DNA from: Nostoc carneum NIES-2107 | GTDB taxonomy: Bacteria; Cyanobacteriota; Cyanobacteriia; Cyanobacteriales; Nostocaceae | Assembly (NCBI GenBank): GCA_002368155.1 | Contig: AP018180.1 | Location: 3,412,719-3,476,718, forward strand | Reading direction: 5' to 3' | Length of the DNA: 64,000 nt | Shown here: positions 1 through 64,000 of the stretch, piece after piece | Numbering within the stretch: the first letter of the stretch is position 1 | Layout: every line of letters starts with the position of its first letter | Program-made: the position numbers and the translations under genes | The notes under the pieces: generated by a model | What the model was told of the DNA's origin: nothing | Database searches by the model: none | Seen by the model: the letters and a program-made list of their open reading frames with translations, nothing else

Positions 1-470
1 CAGCGGCCCATATATTGATTCAACTAGCTCGCTATCAACAGCGTCAAGTATTTGCTTTTACCCGTAGTGGAGATACAGAAGGACAAGAATTCGCCCGTCA
101 GTTAGGTGCAGTTTGGGCTGGAGACTCAGAGGAATTACCCCCAGAACCCTTAGATGCAGCAATTATTTTTGCTCCCATAGGTAAATTAGTTCCCGCCGCT
201 TTACGGGCAGTAGCCAAAGGCGGTACGGTAGTTTGTGCAGGCATTCACATGAGTGATATTCCCGCATTTCCCTACGAAATTTTATGGGAAGAACGAGTAT
301 TACGGTCTGTTGCTAACCTGACTCGTCAAGATGGCGAAGAGTTTCTCGCTTTAGCACCCAAAATCCCCATCCGCACAGAAATTAATACCTTTCCGCTCAC
401 TCAAGCAAATGAGGCGTTAGATGCCCTGCGGAGTGGCAAAATTACAGGGTCAGCAGTTTTAGTAATTTGA
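1..470 (+). CDS. Zinc-type alcohol dehydrogenase, C-terminal part (truncated by window start)
   Basis: The open frame enters from the left edge (AAHILIQLARYQ is in frame from base 3), so only the C-terminal half is present. It shows the end of a Rossmann nucleotide-binding fold (VFAFTRSGD, then LDAAIIFAPIGKLVPAALRAVAKGGTVVCAGI) and the usual medium-chain dehydrogenase ending (PLTQANEALDALRSGKITGSAVLVI). It would be a cytosolic NAD(P)-dependent oxidoreductase. The catalytic zinc ligands lie upstream of the window, so the substrate cannot be judged. The family call is fairly safe; the exact enzyme is open. Confidence 0.8.
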   Translation, partial: AAHILIQLARYQQRQVFAFTRSGDTEGQEFARQLGAVWAGDSEELPPEPLDAAIIFAPIGKLVPAALRAVAKGGTVVCAGIHMSDIPAFPYEILWEERVLRSVANLTRQDGEEFLALAPKIPIRTEINTFPLTQANEALDALRSGKITGSAVLVI

Positions 471-546
471 AAAATTGGTAATTGGTAATTGGTAATGGGG
501 ATTTATCCTCTGTTTTCTTTGCTTTTTTAAAGATGCTCAGACTATC

Positions 547-1071
547 ATGCTCTACCTGTTTATAGAAAATTCGCTCTTTTTTTTGGTTACAACATTGATT
601 ACTGTAATCATGGGCTGGTTATGGAGGAATGCCAAGCCTATGAGTTTACCGCAACCTTTGCCAGGATGGTACAAAATCTGGTTTGGTACGATACAGCTGT
701 TTGGAATTGTGGTACCACTAGTAGTCATGCTGTTGTGGGGTATAGCCTGGGGCTACAACAGCGTGTTGACTGTATTACTGTGGTATTTTGTGATGCTGGG
801 GTTACAAATTCTCGCGGAAATTCTGACCCTAAGAAAGTTTCACTCAGTCACTTGGGTAATGGTGCCTTATTTATATTTGCCTTACCGTATTTGGCAGCTA
901 TATGAGGGTTTAGGAATTATTGGTTCGCAACCAGAACTAATGTGGGTAAGAAATTTATTACTGTTTGAAATTGTTTTGTGGACTGGTAACTATATTTTAG
1001 ATGTGTCGCGGTTGCCAAGATTGTTTAACTGGCCAGTTCAGGAAGATTCTCAGGTTAACATCAACAATTAA
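547..1071 (+). CDS. Hypothetical integral membrane protein, 174 aa
   Basis: I do not recognise this protein. It has about four hydrophobic stretches: near residues 5-25 (LFFLVTTLITVIMGWLW), 45-65 (WFGTIQLFGIVVPLVVMLL), 70-92 (SVLTVLLWYFVMLGLQILAEIL) and 135-150 (LLLFEIVLWTGNYIL). This suggests a small polytopic inner-membrane or thylakoid protein. The ATG at 547 follows an AT-rich spacer 76 bases after the dehydrogenase. A +1-frame ORF inside it is a shadow. It has no visible catalytic motif and no informative neighbour. Confidence 0.7.
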   Translation: MLYLFIENSLFFLVTTLITVIMGWLWRNAKPMSLPQPLPGWYKIWFGTIQLFGIVVPLVVMLLWGIAWGYNSVLTVLLWYFVMLGLQILAEILTLRKFHSVTWVMVPYLYLPYRIWQLYEGLGIIGSQPELMWVRNLLLFEIVLWTGNYILDVSRLPRLFNWPVQEDSQVNINN

Positions 1072-1133
1072 TTAGGCCCAGTTACACCGAACGATGTAAA
1101 GTTTTTTAGGAAATACATAATTAGCAATTACCC

Positions 1134-1700
1134 ATGCTCGAACCAGCAAGCCCAAATAACAGATGGGTAAATACAATCGATTCTCAAAATCCTGAAGTTA
1201 TTGCTCAAGCATCTCGGATTATCGACAAAAATATTTATTGCACCTTGTCTACTTGTTCGGCTGATGGCTATCCTTGGGTTTCGCCTTTATTGTTTGCCTA
1301 TGATGAGGACTGGAATATTTATTGGAGTTCTGCGATCGCATCTCAGCATTCGCAGCACATATACAATAATCATGGCAGAGTTGCGATCGCAATTTTTGAT
1401 TCCAGTATTTCTGAAGGTGCAGTAGAAGGTTTATATCTGACTGGAACTGCATCGGAGTTAAACCCAGACGCAGCCGAAACGGTATTGCAGTTACTTTTGC
1501 AGCGAGCAACTAAAAAGCACAATCGCACAGCATTAGACTATTTAAATGATTCACTCCGCAGGTTTTATCAATGTAAACCCCAAGAGGTTTGGATTACTGG
1601 TAAACGAGTAGCAGTTGGTAATCAATTAGTGGATACAAAAATTCAATTAAATTTGTCAAACTTAAGAGAAGCAAAATTGATTGAGCAATCACAATTTTGA
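1134..1700 (+). CDS. Pyridoxamine 5'-phosphate oxidase-like FMN-binding protein
   Basis: The 188-residue protein has the split beta-barrel signature of the PNPOx-like flavoprotein family: CTLSTCSADGYPWVSPLLFAYDE near residues 35-60, then IYWSSAIASQHSQHI and GRVAIAIFDSS. This superfamily binds FMN, or F420 or haem, and includes many oxidoreductases of unknown substrate. It is too divergent to be called PdxH itself, which is longer and has a typical substrate-binding C-terminus. It stands alone, 62 bases after the membrane protein. A hairpin-like sequence follows about 85 bases downstream. Confidence 0.75.
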   Translation: MLEPASPNNRWVNTIDSQNPEVIAQASRIIDKNIYCTLSTCSADGYPWVSPLLFAYDEDWNIYWSSAIASQHSQHIYNNHGRVAIAIFDSSISEGAVEGLYLTGTASELNPDAAETVLQLLLQRATKKHNRTALDYLNDSLRRFYQCKPQEVWITGKRVAVGNQLVDTKIQLNLSNLREAKLIEQSQF

Positions 1701-2145
1701 ATTACTAATTAAACTCGTCGAAATTTTAGATTCCTAATTTAATAGGAATTTCAATAAATTCTGATGACATATCAATACATTTATAAGGGCACGGATTGCT
1801 GTGTCCCTATATATTATTCGCATGATTTATTTAAATTGGTATAAAACTTAAAATTTTAAAAATAGTATTGAGAAACATTTCAGTGATGAATTTAAAACTT
1901 TCACCTTTTCCTCTTCTTTTATTTTGTCTTCCTCCTATGGATATAAATTAAGTGTTAATTCCTGCCATATCCGAGAACAAACTTATATTTTCTTGTCAAA
2001 ATCAATTTATTTTATTTTGAAGTCTTAAAATCTAAATTTATAAGCTTAAGTGAGAATCTTCTCTACTAAAGTTTGAGACTGGGCAAGACGACAACAGTCA
2101 AATTATAGGTTCAAATCTAATTTTTAAAATAGGAGATGGACTGTC
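1701..2145. other. Intergenic, AT-rich, 445 bases
   Basis: No gene is visible. A GGGCAC...GTGTCCC hairpin lies near 1786-1807 and could end transcription from the preceding gene. The rest is AT-rich and presumably carries the promoter of the Nif11 peptide gene. A GGTTCAAATC string near 2109 resembles a tRNA T-loop, but no tRNA stems surround it. Confidence 0.4.
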
Positions 2146-2379
2146 ATGCCACGACAAAATGCTGCCCAACTTTTAAAAGCTGTAAAACAGGATCAAGCAT
2201 TAAAGCAAAAGCTCAGAGCAACCGCAAATCCAGAAGCTTTCGTCCAAATTGCTAAAGAGCGCGGTTACGACTTCACAGTCGATGAACTAGAAACCGAACT
2301 AGACAAATTATCTGAAGAAGATTTAGCAGGTATTGTCAATCCTGGATGGGGGCCTAGACGGCACATTCATCCAAGATAA
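2146..2379 (+). CDS. Nif11-like leader peptide family RiPP precursor, 77 aa
   Basis: Residues 1-50 match the Nif11-like leader domain: AAQLLKAVKQDQALKQKLRATANPEAFVQIAKERGYDFTVDEL is the typical helical pattern ending in a GYDFT turn. It is followed by an acidic helix (LSEEDLAGI) and a short basic tail VNPGWGPRRHIHPR. Nif11 leaders are known to direct maturation of natural products. The tail here has no Cys, Ser or Thr, so lanthionine or azoline formation is impossible. There is also no Gly-Gly site. A strong AGGAGA ribosome site precedes the ATG at 2146. No maturase or exporter adjoins it, so it is either an orphan substrate or a non-RiPP Nif11 protein. Confidence 0.8.
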   Translation: MPRQNAAQLLKAVKQDQALKQKLRATANPEAFVQIAKERGYDFTVDELETELDKLSEEDLAGIVNPGWGPRRHIHPR

Positions 2380-2432
2380 TCATTGTCTATAGGAATCCGA
2401 TTTAATTTGTGAAAAAATCTCAGCACGAACTT

Positions 2433-2459
2433 GATGCGTTACGCTATCGCTAACGCATC
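2433..2459. repeat. Dispersed palindrome, GATGCGTTA type
   Basis: GATGCGTTA and TAACGCATC are inverted around a 9-base centre. Related GGTGCGTTA...TAACGCACC palindromes occur at 28289-28315 and, degenerate, near 30585. This points to a dispersed hairpin family between genes. Confidence 0.6.
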
Positions 2460-2700
2460 CTACTGAGATTGCAACTATAAGAATGGCAAGGGAAAAGGGA
2501 AAACTCTAACGCTCGGTAAGAATGGGCTTTTTAAGCTTGACTTCTCTGTGTAAAGTCAAATTGCTATTGCTTGCCTGAATGCCCTTTGTACATAGAGGCT
2601 AATCACAATTTATGATTAAGTAACTCCAACAAATAATACCAATTCAAATAATGTTCGCGACAAATTAAATTATTCATCAGGGCACAACATTGTTGTGCCT

Positions 2701-2837
2701 CTAGAACACCGATTCAGTATTCGGAATCATGACGAAAAAACCAGGTTTCATGAGTCGTAACAAGGAATGTTTCGTTGTAAAAGACGTTAAAACAGGGGTT
2801 TTCAGTCTCGTCTTTTATTAGTGAATCGGTGTTCTAG
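2701..2837. repeat. MITE-like element with 16-bp perfect terminal inverted repeats
   Basis: CTAGAACACCGATTCA at 2701-2716 is exactly inverted as TGAATCGGTGTTCTAG at 2822-2837, enclosing 105 bases with no coding capacity. The size and structure fit a miniature inverted-repeat element. I see no clear target-site duplication. An outer ATACCAATT/AATTGGTAT inverted pair (near 2636 and 2864) brackets it, suggesting nested insertion into an older repeat. Confidence 0.6.
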
Positions 2838-2996
2838 CCATCGTTGCCATTATTTTCACAAATTGGTATAAATTATTTCCTTGCATGGACTTAGCATGGC
2901 AGTTTTCCTTCCCTGCACTCCGGCTCTTACTTTGAGCAGATATTTTTGATAGTTGGAAGTTTCTTGAAAATCCTCTTGAGAGATGTGTGCCAATGA

Positions 2997-3045
2997 AAAA
3001 ACGCCTGGGAGTGTTGCCGTGTTTCCACCCCAGGCGTTTTTTCTT
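2997..3045. terminator. Bidirectional intrinsic terminator downstream of purH
   Basis: A run of A and ACGCCTGGG is inverted as CCCAGGCGT plus a run of T around a 19-base loop, so a stem followed by U residues forms in either direction. It lies about 105 bases beyond the purH stop on the minus strand and is the likely end of that transcript. Confidence 0.7.
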
Positions 3046-3112
3046 TTCAACTTGCTCCTCACACACAACTAAAAAATATCATTACTGTCAACAAACCACA
3101 AGTAGAGTGAGT

Positions 3113-3130
3113 GACAGTTGATCAACTGTC
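3113..3130. promoter_or_regulatory. Perfect 18-bp palindrome after purH
   Basis: GACAGTTGATCAACTGTC is a perfect dyad with no loop, 19 bases beyond the purH stop. With no spacer it suits a DNA-binding site or a cruciform better than an RNA hairpin. Its function is unknown. Confidence 0.4.
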
Positions 3131-3148
3131 CCAAGTACAGGAACTAAG

Positions 3149-4690
3149 CTAGTGTAAAAAGTGTCTTACACCAGTTAATACCATAACTAAGCCTAATTCA
3201 TTGGCAGCTTTAATGGAGTCTTTATCCCGCAGACTACCTCCAGGTTGAACAATGGCTGTAATTCCCGCCTCTGCTGCTGCGCGTACGGAATCATCGAAGG
3301 GGAAAAAGCCATCACTGGCGAGAAAGCCGCCTCTGGCGTTGTCTCCTGCTTGTTCTAGAGCGATTTTTGTAGAGCCAACGCGGTTCATTTGCCCTGCGCC
3401 TACTCCTAGTGTAGTGCGATCGCGGCTGACAACAATAGCATTCGATTTAACGTGTTTACAAACTTTCCAAGCAAACAGTAATTCGGCTAATTCGCTTTGG
3501 GTGGGTTGGCGTTCGGTGACAACTTGCCATTTGCTAGTATCAGAAATCGCATCATCAGCGGCTTGTACCAAAAAACCACCTGCGATCGCTTTTACTGTTT
3601 CTTTGGGGCCGCTGGTCAAATCTGGTAAAATCAGGACGCGCACCTTGGATTTAGCAGTGAGAATTGCTTGAGCATCGCCTTCACAGCCTGGAGCCACCAC
3701 ACATTCTAAAAATGTTTTGGTTAATTCCGTTGCTGTCGCTTCATCAATCGGACGATTTAGGGCAACAATACCACCAAAGGCAGAAACCGCATCTGCATTA
3801 AACGCTTTTTCATAAGCTTGTTTGAGCGAATCACCCAAAGCCACACCACAGGGATTAGTGTGTTTGAGAATAGCTGCGGCAGGTGTATCTGTAAATTCTG
3901 AGATAATGCGGCGTGCTGCTTCTAAATCCACTAAGTTGTTGTAACTAAGTTCCTTACCTTGCAGTTTACTTGCAGCTGCCCAACCCGTGGGAGTACTACC
4001 TGTTTCATACCAAGCAGCCGCTTGATGGGGATTTTCGCCATAACGCAGAGATTGCAGGAGTTTGCCAGAGATGCTGTATTGTTGGGGTAAAGATTCACCA
4101 TCCTGGGCTTTCATGAGGTAGGATGCGATCGCTTGGTCATAGCTAGCAGTATGTAAAAACCCCTTTAACGCACACTTTTGGCGGAATTCTAAAGAAGCTT
4201 CACCATTGTGTTGACGTAATTCTTGTAAATATTCATCATATTGGGCAGGGTCACATAATACAGTCAGATGAGCAAAGTTTTTTGATGAGGCCCTTAACAT
4301 CGCCGGGCCGCCAATATCAATTTGTTCGATTGCTTCTGGTAATGTTACACCTGGTTTCGCAATAGTTTCTTCAAAAGGATAAAGATTAACTACAACCAAA
4401 TCAATCGGACGAATTTGGTTATTTTCTAAATCTGTAATATCTTGCGGAAAATCCTTCCGTGCCAAAATTCCGCCATGAATTCTAGGATGTAAGGTTTTGA
4501 CCCGACCACCTAAAATTTCCGGCGAACCCGTATAATCAGAAACCTTTGTAACAGGTATTCCCGCTTCTTTAATTGCTTTAGCAGTTCCGCCACTGCTAAT
4601 TAAATCAAAGTTAAATTCTTCCACCAAGCTGCGGGCAAGGTCAATTAAACCAGTTTTATTAGATACACTCAGCAAAGCCAGACGCGCCAT
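3149..4690 (-). CDS. purH: Bifunctional AICAR transformylase / IMP cyclohydrolase
   Basis: PurH catalyses the last two steps of de novo IMP synthesis: formylation of AICAR with 10-formyl-THF, then ring closure. The 513-residue length is normal. The N-terminal MGS-like cyclohydrolase domain begins MARLALLSVSNKTGLIDLA and carries the SSGGTAKAI and LHPRIHGGIL motifs. The transformylase domain shows LRYGENPHQ, LKHTNPCGVA, SAFGGIVALNR and the CKHVKSNAIV segment. The ATG at 4690 opens with the canonical N-terminus. It appears monocistronic, with a terminator hairpin downstream and STRR sequence upstream. Confidence 0.97.
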   Translation of the reverse strand: MARLALLSVSNKTGLIDLARSLVEEFNFDLISSGGTAKAIKEAGIPVTKVSDYTGSPEILGGRVKTLHPRIHGGILARKDFPQDITDLENNQIRPIDLVVVNLYPFEETIAKPGVTLPEAIEQIDIGGPAMLRASSKNFAHLTVLCDPAQYDEYLQELRQHNGEASLEFRQKCALKGFLHTASYDQAIASYLMKAQDGESLPQQYSISGKLLQSLRYGENPHQAAAWYETGSTPTGWAAASKLQGKELSYNNLVDLEAARRIISEFTDTPAAAILKHTNPCGVALGDSLKQAYEKAFNADAVSAFGGIVALNRPIDEATATELTKTFLECVVAPGCEGDAQAILTAKSKVRVLILPDLTSGPKETVKAIAGGFLVQAADDAISDTSKWQVVTERQPTQSELAELLFAWKVCKHVKSNAIVVSRDRTTLGVGAGQMNRVGSTKIALEQAGDNARGGFLASDGFFPFDDSVRAAAEAGITAIVQPGGSLRDKDSIKAANELGLVMVLTGVRHFLH

Positions 4691-4743
4691 AATTCCCCAG
4701 TTTCCTTTGGTACAAACATTGAAAGACAGAAGATTATTTTACA

Positions 4744-4800
4744 TGGGGGATTGGGGATTGGGGATTGGGGACTAGGGATTGGGTGATTGGTAATTGGTAA
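4744..4800. repeat. Short tandem heptamer repeats (CCCCART type)
   Basis: Tandem GGGGATT and GGGGACT units grade into TTGGTAA units. Such short tandemly repeated repetitive (STRR) sequences are characteristic of heterocystous cyanobacteria. Confidence 0.75.
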
Positions 4801-4810
4801 TTGCTATCCG

Positions 4811-4943
4811 GAACTTTACTTTTCAGAATTTGGCTAGAAATTTCAGTTTCTATTAGAAAAGAAAGGCTCAAAGTTTGATTGGATAAAGGTTCAAATGTTT
4901 AGCTACGATTATTGTTTTCCGAAAGTGGCAGAACAGGGCTATT
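4811..4943 (+). repeat. Dispersed repeat, copy A (133 bp)
   Basis: It aligns over its whole length, at roughly three quarters identity by eye and in the same orientation, with 10910-11042. Shared blocks include CTTTACTTTTCAG, TAGAAAA, GCTACGATTATTGTTTTCC and GAACAGGG. It is non-coding in this copy. Confidence 0.65.
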
Positions 4944-5038
4944 CTCCCCTTGTCCCCTCATTCCCAATCCCCAGTCCCCAATCCCCAGCCCCCACTTTGC
5001 ATTAGGATTATTTTTTAACAGCGATTAGTTATTTACTG

Positions 5039-5665
5039 ATGACTCAAACTTTAGAATTTATTTCAGTTCCTCCAGAAACCGAACAAGCACCTTTGGGCTT
5101 AATCGTAACTTTACATGGTTGGGGTGCTAATGCCGATGATGTGGCATCGCTATTGCCGTTTTTTGATTTGCCAGATTATCACTTTGTCTTTCCTAATGCG
5201 CCTTACCCTTATCCTTATGCCCCTATTGGTAGGGCTTGGTATGATCTGAGATCAGAAAATATGTATGAGGGTTTGCCAGAAAGCCGACAAATACTAACAG
5301 ATTGGTTGCTATCTTTAGAAGGTGTTACTGGTGTGCCTTTATCGCGGACAGTTCTCAGTGGATTTTCGCAAGGGGCCGCAATGACATTAGATGTGGGATT
5401 AAATTTGCCTTTAGCTGGTTTAGTGGCAATGAGTGGTTATTTGCATCCTGATGCTGGCAAGGTAGCTGAAAATAGTTTTCCGCCGACTTTAATTACACAT
5501 GGTACACAAGATCAGGTTGTACCCCTTTTAGCAGCAGTAAAAGCCAGAGAAACCCTAGAATCTATAGGGGTAGAGGTGCAATACCAAGAATTCCACATGG
5601 GTCATGAAATTGGTCAGCAAATGTTAGACCTGCTACGGAATTTTGTGGTGAATGCAATTGCCTAA
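5039..5665 (+). CDS. Alpha/beta hydrolase, phospholipase/carboxylesterase family
   Basis: The 208-residue protein has the carboxylesterase/thioesterase alpha/beta-hydrolase pattern: an oxyanion strand LHGWGANADD near residue 29, nucleophile serine in GFSQGAAM near 109, acid in THGTQDQVVP near 160 and catalytic histidine in HMGHE near 188. It would be a cytosolic serine hydrolase acting on esters or acyl-thioesters. The substrate cannot be read from sequence. The ATG at 5039 starts directly at the fold. Confidence 0.88.
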   Translation: MTQTLEFISVPPETEQAPLGLIVTLHGWGANADDVASLLPFFDLPDYHFVFPNAPYPYPYAPIGRAWYDLRSENMYEGLPESRQILTDWLLSLEGVTGVPLSRTVLSGFSQGAAMTLDVGLNLPLAGLVAMSGYLHPDAGKVAENSFPPTLITHGTQDQVVPLLAAVKARETLESIGVEVQYQEFHMGHEIGQQMLDLLRNFVVNAIA

Positions 5666-5819
5666 TGTCAATTGTAATTTTTTTACAAATTAACGTATAA
5701 ATTCGGAAAATTTTTACAAAATCCACGCCATCTAATGAGTAAGATATATTGGGTGGCCGTGAAAAGCATAACCCAACCCATGCTGGGTACGAATGCTGCA
5801 TAAGGGAGGGGCAAGCATT

Positions 5820-6032
5820 ATGAAAACTCTAGGCATTTCCAGAAAAGAAATTGCTGCCATGACTGCGGCAGAAGTTGAGGAGCTAGCTGCACGTCTAGAG
5901 CTAGATAATTATAGCAATGCTTTTGAGGGTTTAAACGATTGGCATCTACTGCGAGCGATCGCATTTCAGCGGCCGGAGTTAGTGGAACCCTATATCCACC
6001 TCCTGGACTTAGAACCCTATGACGAAGCTTAA
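5820..6032 (+). CDS. Small conserved cyanobacterial protein (DUF2555-like), 70 aa
   Basis: The reading frame is open from 5793, but the GGGAGGGG ribosome site at about 5804-5811 selects the ATG at 5820. The 70-residue product is helical and acidic at its end (DLEPYDEA). The segment LELDNYSNAFEGLNDWHLLRA is the kind found in the cyanobacterial DUF2555 family; that assignment is from memory and not certain. It has no known function. It lies 186 bases upstream of coaBC on the same strand. Confidence 0.75.
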   Translation: MKTLGISRKEIAAMTAAEVEELAARLELDNYSNAFEGLNDWHLLRAIAFQRPELVEPYIHLLDLEPYDEA

Positions 6033-6218
6033 ATGAAGGATAAAGGATGAAAGATGAAATTACCTGGCTGACATCTTCCATCCTTTTCCATGACTGTAGT
6101 GTCTATTCGTCAACAATAGTTTAGGCATCAGGATGAAGCATGAGGATGAAAGCAACTGCATATTTACCAAATACTCTTCATTTCAGCCTTTATTCTTTAC
6201 TCTTCATCCTTTTTATCC

Positions 6219-7430
6219 ATGCCTAATTCCACATCTAAAGTTTTAATTGGTGTAGGCGGGGGTATCGCCGCTTATAAAGTTTGTGAATTAGTTTCCTCGC
6301 TGTTTAAAACTGGGGTGGAAGTACGCGTCATTCTCACCAATTCAGCCCAAGCATTTATCACTCCCCTAACTTTAGCTACCCTTTCCCGTCATCAGGCTTA
6401 TACAGATGATATGTTTTGGCAGCCAACTCACTCGCGGCCATTACATATAGAATTGGGTGAATGGGCAGATTTATTGGTGATTGCACCATTAACAGCGAAT
6501 ACACTCGCCAAGTTAACTTATGGCATGGCTGACAATTTGCTCACAAATACAGTGCTGGCTTCTACCTGTCCAGTGTTACTAGCACCCGCAATGAATACAG
6601 ATATGTGGGAACAGCTAGCAGTACAGCGCAATTGGCGGCAATTGTTGACAGATAGTCGGTATCATGGAATGGGTACAGCATCAGGATTATTAGCCTGCGA
6701 TCGCGTTGGTGCTGGAAGGATGGCAGAACCACCAGAAATTTTGACTTATATTCAATCGCTATTGCATACAGGCGGTAAACGCGATTTAGCCGGGAAGCGA
6801 GTATTAATCAGTGCTGGCGGAACCAGAGAATATTTAGACCCAGTTAGGTTTATTGGCAACCCTTCAACGGGTAAAATGGGTTTGGCTTTAGCTCAAGCTG
6901 CCTTGCATCGTGGCGCAAACGTCACCTTAGTACATGGCATAGCTAGTTGGAATGTGCCTTTGGGAGTGCAAGCAATTCCCGTAATTAATGCGGCAGAAAT
7001 GCAGCAAGTTATGGGGGAATATTTTGCCAGTGCAGATATCATAGTCATGTCCGCAGCTGTCGCGGATGTCAAGCCTAGAGATTATAGTACAGAGAAATTA
7101 CCCAAGCGATCGCTTCCTCAATCTTTACCCTTAGAATCTGTACCCGATATTGTGGGCGAATTAGCCAAACTCAAGCAACCTCATCAGCAATTAATTGGAT
7201 TTGCTGCCCAAACTGGAGATATTATTACCCCTGCTTTAGAAAAGCTAGAGAAGAAAAAATTAGATGCTATTGTTGCCAATCCCATCGATAAAACTGATAG
7301 TGGTTTTGGCAGCGATAATAATCAGGCAGTATTTTTAGATAAACAAGGAAACAAAGTAGAAATCGCTCCTTGTTCTAAATTGCAAATGGCACATCATCTC
7401 TTTGATTTTGCCATCGGTAAACAAATTTAA
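6219..7430 (+). CDS. coaBC: Bifunctional phosphopantothenoylcysteine decarboxylase / phosphopantothenate-cysteine ligase
   Basis: CoaBC makes 4'-phosphopantetheine from phosphopantothenate in coenzyme A synthesis. The N-terminal FMN-dependent CoaC domain has [10 protein letters not shown] at residue 10, [20 protein letters not shown] and the APAMNTDMW motif. The C-terminal CoaB ligase domain starts near 190 ([20 protein letters not shown]) and has the NPSTGKMG motif. Its [11 protein letters not shown] segment is typical of the substrate loop region. The 403-residue length is standard for the fusion. Confidence 0.96.
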
Positions 7431-7508
7431 GAAATTAATCAACCTCAGATGAGATGCACTGACTCTGGTAGGATAGTTACCGATTGAGTACGATAAAGAG
7501 ATTACATT

Positions 7509-8192
7509 TTGTCACTCACACGTTCTGATCTCGAATCTAGACGCTTGCAACAGACTATTGTCAAGTCTGGGACTGGCATAATATTAAGTGAAGCACAGTT
7601 ACAAGAATCTTTCAGCCAAACAATGAAGCAACATCAGCCAAATTCTGATGTTTGGTTGTTTGCATATGGTTCGCTCATTTGGAACCCTATCTTTAAATTT
7701 GCAGAGCAACGCGTTGGGAAAATTTACGGTTGGCATCGCCGTTTTTGCTTGTGGGTACCTCAAGGTCGTGGTACACCAGAAAATCGAGGATTAGTATTAG
7801 GTTTAGATAGTGGTGGTAGTTGTCGAGGTATTGCATATCGAATAGCTGCTGCTGATATATCGTCGGAACTACCACTGCTTTGGCGAAGGGAAATGGTAGT
7901 CGGTTCTTATATTCCTCATTGGGTAAAAGTATTTGACGGGATGCAACAATTCCCCGCGATTACCTTTGTCATTAACCGCCAGCATCGTGCCTATGCTAGT
8001 AAAATTTCTCCACAAACAATGATTAATAGTATTGCCACAGCATCTGGAGAGCTTGGTTCTTGTGCTGATTACTTGATGCAAACTGTTAACGGATTAATGA
8101 AAGTAGGAATAAAAGATCAGCAATTGTTTTGGCTTTCTCAGCAGGTGCTAACCCTGCAGAACCAGCTAGGTCTTAATATAAGTTCTGAGTAG
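7509..8192 (+). CDS. Gamma-glutamylcyclotransferase, ChaC-like
   Basis: Residues from about 48 carry the ChaC signature: WLFAYGSLIWNP binds the gamma-glutamyl group, followed by GWHRRFCLW, RGTPENRGLVLGLD and the GIAYRI strand. ChaC enzymes cleave glutathione or gamma-glutamyl peptides to 5-oxoproline. The frame opens with TTG at 7509; an ATG at 7623 would still keep the whole domain, so the start is uncertain. The protein stands alone between coaBC and ureE. Confidence 0.85.
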   Translation: MSLTRSDLESRRLQQTIVKSGTGIILSEAQLQESFSQTMKQHQPNSDVWLFAYGSLIWNPIFKFAEQRVGKIYGWHRRFCLWVPQGRGTPENRGLVLGLDSGGSCRGIAYRIAAADISSELPLLWRREMVVGSYIPHWVKVFDGMQQFPAITFVINRQHRAYASKISPQTMINSIATASGELGSCADYLMQTVNGLMKVGIKDQQLFWLSQQVLTLQNQLGLNISSE

Positions 8193-8357
8193 CGACAAAA
8201 AGAGGCACTGTGCTGAAATAGAAAAATTGACAAAATCGAATTTATTAAAGTGAAATAGTAGGATTTGGAACTGCTATAGTATTTAAGAGTTTTGGTAATT
8301 GAGACCAATCTAAAAACTCGACCAAACACAAATTTCCTATTTTAAATTAATTAATTT

Positions 8358-8798
8358 ATGTTGACGTTTACCCAACGTAAACCGCCTAATCATGATACTA
8401 TAGTTAGTTTAAATTTACCTCTCACAGCCGAAGAACGCACCCGCAGCCGTCATCGTTTTGAAACGGAAGATGGTCAAGTTGTATTTTTGCGTTTACCTAG
8501 AGGTACAGTATTGCAAGATGGCGATATTCTCTTAAATGAAACACAAGATATTTTAATGAGAATTACAGCGAAACCAGAACCAGTTTTAACTGTTTTTGCT
8601 GACACACCACAGTTATTACTCAGGGCTGCATACCATTTAGGAAATCGCCATGTTCCTGTAGAAATTACAATTAATTATTTACGCTTATCTAACGACTCAG
8701 TTTTACAAACAATGTTAGAACAATTAGGGCTAGAAATTAAAGCAGAAATTTTACCATTTCAGCCAGAACAGGGAGCTTATGGACATCACGCTCACTAA
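8358..8798 (+). CDS. ureE: Urease accessory protein UreE (nickel chaperone)
   Basis: UreE brings nickel to the UreFG complex during urease activation. The 146-residue protein has the N-terminal beta domain ([30 protein letters not shown]) and the metal-binding domain with [14 protein letters not shown], whose histidine is the conserved Ni ligand. Its C-terminal GHHAH is a short histidine tail, much shorter than the His-rich tails of some bacteria. It overlaps ureF by 20 bases. The structural ureABC genes are not in the window. Confidence 0.95.
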
Positions 8799-9465
8799 TA
8801 ACTCTTTTTTAGCTATTTTGCAATTAACTAGCCCAGCTTTACCAGTGGGAGCATATAGTTATTCGGAAGGATTAGAAACCTTAGTTGAACAAAATACTAT
8901 TACCAATCAGCAAAATTTGCAAGACTGGTTAGCATCTCAACTACGTTATGGAGCAATTCGCGTCGAAGCGGCGGTGATGCTGAGAGCTTATAAATCGGCA
9001 AAAATTGGAGATTTAGCTGCATTATCCTATTGGAACCATTGGTTATCGGCGGCTAGAGAAACCACAGAATTACGCAACGCTAGCTGGCAAATGGGGCGAT
9101 CGCTCATGCAATTACTTGGTAAACTACAACCAGAAATTTTACCGATGGTGAATGCTGTGGGTAATCCTAGCAATTATGCGATCGCCTTTGGCATTGCAGC
9201 GGCTCATTGGCAAATCAATATTCAAGCTGCTGTACTAGGATATCTGCATAGTTGGGCTAGTAATTTAATTACCGCTGGTGTAAAGCTGATACCTTTAGGA
9301 CAAACCACCGGACAGCAATTATTGCTAGATTTACAGCCATTATTAAATACTGCAGCAGTAGAAATTTTAGCCTTAGAAGATGATGAACTCGCCTGTTGTA
9401 CTTGGGGCTTATCCCTTGCTAGTATGCAGCATGAAACGCAGTATACAAGGTTGTTTAGGAGTTAG
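8779..9465 (+). CDS. ureF: Urease accessory protein UreF
   Basis: UreF couples GTP hydrolysis by UreG to nickel insertion into urease. The 228-residue all-helical protein shows the family start ([21 protein letters not shown]-like segment, residues 11-32) and a late GQTTGQQLL segment. Its start codon lies inside ureE, which implies translational coupling. A run of STRR repeats separates it from ureG. Confidence 0.95.
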
Positions 9466-9563
9466 GGATTGGGTATTGGGGACTGGGGATTAGGGACTGG
9501 GGATTGGGAGATGAGGGGACAAGGGGAGAATACCAATTACCAATGACAAATGACAAATGACCA
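9459..9563. repeat. STRR repeats inside the ure operon, running into the ureG start
   Basis: GGGGACT/GGGGATT units (9470-9510) are followed by ACCAATGACAAATGAC-type units. The last repeat copy abuts the ureG start, so the first bases of ureG (ATGACAAAT) have the repeat sequence. Confidence 0.75.
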
Positions 9564-10166
9564 ATGACAAATAATACTTTTCGAGTCGGAGTTGCAGGCC
9601 CGGTTGGTTCGGGGAAAACTGCGTTAGTAGATGCTTTATGTAAGGCGTTACGTGAGTATTATCAAATTGCTGTAGTTACCAATGATATTTATACTCAGGA
9701 GGATGCACAATTTTTGGTGCGTTCTCAGGCTTTAGCAAGCGATCGCATTTTGGGTGTAGAAACTGGTGGTTGTCCCCATACTGCGATTCGCGAAGATGCT
9801 TCGATGAATTTGGCTGCAATTGAACAACTAGAGCAGCGATTTACTAATTTAGATTTAGTATTTTTAGAAAGTGGCGGCGATAATTTAGCAGCTACATTCA
9901 GCCCGGAATTAGTAGATTTAACAATTTATGTCATCGATGTCGCGGCTGGTGATAAAATCCCTCGCAAAGGTGGCCCTGGCATTACTAAATCTGATTTATT
10001 GGTAATTAATAAAATCGACCTTGCGCCCTATGTCGGTGCAGATTTAAATGTCATGGATAGAGATGCTAAGAAAATGCGTGGCGATAAACCCTTTATTTTT
10101 ACTAATTTAAAAACTCAACAAGGGCTAACAGAAGTAATTGAATTCGTTCGCAAACATATTGCATGA
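9564..10166 (+). CDS. ureG: Urease accessory GTPase UreG
   Basis: UreG is a SIMIBI-class GTPase that dimerises with nickel and drives apo-urease maturation. The 200-residue protein has a P-loop [11 protein letters not shown] at residue 12, the metal-binding [15 protein letters not shown] with the invariant CPH motif, the [12 protein letters not shown] switch and the NKIDLAP base-recognition motif. The chosen ATG is the last in a series generated by the upstream repeats and gives a normal N-terminus. It is third in ureEFG. Confidence 0.97.
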
Positions 10167-10266
10167 GCTATATTTTTATTTTACCCATGTTAGTCAGATT
10201 AAATTAATTTATTAAAAATAATCAATTAATTTAATAGTGCAACTTCTCAATGCACATAAATTTCTG

Positions 10267-10647
10267 TTAATCTTTTTGCAATATTGCTGTAATTTGAGAG
10301 ATGAGAATATCTAAATCAATAGGCTTTCTGATAAATCCCTTGATTTCCAAATGTTTCATATTTGTAATATCCAGTGAATCCATTGCTGTTACTAGAATAA
10401 TAGCCATATCTTTCAGCCTATCGGATTGTTTTATCTGTTGAATAATCTCTAATCCGCTGATTACAGGCATTCGCAAATCTACTATTAATAATTCTGGTAC
10501 CTCAGGGTTATTTTCTAAAAAAGTGAGCAATCCTAAACCAGAATTAAATATCTTACTGTTAAAACCATAGATTAATAGTGCTGATTTTAACCAGAGCGTA
10601 CTCTCTACAGAGTCATCACAAATTAATATCTCTTTTGTCTTATTCAT
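10267..10647 (-). CDS. Single-domain response regulator (CheY-like)
   Basis: The 126-residue protein is a lone receiver domain. It has the acidic pair in ILICDDS, the phosphoacceptor aspartate in LLIVDLRMP near 57, a threonine/serine position in IILVTAMDS and the lysine in FIRKPIDL near 106. It has no output domain and no adjacent histidine kinase, so it probably works in a phosphorelay or by binding a partner. It is convergent with ureG across 100 bases. Confidence 0.92.
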   Translation of the reverse strand: MNKTKEILICDDSVESTLWLKSALLIYGFNSKIFNSGLGLLTFLENNPEVPELLIVDLRMPVISGLEIIQQIKQSDRLKDMAIILVTAMDSLDITNMKHLEIKGFIRKPIDLDILISQITAILQKD

Positions 10648-11289
10648 ATAGAAGAATTATTGTGAATTATCAAAATTATTAGATGTCAAAATTTTATAGG
10701 TTGGTTTATGATTATAATAAAATACTTTTGAGTCTTTAATGATAACTTAATTATGAAAAATACTTGTGATATTAATCACAAAATATAGTAATTAAAATAT
10801 ACAAATCTAGTCAAAGAGATGCTTACATGAGGATTGCTGTATTAGTAGTTTAGTTGTCTTTATCCCTCTTGTGTCAGACTGGGAAAACCCAATCGCGGAA
10901 AGCCTTTGGGAGCTTTACTTTTCAGGTTTTGTCCACAAGTTTTATTTTCTAATAGAAAATAAAAGCTCAAGGCTTGATTAGATAAAAGTTCCAGTGTTTC
11001 GCTACGATTATTGTTTTCCGGAAGTGACAGAACAGGGTTATTAGGCGATCGCATTACTATAGTCACAGGATTCGGTCAAAAATCCTGGGTAAGTTGTAAA
11101 AGTTCTCTTTTAGCTAAAGAGTCGGGTTAGCAAAACAAAATTTATCAATGTATTTCCAGATAAAAGGAATAAATTTCTCCTTTTACGGAGAAAACCTGAT
11201 TTCCCCAATTAAGAAATTTATCGGCAGAATGATGCTGATATGTACACCGAGATTATAATCTAGTACAAGCGAACTATTAAAATGATGGA
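10648..11289. other. Intergenic, 642 bases
   Basis: It lies between the minus-strand response regulator and the photolyase. It holds copy B of the 133-base dispersed repeat (10910-11042) followed by ordinary AT-rich sequence. The 68-codon minus-strand ORF at 10860-11066 lies mostly on this repeat and is not conserved as an ORF in copy A, so I treat it as non-coding. Confidence 0.55.
10910..11042 (+). repeat. Dispersed repeat, copy B (133 bp)
   Basis: It aligns over its full length with 4811-4943 in the same orientation, with no visible terminal inverted repeats. Both copies have the same 133-base length and matching ends (CTTTACTTTTCAG to GAACAGGG), which argues for a defined element. Confidence 0.65.
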
Positions 11290-12720
11290 ATGTCTGACCT
11301 AATTCTATTTTGGCATCGCCGCGATTTAAGGATTTCTGATAATACAGGACTAGCCGCAGCCCGCAAACAAAGTCCTAAGGTAGTAGGAGTATTTTGCCTC
11401 GACCAGAATATTCTCCAACGGGATGATATTGCGGCAGTGCGGGTAACTTATATGATTGGCTGCTTACAAGCATTACAAAAGCGCTATGCGGAAGCGGGTA
11501 GCCAGTTGTTAATACTTCATGGTAATCCTATGCAAGCAATTCCCGCCTTAGCTACGGCGTTGAATGCCAAAGCTGTGTTTTGGAACTGGGATGTAGAACC
11601 CTATTCTCAAGAACGCGATCGCACTATAATTGATGCTCTTCAAGAAAAAGGCATTGCATTTCTAACAGAAAACTGGGATCAAATCCTGCACTCGCCAGCA
11701 GAAATTCGCACAGGTGGTAATGCCCCTTACACTGTTTACACCCCCTTCTGGAAAAATTGGATTAGCAAAGCCAAGGCTAAACCAGTAGAAACTCTGCAAA
11801 ATGCTGAAGGTTTAACAGCCATTGAACAAGAAATTGCCCAACAAACTGGAGCAATACCACTACCAACCGCCAAAGATTTGGGATTTATCTGGGATGGTGA
11901 ATTAGTTCTTCCCCCAGGAGAAGCCGCAGCGCAAGAAAGGTTAGAAGAATTTAGCGCCAGTGCGATTAATGAATACCAGGAACAGCGGAATTTTCCGGCT
12001 ACGGATGGTACATCGCAACTGAGTGCAGCTTTAAAATTTGGTGCGATCGGCATTCGTACAGTTTGGCAAACTACCCTAGACGCGCTAGAAAATAGCCGTA
12101 GCGACGAAACCACAACCAGCATCCGCACATGGCAACAAGAACTAGCATGGCGGGAATTTTATCAACACGCCATGTATCACTTCCCGGAATTAGCTGAAGG
12201 TGCATATCGCGAAGCCTTCAAAAACTTTCCTTGGGAAAACAACGAAGAACATTATCAAGCTTGGTGTGAAGGCAGAACAGGTTACCCTATCGTTGATGCA
12301 GCCATGCGCCAATTAAACGAAAGCGGCTGGATGCATAACCGTTGTCGGATGATTGTTGCCAGTTTCTTAACTAAAGACTTATTAATCAGTCCGCAAATGG
12401 GAGAAAAATACTTTATGCAGAGATTGATTGATGGGGACTTATCTGCCAATAATGGTGGTTGGCAATGGAGTGCTTCTAGTGGCATGGATCCCAAACCTAT
12501 ACGCATTTTCAACCCAGCTAGCCAAGCACAAAAATTCGATCCAGATGCCGAATACATCCGCCAATGGTTACCAGAATTGCGGTCTATAGATACTGAATAT
12601 TTAGTAACTGGTAAAATTACACCAATAGAACGCCGTGCGGTGGGTTATCCTGACCCCATTGTGGATCATAAAATTCAGCAAAAACAGTTTAAACAGGTTT
12701 ATCAACAGCAAAAAAGCTGA
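11290..12720 (+). CDS. phr: Deoxyribodipyrimidine photolyase (class I CPD photolyase)
   Basis: The enzyme repairs cyclobutane pyrimidine dimers using light, FAD and an antenna chromophore. The N-terminal photolyase domain begins [20 protein letters not shown]. The C-terminal FAD-binding domain, from about 200, contains [59 protein letters not shown] and [14 protein letters not shown], the strongly conserved class I flavin-site segments. At 476 residues the length is normal. An 8-HDF antenna would be typical for cyanobacteria but is not provable here. It appears monocistronic. Confidence 0.95.
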
Positions 12721-13048
12721 GATGAAGAATTAATACCGATTCACCAAAATCCTCACACAGATAGATTTTGCGTAGGGGTTTAGCAATGCTAAACCCTATA
12801 TCTGAGGTACTATAAGGTGCGATCGCATCAAAGTAGGACATAAATATTATAGTAATCATTCCAGATCATCAATATCTCTACTCCTAAACATATTTTCTAG
12901 ATAAATTACCCTAAATAATAGGTTCAAACTAGATTTTTTTTGTCACTTTTAGAATTTCACAATTCTAGAAAAATATCAAATCCTTGCAGAAGATAGTAAT
13001 TAACAGCAGTAACCTGCTAAATGCAAAATCTGATATTTTCAGTTACCC
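12721..13048. other. Intergenic upstream of the lanthipeptide locus, 328 bases
   Basis: It contains a dispersed hairpin repeat (12731-12801) and an AT-rich stretch of about 200 bases before the kinase gene. No promoter motif stands out. Confidence 0.5.
12731..12801 (+). repeat. Dispersed hairpin repeat, plus-strand copy
   Basis: An ATACCGATT lead is followed by ATAGATTTTGCGTAGGGG and the hairpin GGGTTTAGCAATGCTAAACCC. A homologous copy sits inverted at 22161-22231 in the exporter operon, so two copies in opposite orientation flank the lanthipeptide genes. Confidence 0.65.
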
Positions 13049-14212
13049 ATGACCTTTTTATTAAATGCTCAGAATGTCTGCGATTATTTAGCTAGACATA
13101 ATCTTTGTTCTCCAAGCGAAACAAACCACATTGACATAGAGTTAAAATCTGCTAAAAATTTTAATTTATTACTAACACTGCCAAATCATCAAAAGCTGTT
13201 AGTCAAGCAAGAAAGGCATAATCACGAAGGGAAAGCATCTGGCGAATTTTTAAGTGAGTGGCGCATTCAAGAATTTGTACAAAAATTTCCCGAATTAAAT
13301 TATCTTCGCCCTTCTCTACCAGAGATACTGCATTATGATGCAGAAAATTCCATTATGGTAGCAAGATATCTAGACAATTATCAAGATTTAATGGAATTTT
13401 ACACCAAAGAGAAAATTTTTGATAGTAAAATTGCTGCGGCAATAGGTAATTTCTTAGCTAATATTCATCGTCATACTTTCAACCATCAACAATATCAGGC
13501 TTTCTTATCGGGTAATGCAGATGATTCTTACACAGAACAAGTAAGAAAAATGGTTCAGTATTTAGAAATAATAGAACCAGAAATTTTTGGTTTAGTACCT
13601 ACTGATGGGTTAAGATTTTTTGCACTGTATCAACGTTTTGATAGCTTAGGAACAGCTTTAAAAAATTTGGGTAATGCTGTGACTCCTTGTTGTTTAACTC
13701 ACAATGATCTCAAGCTAAATAATATATTAGTTCATAACAATTGGCAGCAATCCACTAACAATGTTATCCGCATAATTGATTGGGAACGTTCTGCTTGGGG
13801 AGATCCCGCATTTGATTTAGGAACACTAATTAGTAGCTACGTCCAATTATGGCTGGGTAGCTTAGTTATCAGTAAATCTTTGAGTCTGGACGAATCTCTA
13901 AGTTTAGCGATGACTCCCCTAGAAAAGCTTCAGCCTTCAATTGCGACATTAACCCAAGTTTATTTGCAGACATTCCCGGAAATTTTAAAACACCGTCCTG
14001 ATTTCTTGCTGCGTGTGATGCAATTTACAGGTTTTGCTTTGATTCAAGGGATTCAAGCAATGATTCAGTATCAAAAATCTTTTGGCAATACAGGTATTGC
14101 TATGCTTCAGGTTGCTAAAAGTTTATTATGTCGTCCAGAACAGTCCATACCAACAATTTTTGGTGCGATTGGTACAAGCGAATTAATTCAGCAAACCGCG
14201 TTAACTGCTTAA
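13049..14212 (+). CDS. APH/ChoK-like phosphotransferase of the lanthipeptide locus
   Basis: The 387-residue protein has the aminoglycoside-phosphotransferase kinase fold. Its Brenner loop is CLTHNDLKLNNILV (H-x-D-x4-N, near residues 223-232), followed by the metal-binding IIDWERSAWGDPAFDLG. A candidate ATP-binding lysine is in KLLVKQERHNHEGK. Such kinases pair with HopA1-type proteins in thioamitide and class V lanthipeptide clusters, where the pair dehydrates Ser/Thr by phosphorylation and elimination. Here it lies 24 bases before the HopA1-family gene and upstream of LanM. I infer a peptide-modifying role; self-resistance is the alternative. Confidence 0.8.
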   Translation: MTFLLNAQNVCDYLARHNLCSPSETNHIDIELKSAKNFNLLLTLPNHQKLLVKQERHNHEGKASGEFLSEWRIQEFVQKFPELNYLRPSLPEILHYDAENSIMVARYLDNYQDLMEFYTKEKIFDSKIAAAIGNFLANIHRHTFNHQQYQAFLSGNADDSYTEQVRKMVQYLEIIEPEIFGLVPTDGLRFFALYQRFDSLGTALKNLGNAVTPCCLTHNDLKLNNILVHNNWQQSTNNVIRIIDWERSAWGDPAFDLGTLISSYVQLWLGSLVISKSLSLDESLSLAMTPLEKLQPSIATLTQVYLQTFPEILKHRPDFLLRVMQFTGFALIQGIQAMIQYQKSFGNTGIAMLQVAKSLLCRPEQSIPTIFGAIGTSELIQQTALTA

Positions 14213-14236
14213 TAGACTTTTTATCATTCAATCATT

Positions 14237-15349
14237 ATGCAATTACTTAATTCTGTGCAAACTCAGCTTAAACCTGGCATCAATCAGCGCTTAGTCAATG
14301 TTCTGGAAGATATTGTTAACAATATTGAAATTCGCTCTGATTTTTCCATTCGCCATCCAGATTATCAACCCTTAGAAGTACCTGCTGAAGCTGTTGAACG
14401 CTTTCAAAAATTTCCTGCAGAAATGCAGCAAAAATATCTCAGTTTGCAGTTGCGAAGTTTTCTTTATGGTATTTATTACAACGGTTCAATGCAAAGTGAA
14501 CTAACAGCCGACAAAAAAACAAAAAATTTACCCTTAGATTTGGAAAATAATACAGTTCTAGGTGTAGATGTAGTTTTTTATAAACAATTGCATGAAAGTA
14601 ATTATGGAGAGGGTTATTTTCAGCCAGGATGGTCAATTTTAAAAGAAGAGAGTGATAGTAAATTAATAGTTAGCAAGGGTAGTTTGAAGCTGCACATTCA
14701 ACGGGATAAACATTTAGCTTCATCTCATACATCTGCTGCTGTCGGTGATGTAGTTCCGATTAAAATGCCAAAAAATATTGTCCAAAACGGCTTTTACATG
14801 GCAGTTAGTAATGCCGGATTATCTCGCCATAGTGCAGAAAATCTACAGATTGTGCGGATATATTTCAATCTCACCCCAGCAGGTGCTATTGCTGTCATGG
14901 GTGACATCACACAGCATTTAAATCAGATAAATATACCTTTTCAATTTAAAGTTTTGTACAATCCCAAAGATTATAATCGCTACGATTCTGGAGTTTTGTA
15001 CTTTGACAAAAGTGATTATGAATTGTTGAGACAATCATTAAAGATGATTTATCTCGAAAATCGTGAACATTTTAAATCAGAAATTCCTCTATTCACCAAA
15101 AAACTAGCACCAGGTTTAGGTTTAGCAGAAGAACCAAATCAAAAGTTTGCTGAACAAGAAAGTTTTGGGATGAATCGCTGTCAAATAATTGCAAATGGTT
15201 TACTTACTGCTTGGTATCAAGGAGATAATTCTCCTCAAAGACGGATAGCAGCAATTCAAGAGCAGTTTTTGCTGGTAGGAATTGATTTAGAATTTGTTCA
15301 CCTCAACGCTAATTCTGAAGATATTTACCAAGTATTAGAAGTATCTTAG
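14237..15349 (+). CDS. HopA1-family protein (putative split-dehydratase lyase partner)
   Basis: The 370-residue protein resembles the T3SS-effector HopA1 family found in many cyanobacterial RiPP clusters. Matching features are the helical N-terminal part (PAEMQQKYLSLQLRSFLYGIYYNGS), the central LGVDVVFYKQLHESNYGEGYFQPGW and a C-terminal FTKKLAPGLGLAEEP segment. In thioviridamide-type and class V lanthipeptide clusters a HopA1 protein acts with an APH kinase to eliminate phosphate from Ser/Thr. The recognition is from sequence memory and moderately certain. It sits between the kinase and lanM on one strand, with short spacers. Confidence 0.75.
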   Translation: MQLLNSVQTQLKPGINQRLVNVLEDIVNNIEIRSDFSIRHPDYQPLEVPAEAVERFQKFPAEMQQKYLSLQLRSFLYGIYYNGSMQSELTADKKTKNLPLDLENNTVLGVDVVFYKQLHESNYGEGYFQPGWSILKEESDSKLIVSKGSLKLHIQRDKHLASSHTSAAVGDVVPIKMPKNIVQNGFYMAVSNAGLSRHSAENLQIVRIYFNLTPAGAIAVMGDITQHLNQINIPFQFKVLYNPKDYNRYDSGVLYFDKSDYELLRQSLKMIYLENREHFKSEIPLFTKKLAPGLGLAEEPNQKFAEQESFGMNRCQIIANGLLTAWYQGDNSPQRRIAAIQEQFLLVGIDLEFVHLNANSEDIYQVLEVS

Positions 15350-15397
15350 CTAATGTAATTAAAAAATATTTCATTGAAGTTTATCAAAAATAATAAA

Positions 15398-18300
15398 ATG
15401 AAAATATCTGACTCAAAAATATCCCAAATAGTTATTAACGCTACTTTCTTGTCTGAAAACATCAATAACAAATATTACCAAAATATAAATTCTCAGCAAC
15501 TTGACCAAAACCTAATTGAAAAACATCTGCAAACTTGGTGTCAAGCAATTGGCGGAGAACAACAACTGAAACAACATCTTCATTGGGATGGATTAGATTT
15601 AAATACCGTGCGTTCCTTGTTAGTAACAGCAGATTTTAGCAAAGATGATAAATTACCAGCTTGGGCAGAAACCCTAAAAGAATTAATTGAAAGTGGTATA
15701 TCTTTACTAAATCTAGAAGCAGCAGAAAAATTACCCCTTGATTCGCAAAAACTTTTACCTTTTGAAGATTTTTATTTTCCATTTCTCTTGGTAGCACGCC
15801 GTAAATTATCTGCGGCGCTATCTCAAAATCATGATTTAAAGTTATTAAATATAGAAGCATATTTAACCTTAGAATATAGCTTACTGCAACAATTAGTAAG
15901 TTTAGGAACAGAAACATTATTATTTGAGTTTGATAAATTACGCCCAAATCAAGATTCTGCAAAGCAAGATAACCATACAGCAGAAAATAACAGTCGAATT
16001 ATTTATGATCAATTTATTCAAAATCTGCTCGAAGATGGAGGATTGAAGTTTTTTGAGCATTACCCTGTTTTAGCAAGACTGATCTCCACTAATATTAATT
16101 TTTGGGTAACCAATACTACTGAATTTATCCAACGGTTACAAGCTGATATCTCAGAAATTGAGCAGACTTTCTCTGAAGATATAAACATTGGAAAAGTCAA
16201 GGAAATAGAAACATCCCTATCAAACCGTCATCATGGTGGAGGTAGTATTTTAGCTATTACCTTTGATTCAGGCATCAAAATTGTCTATAAACCTAAAGAT
16301 TTGAGCTTAGATGTAGCTTTTAATAATTTACTAGATTGGTGTAATCAAAAAGGCATATCTTTACCATTTAAAATTACCAGAATTCTTCAACGACAAGAGT
16401 ATGCCTGGATTGAATTTATTGCTCACCAACCTTGTGAGCATCAAGCCGCAGTCAACAACTTTTATAAAAGAGCGGGAATGTTATTATCACTGCTGTTTGT
16501 ATTAGGCACTAAAGACTGTGGCTCTGAAAATGTGATCGCCAATTCTGAATATCCAATTCTGATTGATGCTGACATCTTAATGCATCCTCTAGTTAAAAGT
16601 AATGATGAATCAGAAGACTGGTTTCGAGATTCAGTTTTAAAAGCAGGATTTTTACCTGCTTGGGAAGGTAATACATTCTCAAAAAATGCTCAAGATTCCA
16701 GCGTACTAGGCAATATTTATCCCCAACAAGTCAATGCTTCTAGAGAGTGGCAATTTATTAATACAGATGGAATGCATCTAACTTCTAAAACAGCAATTAT
16801 TCCTTCTAGTACTAATGCGGTAATTTTAGAAGGTAAACCTGTTTCGCCCAGAAACTATGTAGAGAAAATTGTCACTGGTTTTGAGGAGATATACTGCTTA
16901 TTAATCAAAAACAAAGAAACTTTGTTGGGTGAAGACAGTCCTTTATCAACTATCAAATCATTAAAATCTCGATTTATCCCTCATCCATCCATACTATATG
17001 CTGTCGTCGCTAAAAACAGCCTCAATCCTCAATCTTTGCGTAATGGCATAGAATATAGCATTCTGATTAATAGCTTAATTGATACTTTTAGCCGTTCTTT
17101 GCTAAAAGTTGAAGCTAATCCAGAAAATTGGGCAATTTGGCAAGTAGAAACAAAGTCTTTGCAACAACAAGATATTCCCTATTTCTCTGTATGGTGTAAT
17201 AGTGATGATTTAGAAATTGAAAAAAACAAAGTAATTAAACAATTTTTTACAACATCCAGTTACCAAAGGTTAATTACTCAACTGCAAAATCTTGATGAAC
17301 AGAATTTAACTATACAAATTAAATTAATTCGGATGAGTTTTGATGCCAAGTTTGCTCATTTGACACAAAGAGATACTACTTTACAGGGCAATTTACCACA
17401 ATTTCACTCACTTACTACAGAAGAATTACTCCAAGAAGCTGTAGCAATTGGCAATAGTCTTATTTCTAATGCGATTTGTAATTCTCATGGATGTAACTGG
17501 ATTGATTTAGATTATATGTTCATGGCTAACCGCTACCAACTCCAGCCATTAGATGATTCTTTATATACAGGACGTGCTGGAGTTAGCTTATTTCTAGCAG
17601 CCTTAGCAAAAATAACTGGTAAAAATGAATTTAAAGAAGTCGCATTGTCTGCTTTATTACCTTTAAAGAAATCGCTCAAAAATTTAGAAAGTCGCCAAGA
17701 AATACTACAGTTAAAACTTGGTTTATCTGGCATTGGTGGTATGATTTACAGTCTAGTTAAAATTAGCCAATTTTTAGAATACTTCAGTATTTTAGAATAT
17801 GCACAGCTTGCTGCCAAGCTACTAACAAAAGAGGTAATTGCAAGCGATAAAAAACTAGACGTTATGTGGGGAGTAGCAGGGGCAATTCAAGGATTATTAT
17901 CTCTTTATCATCAAACAGGTGACCAAGTTGTGTTAGATATAGCAGTTACCTGTGGCAATCATTTATTATCGCAGCGAAATAATACCAAACCTAGAGCATG
18001 GGTAACAATAGAAAATAAAAAACCTTTAACTGGATTTGCTCATGGAGTATCAGGAATTTCTCTTTCTCTATTACGCTTATATGCTGCTGTAGGAGAAATA
18101 GCTTTTTTAACGGCTGCAAAAGAGGCAATAGAATATGAAAAAAGTGCCTTTGATAAATCAATACAGAATTGGCGAGATTACCCATCATCCGAACAAAATA
18201 ATCTGTATGCTTGGTGTCATGGCAGTCCGGGAATTGGGTTAGGTCGTTTAGGTAGTTTATCAATTATACAGACAGAAGAAATTTATTCAGACATTAATCT

Positions 18301-18616
18301 TGCTTTGGAAACTACCCAAAATTATGGAATACCTCATACAGATATAGACCATCTTTGCTGTGGACATATGGGAAGAGCAGAACTGTTTATTTTAGCATCC
18401 CAAAAATTAGTTAATCAGGAATGGCTAAATATTGCTAAACAACAGCTTAGGTGGGTTATAGACAGAGCAAAAATAAATGGAGAATATGCTTTAAGTTTTC
18501 ACTTGTATAAATCTGCTTATAGTCCTAGTTTTTTCCGAGGTAATGCAGGGATAGGTTATCAATTTCTACGTTTAGCATTTCCCGAAATTTTACCTTCAGT
18601 TTTAATTTGCGAATGA
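15398..18616 (+). CDS. lanM: Class II lanthipeptide synthetase LanM, CCG-type
   Basis: LanM enzymes dehydrate Ser/Thr and then cyclise Cys onto them. The ATG at 15398 gives 1072 residues; a TTG at 15374 would add eight. The N-terminal DUF4135 dehydratase domain has IKIVYKPKDLSLD (Lys 298), GTKDCGSENVIA (Asp 373, Asn 378) and YPILIDADIL (Asp 390). The usual D-x-H-x-x-N and IDLE patterns read D-C-G-S-E-N and IDAD, so the expected His is Gly. The LanC domain begins at SLYTGRAGVSLFLAAL and has GFAHGVSGIS, AWCHGSPGIG (Cys 940) and HLCCGHMG (Cys 987, Cys 988). The Cys-Cys-Gly zinc site is that of ProcM-like, low-selectivity enzymes. Two precursors follow. Confidence 0.93.
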   Translation: MKISDSKISQIVINATFLSENINNKYYQNINSQQLDQNLIEKHLQTWCQAIGGEQQLKQHLHWDGLDLNTVRSLLVTADFSKDDKLPAWAETLKELIESGISLLNLEAAEKLPLDSQKLLPFEDFYFPFLLVARRKLSAALSQNHDLKLLNIEAYLTLEYSLLQQLVSLGTETLLFEFDKLRPNQDSAKQDNHTAENNSRIIYDQFIQNLLEDGGLKFFEHYPVLARLISTNINFWVTNTTEFIQRLQADISEIEQTFSEDINIGKVKEIETSLSNRHHGGGSILAITFDSGIKIVYKPKDLSLDVAFNNLLDWCNQKGISLPFKITRILQRQEYAWIEFIAHQPCEHQAAVNNFYKRAGMLLSLLFVLGTKDCGSENVIANSEYPILIDADILMHPLVKSNDESEDWFRDSVLKAGFLPAWEGNTFSKNAQDSSVLGNIYPQQVNASREWQFINTDGMHLTSKTAIIPSSTNAVILEGKPVSPRNYVEKIVTGFEEIYCLLIKNKETLLGEDSPLSTIKSLKSRFIPHPSILYAVVAKNSLNPQSLRNGIEYSILINSLIDTFSRSLLKVEANPENWAIWQVETKSLQQQDIPYFSVWCNSDDLEIEKNKVIKQFFTTSSYQRLITQLQNLDEQNLTIQIKLIRMSFDAKFAHLTQRDTTLQGNLPQFHSLTTEELLQEAVAIGNSLISNAICNSHGCNWIDLDYMFMANRYQLQPLDDSLYTGRAGVSLFLAALAKITGKNEFKEVALSALLPLKKSLKNLESRQEILQLKLGLSGIGGMIYSLVKISQFLEYFSILEYAQLAAKLLTKEVIASDKKLDVMWGVAGAIQGLLSLYHQTGDQVVLDIAVTCGNHLLSQRNNTKPRAWVTIENKKPLTGFAHGVSGISLSLLRLYAAVGEIAFLTAAKEAIEYEKSAFDKSIQNWRDYPSSEQNNLYAWCHGSPGIGLGRLGSLSIIQTEEIYSDINLALETTQNYGIPHTDIDHLCCGHMGRAELFILASQKLVNQEWLNIAKQQLRWVIDRAKINGEYALSFHLYKSAYSPSFFRGNAGIGYQFLRLAFPEILPSVLICE

Positions 18617-18989
18617 AATAACTGTTTGTAGTAACTATATTTAGTATCTCAAATTTTATATTGAATCAGCATAATTAGAATATTATGCTGATTTTTTAAT
18701 GACTCAATAAAATTTAATGAAATAAAGTTCCAAAAAAGGTTTAGTTTTATCTTAATTACAAGTACTTTTGGTTTTTCTGGGAGTTAAGAATTAAATATAT
18801 GTGCTTTTTATACGTTTCAACTATTTTCATTATGCAAATAGCATCCGAAAAATGTAATTTTTATGTCTCATAAATGCTTAGTTTATTTGCATACATCGTT
18901 ATTTTTTCTGGTTATTATGTACATATAAATCAAAGTTTGTTTGATTTATAAATGACAATGAAAACAAGTAAACACTGGAGTTAGAACAA
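18617..18989. other. Intergenic between lanM and the first precursor, 373 bases
   Basis: It begins with a strong terminator (18664-18697) and is otherwise very AT-rich. The terminator implies that the precursor peptides have their own promoter in this stretch. Confidence 0.5.
18664..18697 (+). terminator. Rho-independent terminator after lanM
   Basis: AATCAGCATAAT pairs perfectly with ATTATGCTGATT across a 6-base loop and is followed by T residues. It lies 48 bases after the lanM stop. Confidence 0.8.
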
Positions 18990-19169
18990 ATGGCTAATAT
19001 CAAAGTAAATGAATTACTACATCTCAGCCTAACTGGTAGTGAATTATTTAATGATTCAGAAAGCTTTTTAACTGAACTGAGCGATGAAACCGAACAAATG
19101 GGAGTAATTGGTGGTGCTTGCAACTGTTGTTGGTTCACCTCATGGAGCAAGTACTGTAAAACAGTTTAA
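18990..19169 (+). CDS. Lanthipeptide precursor peptide LanA1, 59 aa
   Basis: This short ORF has a 43-residue leader nearly identical to the next gene's: it starts MANIKVNELLHLSLTGSELF, continues NDSESFLTELSDETEQMG and ends VIGGA. The core after the Gly-Gly site is CNCCWFTSWSKYCKTV, with four Cys (44, 46, 47, 56) and four Ser/Thr (50, 51, 53, 58). A GGAG motif (18977-18980) lies 9 bases upstream of the ATG. A conserved leader with a divergent Cys-rich core is typical of CCG-LanM substrates. The C39 exporter downstream could cut after Gly-Gly. Confidence 0.88.
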   Translation: MANIKVNELLHLSLTGSELFNDSESFLTELSDETEQMGVIGGACNCCWFTSWSKYCKTV

Positions 19170-19301
19170 TTTCATAATTAGAGATACTATTTTTTTGTTA
19201 AGGTACCTCTAATAGAACATTCTATAGTGCTTATAAATTAGAATAATATATTTTTAATTTATAAGTCATGCTAACAACCAAGAATTACTGGAGAGTAAAA
19301 A

Positions 19302-19493
19302 ATGGCTAATATCAATGTCAACGATTTATTGCATCTCAATTTAATTGGCAGTGATTTATTGAACGATTCAGAAAGCTTTTTGACTGAACTGAGCGATGAA
19401 AGCGAGCAAATGGGAATAATCGGTGGTGCTTGTAAGTTGCTGAGCTTGATTTGTTGTAACTGTACCTATGTTACAGAACATGTTATAGAATAA
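19302..19493 (+). CDS. Lanthipeptide precursor peptide LanA2, 63 aa
   Basis: The leader (residues 1-43, MANINVNDLLHLNLIGSDLL then NDSESFLTELSDESEQMG then IIGGA) closely matches LanA1. The core is CKLLSLICCNCTYVTEHVIE, with four Cys (44, 51, 52, 54) but only three Ser/Thr (48, 55, 58). Both cores place a Cys immediately after GGA. A GGAG site (19290-19293) precedes the ATG. A terminator hairpin follows at 19578. With Cys exceeding Ser/Thr, at least one thiol must stay free or form a disulfide. Confidence 0.9.
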   Translation: MANINVNDLLHLNLIGSDLLNDSESFLTELSDESEQMGIIGGACKLLSLICCNCTYVTEHVIE

Positions 19494-19577
19494 CAATATT
19501 ACAAGATAATTGGTTGTAAAAGCAACACAATTATTTTGCTTTCAGCTCCTATATAGGCTGTTAAAATATTAAGAAAT

Positions 19578-19624
19578 ATAGCCAGCAACTTCTTATTTAG
19601 GATGAACTGCTGGCTATTTTATTG
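19578..19624 (+). terminator. Terminator after the precursor peptides
   Basis: ATAGCCAGCA pairs with TGCTGGCTAT around a loop of about 20 bases, followed by TTTTATTG. It sits between the convergent lanA2 and ppiC-like genes and likely ends the precursor transcript. Confidence 0.7.
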
Positions 19625-19648
19625 TTAATTTAAATCCAGAACAAGTCT

Positions 19649-20401
19649 CTATTCTAAATGTTTAACCACCTCAAATTTTGCCACTTCTTGTTTCACCCAA
19701 TCTGTAAAGAATTCTGATATAAGTTGATAACGCAAGTTATCACTCAATTCGGGTGTAATAATCTCTTCTACCATAATCAAATGTACGCCCTTAGACGTAA
19801 TAATAGGCTTGAGAAGTTGAGGTGGTTTGGCGGCAAACACAGCAGCCGAGATTTCTGGGTTTAGATTCTTACGATTAACTTTTCCTCGATATCCACATTT
19901 GCGACGTAATTCTGTATCTTGGATGTACTGATTAGCTACATCATAAAAACTAGTTTCACCTTCCTTAATGGTATAAAACAACTCCATTGCTAAATCTTCA
20001 TCATCCAAGATAACTTCGTATATTACCGCACCAGCATAGTCTAGTTGATTTTCAAAAAAATATGGTTCTACTTTATCTGCAAATAAATGTTGAGCCAACT
20101 TATTAGCAAACAAATTAGCTTGTACTATTTCTTCAAAATCATCCAGAGAAAGAGCATGTTTTTCTAACCATCTCCATGTATCTTCCGAACTTTCAAGTTT
20201 ATTCATTAATCGGAAATTATCTGCTGCTTTTTGCAGTTCTTCAGTCTCTACTTGAATCCCCATCTCTGATACAGTGGTTTCAATTATTTTATGGGTAATA
20301 ATCTTTTCAATTAAATCAGGAATGTGACGGTATTGTTTGAGAATATGCAGAATATCTTGGTTGCTGATTGTGATGGGTTGTAACATAATTTTGCTCCACA
20401 A
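19649..20401 (-). CDS. PpiC-type peptidylprolyl isomerase of the export locus
   Basis: This 250-residue protein has a SurA-like helical N-terminal region (residues 1-120) and a parvulin domain (about 130-225) with ELRRKCGYRGKVNRKNLNPEISAAVFAAKPPQLLKPIITSKGVHLIMVEE, in which the GYRG and KGVHLI segments are family hallmarks. Parvulins of this kind often accompany cyanobacterial peptide exporters. The protein lacks an obvious signal peptide, so it may act on substrates before export. The first residues (MWSKIM) may not be used; MLQPIT at 20383 is an alternative start. It is the last gene of the minus-strand export set. Confidence 0.88.
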   Translation of the reverse strand: MWSKIMLQPITISNQDILHILKQYRHIPDLIEKIITHKIIETTVSEMGIQVETEELQKAADNFRLMNKLESSEDTWRWLEKHALSLDDFEEIVQANLFANKLAQHLFADKVEPYFFENQLDYAGAVIYEVILDDEDLAMELFYTIKEGETSFYDVANQYIQDTELRRKCGYRGKVNRKNLNPEISAAVFAAKPPQLLKPIITSKGVHLIMVEEIITPELSDNLRYQLISEFFTDWVKQEVAKFEVVKHLE

Positions 20402-20442
20402 ATAACTGACAGTTACACAAATATCGGGTGAGCTATTAAGTT

Positions 20443-21951
20443 TTAGCTTCCTTGTTGTAACTGTTTGAATGGGTCTAGTAAAAAGTCAATAATTCGACGC
20501 TGACGCACAATTACTTCTGCGGTTGCTGTATCGCCAGGACGTAAAGGTGTACATTTATTTTTACTAGGAATACAATTACTTTTCAGGGCAATTTCTAAAT
20601 TATATGCAGCAATTTTTCCATTAGGTGTATCAATTTCTGATGTAGTTGGAGAAATCTCTAATAACTCGCCTTCAATAATTCCATAATCTTGAAAAGGATA
20701 GGCATCAAATTTTAGTTTTACTGGCAATCCTTTGCGTAAAGAACCACTTTCAGATGTAGGCATTTGTGCGCGAATAATTAACGGTGAATTTTCGGGAGCA
20801 ATTTCTGCAACCATTGTTCCAGGTTGAACAACTGCACCAGGACGCTGAATTGGGAGTTGAAATACTCTCCCAGCAATGGGAGATTTTAATATTCGTTGCT
20901 GTAATTGCAATTGCAAGCTGTTAATTTGACTATTAGTTTGAGCAATTTCTGCTTGTAAGGTGGTCGTTTCTGTGTCTAAATTTTTTAATTGCTCCTCACT
21001 TTTGAGTACAGCTAGTTTTCCTGAATGAGTTAATGCTTGATAACTACGTTTTTGTTCCTTTAAGCGCAAATATGCTTGTTCAATTTCTGCCTTGGCTTGG
21101 CGAATTGTACGCTGATAGCTACTCTGCTGTTCGGCTAGGCGAAGATTGGCTTGTTTGATATCGGATTTGCTTTGTTCGTATAATCTCTGCCTGTCTTTGG
21201 CGATATCTTGCTTATCAACAACATTAATTTCGGGAATAGCACCAGCTTGTTGAAGTTGGTTGTAGCGTTCTACTTCTCTTTGGGCGCTGGCTAGACTATT
21301 TTCTAATAATTTATTTGCCGTTTGAGTTTGTTCGATAGTTTGTCGTGCTTGATTAACTTGGGTAATTTTTTCGGTTTGTTGAATTTCGTAGGAGTTTTTT
21401 AAAGCCGTTAAATTTTGCTGGGCTTGCTCAATTTGGGCTTGTTTTTCTAACTCTTGAGCCTGATTTTGTTGGCGTTGAGTTGCTAAAGAGACGATGATTT
21501 GATTTTTCAGCAGATTTAATTGCGATCGCCTATTTAATTGTCCTTCTAATTTCTCCTTACTTTGGCGCAAATCAGACTTAACTAAGTCTGCATCTAATAT
21601 CATGACAGGTTCTCCAGGTTTGACTAGATCACCTTCTTTGACTGGGATAGATGTAACTGTCCCTGGTACAGCACTATCTAACTTAAATGTTTTACCTTTT
21701 GGCTCAAGTCTTCCCCTAGCTGTACCAGTTTCATCTATTTTCGATAACATCGCCCAAGGTAAAGCAATAGATATAAAACTGAGCAAAAAATACAACATAC
21801 CCCTAGTCCAAACTTGAGGTAAGCTATCTAGTAAATCTTTAGTGTATTCAGACAAATCATCAGGCAATTGATTGATGTTTGTAGATGATGTATCTGGCTG
21901 TTCGTAGTCATTGATGGTATTTGCTACTTCGCCGTTAAATATCTCGGACAT
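20443..21951 (-). CDS. HlyD-family membrane fusion protein (lanthipeptide exporter adaptor)
   Basis: The frame is open from 22041, but the first 30 codons look non-coding; the ATG at 21951 (MSEIFNGEVAN) gives 502 residues. One transmembrane helix near residues 55-75 (GMLYFLLSFISIALPWAML) is followed by a lipoyl-like half motif (PGTVTSIPVKEGDLVKPGEPVMILDADLV). A long Gln-rich coiled coil (about 130-350) precedes the second half (LKSPIAGRVFQLPIQRPGAVVQPGTMVAEIAPE) and the beta-barrel domain. It would bridge the ABC exporter to an outer-membrane TolC-like channel, which is not encoded here. Confidence 0.92.
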   Translation of the reverse strand: MSEIFNGEVANTINDYEQPDTSSTNINQLPDDLSEYTKDLLDSLPQVWTRGMLYFLLSFISIALPWAMLSKIDETGTARGRLEPKGKTFKLDSAVPGTVTSIPVKEGDLVKPGEPVMILDADLVKSDLRQSKEKLEGQLNRRSQLNLLKNQIIVSLATQRQQNQAQELEKQAQIEQAQQNLTALKNSYEIQQTEKITQVNQARQTIEQTQTANKLLENSLASAQREVERYNQLQQAGAIPEINVVDKQDIAKDRQRLYEQSKSDIKQANLRLAEQQSSYQRTIRQAKAEIEQAYLRLKEQKRSYQALTHSGKLAVLKSEEQLKNLDTETTTLQAEIAQTNSQINSLQLQLQQRILKSPIAGRVFQLPIQRPGAVVQPGTMVAEIAPENSPLIIRAQMPTSESGSLRKGLPVKLKFDAYPFQDYGIIEGELLEISPTTSEIDTPNGKIAAYNLEIALKSNCIPSKNKCTPLRPGDTATAEVIVRQRRIIDFLLDPFKQLQQGS

Positions 21952-22415
21952 AATGTCTTTTTTGGGGGAAATTTGCAATTGATGGCAATACTTGTCGGTT
22001 AAGGGTAAAAAGGGGAATGGTAAAAGGGAAATAAAAAACATTTAACCTTTTCCCCAAAGCCAATTTGGAGTTCAAAACTCTTAACCGATTAGTATTGAGT
22101 TTGATGCTTAAAAATACTTGCATATACCATTCCACTTAAATCTTGAGACAAATTAGCTGGATAGCGGGTTGAGCAATGCTAAACCCCTATGCAAAATCTA
22201 TCTATCAAGAATTTTGTAAATTGGTATAAGGAAGCGAATAGGGAATAAAGATGTAATAAAAACTTTTCAAAAATCAAACATTTGAAGATATCACGCTTGA
22301 CTGTGAAAGATGCTCTGTAGAAATCACAGTAATCATCAGTTGTAACTCTCAATCAGACTAGTTGAAATTTCCGAAGTGAGATATGCTGTAATTGTTCCAT
22401 TTTTCTCATCTCAAT
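21952..22415. other. Gap between exporter ABC gene and HlyD gene, 464 bases
   Basis: It contains the inverted copy of the dispersed hairpin repeat (22161-22231) plus AT-rich sequence. No gene is visible. The gap is unusually long for an operon and may hold a separate promoter for the adaptor gene. Confidence 0.45.
22161..22231 (-). repeat. Dispersed hairpin repeat, minus-strand copy
   Basis: Read on the minus strand it gives ATACCAATTT...ATAGATTTTGCATAGGGGTTTAGCATTGCTCAACCC, matching 12731-12801 at about 80 percent by eye, in the opposite orientation. Confidence 0.65.
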
Positions 22416-25139
22416 TTAAGCTGATGCATCCAACTGTTGTTGATTGAGATAGAAATAATGTCCGCGTTTACTCATCAATTCTTGGTGAGTTCCACTTTCA
22501 ATTAATACACCTTTATCTAAGACCAAAATTAAATCGGCATTTCTGACAGTGGAAAGACGATGAGCAATTACTAAGGTAGTTCTTCCCTTAAGAATTGTAT
22601 TAAAATTCTTCTGAATTATTCTTTCCGATTCAGTATCTAAATGGGAAGTTGCCTCATCTAAAATTAATAAGCGAGGATTACCTAACAAAGCTCTAGCTAT
22701 AGCGATTCTTTGTCTTTGTCCTCCTGAAAGCATTCCTCCGCCTTCACCAGTTTGAGTTTCATAGCCCATTGGTAATTTTTTAATGAACTCATCAGCACCA
22801 GCTTGAGTTGCGGCTGCAATGATTTCTTCTAATTTTGCACCTGGATTTCCTAAGCTAATATTGTCCCGAATTGTACCGCCAAATAAAAATGTATCTTGGT
22901 CAACTACTCCAACTTGTTGGCGTAAGGAACGCAAGGAAATAGTAGTAATATCGCATCCATCAATTAATATTTTGCCATCGCTAGGGGGATATAAGCCTAA
23001 AACTAACTTAGAAATGGTAGTTTTTCCCGAACCACTGCGTCCTACTAATGCTACCATCTGTCCGGGTTGAATATGAAAGCTGAGGTTTTCGATCACATTA
23101 GTATCACTTTCTGAGTGATAGCGAAAGGTGACATTTTCAAATTGGATGTCACCTTTAATTGCAGGTAAATTCTGTTTTATTTGCTTTTGTAAGTTTTCCT
23201 CTGGTTCGGCATCTAATACATCATTAATGCGTTCCATAGCAATTACAACTTCTTGCAGTTGGTTCCACAATACTGTTAAACGTTGGAAGGGCGCAATAAT
23301 CGTATTTAACAGCATATTAAATGCCACAAGCTGTCCAATTGTTAACTGATTTTGAATGACTAGATGCGCTCCAAACCATAGCATAGCTGTAGTGGCAATT
23401 GCTTGAATTGAATTGCTAAAAATTTGCAAGCGATTGCTAATAACTTCTCCAGAAAACCCAGTTTTAATGGCTTTGTGCAATAACTCTTCCCAATGCCAGC
23501 GTACTGTTTGTTCTACGGCTGTAGATTTCACTGTTCGCACCCCAGAAATAGCTTCAATTAAATAGCTACTTTCTTGGCTGTAAGCACTAAATATCTCACG
23601 GGAAATCTTCTTTAAAAAGGGTGTTGCAACCAAAGCTAGTAAAAAGAATGGCGGTACAATTAATAAAGCCAGTAATGCCATTTGCCAACTGTACCAAAAC
23701 ATTAATCCTACATAGATAAATACTGTGAGTAAATCTAAGAGGATTGATAAAGCTTCTCCAGACAGAAAGCGTTGAATTTTACGATTTTCTTGGACGCGAG
23801 AAATAATATCCCCAACATAACGCGTTTCAAAGAAACTTAGAGGAAGTTGCAAAGTATGACGGATAAATCCGACAATTAAAGCGACATCTAGCTTATTGGC
23901 AGTATGGTCTAGTAAATATTGCCGCAAACCTGTTAGTGCTACACGAAATAAACTAAAAATTAGCAATCCTAAACCTACAGCCGTTAAAGTTAACTCAGAA
24001 CGCTGCACCACCACTCTATCGAGAATAAACTGGGTAAATAAGGGGGTAATTAAGCCAAATATTTGGATAAACAAGGAAGCTAAAAAGACTTCTAGCAACA
24101 CCAAGCCGTGAGGTTTAATTAACTCAAAAAATTGCCAAAAAGGTGTTGTACTTTCTTCCGTATCTTTTAAAAGGGCTGTGGGTTGCAGTAGCAGTGCATA
24201 TCCAGTCCAATCTGCTTTAAATTCCCGATGAGTCAGGGTACGCTGACCAATGGCTGGGTCTGCAACTATGACATATTTATTGGTGATTTCATAGACGACT
24301 ATATAATGTTTGCCCTCCCAGTGAGCGATCGCAGGTAATTTTTGCTTGGCTAATTGGTCGAGACTGGCTTTTACGGGTCTTGTGTTAAATCCGATACTTT
24401 CGGCTGCAATTGATAACCCACGCAGAGATGCACCGTTGCGATCCACATTCGCAATATCTCGCAAAAAATTGACACTAAAACGCTTTCCCCAATAACGAGA
24501 CACCATCACCAAACAAGCTGCACCACAATCTGATGCACTCTGCTGGGCAAAATATGGATAGCTTTTGGTGACGCGTTGCCATAAATGCCCGACTCTTTGG
24601 GTAGGGTTGGGAAAGTAGGCTTTGCTAATCTGTTTCTGGGAATTATTGGCTGGTGGTGGGGAAGAACTGGTGACGGTTGGCTGTTCAACAAGCTGGGGAG
24701 ATGGGGGTTCACTGTCAGACTTAACAAATAGGGAATTTCTTGCTTGTGCTTGGGTGCGTAAATGTGCGTAAATTTGTGGATATTTGCCTATCAATGGTGA
24801 CAGTATTTCCCCATTCAAAAAAGCTAGGTGTAAATTAACACTGGCTCTGGCGGCATAAGCTTGAAAACCAGCCTCTCGAAACAAGGTAAATTCACCAAAT
24901 GATTGTCCTACTTCCAAAGTTGCAATCAATTCACCTGCATGATCGAGTAATCTGACTTTACCTGCAAGTACAATGTAGATACCTGGTTCAACATCTGTTC
25001 CTTGCCAAAATTTTCCTACCTTGGGAGTAAGATATTTAACTTGTTGAAGGCAGTGCTGTAAGTCTTCTGAGGAGAGGGAATCACCCAAGACACTGCATAG
25101 TTGCTGCATAGACAGCGACTCTGAGATATATTGCGCCAT
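22416..25139 (-). CDS. Peptidase-containing ABC exporter with N-terminal cyclic-nucleotide-binding domain
   Basis: The 907-residue protein has four parts. Residues 1-130 are a cNMP-binding-like barrel (GIYIVLAGKVRLLDHAGELIATLEVGQSFGE). A Pro/Ser linker leads to a C39 peptidase near 200-325, with catalytic Cys in SASDCGAACLV, His in HWEGKHYIVVYE and Asp in VADPAIGQR. A six-helix ABC membrane domain follows (about 345-625). The ATPase has Walker A GRSGSGKTT, signature LSGGQRQR and Walker B LLILDEATSHLD. C39 domains cut leaders after Gly-Gly, matching the GGA sites of LanA1 and LanA2. It starts 36 bases after the HTH gene and forms the core of the minus-strand export set. Confidence 0.95.
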   Translation of the reverse strand: MAQYISESLSMQQLCSVLGDSLSSEDLQHCLQQVKYLTPKVGKFWQGTDVEPGIYIVLAGKVRLLDHAGELIATLEVGQSFGEFTLFREAGFQAYAARASVNLHLAFLNGEILSPLIGKYPQIYAHLRTQAQARNSLFVKSDSEPPSPQLVEQPTVTSSSPPPANNSQKQISKAYFPNPTQRVGHLWQRVTKSYPYFAQQSASDCGAACLVMVSRYWGKRFSVNFLRDIANVDRNGASLRGLSIAAESIGFNTRPVKASLDQLAKQKLPAIAHWEGKHYIVVYEITNKYVIVADPAIGQRTLTHREFKADWTGYALLLQPTALLKDTEESTTPFWQFFELIKPHGLVLLEVFLASLFIQIFGLITPLFTQFILDRVVVQRSELTLTAVGLGLLIFSLFRVALTGLRQYLLDHTANKLDVALIVGFIRHTLQLPLSFFETRYVGDIISRVQENRKIQRFLSGEALSILLDLLTVFIYVGLMFWYSWQMALLALLIVPPFFLLALVATPFLKKISREIFSAYSQESSYLIEAISGVRTVKSTAVEQTVRWHWEELLHKAIKTGFSGEVISNRLQIFSNSIQAIATTAMLWFGAHLVIQNQLTIGQLVAFNMLLNTIIAPFQRLTVLWNQLQEVVIAMERINDVLDAEPEENLQKQIKQNLPAIKGDIQFENVTFRYHSESDTNVIENLSFHIQPGQMVALVGRSGSGKTTISKLVLGLYPPSDGKILIDGCDITTISLRSLRQQVGVVDQDTFLFGGTIRDNISLGNPGAKLEEIIAAATQAGADEFIKKLPMGYETQTGEGGGMLSGGQRQRIAIARALLGNPRLLILDEATSHLDTESERIIQKNFNTILKGRTTLVIAHRLSTVRNADLILVLDKGVLIESGTHQELMSKRGHYFYLNQQQLDASA

Positions 25140-25174
25140 GAAATTCTGAACTAGTACTTACTTTTTTTGCGTAT

Positions 25175-25777
25175 TTATTTTTCTGATTCCCAAAGAAAGA
25201 ATCCCGTAAGATTACGCGATTTTTCGGATTTAAGATCAGAAATCAAGATTTTTTGTCCTGCGGTTTTCTTGGTATGTTCACTCTGAGATGGAGTGGGTTT
25301 GGGGATGGTTGATAACCCCATTTGTTTGAGGATGCGTTTAAGATGGCGATCGCTAACTTCAATTCCCAATTCTTTCGCTAAATGCTTTCGCAACCAATTG
25401 ACTGTCCAGCGTCTAAACCCATAGCCACAATCCCTAGGACTTTGAGAAAGTAACTGTTGTAAGCGTTCCAAATATTCCTGATTAATTGCTTTTGGGCGAC
25501 CTAGAGGGCAATCTTGCCATTGGTGCGCCATCCCAGTACGCGCAATATGCATCCAATGTCGTGCTGTCGCCGGAGAACATTTTAATGTCTGACAAATTTC
25601 GGTTTGAGTTTTGCCCTCATCTGCCAACAACATAATTTCGATTCGCTGACGATAAGACTCAGGCAAATCATCTTGTAAATTTTTTTGCAGCTGCTTGTGC
25701 TGAAATGGTGTTAAATACTTACCTGTACCCATATTTGGGAGATTAACTTCAGGTTGCTCAAAATCGGTTGACATCAC
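25175..25777 (-). CDS. Helix-turn-helix protein (IS630-like HTH fold) heading the export operon
   Basis: The 200-residue protein has a central HTH (LADEGKTQTEICQTLKCSPATARHWMHIARTG, about residues 51-82) and a second winged-helix-like region (RWTVNWLRKHLAKELGIEVSDRHLKRILKQMGLS). Both resemble the DNA-binding half of IS630-type transposases, but no DDE catalytic domain follows. It may be a transcription factor for the exporter genes, with which it is probably co-transcribed (35-base gap). The basic, low-complexity C-terminal tail is unusual. A transposase remnant is the alternative. Confidence 0.75.
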   Translation of the reverse strand: MMSTDFEQPEVNLPNMGTGKYLTPFQHKQLQKNLQDDLPESYRQRIEIMLLADEGKTQTEICQTLKCSPATARHWMHIARTGMAHQWQDCPLGRPKAINQEYLERLQQLLSQSPRDCGYGFRRWTVNWLRKHLAKELGIEVSDRHLKRILKQMGLSTIPKPTPSQSEHTKKTAGQKILISDLKSEKSRNLTGFFLWESEK

Positions 25778-26265
25778 GGTATTTGGCTGTTGATTCCCTG
25801 TAGATTGACTGATAAACTTTTATGCACCCTGAGAGTTAAAGTAGAAATAACCGTAAAATTCGGTATATTCTAAGTTGTTTTTCGTACACTGCATAATGCA
25901 GACGTAAGTTTTTTTTGCCCAAAAGTCAATACTTTGGGAATTGATACTAGTAACTACACAGATAAGAAATTATTTTCCGTAAAGATTTTATTGAGTACAA
26001 TTAAGCGGGCAAATGCGCGATCGCACAGGATGGGGAAAGGGGGAAAGGTGAAAGGGGAAAGGGAAAATACAAAACCTTTCTCCGACTTCTGCAAGCAGTC
26101 TATGATTTAGGGCGTTTAGTCGCAAATGAGTTGAGGTCAATTACCAAACCCCAAATGACAAATGACCAATGACAAATGACAAATGACCAATAACCAATGA
26201 CCAATGACAAATGACAAATGACAACCGACATGGGATGCTTATTGAGCGATTAGTGAGATTTGCAG
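25778..26265. other. Intergenic with STRR repeats, 488 bases
   Basis: It separates the divergent HTH and thrB genes. A CTGCATAATGCAG palindrome lies near 25889-25901. Tandem TGACAAA/TGACCAA heptamers occupy about 26150-26222. Promoters for both genes must lie here but are not obvious. Confidence 0.5.
26150..26222. repeat. Short tandem heptamers (TGACAAA/TGACCAA type)
   Basis: About ten tandem AATGACAAATGACC-type units lie just upstream of thrB, the same family as the units before ureG. Confidence 0.8.
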
Positions 26266-27189
26266 ATGTCTGTTGTTTCTAGTGTCACTGTTACTGTTCC
26301 CGCCACCACTGCTAACTTAGGGCCTGGTTTTGACTGCATTGGTGCAGCTTTAACGCTGTATAACAAAGTTAAGTTTACACGTCTGGATACAGGCGGGTTA
26401 ATTATTCAGGTCACAGGTAAAGAAGCAGAAGGGGTAAACACTGATGAAAGTAATCTGCTCTATCAAGCCTTTGTCAAGTTATATCAACATATAGAGCAGA
26501 TACCGCCGAGTGTGAAAATTGAGATTGATTTAGGTGTACCTTTGGCGCGGGGTTTGGGTAGTTCCGCGACAGCAATTGTTGGTGGGTTGGTTGCGGCTAA
26601 TCAATTGGCTGGCGAACCACTCTCTCAGTTGCAGGTGATGGAATTAGCGATCGCAATGGAAGGACATCCTGATAATGTGGTTCCTGCTTTGCTGGGGGGA
26701 TGTCGTCTAGCTGCTACCAGTGCTGAGGGTTGGGAAATTTGTGATGTTCCCTGGGATGAAAATGTTGTTCCCGTGGTAGCAATTCCTGATTTTGAACTTT
26801 CAACTCAAGAAGCGCGGCGGGTTCTCCCCACAGAGTTCAGCCGTGCAGATGCAATTTTTAATACCGCTCATTTGGGTTTATTGTTGCGGGGCTTGGCAAC
26901 TGGTAAGGGAGAATGGTTAAAGACGGCTTTGCAAGATAAGTTACATCAACCTTATCGTAAAGCTTTGATTCCTGGTTATGATGCTGTGAATCAAGCTGCT
27001 GTTGCTGCTGGTGCTTATGGCATGGTGATTAGTGGTGCAGGGCCGACATTGTTGGCTTTAGCAGATGCACAAAATTCTCAGGCTGTAGCAGTAGCGATGC
27101 AAGCTGCTTGGCAAACAGCAGGAATTACAGCTGATGTGCGATCGCTTTCTTTGGATAACCAAGGTGCAAGCAGCCTTAACGAAGGATAA
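26266..27189 (+). CDS. thrB: Homoserine kinase
   Basis: ThrB phosphorylates homoserine in threonine synthesis. The protein has the GHMP-kinase hallmarks: [21 protein letters not shown] at the N-terminus, the ATP-binding [21 protein letters not shown] near residue 89 and the C-terminal [17 protein letters not shown] motif. A TTG at 26260 would add two residues, but the ATG at 26266 (MSVVSSVTV) is preferred. The length of 307 is normal. The next gene begins 9 bases after its stop. Confidence 0.97.
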
Positions 27190-27198
27190 ATAGGAATT

Positions 27199-27708
27199 AT
27201 GCAGCAGATTCTCTCAGAAATAGCAGGGCTTCGCCAACAAATTCAGGTTCTCCAGCAAGAACGTGCTACTCTCACTATTAATAATGTAGTGTCGAGCGAG
27301 AATGATTCACCCATCGCCATAGCTGAAGCTTACCGTCGCTTTGCTAGGGAGAATCCGCAATTAGCCGTGGAACTCAAGGGAATTGATGATGCGATCGCAG
27401 CTTTAGAATCTCAGATAGACCAAAAACAAGCTGAGTTAGCTCGTTGGCAAACTGAATCTAAACGACTTACCCTAGAGCAACAGCTAGAAGAAGCGAGAAA
27501 TGTCGCACAGGTTCATGCTCAACGCATCAATCAACTTGCTGGAGAACTAGCCACAGAAATTCGCCTGTTAAAATCTTGCGCTGATGAGCTAAGTCCCTTG
27601 TATTGGCAGGTTTACTATAAACCATTTATTACTGGCTTTAAGACAATCTCAGTTCCTCATGTCCGTTCCGACGGCGATGTTTGGACAATTGTCAATCGCA
27701 TCGTCTAA
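27199..27708 (+). CDS. Conserved coiled-coil protein of unknown function, 169 aa
   Basis: I do not recognise this protein. Residues 1-30 and 55-125 are Gln/Glu/Leu-rich helices with coiled-coil character (IAGLRQQIQVLQQERATL; DDAIAALESQIDQKQAELARWQ). It ends with a compact non-coiled segment (YWQVYYKPFITGFKTISVPHVRSDGDVWTIVNRIV). An AGGAA ribosome site and a 9-base gap suggest co-transcription with thrB. No signal peptide or membrane helix is visible. Confidence 0.75.
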   Translation: MQQILSEIAGLRQQIQVLQQERATLTINNVVSSENDSPIAIAEAYRRFARENPQLAVELKGIDDAIAALESQIDQKQAELARWQTESKRLTLEQQLEEARNVAQVHAQRINQLAGELATEIRLLKSCADELSPLYWQVYYKPFITGFKTISVPHVRSDGDVWTIVNRIV

Positions 27709-27750
27709 GGGACTTCCAACTCAAAAAATATACTATCGCTTTTTTGGCAG

Positions 27751-27780
27751 GGGGAGTAGGAGCGATCGCTCCTACTCCCC
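27751..27780. terminator. Perfect 30-bp palindrome centred on a HIP1 site, between convergent genes
   Basis: GGGGAGTAGGAGCGA is followed directly by its exact inverse complement, so the centre reads GCGATCGC. It lies between two convergent genes and could end both transcripts, though U tracts are missing. Confidence 0.5.
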
Positions 27781-27788
27781 TCCGATTG

Positions 27789-28019
27789 CTAGCTTAAATT
27801 ACTTGCTTTCTTAACTACTTCCTTTAACTCTTCAAAGGAGATACTACCGTCTTTATCTCCATGCATAGCTAGCAATTCCTGGGGGCTACTGACACCTGTT
27901 TCAGCCGAGATAATTGCACTTAAACCAGGGCTTAAAAAAAGCTCATTAATGGAGATTTTGCCATCTTGATCGATATCCAAGGTATTAAAAAGAGATTGAA
28001 GCTCTTGCTCGGTTGCCAT
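27789..28019 (-). CDS. EF-hand calcium-binding protein (CSE-like), 76 aa
   Basis: Two EF-hands fill this small acidic protein. Loop 1 is canonical (DIDQDGKISINE, residues 14-25). Loop 2 (HGDKDGSISFEE, about 53-64) has His in place of the first Asp, so calcium binding there may be weaker. Filamentous cyanobacteria have a conserved small EF-hand calcium sensor (CSE) linked to photosynthesis and heterocyst signalling. This protein has that size and layout, but the orthology is inferred. Confidence 0.88.
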   Translation of the reverse strand: MATEQELQSLFNTLDIDQDGKISINELFLSPGLSAIISAETGVSSPQELLAMHGDKDGSISFEELKEVVKKASNLS

Positions 28020-28331
28020 GACTTTACTATTTGAATTAATTTTTCAATTTAATATGTCTTAATTAAATAAACTTACTATCCTGAGACATAAAAACGGGTA
28101 TCGTTAGGGCTTAGATGTTATTTATAAAGTAAAAATAAAATTACTGTAGGGTGTGTTAGGCGCACATGGCGAGATATTTGTCATCTAAACGATAATTTCA
28201 TCGCCTAACGCACCGTCTTATATATCGGGTTTGCGGTGCATAATCCTGCCGTATAAAACAACAATTAACGCTGTTGGGTAGGGTTGGCGGTGCGTTAGCC
28301 TTGGCGTAACGCACCCTGTTGATTTAACTCT
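28020..28331. other. Intergenic with GTGCGTTA palindromes, 312 bases
   Basis: No gene is visible. GGTGCGTTA...TAACGCACC (28289-28315) and a degenerate partner (GGTGTGTTAGGCGCAC near 28150, GCCTAACGCACC near 28203) form nested inverted repeats before the convergent M3 peptidase stop. Confidence 0.5.
28289..28315. repeat. Dispersed palindrome, GGTGCGTTA type
   Basis: GGTGCGTTA and TAACGCACC are inverted around a 9-base centre. It is related to the palindrome at 2433-2459. It lies 17 bases beyond the M3 peptidase stop and may serve as its terminator hairpin. Confidence 0.6.
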
Positions 28332-30437
28332 TTAAGCTGTCGCCGCTAAACCGTTGTGTCGCAGCAAAGGTGCGGTACTCGGTTCACGTCCCCGGAAGGT
28401 TTTAAATACTTCCATTGGGTGCTTGCTACCACCCAGCGCCAGCACTGTATCACGGTAGCGTCTACCTGTAGCTTTAATAGCGCTTTCGTCTTCCAGTCCA
28501 GCTTCTTCAAACGCAGCGAAAGCATCAGCACTCAGTACTTCTGCCCATTTATAGCTGTAGTAACCTGCCGCATAACCACCACCAAAAATGTGCCCAAACG
28601 CACATAAAAAAGCATCTTCTGGTAATGGGGGTATAACGGTGGTAGTTTTGGCTATGCGCTGGCGGACATCAGCAGGAGTTTCCGCGCCACCAGGACGATA
28701 GCGAGAGTGTAATTCTAAATCTACACTGCTAAAGTGGAGTTGCCGCAACATCGCACTACCACTCATATAATTACGAGCTGCAATCAGCTTTTGGTAATAA
28801 TGCTCTGGTAGCGGTTCACCTGTTTCATAATGCTTCGCCATACCAAACAAAGTGGGGCGTTCGTAACACCAGTTTTCCATAAATTGGCTGGGTAGTTCGA
28901 CTGCATCCCACTCAACGTTATTTATACCAGCAGCGCCAGTATAATCTACTTTGGTGAGCATATGCTGTAAACCATGTCCAAACTCGTGGAAGAGTGTTTC
29001 CACTTCATTGAAAGTCATTAAGCTGGGCTTGCCATCAATCGGGGGAGTTTGGTTACAGACTAAATATGCTACAGGTAAACGCACGCTACTGCTACCATTT
29101 TCTGTAGTTCTACCACGATTAATGCAGATATCCATCCACGCACCACCGCGTTTTTCGGCGGGGCGGCTGTAGGGATCTAAATAAAAGTAGGCTATGGGTG
29201 TGCCTGTTTCATCAGCTATTTGAAAATAACGCACATCCTCTTGCCATACTGGGGCTTGACCATCTGCGGGGGTGACTGTAACGCCAAATAAGCGATTAAC
29301 TAAGCCAAATAAGCCATCCAGTACTTGGGGAAGGGGGAAGTAAGGGCGTAATTCTTCCGCAGTAAAGGAGAATTTTTCTTCTCGCTGACGTTCCGCCCAG
29401 AAGCTAATATCCCAGTGTTTTAAATCTTCGGCTTCTTTTGCGCCTTTGGAGGCTGCAAAGGCTTTGAGTTCTGCTAAATCTTTAACGGCTGCATCATAAC
29501 TGACGCGACGCAGTTCTTCTAACAGTGCTTCCACTGCTTCGACATTGGGAGCCATTTTACTAGCTAGGCTCAATTCCGCAAAATTGTTAAAGCCTAGTAA
29601 CCCGGATAGTTCTTGGCGTAATTCTAATATGCGCCCAATTAGGGGATTATTATCTAACTCGCCGGATGCAGCACGACTAATAAAAGCTTTGTACAGCTGT
29701 TCGCGCAAATCTCGGCGGGTGCTGTGCTGCATAAAGGGGCCGTAACTGGGGAAATCTAAGGTGATGCGCCAAGGGCCATTTTCTGGTGTCGCATTTTCTT
29801 CCCCAGCCGCACGGGCGGCTTGGGCTGCTAGGCTGAGTAAGCTTTGGGGTAAGCCGTCGATTTCTTCTTTGGTGGTGAGGGTGATGCTAAAGGCTTTGGT
29901 AGCATCGAGGACATGGTTAGAGAACTTAGTCGAAAGTTCTGCTAACTCCATCTGAATAGCGTTGAAACGTTCCTTTGCTTCTCCTTCTAAGCCCACACCA
30001 GAAAGTTCCGCATCCCGAATTGCAGCTTCTACAATTCTTTGCTGGGCTGATTCCAAGCTATTCCAAGCATCACTAGCACGGAGAGCCTTAAAAGCATTGT
30101 AGAGCGGTTGGCTTTGACCCAGCTTGGTGATAAATTGCACTACATCTGGTTGCACAGCTTCATGAGCTTCCCGTAGTTCTGGGCTATTCTTAACACCCAT
30201 TAAATGGTTGACTATACCCCAACTCCAAGACAGCTTATCTGAGATTTTGTCTAAAGGTTCTACTAAACCACTCCAAGTAGGCTGGACATTCTTTTCTAAA
30301 GCAGTAAGTTCGGAATCCAGTTCTGTTAACAGTTCCTTGAAAGCTGGGATTACTTGTTCCGCTTTGATTTCCGCAAAGGGAGGTAAGCCAGCACCCTTGA
30401 GTAGGGGATTCTGAGAAAGAGTAGCACTTTGAGTCAT
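28332..30437 (-). CDS. prlC: M3-family metallopeptidase (oligopeptidase A type)
   Basis: Oligopeptidase A degrades short peptides in the cytosol, including cleaved signal peptides. The 701-residue length is typical. The zinc site is TLFHEFGHGLQHML (HExxH near residue 485), with the third ligand expected in NNVEWDAVELPSQFMENW. The segment FGHIFGGGYAAGYYSYKW near the C-terminus is the conserved substrate-binding part of the M3 family. It has no signal peptide. It appears monocistronic. Confidence 0.95.
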   Translation of the reverse strand: MTQSATLSQNPLLKGAGLPPFAEIKAEQVIPAFKELLTELDSELTALEKNVQPTWSGLVEPLDKISDKLSWSWGIVNHLMGVKNSPELREAHEAVQPDVVQFITKLGQSQPLYNAFKALRASDAWNSLESAQQRIVEAAIRDAELSGVGLEGEAKERFNAIQMELAELSTKFSNHVLDATKAFSITLTTKEEIDGLPQSLLSLAAQAARAAGEENATPENGPWRITLDFPSYGPFMQHSTRRDLREQLYKAFISRAASGELDNNPLIGRILELRQELSGLLGFNNFAELSLASKMAPNVEAVEALLEELRRVSYDAAVKDLAELKAFAASKGAKEAEDLKHWDISFWAERQREEKFSFTAEELRPYFPLPQVLDGLFGLVNRLFGVTVTPADGQAPVWQEDVRYFQIADETGTPIAYFYLDPYSRPAEKRGGAWMDICINRGRTTENGSSSVRLPVAYLVCNQTPPIDGKPSLMTFNEVETLFHEFGHGLQHMLTKVDYTGAAGINNVEWDAVELPSQFMENWCYERPTLFGMAKHYETGEPLPEHYYQKLIAARNYMSGSAMLRQLHFSSVDLELHSRYRPGGAETPADVRQRIAKTTTVIPPLPEDAFLCAFGHIFGGGYAAGYYSYKWAEVLSADAFAAFEEAGLEDESAIKATGRRYRDTVLALGGSKHPMEVFKTFRGREPSTAPLLRHNGLAATA

Positions 30438-30642
30438 GATTGTGTGTGAGATGCGATCGCTCTTGGTTAATTATGATTTTTGTTTATATTCTTCTAATGT
30501 AGCGATCGCGGTGCGTTTTCGGGGGATTGGGGGTTGGGGAATGGGGAATGGGTAATGAGGAAGGGGCAAAGGGGAATGGTGCGTTGCGCTGCGCGACAAC
30601 ACACCCTACGTTTCATCAATAATAAAAACAAATAAAATTACT
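30438..30642. repeat. Short gap with GGGGATT-type repeats and a TGCGTT palindrome
   Basis: It contains heptamer-like units (GGGGGATTGGGGGTTGGGG near 30519-30538) and a GGTGCGTTGCGCTGCGCGACAAC segment (about 30585-30600) related to the palindromes at 2433 and 28289. Confidence 0.5.
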
Positions 30643-31179
30643 CTAAGCTAATTGCAAATGAGGACATTTTTGTAAGAAGCTAGATGCTTTTTGACGAGCA
30701 TTATTATTATCAATATTTACGGGTGTAGGGCGGATGATGCCATTAAATAAATCATCCAAACCGTAGGGGGTAAAAAATTGCCATTCTCCTTGAGCATTTA
30801 ACCGCACTCCTACAGCCGTTGCAGTATGTAACCATTGGGCGATACCGTCTTCTGTACTATTGTAGGTTCTTTCGCCATCACGCCAACGGGCAAAGCTAGC
30901 TTGATTTTTGACATCAAACTCGTGGTTAGGAAACTGTTCTTGGAGAATAGCTTTTGCTGTTTGTTCTTGGGAACGGTTTCCTTGGATATCGAAAAATGCA
31001 ATATCAAAATCTTTGATGACTAAAGCGCAATCATTACCAAAAATTGCGCGCCAAACAGTGTTTCGCACCGCACCGCCTGCTAACCACCAGTCAGGTAGGT
31101 TAAGTTGTGCGATCGCTCTTAAAATTATCCCCACAGGTGAATCAGCCAGAATCATCTGTAAGCGAGTGTTACTGTTCAT
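30643..31179 (-). CDS. Nucleotidyltransferase family protein
   Basis: The fold signature is WWLAGGAVRNTVW (helix with GG and R) followed by DFDIAFFD, the paired acidic residues that bind metal in the Pol-beta-like nucleotidyltransferases. A second acid is likely in NHEFDVKNQ. The ATG at 31179 (MNSNTRLQMILADSPVG) is preferred over the in-frame start at 31209, whose first residues are poorly typical. The length is then 178. The substrate of this small family is unknown. It is divergent from the next gene. Confidence 0.8.
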   Translation of the reverse strand: MNSNTRLQMILADSPVGIILRAIAQLNLPDWWLAGGAVRNTVWRAIFGNDCALVIKDFDIAFFDIQGNRSQEQTAKAILQEQFPNHEFDVKNQASFARWRDGERTYNSTEDGIAQWLHTATAVGVRLNAQGEWQFFTPYGLDDLFNGIIRPTPVNIDNNNARQKASSFLQKCPHLQLA

Positions 31180-31337
31180 ATCAAAGTTCAGATAATTTTT
31201 AGCTAGCAAGCGAAAATATTACCATTCATTTTTGCCGAAGTTTGTTTAATTATTCATTCGTAGTATAAATATCGAATAATTGTGTGCTAGTCCAAAAATT
31301 AAATTTAATTTTTAAATTCAATTTTTATTTTTGAATT

Positions 31338-32603
31338 ATGGAAGACTTATTTGCCAGCATCAACCTGACTCTAAATCCGGAACTACCTTCTATTACAGAG
31401 TCACAGCAAGCATTGTTCACAGAACTCAGCATAGATGAAAATCAACCAGGGACAATTCTGCGTGATTTCCAATCTTTACTAAATTTTATCCAACCGCAAG
31501 GCGTAGAAGTCAGTAGCGTTAATCATCTTTTACCACTAAAAGTCTTATCAAAACTGAATTTACAATTAAGCCACCCAATCGATACTAAACTAAAACGTCC
31601 TGTACAAAAATCATATCCTTACATCAATGGGCTTTATCTGTTATTACGTAGTTCAGGAATAGTGCAAATTAAATCTCAAGGTAAAAAACAATTTTTAGTA
31701 TTAGATGAAGCTGTTTTAGAATCTTGGTTTAAGCTCAATTTTACAGAACGTTATTTCACCTTATTGGAAGCTTGGTTAATTTGGGGAAATAACGAAATTT
31801 TGGGAGAACGCCAAGATGCATGGAATAATTTATTTAAATGTATTCAATTTTGGGCGCGGATTCCTGACCAAGGCTTAAAGTTTGCTAAATATGACGAGCA
31901 ACAAGTTCTTGGTTATTATCCTGGTCTGCATAATATTGCTTTATTAGAATTATTTGGTTTACTAACCATTCAACAAGCAAAAGCTCAAGAAGGTAAGGGA
32001 TGGCGCATTACCAGTGTAGAGCGTTTACCCCTTGGTGATGCGATGTTTAGGTTACTCTTCCCTGTAGGTATCACAGGCAAATTTGAGGAAGAGATAAATA
32101 TAAATTTTGGGCAATTACAGCCTCATTTTCAGCCGTTCTTTCCTGAATGGCAAAATAATTTAATCCTTCCTAAACAAGGATTTACTGATGGTATTTATAT
32201 TTTTAAAGTATCGGTTGCTAAATCTTGGCGACGAATTGCTATCCCAGCAAAAAGAGAATTTAGCTGGTTAGCTAACACAATTCTTGATGCTTTTGATTTC
32301 GACTACGATCATCTATATGAATTTAGTTATAAAGACCGTTTTGGTCGTACTTGTACAATAGGTCATCCCTATACAGAATCACCCCCATTTGCCGATCAAG
32401 TCCGTATTGGTGATTTACCATTAGAACCAGGGACAAGCATGACTTATCTTTATGATTTTGGTGATAATTGGCAATTTCATGTGCAATTAGAAGACATCCA
32501 ACCACCAGATAACAAAATCAAAAAAGCCAAAATCTTAGAAATTCACGGCGACGCACCGCAACAATATTGGAGTGAAGATGATGATTGGGATGAAGATGAG
32601 TGA
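31338..32603 (+). CDS. Plasmid pRiA4b ORF-3 family protein
   Basis: The C-terminal half (about 290-410) has the pRiA4b ORF-3 pattern: YIFKVSVAKSWRRIAIPAKREFSWLANTILDAFDFDYDHLYEF, then GMS/T-YLYDFGDNWQFHVQLED and a very acidic end (SEDDDWDEDE). The family is widespread, includes an IS1096-TnpR-like subgroup and has no proven biochemical role. The N-terminal 280 residues are helical and unrecognised. No mobile element surrounds it. Confidence 0.85.
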   Translation: MEDLFASINLTLNPELPSITESQQALFTELSIDENQPGTILRDFQSLLNFIQPQGVEVSSVNHLLPLKVLSKLNLQLSHPIDTKLKRPVQKSYPYINGLYLLLRSSGIVQIKSQGKKQFLVLDEAVLESWFKLNFTERYFTLLEAWLIWGNNEILGERQDAWNNLFKCIQFWARIPDQGLKFAKYDEQQVLGYYPGLHNIALLELFGLLTIQQAKAQEGKGWRITSVERLPLGDAMFRLLFPVGITGKFEEEININFGQLQPHFQPFFPEWQNNLILPKQGFTDGIYIFKVSVAKSWRRIAIPAKREFSWLANTILDAFDFDYDHLYEFSYKDRFGRTCTIGHPYTESPPFADQVRIGDLPLEPGTSMTYLYDFGDNWQFHVQLEDIQPPDNKIKKAKILEIHGDAPQQYWSEDDDWDEDE

Positions 32604-32752
32604 GGGACTTCTAACTAAAAATATACGGGGAACAAACATTGTTTGCGCCCCTACCCATGTACTTCATTTAGCTGAAACAAGCTGTAATTCTTTTACCCCT
32701 TACGGGGATGGAAAATATGTATGATATTGATTCAAGTTAACAGTGATATAAA

Positions 32753-33544
32753 TTACACCATAGATTTTGTTTTAGCACCCATAACTTGTTTTGCGATCAC
32801 ACTGATTGTTTCTGTCCAAGGATGATTGGGATACTGTAAGCTGAAAATGCCACTACTGCCTAAATTAAACATTTCTTCACTCACAGGTAAAATTCCAGCT
32901 ACAGGGGTGGCGTAAGTATTTTGGATTTTTTGCCGTAAATCACTAAAATTTAAAGATGGTAGTGCTTTGTTAACCACTAAAAGCATTTTTGGTACTTCTA
33001 ATTTCTTAGCCACATCAACTGCTACGGCTGTCCCTTGGTAATCTTGTTTATCGGGACGCAGAATCAACACCAAAGTATCAGAAAGAATAATCGACAGCAA
33101 GGTTTCTTCGTTAATCCCAGGGTGAGTATCAATTAATAGATAATCTAGTTTTAAACGCTTCACTAAATGACGTAAACCATCATTCAGCAAGCGTGCGTCA
33201 TAACCTTCGCGTAAAATCCGAGAAATATCACTCATCTTAATACTAGAAGGCAAGAGATAAATATTTCCCTGACGGCTAAATAAAGATGGTTTTTGTTTGA
33301 GAACAGAACTCACATCATAAACTGCATCTTCAATCGCACAACGTCCCCATAAATAATCATTCAGGGTATAGCGAATGCGTGCTTCCTCTAACCCAAACAA
33401 AACATGAATACCAGGAGATTGAATATCAGTATCAACAACTCCTACTCGCTTTCCAGAACGAGCAATTAAAGTAGCCAGATTACTTGTGACGTTTGATTTA
33501 CCAGTTCCGCCACGGAATGAATGCACAGAAATTATTTCAGACAC
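32753..33544 (-). CDS. ParA/MinD-family ATPase
   Basis: The 263-residue protein begins SEIISVHSFRGGTGKSNVTSNLATL, a deviant Walker A in which the signature Lys of KGGxGK[ST] is Arg. Other motifs are GVVDTDIQSPGIHVLFGL (Walker A', Asp), LLIDTHPGINEET (Walker B) and LVVNKALP. Such proteins position cell components or regulate assemblies by ATP-driven dimerisation. It lacks a MinD membrane-targeting helix at the C-terminus. It follows the DUF3365 gene by 98 bases on the same strand, which suggests joint function. Confidence 0.88.
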   Translation of the reverse strand: MSEIISVHSFRGGTGKSNVTSNLATLIARSGKRVGVVDTDIQSPGIHVLFGLEEARIRYTLNDYLWGRCAIEDAVYDVSSVLKQKPSLFSRQGNIYLLPSSIKMSDISRILREGYDARLLNDGLRHLVKRLKLDYLLIDTHPGINEETLLSIILSDTLVLILRPDKQDYQGTAVAVDVAKKLEVPKMLLVVNKALPSLNFSDLRQKIQNTYATPVAGILPVSEEMFNLGSSGIFSLQYPNHPWTETISVIAKQVMGAKTKSMV

Positions 33545-33642
33545 GATAAAACCTCAATGGTAATTAGTAGTTCGTAATTCGTAATTCGTAATTGGGGAAG
33601 GGGGAAAGGGGAATGGGGAATTAATATTTTTCTCCCTCATCC

Positions 33643-34707
33643 TCACTGATTCCCGTTGTTGCGTTTACTTCTCATAATCCTTGCTTCTTCTTGCAATTGT
33701 TGGAATGATTCTGATTCCGCAATTTCTGCGACTTGACGCGCGCGTCTTGTTTCATCAATTTCAATTCGTAGTTTTTGCAATTGCTGCGTCATTTGTTGTT
33801 CACGAGCATAAATTTCATGCATCATGCGTTGAAAAACTCTTCCCATTTGTCCTAATTCGTCATTACGTTTAACAATGGGTGTGAGCTTTTGACGGTCAAA
33901 TTCTTCGGCTTCTTCAGAACTAATTTGAGCCATAGTCATTTTCTGCGCTAATTGTGCCATCGGTTTGAGGGGTTGTAGCACATTGCGTTTCAGTAAATAA
34001 TTAATTAATAAAATCACTAAAGCAAAGATGCCAATAAACAAGCTAATAAATAACATAAAAGCTCGATTGGCATCATCAAAAACCCTTTTAGCAGGAAGAT
34101 ATATAATTTGTGTGCCTAGCACTTTATTGAGTTCCCAGCCAAAGCCATTTTCGGAACCGTAACTTAAAAGATGACTTTTTGGTGCTGCTTCAGGGGTGCT
34201 ATGGCAACGTAAACAAGTCGAGTTTGTCATCACAAAAGGACGAGCAGTATAGAAAAGTTTCTCCTCAAAAGAGTCACGAAAACCAGAAATACTTTTCAGT
34301 TCCGGTTCATTACGAAACCTTTCAATAATCTGCATTTCAAAATTATCAGCCTTATCCCTTAAATTTGTCGGATTAATGTTGGCATCTTTATAAAAGAAAT
34401 CTTTAAAATCTGGGTTTTTGCGAAGATTTTCAAATACTTCTCTAACTGCAAAGCTAGGAATAGTTTCCGGGATAAATGTCGATTGAGTATCCACCATCGG
34501 TAACAGCAGCGGACTAATCTTGGTATTTGTATAGTTCCTCACCGAACTCATCGTTTCTGCCACAATTTGGCTACGATACCCAATTTCGGTTTCCGCCTTC
34601 TGTTCTAGTGCATGAGATAACGTAATACCACTAACTGCGATCGCGCAGAGGAAAACCAGCGATAGAAGAAAGGTAAATTTAGTTGCTAATTTAAATCTGT
34701 TCAACAT
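33643..34707 (-). CDS. DUF3365 (Tll0287-like) haem-binding HAMP sensor without output domain
   Basis: The 354-residue protein has an N-terminal transmembrane helix (FTFLLSLVFLCAIAVSGITL) and an extracytoplasmic DUF3365 domain. That domain contains a single c-type haem motif, CLRCHST, near residue 185. A second helix (FMLFISLFIGIFALVILLINYLL, about 230-255), a HAMP segment and a C-terminal coiled coil follow. There is no kinase, cyclase or methyl-accepting domain. It could sense redox state or a gas and signal through a partner. The ParA/MinD ATPase directly downstream is the obvious candidate. Confidence 0.87.
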   Translation of the reverse strand: MLNRFKLATKFTFLLSLVFLCAIAVSGITLSHALEQKAETEIGYRSQIVAETMSSVRNYTNTKISPLLLPMVDTQSTFIPETIPSFAVREVFENLRKNPDFKDFFYKDANINPTNLRDKADNFEMQIIERFRNEPELKSISGFRDSFEEKLFYTARPFVMTNSTCLRCHSTPEAAPKSHLLSYGSENGFGWELNKVLGTQIIYLPAKRVFDDANRAFMLFISLFIGIFALVILLINYLLKRNVLQPLKPMAQLAQKMTMAQISSEEAEEFDRQKLTPIVKRNDELGQMGRVFQRMMHEIYAREQQMTQQLQKLRIEIDETRRARQVAEIAESESFQQLQEEARIMRSKRNNGNQ

Positions 34708-35258
34708 AGCTGTTTCCTCTTTGCTTATAAAATGGTTACCAATTCATGCACTTTAATTAATTGAATATTTTGAGTTTTTATTGGTTTTTAAATTATCCAA
34801 CTACTAACCTTTGCTAATAATATTTAGTCACATATATTAATTAAGCAAGTTTAGCGGTGTTTAGATCCCCGACTTATTCAAGAAGTCGGGGATCTGGATA
34901 ACAGGCAACAAATCACAATTCATAATTACGAATTACGAATTACGAATTGACGAGCTATGTCTATTCATACTGCGAGAAACGTGGAAATTCCAGGTTTTAA
35001 GGCAAACTCACTACTTTTGTGGGAACTAGTCCCCTTAGCCTATGACTAAAGTCTTAGTCCTGGCTAAACCCCATAAGCGAAAGTCAGACAGCTTCTCTTT
35101 ACTTCGCTTAGACAGAATCCTAGACGTTTTTCAGATGTGCATAGCGGGGTTGAATTCGTACTATAGGGACATCAAGCAAGGAAAGCGAAAGCAAACAACA
35201 AACAAATCGCTCTCGGCGCTGGATTCCACACAAACTGAAACATTAAGGAGAAAACATC
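34708..35258. other. Leader region of the peptide array, 551 bases
   Basis: It holds a strong hairpin (34863-34895) and TACGAAT tandem units (about 34923-34947), then roughly 300 bases of unique sequence up to the first peptide gene. A 74-codon ORF at 35042 overlaps the first peptide gene, has no ribosome site and is rejected. The array promoter should lie here. Confidence 0.5.
34863..34895. repeat. Dispersed hairpin, CCCCGACTT type
   Basis: AGATCCCCGACTT pairs with AAGTCGGGGATCT across a 7-base loop. A relative (AAATTCCCAACTT...AAGTTGGGAATTT) occurs at 50338-50371. Both lie between genes. Confidence 0.7.
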
Positions 35259-35504
35259 ATGTCTGACAACAAACCAATGGAACTATCTGCTGAAGAATTA
35301 GATAACGTTGCTGGTGGTGCAGCTAGCTTAGTTGATGCATTCAATCTCATCGCCAATGATCAACAAATCGGTTCCACAGTTGTTGGTGCTAACGGTGGTA
35401 TTTCCTCTCAAACCGCGCAACAAACTACTGTCTCTGCACAACAGTTGAAGGAAATCAAATTCACAGGCGAAACCTTACCTGGTATTCCTGAGGGTTTATT
35501 CTAG
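35259..35504 (+). CDS. Double-glycine peptide 1 of the array (CTB-type bacteriocin-like), 81 aa
   Basis: The leader MSDNKPMELSAEELDNVAGG (Gly-Gly at 19-20) has the ELDxVAGG form cut by C39 peptidases. The 61-residue remainder starts AASLVDAFNLIANDQQ, contains a second Gly-Gly (46-47, in GANGGISSQTAQ) and ends FTGETLPGIPEGLF. It has no Cys. The TAAGGAGAAAACATCATG ribosome-site context recurs before the later copies. I recall similar cyanobacterial peptides being named CTB family bacteriocins; activity is not established. Export through the NHLP-type transporters downstream is likely. Confidence 0.9.
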   Translation: MSDNKPMELSAEELDNVAGGAASLVDAFNLIANDQQIGSTVVGANGGISSQTAQQTTVSAQQLKEIKFTGETLPGIPEGLF

Positions 35505-35556
35505 TCATTCCACATTCCAAACTGTCAACAAACCAAACAATTAAGGAGAAAACATC

Positions 35557-35802
35557 ATGTCTGACAACAAACCGATGGAACTATCTACTGAAGAACTAGA
35601 TAACGTTGCTGGTGGTGCTGCTAGCGAAGTTTTTGGTAGCAATTTCAACTTCAGTGATCAACAAATTGGTTCAACAGTGATTGGTGCTAACGGTGGTATT
35701 TCCTCTCAAACCGCGCAACAAACTACTGTCTCTGCACAACAGTTGAAGGAAATCAAATTCACAGGCGAAACCTTACCTGGTATTCCTGAGGGTTTATTCT
35801 AG
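35557..35802 (+). CDS. Double-glycine peptide 2 of the array, 81 aa
   Basis: From residue 47 to the stop, and through the following intergenic spacer, it is nearly identical to copy 1, which indicates very recent duplication or gene conversion. The differences concentrate just after the first Gly-Gly, where it reads AASEVFGSNFNFSDQQ. The second Gly-Gly is retained at 46-47. The leader has Thr for Ala at residue 11. It is Cys-free. The repeat unit is 298 bases. Confidence 0.9.
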   Translation: MSDNKPMELSTEELDNVAGGAASEVFGSNFNFSDQQIGSTVIGANGGISSQTAQQTTVSAQQLKEIKFTGETLPGIPEGLF

Positions 35803-35854
35803 TCATTCCACATTCCAAACTGTCAACAAACCAAACAATTAAGGAGAAAACATC

Positions 35855-36109
35855 ATGTCTGACAACAAACCAATGGAACTATCTGCTGAAGAATTAGATA
35901 ACGTTGCTGGTGGTGCTGGTAGTGCTGTTTTTGGTAACAATTTCAACTCCGTTGATCAACAAATTGGTTCAACAGTTCTTGGTGCTAACGGTGGCATTTC
36001 CTCTCAAACCGCGCAACAAACTACTGTTTCTGAACAACATTTAGCTGAATTGAAATTCACAGGCGAAGGTGTTACTGGTCTTCCTGTTAACTTCTATACA
36101 GCTTCCTAA
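35855..36109 (+). CDS. Double-glycine peptide 3 of the array, 84 aa
   Basis: The leader is identical to copy 1. The post-leader segment is AGSAVFGNNFNSVDQQ and the second Gly-Gly is at 46-47. The C-terminal part switches type from SAQQLKEIKFTGE to SEQHLAELKFTGE and ends VTGLPVNFYTAS. It is nearly identical to copy 4 up to the last 15 residues. The ribosome site is AAGGAGAAAACATC. No Cys is present. Confidence 0.9.
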   Translation: MSDNKPMELSAEELDNVAGGAGSAVFGNNFNSVDQQIGSTVLGANGGISSQTAQQTTVSEQHLAELKFTGEGVTGLPVNFYTAS

Positions 36110-36163
36110 TTTAACTCAACAGTACAAATTTCAAACCACACAAAACATTAAGGAGAAAACATC

Positions 36164-36415
36164 ATGTCTGACAACAAACCAATGGAACTATCTGCTGAAG
36201 AATTAGATAACGTTGCTGGTGGTGCTGGTAGTGCTGTTTTTGGTAACAATTTCAACTCCGTTGATCAACAAATCGGTTCAACAGTTCTTGGTGCTAACGG
36301 TGGTATTTCCTCTCAAACCGCGCAACAAACTACTGTTTCTGAACAACATTTAGCTGAATTGAAATTCACTGGCGAAGGTTTTCCTGGTCTGCCTGGTGGC
36401 TTCTATACAGCTTGA
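36164..36415 (+). CDS. Double-glycine peptide 4 of the array, 83 aa
   Basis: It is a near copy of peptide 3, sharing the leader, AGSAVFGNNFNSVDQQ and the GANGGISSQTAQ block. It differs at the C-terminus (GEGFPGLPGGFYTA), which matches copy 5. That mosaic pattern suggests recombination between copies. It is Cys-free, with the standard AAGGAG ribosome site. Confidence 0.9.
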   Translation: MSDNKPMELSAEELDNVAGGAGSAVFGNNFNSVDQQIGSTVLGANGGISSQTAQQTTVSEQHLAELKFTGEGFPGLPGGFYTA

Positions 36416-36490
36416 TAATTATACGGTGCATCTATCAAGTAATTTCGCTAATTGATACAACTTAGACCAAAAAATTAAGGAGAAAATATC

Positions 36491-36745
36491 ATGTCTGACA
36501 ACAAACCAATGGAATTATCTGCTGAAGAATTAGATAACGTTGCTGGTGGTGCTACTAGTGCAGTTTTTGCTAGCAATCGCAACTTCCTCGATGAACAAGT
36601 AGGTTCCACAGTTGTTGGTGCTAACGGCGGTATTTCCTCTCAAACCGCGCAAAAAACCGTTGCCTCTGAACAATATTTAGCTGAATTTAAATCAACTGGC
36701 GAAGGTTTTCCTGGTCTACCTGGTGGCTTCTATACAGCTTCCTAA
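36491..36745 (+). CDS. Double-glycine peptide 5 of the array, 84 aa
   Basis: The leader is standard, followed by ATSAVFASNRNFLDEQ. The internal Gly-Gly (GANGGISSQTAQ) is conserved at 46-47. The C-terminal part reads ASEQYLAEFKSTGEG and ends FPGLPGGFYTAS like copy 4. It is somewhat more diverged than copies 1-4. No Cys. The upstream spacer is longer, 75 bases. Confidence 0.9.
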   Translation: MSDNKPMELSAEELDNVAGGATSAVFASNRNFLDEQVGSTVVGANGGISSQTAQKTVASEQYLAEFKSTGEGFPGLPGGFYTAS

Positions 36746-36799
36746 TTCAACTCAATAGTACAAACTTCAAACAACACAAAAAATTAAGGAGAAAACATC

Positions 36800-37051
36800 A
36801 TGTCTGACAATATGCCAATGGAATTATCTGCTGAAGAATTAGATAACGTTGCTGGTGGTGCAGCTAGCTTAGTTGATGGTAGCAATTTCAACTTCCTTGA
36901 TGAGCAAGCTAGTGCAGTAATTATCGGTGCTAATGGTGGTATTGCATCATTCACTGCTCAAAAAACAGCTGTGTCTGAACAAAAATTGCAAGAAATCAAA
37001 TTCACAGGTGATGATCTTCCTGGAGTTCCTAAAGGTTTCTTTTCAGCCTAG
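36800..37051 (+). CDS. Double-glycine peptide 6 of the array, 83 aa
   Basis: The leader has Met for Lys at position 5. The post-leader segment starts AASLVDGSNFNFLDEQ, mixing the AASLVD start of copy 1 with the FLDEQ end of copy 5. The internal motif is GANGGIASFTAQ and the end is GDDLPGVPKGFFSA. It is the most diverged of the six close copies. No Cys. Its ribosome site is the same. Confidence 0.9.
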   Translation: MSDNMPMELSAEELDNVAGGAASLVDGSNFNFLDEQASAVIIGANGGIASFTAQKTAVSEQKLQEIKFTGDDLPGVPKGFFSA

Positions 37052-37127
37052 TCATTGAACTTGTACTGAATAACGCAAGTGCAGAGTTTACACTCACACC
37101 AAAATGAACAATACAAGGAAAATGACT

Positions 37128-37364
37128 ATGACAACCGAGAACTTACAGCCTCATGAAGCGCTGGAATTATCCAATCAAGAACTTGATGAAATTGCTGGTG
37201 GTGCAACTACCGATGTATTTGGCAGAAATCTTAATGACCAGGAAAATGTACTTGGTTATGTAGAAATTCCGGCAAGTGGTGGTATTAAGAGCGTTACCTT
37301 TTTACAGAGCTTCTACTCTGAGCAAGAGCTTCAAGAATTTAAGCAAGCAGGAATCAATCCTTAA
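37128..37364 (+). CDS. Double-glycine peptide 7, divergent, 78 aa
   Basis: In-frame ATGs exist at 37104, 37122 and 37128. AAGGA at 37115-37119 is 8 bases before 37128 but only 2 before 37122, so 37128 is chosen. The leader ends ELSNQELDEIAGG (Gly-Gly at 24-25). The rest is divergent but keeps the same plan: a second Gly-Gly at 51-52 in IPASGGIKSV, exactly 27 residues after the first as in copies 1-6, and a YSEQELQEFKQAG helix. No Cys is present. Confidence 0.85.
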   Translation: MTTENLQPHEALELSNQELDEIAGGATTDVFGRNLNDQENVLGYVEIPASGGIKSVTFLQSFYSEQELQEFKQAGINP

Positions 37365-37491
37365 GATAGCTAGCTTACATTTCTCGGTTTGACGGATTGC
37401 AGCCGGAGGTGAATTAACCGAGTGGCTAGCAGGCTCACGGTAATTTCCCTCCGCCTCATTCAACTTTAACACGTCACATCAAGGAGCTTAT

Positions 37492-37788
37492 ATGTCAGGT
37501 GACGAAAATATTCCGAATGATGCAGCCATCGAACTAACGGATGAGGAATTAGATGAAGTAGCAGGCGGTTTAGATATGAAGTTGACATTTGCCAGCTTTC
37601 GTAAATCGACTACTGGATATGTCCATGACACATCACGAAGGTCAAGAGGCTCAACCCACTCGGCGTTTCAGTCAGAAACAACAGAATCGGCTCTACTTCA
37701 ACTCACCATCATCGATGCAACAACTAAGGATCTCGAAATTATTGGCGAGTTGTTTGGAAATGCATCTGCACTCGATGGTTCTGCATAA
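37492..37788 (+). CDS. Double-glycine peptide 8, distinct type, 98 aa
   Basis: The leader ending ELTDEELDEVAGG (Gly-Gly at 25-26) clearly belongs to the array's leader family, and AAGGAGCTTAT precedes the ATG. The mature part is different: LDMKLTFASFRKSTTGYVHD, then an Arg/Ser-rich stretch and a helical end (ATTKDLEIIGELFGNASAL). No second Gly-Gly and no Cys. It is rich in Ser and Thr. It may be a distinct peptide sharing the exporter. Confidence 0.85.
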   Translation: MSGDENIPNDAAIELTDEELDEVAGGLDMKLTFASFRKSTTGYVHDTSRRSRGSTHSAFQSETTESALLQLTIIDATTKDLEIIGELFGNASALDGSA

Positions 37789-38183
37789 AGGAAGTTTTTG
37801 AAATTAATGAATCGCAGTTGGGCAAGTTTTGTTCAACTGCTTTCTGAAATTGTTCTGGTGTCAACTGAAGGATGAAGTATGAAGGCTGAAATTACTCAAA
37901 TCAATAGCAGATGGGTCATGAGTAAGAAAGAACTTAATTGTTTTAAATAAGAGGTTGTTTGAGAAGTGGTTGGCTGTGATTTGAGAGACTTCTTGATCCC
38001 CCCTACCCCCCTTTTTAAGGGGGGAAATACAATCAAATTGTCCCTTAAAGTGGGGATTTGTAAGAATCTAAAACGTTTTGTTACCAAATGCAGAACTTTT
38101 AAAACATCCTCTAAAGCTACTTCATTCTTTTTTCTATTAATCAATGTTGAATTGTCAATTAACACAAAGGAGAAAAAATCACA
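37789..38183. other. Gap between peptides 8 and 9, 395 bases
   Basis: It holds a CCCCCC/GGGGGG hairpin (38006-38024) of a type common between cyanobacterial genes. Overlapping ORFs on both strands at 37896-38220 are shadows without ribosome sites. Nothing else is recognised. Confidence 0.5.
38006..38024. repeat. Dispersed hairpin, CCCCCCTTTTTAAGGGGGG type
   Basis: Six C residues pair with six G residues around TTTTTAA, within the wider GATCCCCCCTACCCCCC context typical of a dispersed cyanobacterial repeat. Confidence 0.6.
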
Positions 38184-38414
38184 ATGGAAAACGAAAAGGA
38201 AATGGAAGCACTTGAGTTAACAGTTGCTGAACTAGCAACAATTGCAGGTGGTATTGCTGTGGGTGAACCTTATCCCGGACAGTATCAGCCAGGTGATATT
38301 TATAATCAAGTGAATGAAGCGATCGCTAAACAATTTGAGAATATCAAAATTCCTAATTGGAAGGAGAAGTACGAATATTCTCACACTTACAACAGCGAAT
38401 CATCCAGTTCATGA
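38184..38414 (+). CDS. Double-glycine peptide 9, distinct type, 76 aa
   Basis: The leader ends ELTVAELATIAGG (Gly-Gly at 22-23), with an AAAGGAGAAAAAATCACA ribosome context. The mature part is IAVGEPYPGQYQPGDIYNQVNEAIAKQ... and ends in a Ser-rich tail (NSESSSS). It is unrelated to copies 1-7 beyond the leader, and it is Cys-free. It is the last peptide before the export genes. Confidence 0.85.
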   Translation: MENEKEMEALELTVAELATIAGGIAVGEPYPGQYQPGDIYNQVNEAIAKQFENIKIPNWKEKYEYSHTYNSESSSS

Positions 38415-38578
38415 GAAGTGTTGAGTTTTGAGTTTTGAGTTCTGAGTATTAATGAGGATTCCTACTCATTACTCGTTACTCACCACTCAGCACTGGTTAA
38501 GTGATGGGGAGATTGATCGGTAGTTATTTCTGCACTCCCCATTTCTCTCCCGTTAGCAGAACAGAAGGAATTGAAATT

Positions 38579-39676
38579 ATGACAGAAGTTCTACTGAAGG
38601 AACTCACAAATAGTGATATTGACTGGATTTTAGCAACGGGTCGGAGAGAAGAAATTACTGCCGGCACGATTCTCATCCGCCAAGGAGCACCGGTTGATGC
38701 GCTTTATATTTTACTCGATGGTGCATTGTCCGTTTCTGTTGCTCAAGCTGACGATAACCCAATTGGTAGGGCGTTTGCAGCCTTAGAAGGTGGTGAATTG
38801 TCAGGACGGGAGATTACAAGACTGACAAATGGGGAAGTGGTGGGAGAAATGCCTTTCTTAACATCCTACCAGTCTGCAACGACAATTAAAGCTGCGAAAA
38901 AGTCTTTAGTGCTGATGGTTCCGCAGCAGGAATTGGTGAAAAAACTCCAAGAAGATATTACGTTTGCGGCTCATTTTTATCGTGCGATCGCAGTTTTATT
39001 GGCTCACCGTTTAGAGCAAATTGTCAGCCAAATTGGCCAAAGCACGATTGTACTCTTCCAGCCGCAAATCCGCGAGATTTTATTTACATTTGCTGAATTA
39101 AGCGATAGCGATATCGGCTGGATGATTGCAGCCGGCGAAGCTAAAAGAATTTTGGCAGGAGAAGTTTTATTCCAAGCCGGACGACCTGTTGATGCTTTTT
39201 ATATTTTATTAGATGGCAAAATGGTGGCTTCCACTGCCGAAGATGCTAGCAATCCCCTCACCCGCGCTTTTTCTAATTTAGAAAACACAGAAACCATCGA
39301 AACAGAATTTGCTAGATTATCGCGCGGTGACATGGTAGGCGAAACTCCCTTTGTGGAAGCCAGTCCCCCACCAATGACAATTCGCGCCATTGAAGATGCG
39401 ATCGTCCTTTCCATTCCTCGTTGGCGATTAGCGGCAAAATTGTTACATGATGTGGGCTTTGCTGCCCGATTCTATCGCGTGTTAGCGATATTGTTAGCAG
39501 ACAAACAGCAGGGAATTATCAATCGACTCGGTTACGGCAGAATTACATATAGTTCCGGTAAATCTTTAGACAGTAGTCTTACTTATGAAGATGAACTAAG
39601 TTCCGGCTTTTTAGCCCAAGTAACCCTAGCAGGAACAAGGTTTGATTGGATGTTAAAGCAGTTGAAGGCGAATTGA
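38579..39676 (+). CDS. Tandem cyclic-nucleotide-binding-domain protein of the export locus
   Basis: The frame opens at 38501, but AAGGA near 38565 and the ATG at 38579 (MTEVLLKELTNSD) give the better start, 365 residues. It consists of two similar cNMP-binding-like halves. Each has a SDIDWILATG/SDIGWMIAAG opening, then ILIRQGAPVDALYILLDG or VLFQAGRPVDAFYILLDG, a GE-V/M-VGE turn, and an AHFYRAIAVLLAHRL or ARFYRVLAILLADKQ helix. Such proteins are common in NHLP-type export loci and may gate the transporter. There is no DNA-binding domain. Ligand binding is unproven. Confidence 0.88.
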   Translation: MTEVLLKELTNSDIDWILATGRREEITAGTILIRQGAPVDALYILLDGALSVSVAQADDNPIGRAFAALEGGELSGREITRLTNGEVVGEMPFLTSYQSATTIKAAKKSLVLMVPQQELVKKLQEDITFAAHFYRAIAVLLAHRLEQIVSQIGQSTIVLFQPQIREILFTFAELSDSDIGWMIAAGEAKRILAGEVLFQAGRPVDAFYILLDGKMVASTAEDASNPLTRAFSNLENTETIETEFARLSRGDMVGETPFVEASPPPMTIRAIEDAIVLSIPRWRLAAKLLHDVGFAARFYRVLAILLADKQQGIINRLGYGRITYSSGKSLDSSLTYEDELSSGFLAQVTLAGTRFDWMLKQLKAN

Positions 39677-39798
39677 GGGATTGGGGATTGGGGACTGGGG
39701 ATTAGGGACTGGGGATTGGGGAGATGAGGCAGAAATTCCAATTACCCATTACCCATTACCCTTTCCCCCATGCCCAATGCCCCATGCCCCATGCCCTA
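39677..39798. repeat. STRR repeats before the HlyD gene
   Basis: GGGGATT/GGGGACT units, then ATTACCC and CCCATGC units, lie between the cNMP gene and the HlyD gene. They stay open in the HlyD reading frame, which artificially lengthens that ORF. Confidence 0.8.
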
Positions 39799-39818
39799 TT
39801 TATATATTTGGAGTCACT

Positions 39819-41261
39819 ATGGTTACGGCTCAAAAAAACAATATATTTCGTAAAGAAGCACTGGATCGTTTATCTTCCCCGGAACGGCTGGATCAATTGA
39901 TGCAGGTGGTGCAGCCGAAGAAGTGGATTCCGTTGGCGGCGTTGGGTTCTTTGGTGGCGGTGGGTGTGGCTTGGAGTGTTTACGGTCGCATTCCCATTAC
40001 TGTGAATGGACAAGGGGTAGTAGTTTTCCCTAGTAAGGTCGTGCCTTTTCAGTCTCCAAGTTCTGGGCAGATTTTGAATTTATTGGTGCGTGCGGGCGAT
40101 CGCGTGAAGAAAGGACAGGTGATTGCAACTATCGACCAAACGGAACTGCAAGAAAAGCTGGATTTGGCAAGGGCGAAGCTGTTGCAACTGCAAGAACAAG
40201 ACCGCAGTGCTAATTCGCTGCAAGCACAACGCACAGTTTTGGATCAGGGTGCAACGCAACAACAGCGTCAAGCACTGTTACAAAGTTTAGAAACTACTAA
40301 ATCGGTCACGCCAATTCTCCGGGATAAGGGTTTAGAGTCGATTCGCCAAGAAAGGCGGACTTTAGAGCAACAGTTGGAAACAACGCGCAAGCTAGTCCCG
40401 ACTTTTCAAGAACGGTTTGAATTGCGGCAACAATTACGCCGTGAAGGTGCTGTATCTAGTGATACCGTACTGCAAGCGGAGCAGGAATTTCTCAGTAGCA
40501 AAAGTCGCATTGATGAAATTCAATCGCAACTGAAACAACTGGATGTGAAAGAAGCCGATGCCCAAAGGCAATATTTAGCTAACTTAAACGCCACCAAAGA
40601 ACTACAAGCCCAGTTAGCAACATTAGATACTAAATTAGCTTCCCAAGCCGAACAAGATTTAGCGATCGCTACCAATCGGAAAAAAGAAATTCAAGAAACC
40701 GAAAGAGCGATCGCGCAATTAAAATCGCAATTAAAAGATAGAAACAAAGTTATTAGCAGCTTCAACGGTCAAATATTAGAACTGACAGTTGTTCCCGGAC
40801 AAAGCTTAGAAGAAGGCGCACGTATTGGCACCATCCAAGCCCAAGATTCCACTGATAAGTTAGTGGGAGTCGCATTCTTCCCAGTCAGTGAAGGTAAAAA
40901 GATTCAAAAAGGTATGGAGTTGCAAATTACTCCCTCTACTGTGAAGCGCGAACGCTTTGGGGGAATCGTCGCCAAAGTAACCAGTGTTTCGTCTTTTCCC
41001 GTCACCAAAGAAAGTGCATCCAGCGTTGTCGGTGGTGCAGAAATTTTGCAAGGCTTAACCTCCCAAGGGCCGCAAATTCAAGTCTTTGCTGAACTCGAGC
41101 CAGATTCCTCAACTAAAAGCGGTTTTCGCTGGTCATCTTCAAAGGGGCCAGAAGCCAAAGTCACCTCAGGAACCACCACCTCAGTCCGCGTCAAAGTTGA
41201 CGAACAATCACCAATTTCTTTTGTCTTCCCCATACTCCGTTCTTGGAGTGGAATGTATTAA
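39819..41261 (+). CDS. HlyD-family adaptor, NHLP bacteriocin system secretion protein
   Basis: The frame is open from 39681, but the first 46 codons are translated repeat DNA. The ATG at 39819 (MVTAQKNNIFRKEAL) has a GGAG site and gives 480 residues. One helix (KWIPLAALGSLVAVGVAWSVYG, about 35-56) anchors the protein. The lipoyl-like half VVPFQSPSSGQILNLLVRAGDRVKKGQVIATID follows, then a long coiled coil (about 110-315), the second half and a beta domain. It joins the NHLP transporters in the envelope. Confidence 0.93.
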   Translation: MVTAQKNNIFRKEALDRLSSPERLDQLMQVVQPKKWIPLAALGSLVAVGVAWSVYGRIPITVNGQGVVVFPSKVVPFQSPSSGQILNLLVRAGDRVKKGQVIATIDQTELQEKLDLARAKLLQLQEQDRSANSLQAQRTVLDQGATQQQRQALLQSLETTKSVTPILRDKGLESIRQERRTLEQQLETTRKLVPTFQERFELRQQLRREGAVSSDTVLQAEQEFLSSKSRIDEIQSQLKQLDVKEADAQRQYLANLNATKELQAQLATLDTKLASQAEQDLAIATNRKKEIQETERAIAQLKSQLKDRNKVISSFNGQILELTVVPGQSLEEGARIGTIQAQDSTDKLVGVAFFPVSEGKKIQKGMELQITPSTVKRERFGGIVAKVTSVSSFPVTKESASSVVGGAEILQGLTSQGPQIQVFAELEPDSSTKSGFRWSSSKGPEAKVTSGTTTSVRVKVDEQSPISFVFPILRSWSGMY

Positions 41262-41429
41262 ATGGGCATGGGGCATGGGGCATTGGGCATTGGGTATTGG
41301 GTAATTGGTAATTGGTAATTGGTAATTGGTAATAGTAATTTCTCACTTTCCCCTTATCCCCTTGTCCCCTTGTCCCCAATCCCCAGTCCCCAATCCCTCC
41401 TCACGACAAATCCTTACTGAACACGAACT
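41262..41429. repeat. STRR repeats between HlyD and NHLP transporter genes
   Basis: Tandem GGGGCATTGGGCATT, TTGGTAA and CCCCAAT/CCCCAGT units fill this spacer. Confidence 0.75.
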
Positions 41430-43679
41430 ATGTGGCGAACTCTTCAATCGCAGCTTGGGCTTAGATTAAAAAAAATTCGGCGGCTGATTAGCCCTCCCGA
41501 TCGCCGTCGTCGCACTCCTACTCTATTACAAATGGAAGCGGTGGAATGTGGTGCTGCCGCATTAGGAATTATTCTTGGTTATTACAATCGGGTTGTTCCT
41601 TTGGCAGAACTCCGTCTAGCTTGCGGTGTGTCGCGGGATGGCAGTAAAGCGTCAAATATTCTCAGTGCAGCCCGGATCTATGGGATGCAAGCGAAAGGCT
41701 TTAAGGTCGATTTGGATGGGTTACGCAAACTCGAATGTCCTTATATTATCTTCTGGAATTTTAACCATTTTCTAGTTGTTGAGGGATTTAGTAGAGATAA
41801 GGTTTATCTCAACGATCCAGCTACTGGCCCCCGTACAGTTTCTCCCGCAGAATTTGATCAGTCTTTTACGGGTGTAGTACTAGTTCTGGAACCAAGTACA
41901 GAATTTCGCCCAGGTGGACGCAAACCCAGCCTCACGCTAGCCTTATGGGACAGATTGCAGAGTTCGTTGGGTGCTTTGGTTTACTGTGTGATCGCCGGAT
42001 TATTATTAGTAATTCCAGGATTAGCTATTCCTGCCTTTTCGCAAACCTTTGTCGATCATGTCTTAATTGAAGGCAGAAATGATTGGTTGCGTCCGTTAAT
42101 TCTCGGCATTATTTTAACTGCTATCTTAAATGGTTTTTTAACTTTACTTCAGTTGCAATTTTTACGCCGTTTAAAAATTAAGCTGGCTGTAGGAATGTCC
42201 AGCCGCTTTTTATGGCATATTCTCCGCCTACCAGTGAGTTTTTACGATCAACGGTTTGCGGGGGAAATTAGTAACCGGGTTCACCTTAACGATAACTTGG
42301 CGAATTTGCTTTCTGGCAGATTAGCTACCACAGTAATTTCTATTTTTACTGTCGTCTTTTATGGCGCAGTGATGCTGCAATATGATGTTGTTCTTACTTT
42401 AATTGGTATTGCCTTTGTCATCGTCAATATTACCGTGTGGCGCTGGGTTTCTCGGCAACGTGTCGATGCCAATATGCGATTAATGCAAGAACAAGGCAAA
42501 GTTAGCGGCGTAGCCATTTCCGGCTTGCAAAGTATGGAAACCCTGAAGGCATCAGGGCTAGAGTCAGAATTCTTTTCCCGATGGGCTGGCTATTATGCCA
42601 AATCGATTAACGCCCGCCAGGAAATGGATACTACTAATCAAACTGTCGGTGTTTTACCATCTTTTCTCACCTCCATTACCTCAATGCTGTTGCTGGTGGT
42701 AGGAGGGTTGCGGGTAATGGATGGCGTACTCAGTATTGGGATGTTGATTGCCTTTCAAGCCTTAATGCAAAGATTCCTCGAACCTGTGAATAGTTTGGTG
42801 AGTCTGGCTGGTGAACTTCAGGAAATGGAAGGTAACCTCAATCGTTTAGATGATGTTTTACATAATGCGATCGATCCGGGGGTGAGTGAAGAAACACCTC
42901 TACCCTCAGCTTATGATGTACCAAAGGCAAATGTGCGGTTGCAAGGTTATGTAGAACTCCGTAACATCACATTCGGTTATAATCGCTCCGCAGCTCCCTT
43001 AATTGAAAATCTTAATCTTTCGCTCAAACCCGGTCAACGTGTGGCGTTAGTTGGTGGTAGTGGTTCTGGTAAATCAACCGTTGCCAAGCTGGTATGTGGA
43101 TTATATGAACCTTGGGCTGGAGAGATTCTATTTGATGGGAAATCGCGAAAAGATATTCCCCGTTCCATTATTAATCATTCGCTGGCGCTGGTGGAACAAG
43201 ATATCTCGATGTTTGCTGGTAGTGTGCGGGATAATCTCACGCTTTGGGATTCGACAGTACCTTTTAGTAATTTAGTTCGCGCTTGTAAGGATGCAGAGAT
43301 TCAGGATGTAGTGCTTTCCATGCCTGGTGGTTACAATGCTGACTTGGCAGAGGGGGCGACTAATTTAAGTGGGGGACAGCGTCAAAGGTTAGAAATTGCC
43401 CGCGCTTTGGTGAATAATCCAGCAATTTTGGTGATGGATGAAGCTACAAGTGCGCTGGATTCTGAGGCGGAGAAGTTAATCGATCGCAAGTTGCGGGAAC
43501 GGGGTTGTACTTGTGTTATTGTTGCCCACCGCTTAAGTACAATCCGCGATTGTGATGAGATTATTGTGTTTGATAAGGGCAAGGTGGTGCAACGTGGTAC
43601 TCATGAACAATTGCAGCAGGTGGAAGGGAAGTATTTGGAGTTGATTCGCAGTGAAGGGGAAGCGGTTGAGGCGGCGTGA
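41430..43679 (+). CDS. NHLP-family ABC exporter with C39 peptidase domain
   Basis: The 749-residue protein joins a C39 peptidase (about 30-155), a six-helix membrane domain (about 175-455) and an ATPase. Peptidase residues are Cys in MEAVECGAAALG (near 42), His in NFNHFLVVEGF and Asp in LNDPATGPR. The ATPase has Walker A GGSGSGKST, signature LSGGQRQR and Walker B LVMDEATSALD. It should remove the Gly-Gly leaders while exporting peptides 1-9. It pairs with the next ABC protein, the two-transporter arrangement described for nitrile-hydratase-leader-peptide systems. Confidence 0.95.
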   Translation: MWRTLQSQLGLRLKKIRRLISPPDRRRRTPTLLQMEAVECGAAALGIILGYYNRVVPLAELRLACGVSRDGSKASNILSAARIYGMQAKGFKVDLDGLRKLECPYIIFWNFNHFLVVEGFSRDKVYLNDPATGPRTVSPAEFDQSFTGVVLVLEPSTEFRPGGRKPSLTLALWDRLQSSLGALVYCVIAGLLLVIPGLAIPAFSQTFVDHVLIEGRNDWLRPLILGIILTAILNGFLTLLQLQFLRRLKIKLAVGMSSRFLWHILRLPVSFYDQRFAGEISNRVHLNDNLANLLSGRLATTVISIFTVVFYGAVMLQYDVVLTLIGIAFVIVNITVWRWVSRQRVDANMRLMQEQGKVSGVAISGLQSMETLKASGLESEFFSRWAGYYAKSINARQEMDTTNQTVGVLPSFLTSITSMLLLVVGGLRVMDGVLSIGMLIAFQALMQRFLEPVNSLVSLAGELQEMEGNLNRLDDVLHNAIDPGVSEETPLPSAYDVPKANVRLQGYVELRNITFGYNRSAAPLIENLNLSLKPGQRVALVGGSGSGKSTVAKLVCGLYEPWAGEILFDGKSRKDIPRSIINHSLALVEQDISMFAGSVRDNLTLWDSTVPFSNLVRACKDAEIQDVVLSMPGGYNADLAEGATNLSGGQRQRLEIARALVNNPAILVMDEATSALDSEAEKLIDRKLRERGCTCVIVAHRLSTIRDCDEIIVFDKGKVVQRGTHEQLQQVEGKYLELIRSEGEAVEAA

Positions 43680-43688
43680 GAAAGGCAA

Positions 43689-43876
43689 GAAAACGAACCG
43701 CGAAGGCACGAAGTACACGAAGTAAGAAGAAAAGAAGAAAAATTCAAAATTTGATTTACCCATCGAAATTAATAACATAAAACACTAATGCTTTGTGCCA
43801 TGAGTTGTGCGAAGTAAACTCCTTCTTCATTTCTCTTCCTTTGTGTACTTCGCGTCTTTGCGGTTCGTTTTTTATA
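43689..43876. repeat. Long imperfect inverted repeat between the two NHLP transporter genes
   Basis: AAAACGAACCGCGAAGGCAC at 43690 onward, continuing GAAGTACACGAAG, is inverted near 43839-43875 (CTTTGTGTACTTCGCGTC, TTTGCGGTTCGTTTT), with about 105 bases between. It looks like a MITE or dispersed palindrome inserted in the operon. Confidence 0.65.
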
Positions 43877-43988
43877 ACCATCAGAATTAATGTGCTGAAT
43901 TACTAATAATAATTTCAAAAATAAATGATTACGGCAGATGGAGTTACGGAAGATAATTCTCAATCCAAAATCGTATAAGGGGCATATT

Positions 43989-46910
43989 ATGTTGGATCAA
44001 GTTCGCATTGTTAGCTTGCCGGGAGAATATTATCAAATCAAGGGTAATGAGCCGATTATTCTGGATGATCCGGAGACTATTTGGGTTGTAAAATCTGGTT
44101 CATTGGCGGTGTTTGCCATTCCGTTGAAGGAAGGGGTGGCGGAAGGTACTCGCCGTTATTTGTTTACTACTCGCACTAGACAGGCGATGTTTGGTATTCC
44201 TAGCGATTCGCAACCCTTACCTTATCAATTGGTGGCGGTGTCGATTGAGGAAACTGAACTTTTGAAGGTTTCGGTAACAGATTTCCGGGAATTTCTTGCT
44301 GATGGTAATGGCGAAGCTATAACTTTAATTGAGGGTTGGATTGAGCAACTGGGGCTGGCGTTATCTGTGATTACTCCCCCTGGGTTACCGTTTCAAGAGG
44401 AAGGGGTACGATATTTTTCCCTGAGTAATGGGCAAATTTTTCAACCACAGCGAGAGTTGGTATCTTGGGTACAAATCCAAACTGGTTATGCAACTTGGAT
44501 GGGGTTTGAGGAACTGTTGATTACCTCGCGATCGCAATTTTTGCCGTTAAGTGCAGATATGTGGTTCCAAGCTGAGGATATGGTTGAGCTTGAATCTCTC
44601 AGTACTGCTGATATTCACGATCCTGATACTCTGCTGGCGGGGATGGCGCACCTGCATATATATATTTTGGGGAGTTTGTATCTTTTAGAACAGGAGGAAA
44701 CTGAGGCAGAAGCCCAACGCTTTCAAGAACGCCAACACCTCAATTCTCAGGTGATGGAGGAAACGCTGAGTGAGTTAGCTTTTTTACTTAAACCTGCCGA
44801 TAGTGGTAGTTTTGAGGTAGGGATTGCTAACGATCCTCAGCAAGCTTTGTTGATTGCGGCGGGTGCGGTAGCGCGGACTTTGGGTGTAACCATTCGTCCG
44901 GCGGCGAAGTCAGAAGATATGAAACGGATTCAAGATCCGCTACAAGCGATCGCCCGCGCTTCTCGTTTGCGGATGCGAACAATTTCTTTACAAGGTAAGT
45001 GGTGGAAGAAAGATAGCGGCGCAATGCTGGCTTACACCCTGGAAGATAATTATCCAGTAGCGTTGTTACCTGTATCGGATACCCGTTATGAAATGTTCGA
45101 TCCCATTAGGCGATCGCGCACATTAATTAATAGTAGAACTGCGGCAAGATTGGCGCAGACTGGTTACACTTTTTACCGTCCTTTACCAGATAAAGTCCTC
45201 AGTACCCTGGATTTGTTAAAGTTTGCCCTGGAAGGACATTACAAGGAATTGATGGTTGTCGTGATTGCGGGTGTGGCGACGACTTTATTAGGGATGATTA
45301 CCCCCCAAGCTACCGCCATTTTAATTGATAGTGCCATTCCCGATGCCGATCGCAGTTTATTAGGACAAATTGCTTTAGGACTTTTGGCTACAGCTTTTGG
45401 TAGTACGCTGTTTCAACTAGCTCAAGGTTTCGCCATTATGCGGGTAGAAACCTTTGCTGATGCTACCACCCAAGCGGCAGTTTGGGATCGGCTGTTGAAT
45501 TTGAAAGCTTCGTTTTTCCGTAAGTTCTCCATTGGAGATTTAAATTCACGGGTAAGCGCGGTGAGTCAAATCCGCCAAAGGCTGAGTAGTACAGTTTTAA
45601 GAAGTATATTTACCAGTTTATTTGCATTATTAAATTTAGGATTGCTGTTTTATTACAACGGTTCCCTAGCATTAATTGCTTTAGTGGTAGCGCTGGTGAA
45701 TATTGGTGTAACTTTATTTTCCGGTATTTCTACCCTGCGGAAAGTTCGCCCCTTACTAGAATTACAAGGACAACTTTTAGGGGTGATGGTGCAGTTAATT
45801 AACGGTGTTACTAAATTAAGAGTAGCTGGTGCAGAAGCCCGCGCCTTTGCTTTTTGGGGTAAACAATATAGTCAGCAAATTAAATGGATGCTGAGTACTC
45901 AAAATATTGAGGATATTGTGGCGGTAATTAATAAAATTCTGCCAGCATTAACCACAGCTTGTTTATTTTGGTTTGCCACTAGTTTAATTCAGGAATCCCA
46001 ATCAGGAGGTTTATCTACAGGTGTATTCTTAGCATTTAATGCCGCATTTGGGACATTTATCGGTGGTGCTACTAGCCTCAGCAGTACAGTTGTAGATGTG
46101 CTGCAAATTGTGCCATTGTGGGAACGCGCACAGCCGATTTTGGCAGCTAAACCGGAAGTAGACACAGAAAAAGCTGATCCAGGACGACTTTCTGGGCGGG
46201 TAGTAGTCGATCATGTGATTTTCCGCTATCGTGATGACGGGCCTTTAACCTTAGATGATGTTAGTATCCACGCGGAACCGGGAGAATTTATCGCCTTTGT
46301 GGGTGCTTCTGGGAGTGGTAAATCCACACTATTCCGGTTATTACTGGGGTTTGATGCACCGGAATCAGGGACAATTTACTTTGATGGACAAGATTTAGCT
46401 GGGTTAGATGTTCATGCAGTCCGCCGACAATTAGGCGTGGTGATGCAAAATAGCCGCTTAACATCTGCCTCCATCTTTGAAAATATCGCCAGTGGTGCGA
46501 CAATCACAATGGATGAAGCCTGGGAAGCAGCGCGGATGGCTGGCTTTGCTGAAGATATCGAATCCATGCCTATGGGAATGCACACTGTAATTAGTGAAGG
46601 TGGTAGCAACCTCTCCGGCGGACAACGCCAGCGTTTATTAATTGCGCGATCGCTTGTTTTAAAACCGAAAATCCTTTTATTTGACGAAGCCACCAGCGCT
46701 TTAGATAACCGCACCCAAGCAATTGTTAGCCAAAGCTTAGAACGGTTAAAGGTGACAAGAATTGCGATTGCCCACCGTCTCAGTACCATTCGCAACGCCG
46801 ATCGTATCTATGTATTCCAAAATGGCCGTGTAGTTCAAGAAGGTAGTTTTCATCAACTCGCCAATCAATCAGGACTCTTTGCCCAACTCATGGCGAGACA
46901 GAAGCTTTAG
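43989..46910 (+). CDS. NHLP-family ABC exporter, permease/ATPase subunit without peptidase
   Basis: An ATG at 43938 is possible, but AAGGGG six bases before the ATG at 43989 (MLDQVRIVSLPGEYYQIKG) favours the shorter form, 973 residues. The N-terminal region has a cNMP-barrel-like fold (ETIWVVKSGSLAVFAIPL), followed by about 300 residues of unclear function. The membrane domain spans roughly 415-690, and the ATPase has GASGSGKST, LSGGQRQR and LLFDEATSALD. It likely heterodimerises with the peptidase-bearing transporter. A repeat-filled spacer separates the genes. Confidence 0.93.
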   Translation: MLDQVRIVSLPGEYYQIKGNEPIILDDPETIWVVKSGSLAVFAIPLKEGVAEGTRRYLFTTRTRQAMFGIPSDSQPLPYQLVAVSIEETELLKVSVTDFREFLADGNGEAITLIEGWIEQLGLALSVITPPGLPFQEEGVRYFSLSNGQIFQPQRELVSWVQIQTGYATWMGFEELLITSRSQFLPLSADMWFQAEDMVELESLSTADIHDPDTLLAGMAHLHIYILGSLYLLEQEETEAEAQRFQERQHLNSQVMEETLSELAFLLKPADSGSFEVGIANDPQQALLIAAGAVARTLGVTIRPAAKSEDMKRIQDPLQAIARASRLRMRTISLQGKWWKKDSGAMLAYTLEDNYPVALLPVSDTRYEMFDPIRRSRTLINSRTAARLAQTGYTFYRPLPDKVLSTLDLLKFALEGHYKELMVVVIAGVATTLLGMITPQATAILIDSAIPDADRSLLGQIALGLLATAFGSTLFQLAQGFAIMRVETFADATTQAAVWDRLLNLKASFFRKFSIGDLNSRVSAVSQIRQRLSSTVLRSIFTSLFALLNLGLLFYYNGSLALIALVVALVNIGVTLFSGISTLRKVRPLLELQGQLLGVMVQLINGVTKLRVAGAEARAFAFWGKQYSQQIKWMLSTQNIEDIVAVINKILPALTTACLFWFATSLIQESQSGGLSTGVFLAFNAAFGTFIGGATSLSSTVVDVLQIVPLWERAQPILAAKPEVDTEKADPGRLSGRVVVDHVIFRYRDDGPLTLDDVSIHAEPGEFIAFVGASGSGKSTLFRLLLGFDAPESGTIYFDGQDLAGLDVHAVRRQLGVVMQNSRLTSASIFENIASGATITMDEAWEAARMAGFAEDIESMPMGMHTVISEGGSNLSGGQRQRLLIARSLVLKPKILLFDEATSALDNRTQAIVSQSLERLKVTRIAIAHRLSTIRNADRIYVFQNGRVVQEGSFHQLANQSGLFAQLMARQKL

Positions 46911-46934
46911 TGGAGTGCGATCGCCTTTCTGGAA

Positions 46935-47000
46935 GAAATTATACCAATTTGCAAAAAGAATTTGACAGTAGGGGCAGGCAATGCCCGTCCACTACTTAAG
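46935..47000. repeat. Dispersed hairpin repeat (ATACCAATTT + GGGGCAGGCAATGCCC)
   Basis: ATACCAATTTGCAAAAAGAA is followed by the hairpin GGGGCAGGCAATGCCCGTCC. It resembles the repeats at 12731, 22161 and 51930 in layout and may end the exporter operon. Confidence 0.55.
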
Positions 47001-47020
47001 ATTTACTTTATAAATTGTCT

Positions 47021-47371
47021 CTAGGAATTATGGAATTCTCCAATAACTTCGATTTTACCCACAATGTTGTTGTTCAACTCTTCCAACTCCTCAGCAGGAA
47101 TCCACCATTCTGTATGATATGAAGCGCCTACCTGGTGAATTTCATATTTATCCATAAATACTTTTTTAACCTCAAAGCGTGTCACATAACCCACGCCGCT
47201 GTCTCTAACATTCCATTTAGTTGCAATTTCCTGAGCATATTGCTCGTTTGTCACTGGATAAAAAATTGGCTGTTCGGGTAGTCTTGGAGGCCATTTAGTA
47301 TAGCCGCTTTGTTTAACTAGTTCTAATTCTTTAGGGCCGGTAGGACGATATAAAGTTACTGTCTTGTCCAT
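47021..47371 (-). CDS. Small conserved protein, crystallin J1/ADP-ribosylation-annotated type, 116 aa
   Basis: The protein starts DKTVTLYRPTGPKELELVKQ and has PPRLPEQPIFYPVTNEQYA, GYVTRFEVKK and EWWIPAEELEELN. I recall proteins of this sequence type annotated as ADP-ribosylation/crystallin J1, but at 116 residues it is far shorter than ADP-ribosylglycohydrolases and has no DD metal motif, so that name should not be taken as function. Cytosolic, no known role. Confidence 0.7.
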   Translation of the reverse strand: MDKTVTLYRPTGPKELELVKQSGYTKWPPRLPEQPIFYPVTNEQYAQEIATKWNVRDSGVGYVTRFEVKKVFMDKYEIHQVGASYHTEWWIPAEELEELNNNIVGKIEVIGEFHNS

Positions 47372-47427
47372 ATCTAGATATTGACTAAAATAAACTTTAG
47401 TTTATTAGTAATAATTTTAATTTATAA

Positions 47428-48090
47428 TTAATCGCCGTCATTTAAATATGCTAAAAATGTATTAGCAAAAATGGCAGCTTGAGTGCGATCGCGTAAATTG
47501 AGACGATTCAACATATTGGTCACATGGTTTTTGACTGTTCCCTCAGAAATGTAGAGTTGTTGGGCTATTTCGCGGTTACTAGCGCCTTGAGCAATTAGGC
47601 GTAAAACTTCTTTTTCTCTAGGAGTAAGTTCTGCTAAACTAGGCGGAATTTCTGGTGGTGGGGTTGGTTCTAAAGTCGGAAATTGCATTAATAATTTTTT
47701 GACTATTCCTGGCCCTAATTGAGTGTAACCTTTGTGAACTGCACGGATTGCAAAAGCTAATTCTTCTGAAGGTGTGTCTTTGAGTAAATAACCCATTGCC
47801 CCATTCTGGAGTGCAGCTTTGACATATTCATCATCATCAAAAGTTGTTAATACTAAAACTTTAATACCGCTAAAACGCTGTTGAATTTCTCTTGTAGCTG
47901 CAACTCCATCCATGATCGGCATTCTAATATCCATCAAGACTACATTCGGTTGCAATTCGGCAATTAAATTCAGCGCTATTGCTCCATTTTCTGCTTCGCC
48001 CACAATTTCTAAATCTGTTTCTAATTCTAATAAGGCTCTTAATCCTTGACGAATTAAATTTTGGTCATCTACTAGTAATACTTTAATCAT
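47428..48090 (-). CDS. NarL/LuxR-type response regulator
   Basis: It has an N-terminal receiver ([14 protein letters not shown], phosphoacceptor in [14 protein letters not shown], Lys in [11 protein letters not shown]) and a C-terminal LuxR HTH ([41 protein letters not shown], about 155-195). At 220 residues it is a standard NarL-family transcription factor. Its start overlaps the stop of the kinase gene by four bases (ATGA), so the pair is translationally coupled. Confidence 0.96.
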
Positions 48091-49319
48091 CTATTCAGCC
48101 TCATTAGGGGAATATCAACTAGAATTTTACAACCCTCTCCAGGTGTACTGTTAATATTAAATACACCACCAATTGCTAAAGTGCGATCGCGCATACTTTG
48201 CAAGCCAAACCCAGTAGTATTTTGCTTAAAGTCAAAGCCTTGACCATTATCCTGAACAGTTAAATGTAAACCTCTAGGAGTTTTATCTATTTCTATCCTA
48301 ACTTCTGTGGCTTTGGCATACTTAGAAACATTAGTCAATGATTCTTGAATGATGCGGTAGATGGCAATTTTAATTTCACTAGGTAAAGGATTATCTAAGT
48401 TAATCATGCAAATTGGTGAAAAACCATTGGCATGATGAAAATCTTCTAATAGTTGATTAATTGCTTGTTCTAATGATTGCTCTTGTAAAGGATGAGAACG
48501 CATTGTAGAAATCGATTGTCTAACATCTTGTAAGGCTTTAGAACCTAATTCCTTCGCTCTTTTCAAAAAATCATGAGCTTTATTAGGATTAGATTGCGAC
48601 AATTTTAAAGCTGTTTCTAATTGCAGATTTAACGCTGTTAAAGAATGTCCCAAAGAATCATGAATTTCCCGCGCAATGCGATTACGTTCTTCTAAAGTTG
48701 CTTGATTTTCAATGCGGAGAGCATATTGACGCAATTTTTCGTTAGCAACAGCTAATTCTTCCCGACTTTGGCGTTCGGATAATACTGTATTCATTAGCAT
48801 TAATACAAAAATTAAACTTAAGCCAAATAATAAAGATAAACTCAGAGTTAAAAATTGAAATCGTTCTTGGACTTGGGGAATAGGAGAAAAATTCTGCCAC
48901 TTACGTTGTAGTGTCAGCCAAAATAAAAGAAATGATATAGATGTAACTATTAAACGCCCTGGTAACTGAAAGATTAAGCAACTACGAGTTACTAAAATCA
49001 TATAAATAAAAGGAAAGAGTCGAGAAATCCTCCCACCTACAAAACCAGTGGTAAAAATCAAAAAAACTTCAATAGCCGTAAAAATTATTTTACTTATTTG
49101 GTTGCCGGTGGGTAATCTCAAACCCATCAAACCAAAAATAATTAAACAGCCAGTTGCAACTATTAAATTCTCAGGGCTGGGTTCGTGAAACCTACCAGCA
49201 AAACGTGGCGGTGGTGGGGAAGGCATAATCGCAGTTAGCATAGCAATTGCTAACAGTATCCACTCTAAATAAAGTAGAAATCGAAACGGATGATTGTTAA
49301 TTTTTATTGGAGATTTCAT
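48087..49319 (-). CDS. DesK/NarX-type membrane sensor histidine kinase
   Basis: The N-terminal half has about five or six hydrophobic helices (for example [19 protein letters not shown] and [21 protein letters not shown]), suggesting a membrane-state sensor. A HisKA_3 dimerisation motif follows ([27 protein letters not shown], His near 218) and then an HATPase domain ([30 protein letters not shown]). There is no extracellular sensor domain. It is divergent from the Spy-like gene. Confidence 0.94.
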
Positions 49320-49671
49320 AAAAGTAAAAGTTGATTAAATTGAATTAATAAAATTAGTTGCTTAAATTTTTAGTAAATAATACTTCTATATAGCCAGAGC
49401 TTGATTACTCAAATTATCTAAAGTATGGTTTTTATTTACGTACATCTACCGAGTTAATTGCAAGCCTTTTAAATAGAAATACAAAAATAAACTGCTAGTT
49501 CCGCAGTTTTTTCACCTTAATTTAATTTAGCTGAAATGACTAGTATGATTGCTCGTGAATGAATGATGACTAAAGTCATGGGTATATCCGTGACTTTTTC
49601 CTCATGTATTGGCTGAAGATGGGTTCGTATGATGGTGACATCAGAAAAGAAAACAACACACGAGGTCAATC
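49320..49671. other. Divergent promoter region of the two-component and Spy-like genes, 352 bases
   Basis: AT-rich. It includes ATGACTAAAGTCATGGGTATATCCGTGACTTT near 49565-49596, with a GACTAAAGTC partial dyad. It should carry promoters for both directions and possibly the binding site of the NarL-type regulator. Confidence 0.45.
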
Positions 49672-50226
49672 ATGAAAGTTAAAACATTATCCCTGGTAGC
49701 TGGCGCGATCGCTTTAACTTTAACAGCAACTCCCTTTGCTGCTCAAGCACAACGAGGTTTTTCTGGACATAAGCAAGTAGTTGCACAAAACACCAATGGA
49801 CAACGTGGAGAACGCCCAAATAAAGGTGCTTGGCAACAATTAGGGTTGACCGATGCTCAAAAAACCCAAATTCAGCAAATTCGCCGCGATACCCGCACCC
49901 AAATTGAAGGAATTCTGACCCAAGAACAAAAAGACCAGTTAAAAGCGCAATTTGAGCAACGTCAAGCGCAAAGAGGTCAGCGTCGCGCGCAAGGTGCACA
50001 ACGTCCCCAAGGTCAACAGCCAGGTCAGTTTGGCAAGAAAGGTTTTGAGTCTCTGAATTTAACAGAAGCCCAAAAAACCCAAATTAAGCAAATTATGCAG
50101 AATTCACAACAACAAATCCAAGCAGTTTTGACTCCCGAACAACGCACACAATTACAGCAAATGCGTGAGAATGCACGTGCACGCTGGCAACAACGTAATT
50201 CTAACCAAGGTACACCACAACCATAA
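49672..50226 (+). CDS. Spy/CpxP-like periplasmic LTxxQ protein
   Basis: A cleavable signal peptide (MKVKTLSLVAGAIALTLTATPFAAQA) precedes a Gln/Arg-rich helical protein of 184 residues. Two LTxxQ-type repeats, LGLTDAQKTQIQQIRRDTRTQ and LNLTEAQKTQIKQIMQNSQQQ, are each followed by LT-EQ (GILTQEQKDQL, AVLTPEQRTQL). Spy and CpxP of this family are periplasmic chaperones or stress modulators. It is divergent from the two-component system, as cpxP is from cpxRA, so a feedback role is plausible. Confidence 0.85.
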   Translation: MKVKTLSLVAGAIALTLTATPFAAQAQRGFSGHKQVVAQNTNGQRGERPNKGAWQQLGLTDAQKTQIQQIRRDTRTQIEGILTQEQKDQLKAQFEQRQAQRGQRRAQGAQRPQGQQPGQFGKKGFESLNLTEAQKTQIKQIMQNSQQQIQAVLTPEQRTQLQQMRENARARWQQRNSNQGTPQP

Positions 50227-50337
50227 GTAAAATCCTAAAATAAAGGCTTACTACCACTTTCTACCGCATTAGTTAATAAGTGTTAATTCCTAAGATTATC
50301 TTGGTTGTTTGTTTGTTCTAAACCATTGTTAAAAACT

Positions 50338-50371
50338 AAATTCCCAACTTTAGCCAAGAAGTTGGGAATTT
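50338..50371. repeat. Dispersed hairpin, TCCCAACTT type
   Basis: AAATTCCCAACTT pairs with AAGTTGGGAATTT over an 8-base loop. It is a relative of the hairpin at 34863-34895 and sits 26 bases before the Coq4-like start. Confidence 0.7.
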
Positions 50372-50396
50372 GCATATCACAATCCACAAATAGAAG

Positions 50397-50936
50397 ATGA
50401 TGCAACCTGTTACTGCTTCCGCAAATGCCATTCCTCGCCTGCAACAACTCTTAGATTTACTTGACCGTAAAGCTGAAGCCAAAGGGCTAGCTGTGCCGCA
50501 AATAGTATACATCGAGAAATTGCAGTTGCTTCCTCAAGGCACTTTTGGCAGAACTTGGGCAGATTTATTAGCGCAAAATAACTTAAAACCCTTTACTACA
50601 GGCCCTCGTCGCAAACAACTCCACGATGGTATTCATGCGATTACAGGCTATGGTACAGACTTGATTGGGGAAGCAGAAGTACAGGTTTTTCTCTTAGGAA
50701 CCAAGTTTAGCCCCATTAATTTTATGCTGGGGTTGGGACTACTACGCGCCATCCACAAACACCAAAATCATCGGCAAAAGTTTAGTTGGGACAAACTCTG
50801 GCAAGCATACCAACGCGGTTATCACTCCCATTTAGACCCAGATACTTGGCAACCAGAATTATTTTGGCACCTACCTTTAACTGAGGTGCAAGCGTTGTTT
50901 GGTATAACCCATTATCAATCATCAAAATGGCCGTAG
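50397..50936 (+). CDS. Coq4-family protein
   Basis: The 179-residue helical protein resembles Coq4, which organises ubiquinone synthesis in mitochondria. Segments such as TFGRTWADLLAQNN, PRRKQLHDGIHAITGYGTDLIGEAEVQVFLLG and a following NFMLGLGLLRAIHKH cover the conserved core. The expected HDxxH-type metal motif reads LHDGIHAITGY. Cyanobacteria make plastoquinone, so the role here is unclear. Two ATGs (50397, 50400) are adjacent. Confidence 0.82.
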   Translation: MMQPVTASANAIPRLQQLLDLLDRKAEAKGLAVPQIVYIEKLQLLPQGTFGRTWADLLAQNNLKPFTTGPRRKQLHDGIHAITGYGTDLIGEAEVQVFLLGTKFSPINFMLGLGLLRAIHKHQNHRQKFSWDKLWQAYQRGYHSHLDPDTWQPELFWHLPLTEVQALFGITHYQSSKWP

Positions 50937-51042
50937 AGACGCGATTCATCACGTCTGTTGATTTTAACCTTGTTACTTTAACCCCTAGCTTTTGCTGGGG
51001 GTTTTGAGTTATGAGTTATTCAAAACTCTTTGTTGGGTCAAA

Positions 51043-51297
51043 ATGTCTAAAGAATTCATCATTGGTAGTAAAGTGCGTGTTGTCGCACTACCGCCTTACG
51101 TCAAAACAGCAGAACCCATGCCCATGCTTCGCCCGCCAAATGTGATTCAATTGGGAGAAGAAGGTATAGTGATGGATCATCGTCCTGGTGGATATTGGGG
51201 TATTCGCTTTGCTAAAGGGGCTTTTCTCCTCGATAGCCAATACATAGAAAGTACAGATGTCCCAGCCGAATCTCAGCCGGAATCAGAAGAAGAGTGA
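51043..51297 (+). CDS. sipA: Regulatory protein SipA (DUF3148)
   Basis: SipA is a small SH3-like protein that binds the sensor kinase NblS/Hik33 and modulates high-light and nutrient-stress signalling. The frame opens at 50992, but the ATG at 51043 (MSKEFIIGSKVRVVALPPYVKTAEPMPMLRPP) gives the typical 84-residue protein with GEEGIVMDHRPGGYWGIRFAKGAFLLDSQYIE and an acidic tail. The family sequence is well conserved. The partner nblS is not in the window. Confidence 0.9.
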   Translation: MSKEFIIGSKVRVVALPPYVKTAEPMPMLRPPNVIQLGEEGIVMDHRPGGYWGIRFAKGAFLLDSQYIESTDVPAESQPESEEE

Positions 51298-51342
51298 ATA
51301 AGAACTGTAAACTTATGTTAAGTTATCATTCTTATCTGTACC

Positions 51343-51900
51343 ATGATTTCTCGTCGCAATTTTTTAAGCATATTATTTGCCAGCTTTGTTGCTGTCATCA
51401 GTTGGCTGAACTTGACACCAACTGCTGATGCGCTGGGTGGAAAACTACCCGCCATTAATCAACCTGCACCAGAGTTTACCTTGCCTACTAACACAGGCAA
51501 CGGTAATATTTCTCTTTCGGACTTGCGTGGTAAGTGGGTAGTTCTTTATTTTTATCCCAAAGACTTCACCTCTGGCTGCACCATAGAGGCGCGGCGTTTT
51601 CAGCAAGACTTACCCAAATATTTAGCCCAGAATACTCAAATTATTGGAGTTAGCGCTGATGATGTAGATTCTCATGCAGAATTTTGTGATTCAGAAGGGC
51701 TAAAATTCCCCCTGTTAGCAGATACAACTGGCGCAGTTAGTAAAGCTTATGGTTCTTGGATTGGTTACGTTTCTATGCGCCATAGTTTTATCATCGATCC
51801 AGATGGGATTCTGCGTGAGACTTTCGTTAAAGTCAATCCCAATATTCACAGCACAGAAGTACTAGCGCGGCTGGAGAAGTTACAGTCAACGCCTTCTTAG
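51343..51900 (+). CDS. Exported PrxQ/Bcp-like peroxiredoxin
   Basis: The N-terminus (MISRRNFLSILFASFVAVISWLNLTPTADA) has twin Arg before a hydrophobic stretch and may be a Tat or Sec signal or lumenal transit. The peroxiredoxin domain has PAPEFTLPTNTG, YPKDFTSGCTIEARRF with peroxidatic Cys in the TSGCT motif, and IGVSADDVDSH. PrxQ usually has its resolving Cys five residues after the first; here that position is Arg. The remaining Cys (EFCDSEG) is about 35 residues later and could substitute, or the enzyme is 1-Cys. Confidence 0.9.
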   Translation: MISRRNFLSILFASFVAVISWLNLTPTADALGGKLPAINQPAPEFTLPTNTGNGNISLSDLRGKWVVLYFYPKDFTSGCTIEARRFQQDLPKYLAQNTQIIGVSADDVDSHAEFCDSEGLKFPLLADTTGAVSKAYGSWIGYVSMRHSFIIDPDGILRETFVKVNPNIHSTEVLARLEKLQSTPS

Positions 51901-52325
51901 GATGATGAGGGAGATGAGGAGAAATCATACCATTTTGAAAAAACAACGCGACAGATGAGTAGGGGCACGGCACCAGTAAGATAATTGAATATTCCACAAT
52001 ATTTTGGTTGCCGTGCCCTTACAAAAAATTTATCTGTCTATTGCCTTCTTTATAATATGGAAGTTCAAAGTTTAACTCTTAATTAACGGCGACTAAATCT
52101 ATAGAGGGCGCTGCTTTAATGCAGAGATATACCCATCCGATTTTATTTTTTGACAAGTCCAGAGTCAAAAATCAACAGTTCCCCCTTGTACCCAATCACC
52201 AGTCCCCAGTCCCAAATCCCCAATCCCCTCTTCAACAAAACAGGCTTTTGCTCTAACTATTTGCCTAGTCCCTAACTGATTCGCTAGGCTATTGATAATT
52301 CTAGTTACTCAGAAACTTGCTGTGT
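51901..52325. other. Intergenic with hairpin and STRR repeats, 425 bases
   Basis: An AGGGGCACGGCA...TGCCGTGCCCTT inverted repeat (about 51960-52022) is flanked by an ATACCATTTT lead. CCCCAGT/CCCAAAT heptamers lie at 52200-52230. No gene is visible. Confidence 0.5.
51960..52022. repeat. Dispersed inverted repeat, GGGGCACGGCA type
   Basis: AGGGGCACGGCA and TGCCGTGCCCTT are separated by about 40 AT-rich bases. It belongs with the GGGCAC-type hairpins at 1786, 2681 and 46935 as a dispersed hairpin family after genes. Confidence 0.6.
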
Positions 52326-52832
52326 ATGGATTTTGAAGGCGAAGCTACTACTACATCTGCTACAGAAAACAAAGAATTGCCACAGCCAGAGACTACTCCT
52401 AAGCCTTTGGAATTGCTGCGGGACACTGAGGCTTTGCTACGTCGCCCAGCTGTAGAATCTCTCACGCCGATTTTACCTCCCAAGTTGAGTAGCAAATTAC
52501 AAACAGCCTCATCCGTAGCAGATAAATCTTTAAAACAACTAGCAGAAATTGATTTAGACGAAATTGGTGACTTTGATTTACGGCCTGCAAGGATTCGTGT
52601 TGGTTTAAGCTTCGTTGGTTTTGCCGCGTTAATGACAGTTATACTGTTGCTTCATTTCAGCACTCTACACTTAGAATTACGCACAGTGGAGCAGATGCGG
52701 CAATATTGGTATCAATATGTTTGGTTTGTTTGCTTAGGTGTAGCGGGATTGTTTGTCTTGGGTCGAGAAACAATGCGTCCTATCCGCAAGCCGAAACGGG
52801 TGAGAGCACAGAGGCTAGAAATTAGGGACTAG
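52326..52832 (+). CDS. Hypothetical protein with two C-terminal membrane helices, 168 aa
   Basis: I do not recognise it. The frame opens with TTG at 52317, but the ATG at 52326 (MDFEGEATTTSATENKEL) is preferred. The N-terminal 90 residues are acidic and Pro/Thr-rich, with LDEIGDFDLRPARIRVGL leading into a membrane helix (LSFVGFAALMTVILLLHF) and a second one (YQYVWFVCLGVAGLFVLG). A basic tail follows. The topology suggests a small membrane protein with a cytosolic N-terminal arm. Confidence 0.7.
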   Translation: MDFEGEATTTSATENKELPQPETTPKPLELLRDTEALLRRPAVESLTPILPPKLSSKLQTASSVADKSLKQLAEIDLDEIGDFDLRPARIRVGLSFVGFAALMTVILLLHFSTLHLELRTVEQMRQYWYQYVWFVCLGVAGLFVLGRETMRPIRKPKRVRAQRLEIRD

Positions 52833-52837
52833 TACAA

Positions 52838-52868
52838 AAAGTCAAAAGTCAAAAGTCAAAAGTCAAAA
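52838..52868. repeat. GTCAAAA heptamer repeat
   Basis: Four tandem AGTCAAA units follow the hypothetical membrane protein gene. A similar run lies near 59749-59763 within the MITE-like element. Confidence 0.8.
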
Positions 52869-53157
52869 GAAAGAATATTTATAGCACAAGCCTTTTAGCA
52901 ATTACAGATGGTCTGTTTATTTACGCCGACTTGTACTAGTACTGCTGCGCGGAATTCAAAATTCAAAATTAATAGAGTCTCAGCATTTCCTTCGTTAAGA
53001 ATGGGTAGTTTATTTACGTCATGCTGCGATCGCAATTTGCAACCATATATTGACTTGATAAAAGCTGTTCTCTAGAGAGATTGACTGCTGCCAATAAATT
53101 TGCTATTATAGAATCGATAAGGAAGAAATATACTGAATATGTCTATACCGAAACAAT

Positions 53158-53184
53158 AAACCGCTTGCTGTCAGCAAGCGGTTT
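53158..53184 (-). terminator. Terminator after the DUF1517 gene
   Basis: AAACCGCTTGCT pairs with AGCAAGCGGTTT over a three-base loop. On the minus strand it follows the DUF1517 stop by about 27 bases and leads into a T-rich stretch. Confidence 0.7.
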
Positions 53185-53210
53185 TATCGTATTTTAGTAA
53201 TTTGATGGAA

Positions 53211-54194
53211 TTAAACAAGTTTCAAATCGGGATACTCAGCTAACAAATCATCAGAAGTCAGAGTATCGCCTGCAGCTTGAGGAGTCCAAAGCACCTCAAT
53301 AGCTAGAAGTTGCTCGCTAGGAATACCACCAATTTGGCGCAAGGCTTGACGCAAATCATCAGCACTGTTAATTGCGGGAATTGCAGACTTGCCCAGAGTT
53401 GCCACTAGTAAAGTGACGATAATATATTCTCCAGGGCCAGAGGTAATTAAATCAGTGGGATTTTCAGGATTTTCAGTACCAGGTAGAGCTTCTTTAGCTA
53501 GTGCGGCTCTAAGTTGGTTGTTAACGTTAGAGAGGGTTTCTTCGCTAAATTTGCTGCGTTCTGCTAGTGAGAGACGGTTGAATTGAGCTTCGGCTGAATT
53601 CAATTTAGCTTGTTGTGTACCACCACCAACATATACCCAATATTCTGGATGGCGGAGTAAAGCTAGGCTAGTTTCTTGCAGAACTTCTGCTCTTCCTTGT
53701 GGAGAGTTAGTATCAGCGGTTTCAGCAATGCGGTCAAGTTCGCCTTGTAAACCACGTGCTTGAGCTAATAATCCAACTTGTAAGCGAGTTACAGATACAG
53801 CGGGATTGCTGCTATAGCCTACATCGTCGGTGCTAGTATCTCCACTGCTAGCCCGGCGGAAGGCTTGCAGTATGAAATTAGCGATCGCAATAAAGATTAA
53901 GATGCTAAACAATCCGCCGAATCCGCCGCCAATACCCCAGAAAGGTAACAGGAAAGGAAATCCAAAACCACCACCAGGATAAGGGGCATAATATCCACCC
54001 CCTCCAGGAGGTGCATAGGTGCGAGGTGTGTAAGTGCGGCTAGAAGGAACTCTAAAGGAACCACCACCGATTCGTCCACCACTACGGGCGGCTAACGCTC
54101 CATCAGCGTGACCAAGTGCTAAAGTTAACACCAGGCTGAGGACAAAAACAGTTTTTAACAGCGGTTTGATGGCTAGTTGTAGTTTTTTACGCAT
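53211..54194 (-). CDS. DUF1517-family exported or membrane protein
   Basis: The frame is open from 54452, but the ATG at 54194 starts a good signal sequence (MRKKLQLAIKPLLKTVFVLSLVLTLALGHADGALA), giving 327 residues. The Gly/Ser/Tyr-rich stretch (SGGRIGGGSFR, then PPGGGGYYAPYPGGGFG) precedes a membrane helix (FLLPFWGIGGGFGGLFSILIFIAIANFILQAF). The C-terminal DUF1517 domain (about 145-327) includes VTRLQVGLLAQARGLQGELDRIAE and EYIIVTLLVATLG. This layout is typical of cyanobacterial and chloroplast DUF1517 proteins of unknown function. Confidence 0.9.
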   Translation of the reverse strand: MRKKLQLAIKPLLKTVFVLSLVLTLALGHADGALAARSGGRIGGGSFRVPSSRTYTPRTYAPPGGGGYYAPYPGGGFGFPFLLPFWGIGGGFGGLFSILIFIAIANFILQAFRRASSGDTSTDDVGYSSNPAVSVTRLQVGLLAQARGLQGELDRIAETADTNSPQGRAEVLQETSLALLRHPEYWVYVGGGTQQAKLNSAEAQFNRLSLAERSKFSEETLSNVNNQLRAALAKEALPGTENPENPTDLITSGPGEYIIVTLLVATLGKSAIPAINSADDLRQALRQIGGIPSEQLLAIEVLWTPQAAGDTLTSDDLLAEYPDLKLV

Positions 54195-55597
54195 AATACA
54201 GTTGCTTGAAAAACGGTATTGGTGATGATTTCTCCCAACGCTGCTAGGAGAGATTTGCTTGGTCAGTAACGCCAGCCCGTAGCAAGCAAGCGAGTGTTTG
54301 ATTGGCAGTAGCTCTCTGTAATATTCATTTTTCTTGGCTACATATTCAATGTACCGCGTCATATCTTGCCTAGACAGCAAGCTTAGGGGGGATTTCTTGA
54401 GTAGATTACCGTACCTCAGATTCTTTTGCGATCGTGGGAATTTTGGGATCAATTAATCATTTGGGGACTGGGGACTGGGGACTGGGGATTGGGGATTGGG
54501 GACTGGGGATGAAGGAGATGAGGGAGAAATCCCTATTACCAATTACCAATTAGCCATTACCCCATACCCTGGCAAATTAGTTATCTGAATTACAGTAATT
54601 TGACTTGATAATTATCAAAATAGATTTAGCTGGCAAGTAATTGTGGTATTTACTTTTGAGATTTCCTTAACTACCATAATTACTGAGGAATTATTTTGCC
54701 GACTGCATCTAGCCTTTGGGATATTACTGAACCTAGAGGTGCGTGATTGTTGATGCCAATAAGCAACTTAATTTTTTCTGAAAACGACTGCATTTTTTTG
54801 GCATTTTGGCAGAATCTCAATTAGTTCCAAGATATTCTATTGATATAAACTCGATTTAGTAATTACCACCAACAAAAGTCTATGAGCAATTGATTTCGCT
54901 GGTAGTCCCAAATTTCAATGCTTGTTAATTAGGTAGACAGATTTTAAGTGGTGAACAATTGAAAAAAAAAATTAACAAATCTAATAATCGAATATCTCAA
55001 AATACTCTTTCAAAAAAATCCTGGCATTAGTATACTGCAAGCACTCAAAAAAGGATAAAAGAATATGCTTTTGTAAATCAATGTATTAAAAGTTCATCAG
55101 CCTTAGTGTAAATACTCTTGCTATGCCGAAATTAGTTACTGATGCTCAAAACTAATGTTAAAAAAAATATAGAGATTAGAGGTTGTTACGGGATAGCTGT
55201 TGGCGAGAATGAGAAAAGAGTGGAAAATTAGATACAGAGGAGGAAAATTTCCTATTGGTATTACCCAAAGGAATTTTTGCTCAATAGCTAGTGGAGGCTG
55301 CACCTTAGGCAAGTCTCATACACTACTTGTTACTACGGAGGATGGTGACCGTACAGGTGATGCGCCCAAATGTAAAAGTCACTGCTTTCTTCTTGCAGAA
55401 TTGAGGCGAGTTAAGATGTGAATAGAGTCCAATAATTATGCTTTCTGCCTTATCCTTGAGTTCATACTTAAATCAGAAAAGATTTTTCCATTAAAAAAAA
55501 TATCTGCTCAAGGATAGCGGTAAATTATTACTCATTTTTGCGCTCTGTTGATAGTAATAAAAATTAATTTTTTTTAACTATATTTATCACATTTATT
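54195..55597. other. Large gap, about 1.4 kb, without a convincing gene
   Basis: The first 260 bases are upstream sequence of the DUF1517 gene. GGGGACT heptamers occupy about 54464-54560. Beyond that lies 1 kb of AT-rich sequence. A 73-codon ORF at 55200-55421 has no ribosome site or recognisable content. The stretch 55290-55370 is less AT-rich than its surroundings and could hold an RNA or a decayed gene, but I recognise nothing. Confidence 0.4.
54464..54560. repeat. STRR repeats (GGGGACT/GGGGATT, then ATTACCA units)
   Basis: About seven tandem GGGGACT/GGGGATT heptamers are followed by TACCAAT units. Confidence 0.8.
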
Positions 55598-56791
55598 ATG
55601 GAACATATTTCACAACTGGCGGGAAATGTTAGGGAACAAACTGCATTACCAGACATTCTCGTAATATCCCGCAGTTTCTTGCCAAAAGAAGCAATTATTG
55701 GTGAATATATTTATAATCGCTGTCTGCAAGATCCAGAGCGGGTAATTGTTTTGACAGCTAGCTGTTCAGGCGATCAAGCATTTGATCGAGTGCAAAAGTT
55801 TCCTGTCTATCGCTGGCCTATTTTGAGAGATTGGAGTTTTTTCAATCCTTTAATCAACCTCATTTATTCATTTGTATTAGCAATCAAACTTTATTTTCGC
55901 TATCGTTATCGCTATATTGAATGGGGTCATGGCTACGAATTCCCTTCACTATTACTACTAAGTTATTTTTTACCGATTCGTTTTTTCATCTACCTCCACG
56001 GGAATGATATTGTTTGTGGCTTACGTAATCCCTTATGGCGATCGCTATTTAAATTGACACTAAAGCGCGCTGAGGGAATTGTCTGCAACAGTTCTTTCAC
56101 CCAGGATTATCTCAGAACAAGGTTAAGATTAGAGACTCCTACCCACGTTATCAACCCAATGGTGAGGGCGGATAAATTTAGCCATGTAGTCAATCCAGGT
56201 AATTTGGGCGAATTACGTGCAAATGTCCGCCAGATGTACAATATTCCTGAAACAGCAGTAGTTATTCTCTCTGTAGGAAAGCTTGTCAAGCATAAAAGCT
56301 TTAACCGCATCATTGACAACCTACCGCTACTGCTGACTGTTGGCGTAGATGTTCACTATATAATTTGTGGGCAAGGCCCTTGTGAAGCGGAACTGAAATC
56401 CCTGGCTAATCGCTTACGAGTTGACCAAAGGGTACACTTTGCCGGAGAAATAAGCGATCGCGAATTAGCTGGGTATTATGCAGCCTGCGATATCTTTGCC
56501 ATGCTGAATTTAGTCCAGAACAAAGCTAGCAGTATGGAAGGTTTTGGTATCGTTTACTTAGAAGCGAGTTATTTTGGTAAACCTGTAATTGCTTCTCGTT
56601 TAGGCGGAGTCATCGATGCCATTCATCATGAAGAAAACGGCATCTTAGTTAATCCTTATTCTGGCTATGAAGTATTTCAAGCCTTCAATCGCTTGTGTAA
56701 AGACCAACAGCTACGGGAACAACTTGGTCGCAAAGGCAAAGAGTTAGCCAAGCGCAAAACCCTTCACCGTTCGCTGTATAAGTTGGAGTAG
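55598..56791 (+). CDS. Family 4 glycosyltransferase
   Basis: The 397-residue GT-B enzyme has an N-terminal acceptor domain (PDILVISRSFLPKEAIIGEYIYN, then FFIYLHGNDIVCG) and a C-terminal nucleotide-sugar domain. The latter carries VILSVGKLVKHKSF, YIICGQGPCEAEL, the SMEGFGIVYLEASYFGKPVIASRLGGV segment with the E-x7-E type motif, and GILVNPYSG. Such enzymes add sugars to lipid or polysaccharide precursors at the membrane face. No other polysaccharide genes are adjacent, so the product is unknown. Confidence 0.92.
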   Translation: MEHISQLAGNVREQTALPDILVISRSFLPKEAIIGEYIYNRCLQDPERVIVLTASCSGDQAFDRVQKFPVYRWPILRDWSFFNPLINLIYSFVLAIKLYFRYRYRYIEWGHGYEFPSLLLLSYFLPIRFFIYLHGNDIVCGLRNPLWRSLFKLTLKRAEGIVCNSSFTQDYLRTRLRLETPTHVINPMVRADKFSHVVNPGNLGELRANVRQMYNIPETAVVILSVGKLVKHKSFNRIIDNLPLLLTVGVDVHYIICGQGPCEAELKSLANRLRVDQRVHFAGEISDRELAGYYAACDIFAMLNLVQNKASSMEGFGIVYLEASYFGKPVIASRLGGVIDAIHHEENGILVNPYSGYEVFQAFNRLCKDQQLREQLGRKGKELAKRKTLHRSLYKLE

Positions 56792-56935
56792 GGATTGGGG
56801 ATTGGGGACTGGGGAACTCGGGGCCCCCTCTGGGGATAAGGGGCAATGGGGACTGGGAAAAAGCAGGGGAGCAGGGGGAAAGATAACAAACACCAATTAC
56901 CAATTACCAATTACCAATTACCCATTACCAAATGA
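56790..56935. repeat. STRR repeats between convergent genes
   Basis: GGGGATT/GGGGACT units and then CAATTAC units fill the space between the glycosyltransferase and thiS. Confidence 0.75.
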
Positions 56936-56941
56936 CAAACC

Positions 56942-57154
56942 TTATCCACCACCGACAATAGTGACAACTTCTAGGCGATCGCCTGGTTGCACTTTTGTTT
57001 GCTCCCAAAATTGGCGGTGTAAAATTTCGCCGTTGTACTCTACTGCGACTAAGCGGGGGTTGAAACCTAGTTTTTGGAGTAATTCGGGTAAAGGTGTTTG
57101 GGATGAGCAGCTATGGTTCTCCCCATTTACCTGAAGCGTGATTTCGTCAGACAT
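56942..57154 (-). CDS. thiS: Sulfur carrier protein ThiS
   Basis: ThiS carries sulfur as a C-terminal thiocarboxylate for thiazole formation in thiamine synthesis. The 70-residue ubiquitin-like protein has ITLQVNGE at the start, LPELLQKLGFNPRLVAVEYNGEILHR in the middle and PGDRLEVVTIVGGG at the end, where the terminal Gly-Gly is the activated group. It follows thiE by 45 bases on the same strand, so the pair is likely one operon. Confidence 0.95.
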   Translation of the reverse strand: MSDEITLQVNGENHSCSSQTPLPELLQKLGFNPRLVAVEYNGEILHRQFWEQTKVQPGDRLEVVTIVGGG

Positions 57155-57199
57155 AAAATGTCACAAATTTTTGAAAATTTTTTTTGATTTTGCAATTAT

Positions 57200-58318
57200 T
57201 TAAGATTCTGGTTTAATGCGATTGAGTTGGGAGAGCAGATATTGAGTCACAAGGGTGGGTTGTTCTGCTTGCATGAGCGATCGCACTACCGCTACGCGTT
57301 GCGCGCCAGCATCAATCACGTCATTGATATTATTGGCATCTATGCCGCCAATAGCAAACCAGGGAATAGCACAATTTTTGGCAGCATAGCTGACATATTG
57401 TAAACCTGCTGCTGCCTTACCTTCTTTGGTGGGTGTTTCATACACTGGCCCTACGCCAACATAATCAGCGCCTTCCGCCAGTGCTGCTTGCATTTCTTCA
57501 GCATTTGTAGTGGAACGACCAACTATCCGATGAGAACCGAGTAATTGTCTGGCAATCTCAATCGGCATATCTTGCTGTCCCAGATGTACGCCGTCAGCAT
57601 CTACTGCTAAAGCCAAATCTATCCGGTCATTAATAATGAACAGTGCGCCGTAGAGGTGGCATAGTTGTCGCAGCTTTCTGGCTTGTTCGAGACGAACACC
57701 ATCATCAGCAGTTTTGTCACGGTACTGTACCAAAGTCAATCCACCTTTGAGAGCCGCTTCTACCGTTGATAGCAAATTTTCGGCTGGCGAAGTTACCAAA
57801 TACAGACGCGATCGCCATAATAGTTGATGGCGTTGATAACCCAATAAATTGCTTTCTAAGGTATAAACCTGATACCGCATCTGCTTAAAAGCTTTACCCA
57901 TATTAGGGTCATGCAGCTTGCCATATTCTTCTAGCACCCGCATTGCTTCTTGCACACGACAAAAGTTAGCTTGCAACACAGATTTGATGCTAGTGCGTTT
58001 TTCCTCATGAGGATGTGTTAAGTCTGTTCCAGCATCACCCGGTGTATCTCGTGCTGCTCTAAGTTCAGCTGTATGCCAATGAGCTATGTCTTGCCGCAAG
58101 CGTTTACACTCTCCAGTGAACTGAGCATTATTCAGTCCAAAGCGACACCACTCCTCAACAATTCGCAAGCCTTCACGAGCGCGATCTAAATTGGCATCTA
58201 AAATGCGGTAAACAACTTGCTGCATTTGCTCTGATTGGCTGTGTGGCTCGACCATTACAACAACCCCATTCCTGCTTTCATCAAAAGACGGAAAATCAAC
58301 TATTCTAGTAATTGTCAT
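57200..58318 (-). CDS. thiE: Thiamine phosphate synthase with N-terminal extension
   Basis: ThiE couples HMP-PP and thiazole phosphate into thiamine monophosphate. The C-terminal 200 residues are the TIM-barrel enzyme: LYLVTSPAENLLSTVEAALKGGLTLVQYRDK, the GALFIINDRIDLALAVDADGVHLGQQDMP segment, GRSTTNAEEM, and ADYVGVGPVYETPTKEGK. The N-terminal 150 residues (YRILDANLDRAREGLRIVEEWCRFG) are a helical extension found in cyanobacterial ThiE. An internal ATG at 58255 (MVEPHSQSEQ) may be the true start. The integrase gene begins 33 bases away on the other strand. Confidence 0.93.
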   Translation of the reverse strand: MTITRIVDFPSFDESRNGVVVMVEPHSQSEQMQQVVYRILDANLDRAREGLRIVEEWCRFGLNNAQFTGECKRLRQDIAHWHTAELRAARDTPGDAGTDLTHPHEEKRTSIKSVLQANFCRVQEAMRVLEEYGKLHDPNMGKAFKQMRYQVYTLESNLLGYQRHQLLWRSRLYLVTSPAENLLSTVEAALKGGLTLVQYRDKTADDGVRLEQARKLRQLCHLYGALFIINDRIDLALAVDADGVHLGQQDMPIEIARQLLGSHRIVGRSTTNAEEMQAALAEGADYVGVGPVYETPTKEGKAAAGLQYVSYAAKNCAIPWFAIGGIDANNINDVIDAGAQRVAVVRSLMQAEQPTLVTQYLLSQLNRIKPES

Positions 58319-58351
58319 TGATAAAATTGCTATTTTTACTAGAAATTTACT

Positions 58352-59614
58352 ATGTACTCAAATCGTAAGAGTAGCAAGGATTCTATCAAATTAGCAGATA
58401 TACGTGTCGGTTCGGATAAAGGTAATTTAAGGCTACAATTCAGCACTCGTATTAGCCAGCAGTTTTATCGCAAGCGACAAGCTTATAAAGGGTTGGGGAG
58501 AACTGACACGCCAGAAAATCTAAAATGGGCTAATCAACTAGCAGCCAGAATACAAGCTGACATCGATCATCCCGATGGTAGTTGTTTTGACCCAACACTT
58601 GCTAAATATTTAACGATTAAGCAATTAACTACAATTAGTCAGTTACAAAATTTGATACAGCCACCTCTGCTAGGTGAATTATGGCATGAGTTTGTGGATT
58701 GGAAATTGCAAACAAAGCAGATTCACAAAACTACCTATAAAAAGAATTTCGTTGTTTACACTAACTTGATGAATGAGTTTTTAGAAGCAGAGCTAAATCT
58801 GGATACAGCTAATAATTTAATTGAGCAGCTTTCAGCCAAACAGAGCAATCAACAACAAATTAAAAAGCTATTTAGTTTGTTGAGTAATATGTGCCAACGA
58901 GCAATCAGTAATCAGCAATTGACACAGGACTATTTTTTAGAAATCAAAAAAACTTATAATATCTCGAAAAAGCCTCAAAAAATTGCAAATTTTGAAGATT
59001 ATAGGGCATACAGTCTAAAAGAGAGAGATTTAATCATTCAAGCATTCAGAAATTATGAACAACCATCTATCAAGCATGGTGCTGATTTAATCGAATTTTT
59101 GTTTCTCACAGGTTGTAGGCATAGTGAAGTATTCGCTTTGAAGTGGAGGAATATTAAACTCAATGAAGGTTGGATAGTTTTTAAAGAGGCATTCGATAGC
59201 AGCACTGGCATGACTAAAAGCAATAAAAATAGGCTTTTCAAAATGCAAGGCATGAGCAGATTAATTAATCTACTAATTAAATTATATGGCAATGGTAAAA
59301 GAGATAATGAATTAGTATTTAAAACTATTTCAGGAAAACAATATTCAAGTAATACTCTCACAGATATCTGGGCGGGTAATACCGTTGATGCAAAAGGTAA
59401 AGTTTACCACTATCCGGGTGTAGTCAAAAAGTTAGCAGAAGATAAGCAACTTGAATATTTAAAACCATATTCTACTCGTCATACTTTTATTAGTATTCAA
59501 GCTAATAATGGTGCTGACCTTAAGTTGCTAGCTAATAGCTGTGGCAATAGTGTTGAGCAGATTATCAAACATTACTTACAGTTCGATAATCTTGCTACAT
59601 TGAAGGATATTTAA
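58352..59614 (+). CDS. Tyrosine recombinase (phage-type integrase)
   Basis: The 420-residue protein has an N-terminal arm-binding domain (RLQFSTRISQQFYRKRQAYKGLGRTDTPENLKWANQLAARIQADI), a SAM-like core-binding domain (about 110-190) and a catalytic domain. The catalytic residues are Arg in FLFLTGCRHSEVFALKW, His-x-x-Arg-type YSTRHTFI and Tyr in IIKHYLQFD. It stands alone, with no excisionase, phage genes or tRNA att site in view. It abuts thiE on one side and a MITE-like element on the other, suggesting a remnant of an integrated element. Confidence 0.9.
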   Translation: MYSNRKSSKDSIKLADIRVGSDKGNLRLQFSTRISQQFYRKRQAYKGLGRTDTPENLKWANQLAARIQADIDHPDGSCFDPTLAKYLTIKQLTTISQLQNLIQPPLLGELWHEFVDWKLQTKQIHKTTYKKNFVVYTNLMNEFLEAELNLDTANNLIEQLSAKQSNQQQIKKLFSLLSNMCQRAISNQQLTQDYFLEIKKTYNISKKPQKIANFEDYRAYSLKERDLIIQAFRNYEQPSIKHGADLIEFLFLTGCRHSEVFALKWRNIKLNEGWIVFKEAFDSSTGMTKSNKNRLFKMQGMSRLINLLIKLYGNGKRDNELVFKTISGKQYSSNTLTDIWAGNTVDAKGKVYHYPGVVKKLAEDKQLEYLKPYSTRHTFISIQANNGADLKLLANSCGNSVEQIIKHYLQFDNLATLKDI

Positions 59615-59943
59615 GAATATTATTTGTGTGCGCTTAAGAAATCAGGATAGTTATTTAACTGCCTGACATCACTCAGCTAATGGAGAAAAGAAAATGGTAA
59701 TAGGACTTACGCAAGTGTCACATTTTTTTCGTTTAGGCTGTCAGGAGTCAAAAGTCAAAAGTCCAAAAAAACCTGAATTTTTGAACGCCAGTCGCCTCAA
59801 GTCGGGAAACCCGCCCACGGCGCTGGCTCCCCTTGACCCTTGACTGTTGACTCTTAAACCAGAAAATTGCTGTACCAGTTGGGTAAGTCCTAAGTAATTC
59901 AAACCTTTACCATTTTTCCTCTCTCCGTTAACAAAATATCGAA
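59615..59943. other. Gap between integrase and sulfate-binding protein, 329 bases
   Basis: It is mostly filled by the MITE-like element at 59701-59892. The 86 bases before it and the 51 bases after it are unremarkable. Confidence 0.6.
59701..59892. repeat. MITE-like element, GGACTTAC ends, 192 bp
   Basis: TAGGACTTACGCAA at the left end (59701-59714) is inverted as TTGGGTAAGTCCTA at the right end (59879-59892), 13 of 14 matching. It encloses GTCAAAA heptamers and a GAACGCCAGTCGCCTC... segment. The ends are typical of miniature elements mobilised by cyanobacterial insertion sequences. No clear target duplication is visible. Confidence 0.7.
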
Positions 59944-61041
59944 TTAGCGCCCACTTTGGATTTGATCAAAGATTGCGCCATCGTCGAAAAACTTCTTCTG
60001 GGCAGCATTCCAACCACCCAAATCGCCAACTGTATAGAGCCGGGAAATCTTGGGGAATCTACTCTGTACTTCTTTAGCCACAGTAGAGTTCACTGGACGG
60101 AACCCTACTTTGGCAAATTCGCGTTGAGCTTCTGCTGTGAACAGAAACTTAGTGAAAGCTTCCGCAACTGCTCTAGTACCGTGTTTATCGACATTTTTAT
60201 CTACAACTGCGACTGGAGCATCTATAGAAATGTTGGTTGCGGGAACTTCGTAGGAAGTGTCTGTCTTACCTTGTTGGGCTGCTAAAATGACTTCGTTTTC
60301 GTAGTTAAGTAAAACGTCTCCTTGGCCTTTTTTATAAAAAGCATCGCTGGATTCACGTGCATCTTTAGGTAACACAACGACATTTTTAAAGACCTGGCTG
60401 ACAAAATTCCGAGCTTGAGTTTCATTACCACCATTTTTAGCGATCGCTCCCCACAATGCTAAAAAATTCCACCTAGCACCACCTGATGTTTTGGGGTTCG
60501 CTGTCACAATTTTCACCCCTGGTTTGGCTAAATCAGACCAAGTCTTAATTTTTTTGGGATTACCTGCACGGGTTTCTAGCGCTACAACAGAGTGAGTCAC
60601 AATCGAATTATTGGGGTTTTCTTTTTCCCAACCAGGTTGAATTAAGCCAGCTTGCTCAATTTTTTTTGTATCTAGAGCCAATGCTAACGCTACAACATCT
60701 GCTTCTAAACCGTCAATCACCGCACGAGTTTGTGAACCCGAACCACCATAACTCTGACGGACAATCACATCCTGTCCTTTCTCCCGCTTCCATTTAGCTA
60801 CAAACTGGGGAATGATTTTTTCATAAGCAGCCTTAGTAACGGCGTAGGAAACTAGGGTGATTTCAACTTTCTTGTTTTGGCTAATTAATTGAGTTTTCAG
60901 GTTCACAGATGCGGTCTGGGAAGCTTTACTGGCTGCATAAACAGGGAGCAAAGCACTAATACCCAAGCCTGCTGCTAGCAATAAAGCAGATGTTTGCAGT
61001 GAGGGTATTTTTAAAGACTTCTGAGATTCCTTGTGCGTCAT
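59944..61041 (-). CDS. sbpA: Sulfate/thiosulfate-binding protein, copy 1
   Basis: The periplasmic receptor of the sulfate ABC importer. The frame opens at a GTG at 61074, but the ATG at 61041 (MTHKESQKS) precedes a plausible signal sequence (LQTSALLLAAGLGISALLPVYAASKA). The mature part has VEITLVSYAVTKAAYEKIIPQFVAKWK, RQSYGGSGSQTRAVIDGLEADVVALAL and VVDKNVDKHGTRAVAEAFTKFLFT, the Sbp signature. It lacks a lipobox Cys, unlike copy 2. It is divergent from copy 2. Confidence 0.94.
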   Translation of the reverse strand: MTHKESQKSLKIPSLQTSALLLAAGLGISALLPVYAASKASQTASVNLKTQLISQNKKVEITLVSYAVTKAAYEKIIPQFVAKWKREKGQDVIVRQSYGGSGSQTRAVIDGLEADVVALALALDTKKIEQAGLIQPGWEKENPNNSIVTHSVVALETRAGNPKKIKTWSDLAKPGVKIVTANPKTSGGARWNFLALWGAIAKNGGNETQARNFVSQVFKNVVVLPKDARESSDAFYKKGQGDVLLNYENEVILAAQQGKTDTSYEVPATNISIDAPVAVVDKNVDKHGTRAVAEAFTKFLFTAEAQREFAKVGFRPVNSTVAKEVQSRFPKISRLYTVGDLGGWNAAQKKFFDDGAIFDQIQSGR

Positions 61042-61460
61042 GGTAACTTTAATGCCTGGTATATCTTGAAACACCTAAAATACTATCGAAATACAGTATT
61101 TAATTGGTAAAAATCAGATTATCAGAATGGTGCAAAGCGAATCAAGGGTTTTACACAAAAAATACTATTTATCTATCGATTAATGCATGTATTGTTAGTG
61201 CGTCTAACAGTTAGCAATCTTATGAATGAGTAGCGATCGCTCAATCAAATCATCTGAATTTATTTTGGTGTGAAAAATCTGCAATTTTTCAGTAAAAACA
61301 GGTTGAATTTTCTACACAAAATACTAAAACACCATATTCTCGATAGAGGATTCGCCGTTTACCTATTGCCTTTTGCTATCAATACCTGCGATTATCTTAT
61401 ATATGTGTATATACGGTATTTGCATAGAATCACCGTAGATATTTTAGAGGAGGATCTGGA
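61042..61460. other. Divergent promoter region of the two sulfate-binding-protein genes, 419 bases
   Basis: AT-rich, with an ATACTATCGAAATACAGTAT imperfect dyad near 61081 on the copy 1 side. AGAGGAGG (61446-61453) is the ribosome site of copy 2. It is the expected place for sulfur-responsive control; no known operator is recognised. Confidence 0.45.
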
Positions 61461-62606
61461 ATGAGTCTGTGGCCGCGCCCCCGGAAGCGATCGCAACTGA
61501 GTATTGAGCGAATCATCACTCGGTTCAAACTAAATTCGCTCAAAGGCTTTGTATCGATGTTTTTGGTAGGGACAATATTGAGTGTGGCCCTCGCCGCTTG
61601 CTCTGGTGGTAGTAATAATAATACTGCTACGGAAACCCCTGCGGCTAGTAACGTTGCTGCTAACAAACAAAATGTTGAATTAACTCTTGTTTCTTTCGCA
61701 GTTACCAAAGCAGCACACGAAGCTATTATTCCTAAGTTTGTAGAAAAATGGAAGCAAGAACATAACCAAACCGTCACCTTCAAACAAAGTTACGGTGGCT
61801 CTGGTTCTCAAACTCGTGCTGTAATTGATGGTTTGGAAGCAGACGTTGTTCACCTAGCACTAGCTGGAGATACCCAAAAGATTGAAAAGGCAGGGCTGAT
61901 TCAGCCAGGATGGGAAAAGGAAGTTCCCAATGATGGTATTGTCTCTAAATCTGTAGCAGCACTAGTAACTCGTCCAGGTAATCCTAAAGCTATTAAAACT
62001 TGGTCTGATCTAGCAAAAGATGGTGTCAAGTTAATTACCGCCGACCCCAAAACCTCAGGTGTTGCCCGTTGGAATTTTCTGGCACTATGGAATTCAGTAA
62101 TTAAAACTGGTGGAGATGACGCTAAAGCTTTAGACTTTGTCACCAAAGTCTATAAAAATGTGCCCATCTTAACTAAAGATGCCCGTGAAGCTACAGATGC
62201 TTTCTTTAAACAGGGTCAAGGTGATGCTCTGATCAATTACGAAAACGAAATTGTCCTAGCAGAACAAAAAGGTGAAAAAGTCACTGCTGTAATTCCTGAT
62301 GTCAACATATCTATTGATAATCCGGTTGCTGTTGTCGATAAAAACGTTGACAAACATGGTAATCGTGAAGTCGCTGAAGCTTTTGTGAAATACTTGTATA
62401 CTCCAGAAGCACAACAAGAGTTTGCCAAACTTGGATTTAGACCTGTAGATGAGACAGTAGCAAATACTAAAGAAGTTGCAGACAAGTTTCCTAAAGTGAA
62501 AACTTTAGGTACAGTTAAGGACTTTGGTGGTTGGGACGCAATTAACAAGAAGTTCTTTGCTGATGGTGCAGTGTTTGACCAAATTCAAGCCAAAAATAAA
62601 AAATAA
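61461..62606 (+). CDS. sbpA: Sulfate/thiosulfate-binding lipoprotein, copy 2
   Basis: This 381-residue receptor is a paralogue of copy 1 and has the same core: VELTLVSFAVTKAAHEAIIPKFVEKWK, KQSYGGSGSQTRAVIDGLEADVVHLAL and VVDKNVDKHGNREVAEAFVKYLYT. It carries an extended basic N-terminus and a lipobox (VALAACSGG, Cys near 48), so it is probably lipid-anchored. It is followed by cysT and cysW on the same strand. The strong AGAGGAGG ribosome site fixes the start at 61461. Confidence 0.95.
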   Translation: MSLWPRPRKRSQLSIERIITRFKLNSLKGFVSMFLVGTILSVALAACSGGSNNNTATETPAASNVAANKQNVELTLVSFAVTKAAHEAIIPKFVEKWKQEHNQTVTFKQSYGGSGSQTRAVIDGLEADVVHLALAGDTQKIEKAGLIQPGWEKEVPNDGIVSKSVAALVTRPGNPKAIKTWSDLAKDGVKLITADPKTSGVARWNFLALWNSVIKTGGDDAKALDFVTKVYKNVPILTKDAREATDAFFKQGQGDALINYENEIVLAEQKGEKVTAVIPDVNISIDNPVAVVDKNVDKHGNREVAEAFVKYLYTPEAQQEFAKLGFRPVDETVANTKEVADKFPKVKTLGTVKDFGGWDAINKKFFADGAVFDQIQAKNKK

Positions 62607-62726
62607 ACACTAGGGACTAAAAGTTAGGGATCAGAAAATAACTTTTGATCCTTAACTCTTAAATTTTGAGTACAGACGCGATTAATCGCGTCTCTTGGAC
62701 TTTTTAAGCCTTTTGCATTCTTGACT

Positions 62727-63596
62727 ATGGCTATATCTCCTTCTTTTGAAGCTGACCGCGAAACCCCGGGCTGGAAAAAATTTCTCAATAAGTTACGTCA
62801 GATTCCCTGGACTTGGCGAATCACTTTCGGCTACCTCACAGTAATGTTATTTCTCCCGATCGCGGCGATGTTTCTGAAAGCGAGTACGGAGCCGCCAGCT
62901 AGATTTTGGGAAATAGCTACTAGTCCTCTAGCACTAGCTACTTATAATGTCACCTTTGTTACCTCATTGTTTGCGGCTCTGCTCAATGGGGTTTTTGGGA
63001 CTCTGATAGCGTGGGTTTTGGTGCGTTATGACTTCCCCTTAAAACGGATTATTGATGCTACCGTAGATTTACCGTTTGCCCTGCCGACATCGGTAGCAGG
63101 TTTAACATTAGCGACAGTATATAGTGATAATGGCTGGATTGGTTCACTGTTAGCACCATTGGGGTTGAAGGTATCATTTACCCGTACAGGGGTTGCGGTA
63201 GCAATGATTTTTATCTCGCTACCGTTTGTCGTGCGGACAGTGCAGCCTGTGCTTCAGGAAATGGAACATGAAATTGAAGAAGCCGCTTGGTCATTAGGTG
63301 CTTCTCAATGGCAGACTTTTTGGAAAGTTATTTTACCGCCTTTATTTCCCACAATTCTGACTGGTATTGCTTTGGGTTTCTCCCGTGCAGTTGGGGAATA
63401 TGGTTCTACTGTAATTATTTCTTCTAATACACCGTACCAAGATTTAATTGCACCAGTGTTAATTTTTCAACGCTTAGAGCAGTATGACTATTCTGGTGCA
63501 ACTGTCATCGGCATGGTTTTACTGATAATTTCCTTGGTGCTGCTTTTAGCAATTAATGTCTTACAAGCCTGGTCAAGAAGATATGACAGTAAATGA
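62727..63596 (+). CDS. cysT: Sulfate ABC transporter permease CysT
   Basis: CysT (CysU) is one of two membrane subunits of the sulfate/thiosulfate importer. A TTG at 62721 is possible, but the ATG at 62727 ([19 protein letters not shown]) is preferred. The 289-residue protein has six helices and the permease EAA loop ([32 protein letters not shown]), then the [16 protein letters not shown] segment diagnostic of CysT-type subunits. It overlaps cysW by 14 bases, so they are coupled. Confidence 0.95.
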
Positions 63597-64000
63597 GCCA
63601 AGTTTTCACTCCACGCCATCAGATCAAGCTACAGTCAAGCCCAAACAAACTAAGAGTTGGGTTCCAGCACTTTTAATTGGGATTGCGATCGCCTATTTAG
63701 CGCTGGTGCAATATATCCCAGCACTCAACGTTTTTGTTCAAGCTTTTAGCAAAGGTATAGGCCCGTTCTTTGCCAACTTATCTAAACCCGCCTTTCTCCA
63801 TGCAGCTTGGCTAACTCTGTTATTAGCGCTGATATCTGTGCCGCTAAATACAGTATTTGGACTTTGTGCAGCTTGGGCGATCGCGCGTCACAAATTCCCT
63901 GGTAAAGCGATAGTTTTAAGTATTATTGACCTGCCCTTTTCTATCTCGCCAGTAGTAGCAGGATTAATGATTGTGCTGCTTTATGGACGGAATGGCTGGT
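63583..64000 (+). CDS. cysW: Sulfate ABC transporter permease CysW, N-terminal part (truncated by window end)
   Basis: The ATG at 63583 lies inside the end of cysT, in another frame. It begins [20 protein letters not shown] and has hydrophobic helices ([39 protein letters not shown]) followed by [40 protein letters not shown], which is the CysW family sequence. The reading frame runs off the window after 139 codons. An ATP-binding subunit CysA may follow outside. Confidence 0.9.

Follow-up and report, generated by a model that had tools for sequence, protein, structure and literature searches.

Gene content of the locus

The window, a stretch of 64,000 nucleotides from Nostoc carneum NIES-2107, carries on its + strand (positions 13049-19493), in this order, genes for an APH-type kinase and a HopA1-family lyase, followed by those for a LanM and for two Gly-Gly precursors. 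The exporter genes lie on the - strand and converge on these biosynthetic genes. The same gene arrangement was found again in related genomes and is therefore not due to chance. The features are:

13049..14212, + strand: APH-type kinase, LanK/LxmK-like (P0001), with HNDLKLNN and IIDWE intact
14237..15349, + strand: HopA1-family lyase, LanY-like (P0002), assigned by PF17914 and CaoY-like residue spacing
15374..18616, + strand: LanM (P0003), dehydratase degenerate, CCG-type zinc ligands intact, assigned by profiles and residue alignment
18990..19169, + strand: precursor peptide 1, Gly-Gly leader, core ACNCCWFTSWSKYCKTV, from ORF reading
19302..19493, + strand: precursor peptide 2, Gly-Gly leader, core ACKLLSLICCNCTYVTEHVIE, from ORF reading
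19649..20401, - strand: PpiC-type peptidyl-prolyl isomerase-like protein, assigned by profile and syntenic in many related loci
20443..22041, - strand: HlyD-type adaptor, assigned by profile and synteny
22416..25139, - strand: C39-peptidase ABC exporter, assigned by profile and synteny
25175..25777, - strand: 200-aa HTH protein resembling the N-terminal part of an IS630 transposase (81.6 bits, below the cut-off of 100)

A sequence-only reading of this DNA had named an APH-like kinase with an intact motif, a HopA1-family protein, two Gly-Gly precursors on the strand of the enzymes, and an exporter set converging from the other strand; all four assignments were borne out. The kinase, in which both motifs are present, matches Pfam PF01636 with 49.2 bits (cut-off 23.2). 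Its best NCBIfam match is the class V kinase LxmK (NF038156), from which it is set apart by a score (82.2 bits) under the equivalog cut-off of 315. The HopA1 protein matches PF17914 with 199.5 bits and the PDB chain 9dk1_B, titled merely "Lyase", at 3.2e-6. In our own mapping its residues R207, K238, R248 and Y255 are spaced similarly to R187, K219, R229 and Y236 of CaoY (PMC9486802). Inspection of the window ORFs by eye revealed no obvious candidate for a flavin decarboxylase for AviCys formation or for the second APH protein LanX.

The LanM combines PF13575 (DUF4135, 393.2 bits) and PF05147 (LanC, 218.8 bits) in a single chain and scores 915.6 bits against TIGR03897 (LicM2 and CylM also match). 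Its ORF as called begins with TTG; the ATG eight codons downstream, at 15398, is the likelier true start. Structures predicted with AlphaFold for the HopA1 protein (mean pLDDT 46.5, alignment of 3 sequences) and for the LanM (34.7, alignment of 4 sequences) were too poor for use.

On the opposite strand, the C39 ABC exporter is likely to cleave at Gly-Gly and to export the product; its N-terminus resembles cyclic-nucleotide-binding domains with 27.4 bits, just below the cut-off of 27.5. The transposase-like ORF was considered as debris, which we rejected: related loci have it at the same place, upstream of the gene for the C39 ABC exporter, and the HTH protein is for this reason probably a cluster gene, possibly a regulator, rather than a stray remnant. 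Scans for promoters and terminators found no more of these than in shuffled sequences.

Active sites of the LanM clade

The sequence-only reading had spoken of a full LanM, which is correct with respect to length but overlooked changes of catalytic residues in the dehydratase. N284, G383, D400 and S539 replace CylM D252, H349, E366 and T512, respectively, whereas the equivalents of CylM D347, K274, N352, D364, H254 and R506 are retained and the zinc ligands of the cyclase (C948, C995, C996) are intact. Among nine dehydratase residues (D252, H254, K274, D347, H349, N352, D364, R506, T512) three are changed and six kept. Given these changes, we rejected the classification of this LanM as simply canonical. 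In CylM, the exchanges D347A, N352A and D364A abolished detectable dehydration on co-expression, D252A, H254A, R506A and T512A impaired elimination, and CylM-H349A reached nearly complete modification after 10 h in vitro (PMC4550811).

For comparison, all listed members of the clade containing the window LanM were fetched, together with a hand-picked part of the other LanMs, from searches that scored the best two or three candidates per genome. A minimum length of 1000 aa was set for LanM ORFs, which removed, among others, the 431-aa LanC of L149 and both pieces at L097; L091, L093 and L177 were dropped as duplicates. The clade comprises 17 distinct proteins from 15 genomes and forms a single branch with a support of 100/100. 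All nine dehydratase residues, allowing serine at 512, are intact in none of the 17 clade LanMs and in 63 of the 68 others; the same counts hold for the DxH motif (CylM D347/H349). D252 is changed in 15 and D347 in 10 of the 17, whereas both are invariant in all 68 others, and every clade member has lost D252, D347 or both. The cyclase zinc ligands are intact in 17/17 clade LanMs and in 54/68 others. Loss of H349 alone was not accepted as proof of inactivity, as it is also missing from 5 of the 68 pair-free LanMs; serine at 512 likewise occurs in 3/68 others.

Residual dehydratase activity of the window LanM is therefore possible, considering that D347 and other residues are kept, that CylM-H349A modifies its substrate almost completely when given 10 h and that H349 is missing elsewhere. 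Consequently, a slow or selective dehydratase was weighed which would share the work with the pair, either by modifying some Ser/Thr residues or by performing only phosphorylation or elimination. Such a role would fit the retention of D347, K274, N352 and D364 in the window, the slow rather than dead CylM-H349A, and purifying selection on DUF4135 (omega 0.21-0.28); moreover, K274 and D364 are kept in 17/17 clade LanMs, for which reason nucleotide binding by the domain may persist. The changes of D252 in the window and of D347 in ten clade members speak against it, as does the position of E366, which is aspartate in 17/17. Furthermore, the broken motif varies by sub-lineage (DCG, NCH, NCD, KCH, SCD, NCQ), with at least three changes between intact and lost at D252, two at D347 and three at H349 on a tree made without these columns; this pattern is better matched by relaxed constraint than by a new specificity. 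We consider a shared dehydratase unlikely.

Within the clade, mean identity (DUF4135 64.9%, LanC 65.4%) and omega (0.21-0.28 for DUF4135, 0.14-0.57 for LanC) do not set the dehydratase apart. Hence, constraint is no stronger on the LanC half than on the dehydratase half, and a domain-wide decay of the dehydratase is not claimed. Where other LanMs have conserved columns, the clade deviates in 18.3% of cases for DUF4135 and 13.4% for LanC, a modest difference; for the nine catalytic residues the changed cells number 55 of 153 (36%), for the zinc ligands 0 of 51. General drift alone was rejected as the cause on the basis of these values, and the case for degeneration rests on the active-site residues. 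The stem of the clade is long and conserved columns are altered in both domains, as might be expected of a non-enzymatic relic or scaffold with spontaneous or absent rings; a class V peptide is reported to undergo ring closure without an enzyme (PMC12291118). The intact zinc ligands and an omega below 1 in the LanC part, together with the concentration of Cys-rich cores at loci with a clade LanM (see below), make a relic scarcely credible.

Association with the kinase/lyase pair and its precursors

The sequence-only reading had proposed a neighborhood search for LanM-APH-HopA1 triplets, and these were indeed found: in 13 of the 15 genomes the pair and a clade LanM are at most 5 kb apart, and in the other two (G160, G169) the pair is located elsewhere in the genome. 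HopA1 genes are located at most 300 bases from the clade LanM at 10 loci, and the residues required for LanK and LanY are retained at clade loci. For the 68 other LanMs (61 loci), no APH or HopA1 match was detected in the fetched stretches. In a sample of 291 genomes, HopA1 occurs in 8/8 genomes with a clade LanM, including G254 with a broken one, and in 83/283 others (p = 7e-5; the clade has one origin, and p-values therefore overstate independence). It had been stated that a preponderance of APH and HopA1 genes away from LanM would speak against a joint function. Most fetched pairs are indeed remote from a LanM (21 and 20 pair-only loci in two samples, the label referring to the fetched stretch, as the genomes of L185 and L187 hold a clade LanM elsewhere), but a clade LanM was not found in any genome without the pair. 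Trees of the HopA1 and APH proteins were built from the first sample. Scanning genome contigs with the window LanM gave three loci; a plasmid search gave no match of at least 60% identity, and in a phylum-wide sample of 386 genomes no clade member was found outside the order of the window among the best two candidates per genome.

Both window precursors have four Cys residues per core and a common Gly-Gly leader. A leader HMM built from the window matches 17 of 18 clade loci, counting L097 (at L096 the search gave no precursor of the leader family), and 30 of 41 pair-only loci (16/21 in the first, 14/20 in the second sample), whereas none of 61 LanM-only loci was matched. Eight hand-picked precursors of LanM-only loci are of the Nif11, NHLP or mersacidin type; the clade-locus leader matches no model of these three. 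Judged by these matches, the leader of the clade precursors is that of the kinase/lyase pathway.

All 17 clade loci having precursors encode one or more cores with at least two Cys residues. The corresponding number for pair-only loci is 4/16 and, in the later second sample, 1/14, giving 5/30 together. Identical cores were counted once for the clade loci and the second pair-only sample; cores were omitted if they had fewer than 8 aa, included an X or were not recognized by the leader pattern (6/50 in the second sample, none with two Cys). Against the trend, genome G042 combines Cys-bearing precursors and the pair, with no clade LanM among its matches. These data suggest that the products of many pair-only clusters in cyanobacteria are dehydrated peptides poor in Cys or free of it, and hence mostly without lanthionine.

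The sequence-only reading had also offered the option that each enzyme acts on a different peptide. Several non-identical precursors per cluster have been reported (PMC8153245), and the Moorena loci L059 and L092 (the latter adjoining L055 in one genome, with one precursor in common) encode several precursors, a few of them with a single Cys. In the window, both precursors share one leader and are Cys-rich, which makes this option less likely there; in addition, a LanM without dehydratase could not form rings by itself. On balance, separate substrates for pair and LanM within one locus are very improbable.

Proposed division of labor and relation to known systems

The other option of the sequence-only reading, namely dehydration by the pair with LanM acting mainly as cyclase, is favored by the comparison: dehydratase residues are changed and zinc ligands intact in 17/17, the pair is present in all 15 genomes, the leaders are pathway-specific, and Cys-rich cores occur mainly with LanM. 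The conserved gene order, the residue changes, the intact state of the residues of pair and zinc site, the leader families and the Cys content thus point to a class II/class V lanthipeptide hybrid, in which dehydration has probably been handed to LanK/LanY and LanM kept as a zinc cyclase. The catalytic steps, division of labor, ring formation and export are predicted as follows: LanK, the APH kinase, would phosphorylate Ser/Thr residues of the core, guided by the common leader; LanY, the HopA1 protein, would eliminate the phosphate to give Dha/Dhb. LanM, its own kinase/elimination site having degenerated, would add Cys thiols to the dehydro residues via its zinc cyclase domain, and the C39 ABC transporter would cut after Gly-Gly and export the product. 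More speculatively, and with the odds somewhat against it, the LanM dehydratase could serve as a pseudokinase scaffold binding the leader, a nucleotide or LanK/LanY. This would constitute a three-protein synthetase outside classes I-V, a class II enzyme having been taken into a class V pathway.

With ProcM-like class II LanMs the clade shares the DUF4135 plus LanC architecture and a three-Cys zinc site, which we take to be of the ProcM-like "CCG type"; it differs in the degenerate dehydratase site, the LanK/LanY genes alongside, and a leader that is not of the Nif11, NHLP or mersacidin type. Class V is defined by the lack of a class I-IV synthetase, whereas here a LanM-derived zinc cyclase follows directly downstream of the pair. 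The pair itself is similar to LanK/LanY of class V, as APH kinase and HopA1 lyase are combined and counterparts of the CaoY catalytic residues are present; CaoK/CaoY of cacaoidin carry out a split dehydration reaction, and "type-B" cyanobacterial precursors are noted in the same paper (PMC9486802). Cyanobacterial HopA1/phosphotransferase RiPP clusters (Family 1A) and HopA1-LanC clusters (Families 11/20, 22) are known (PMC8153245), and in that paper the pair is put forward as a possible dehydratase serving a LanC. These clusters resemble our locus in having HopA1 beside a phosphotransferase, a Gly-Gly leader (likened to that of Family 1A through matches of the window HMM at pair-only loci) and several precursors. 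Unlike in the HopA1-LanC clusters, the cyclase is here part of a full-length LanM with degenerate dehydratase, which the relevant section of PMC8153245 does not mention; loci of the present kind may be contained in that dataset, LanM having a LanC-like domain. The CA_C0082 proteins of Clostridium are likewise LanM relatives without conserved dehydratase residues, but are described as shortened, also without zinc ligands, and located beside agr with no other lanthipeptide machinery (PMC10301443); the clade described here differs in its intact zinc site. LanMbC of dehydrazole pathways (CcaM, PMC10676384) is a further LanM-derived enzyme performing one of the two reactions. What is new here is the LanM clade with degenerate dehydratase beside the pair, of which our literature search found no report; pairs near LanC-like proteins are already published.

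If the hybrid pathway is real, it would illustrate the evolutionary dismantling of a bifunctional RiPP synthetase, one half of which was kept as another pathway supplied the other. It would also blur the annotation boundary between class II and class V, as a LanM match alone leads to a cluster being called ordinary class II. Finally, a zinc cyclase naturally split from its own dehydratase and accompanied by Cys-rich precursors would make the two steps of lanthionine formation separately testable.

The window locus and its relatives

According to the sequence-only reading, the window holds an APH kinase, a HopA1-family protein, a LanM and two precursors on one strand and an exporter on the other; profile matches agreed with it in both content and position. 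The features are:

13049-14212, +: APH-type kinase (PF01636 above cut-off; top NCBIfam match LxmK)
14237-15349, +: HopA1-family protein, the lyase (PF17914, 199.5 bits)
15374-18616, +: LanM (TIGR03897, 915.6 bits)
18990-19169, +: precursor 1, downstream of LanM
19302-19493, +: precursor 2, downstream of precursor 1

The kinase, HopA1 and LanM genes are separated by gaps of 24 bases, as called. With the model of the class V kinase LxmK, the window kinase scores 82.2 bits, which is below the equivalog cut-off of 315 bits. The minus strand carries profile matches to a PpiC-type protein, an HlyD adaptor and a C39-peptidase ABC exporter. Beside the latter lies a 200-residue HTH protein (25175-25777, -) that resembles the N-terminal half of IS630 transposases; as the gap to the ABC gene is just 35 bases, there is no DDE part. 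It was found upstream of a strong C39 ABC match (>1000 bits) in all 22 stretches with that side uncut (the window, L040, L044, L057, L058, L178, L180-L182, L187 and 12 loci of the second pair-only set described below), mostly immediately adjacent, with a distance of 1.6 kb at L044. This protein looks like a domesticated transposase-derived regulator. A second exporter set of the window (39681-46910, +), about 14 kb from the lanthipeptide locus, consists of an HlyD-like protein and two ABC proteins resembling the C39 ABC; the leader HMM found no precursor there.

For comparison, 85 LanM ORFs of at least 1000 residues were collected from the window and the fetched loci after removal of three duplicates; all listed clade LanMs were fetched, the others are a hand-picked part. 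Scores against the window LanM fall into two groups with a wide gap, 17 at 1201 bits or more and 68 at 941.5 bits or less. The 17 (15 genomes) form a single branch with support 100/100 and a long stem, and no such LanM was found beyond the window's order in a phylum-wide sample of 386 genomes, for each of which the two best candidates were scored.

The sequence-only reading had also proposed a search for LanM-APH-HopA1 triplets. Using phmmer on stop-to-stop ORFs, the pair was located near a clade LanM in 13 of 15 genomes: the distance from LanM to HopA1 is at most 300 bases at 10 loci (window, L057, L178-L182, L090, L094, L096) and at most 4 kb at three more (L055, L059 and L184), and all of these loci also have an APH kinase within 5 kb. 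In the two other genomes, the pair is encoded elsewhere (L185 for L058 of Moorena bouillonii, G160; L187 for L095 of G169). L183 starts near a contig start, and the pair of its genome G360 is the one at L184; L092, the second LanM locus of G084, has only a HopA1 fragment nearby, the full pair being beside the first LanM. In G254 (L097), a pair with one shortened gene adjoins a broken LanM, which was left out of the clade count. In contrast, the 61 loci of the 68 other LanMs gave no APH or HopA1 match in the fetched sequence (20 kb at most, in some cases cut short by a contig end). HopA1 occurs in 91 of 291 sampled genomes of the order, namely in 8/8 genomes that carry a clade LanM (counting G254) versus 83/283 others (p = 7e-5).

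Residues of the LanM dehydratase site

Alignment of the window LanM with CylM (5dzt) and LicM2 (6st5) showed the exchanges D252 to N284, H349 to G383 and T512 to S539, while H254, K274, D347, N352, D364 and R506 (CylM numbering) are retained.

Retention of active-site residues (CylM numbering) in clade LanMs and other LanMs
D252: 2/17; 68/68
H254: 16/17; 68/68
K274: 17/17; 68/68
D347: 7/17; 68/68
H349: 3/17; 63/68
N352: 14/17; 68/68
D364: 17/17; 68/68
R506: 15/17; 68/68
T512: 7/17; 65/68 (remaining three S)
Zinc ligands intact: 17/17; 54/68

D252 or D347 is gone in every clade LanM (17/17), and at the position of E366 (column 400) they all have D. The D-x-H motif is intact in 0/17 clade LanMs versus 63/68 others (Fisher 8e-14, a descriptive value only, as relatives are counted as independent). 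Its broken forms are DCG in the window's lineage, NCH, NCD, KCH, SCD and NCQ; on a 31-row tree built without these columns, at least 3 changes are needed for D252, 2 for D347, 3 for H349 and 5 for T512, counts which lump losses with regains. Such varied decay suits relaxed constraint. Loss of H349 alone is not decisive, because five LanMs without a nearby pair also miss it (Y, F or L in L124, L133, L135, L139 and L145); the L145 LanM lacks the zinc ligands as well.

According to PMC4550811, co-expression of CylM gave undetectable dehydration with D347A, N352A and D364A and slight dehydration with H349A and K274A; upon long incubation in vitro, H349A reached almost full modification and N352A traces. 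Phosphorylated peptide built up with D252A, H254A, R506A and T512A, where T512A showed zero elimination and H254A was slow to finish. By analogy with these mutants, kinase activity is expected to be lost in the clade LanMs lacking D347 (Moorena type and several others), and the dehydratase of the window's lineage to be impaired, short of proven dead.

Whole-domain measures did not single out the dehydratase half (DUF4135) from the LanC half: within-clade mean identity is 64.9% and 65.4%, and at positions shared by 90% of 54 other LanMs the clade deviates in 18.3% and 13.4% of cases, respectively. Omega is 0.21-0.28 (DUF4135) and 0.14-0.57 (LanC) for clade relatives, and 0.12-0.23 and 0.10-0.24 for six control pairs. 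Purifying selection acts on both halves and may be slightly relaxed, and the case for a putatively disabled dehydratase stands on the active-site residues. The retained domain must have some role; therefore a pseudokinase scaffold, binding leader, nucleotide or LanK/LanY within a three-protein synthetase, is put forward tentatively. For the LanM genes of the window, L057 and L178-L180, the dehydratase half shows a synonymous divergence of 0.10-0.22 and the LanC half one of 0.25-0.65, which suggests that their cyclase part was recombined or exchanged.

Leaders and cores

A leader HMM, started from the two leaders of the window and run iteratively on every short ORF, matched at 17/18 clade loci (L097 counted; none at L096), at 16/21 pair-only loci and at 0/61 LanM-only loci (62 rows, of which L093 was dropped as a duplicate of clade locus L058). 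Eight precursors hand-picked from LanM-only loci match Nif11, NHLP or mersacidin leader models, seven above and one just below cut-off; the two window precursors match none of these. Thus, the clade LanM has taken up the leader family that belongs to the kinase/lyase pathway.

Unique cores with at least two Cys number 41/47 at clade loci versus 5/42 at pair-only loci; at least one such core is present at 17/17 clade loci with precursors versus 4/16 pair-only loci (L044, L049, L056, L186). A further 20 pair-only loci, fetched later as a second set and including close relatives of the window's pair, had no LanM match; 14/20 have leader-family precursors and 1/14 (L218) such a core, which combines to 17/17 versus 5/30. 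Cysteine thus follows the presence of LanM, as would be required by a cyclase. The parsed cores of L041-L043, L047, L052, L200-L204, L213 and L214 (all pair-only) are Cys-free and often near-copy repeats; these clusters are candidates for making dehydrated, ring-free peptides.

The kinase/lyase pair and the overall reading

At clade loci, the kinase retains HNDLKLNN and IDWE, and HopA1 retains R, K, R and Y at intervals close to those of R187, K219, R229 and Y236 in our own mapping; PMC9486802 names these as catalytic residues of CaoY, reports in vitro dehydration of the cacaoidin precursor by CaoK and CaoY, and mentions 'type-B' cyanobacterial precursors. Judged by these motifs, the pair looks active.

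The pairs that accompany clade LanMs are spread over more than one branch. On the HopA1 tree the clade-locus label requires 5 changes, 3 or more of them on branches with good support; the APH tree requires 6, with 4 or more on such branches. Part of these changes is due to labelling, as pairs elsewhere in clade genomes were scored unjoined and the divergent second APH of L059 joined. The scattered labels indicate that LanM and the pair joined or parted more than once. The second APH of L059 (22087-23214) has an altered catalytic loop (HNNIQFNK) and several precursors nearby. The HopA1 proteins of L039 (in the window's own genome, at about 4.363 Mb) and L054 have Q or E for CaoY K219 and are possibly lyase-dead relatives; the adjacent APH kinases retain the catalytic Asp and Asn, and no leader-family precursor was found in either stretch. 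L149 (G188) encodes an APH, a HopA1 and a free-standing LanC-like protein (open frame of 431 residues) in series, a set distant from the window's pair and similar to the published HopA1-LanC type of PMC8153245, where the pair was suggested to serve as dehydratase for a LanC.

According to PMC10301443, Clostridium LanM-like proteins have lost the catalytic residues and also the zinc site, which is intact in the clade; CcaM (PMC10676384) is the mirror image of the clade LanM. Among the open-licence PMC papers listed by literature searches, none was seen to describe a LanM that combines a degenerate dehydratase with an intact zinc site next to LanK/LanY, or the clade's catalytic decay, leader switch or Cys contrast; the co-occurrence of LanM and pair may be implicit in published datasets. 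As judged from sequence comparison, these systems are most likely evolutionary hybrids, in which a class II enzyme would have been cut down to a cyclase role within a class V-type dehydration pathway.
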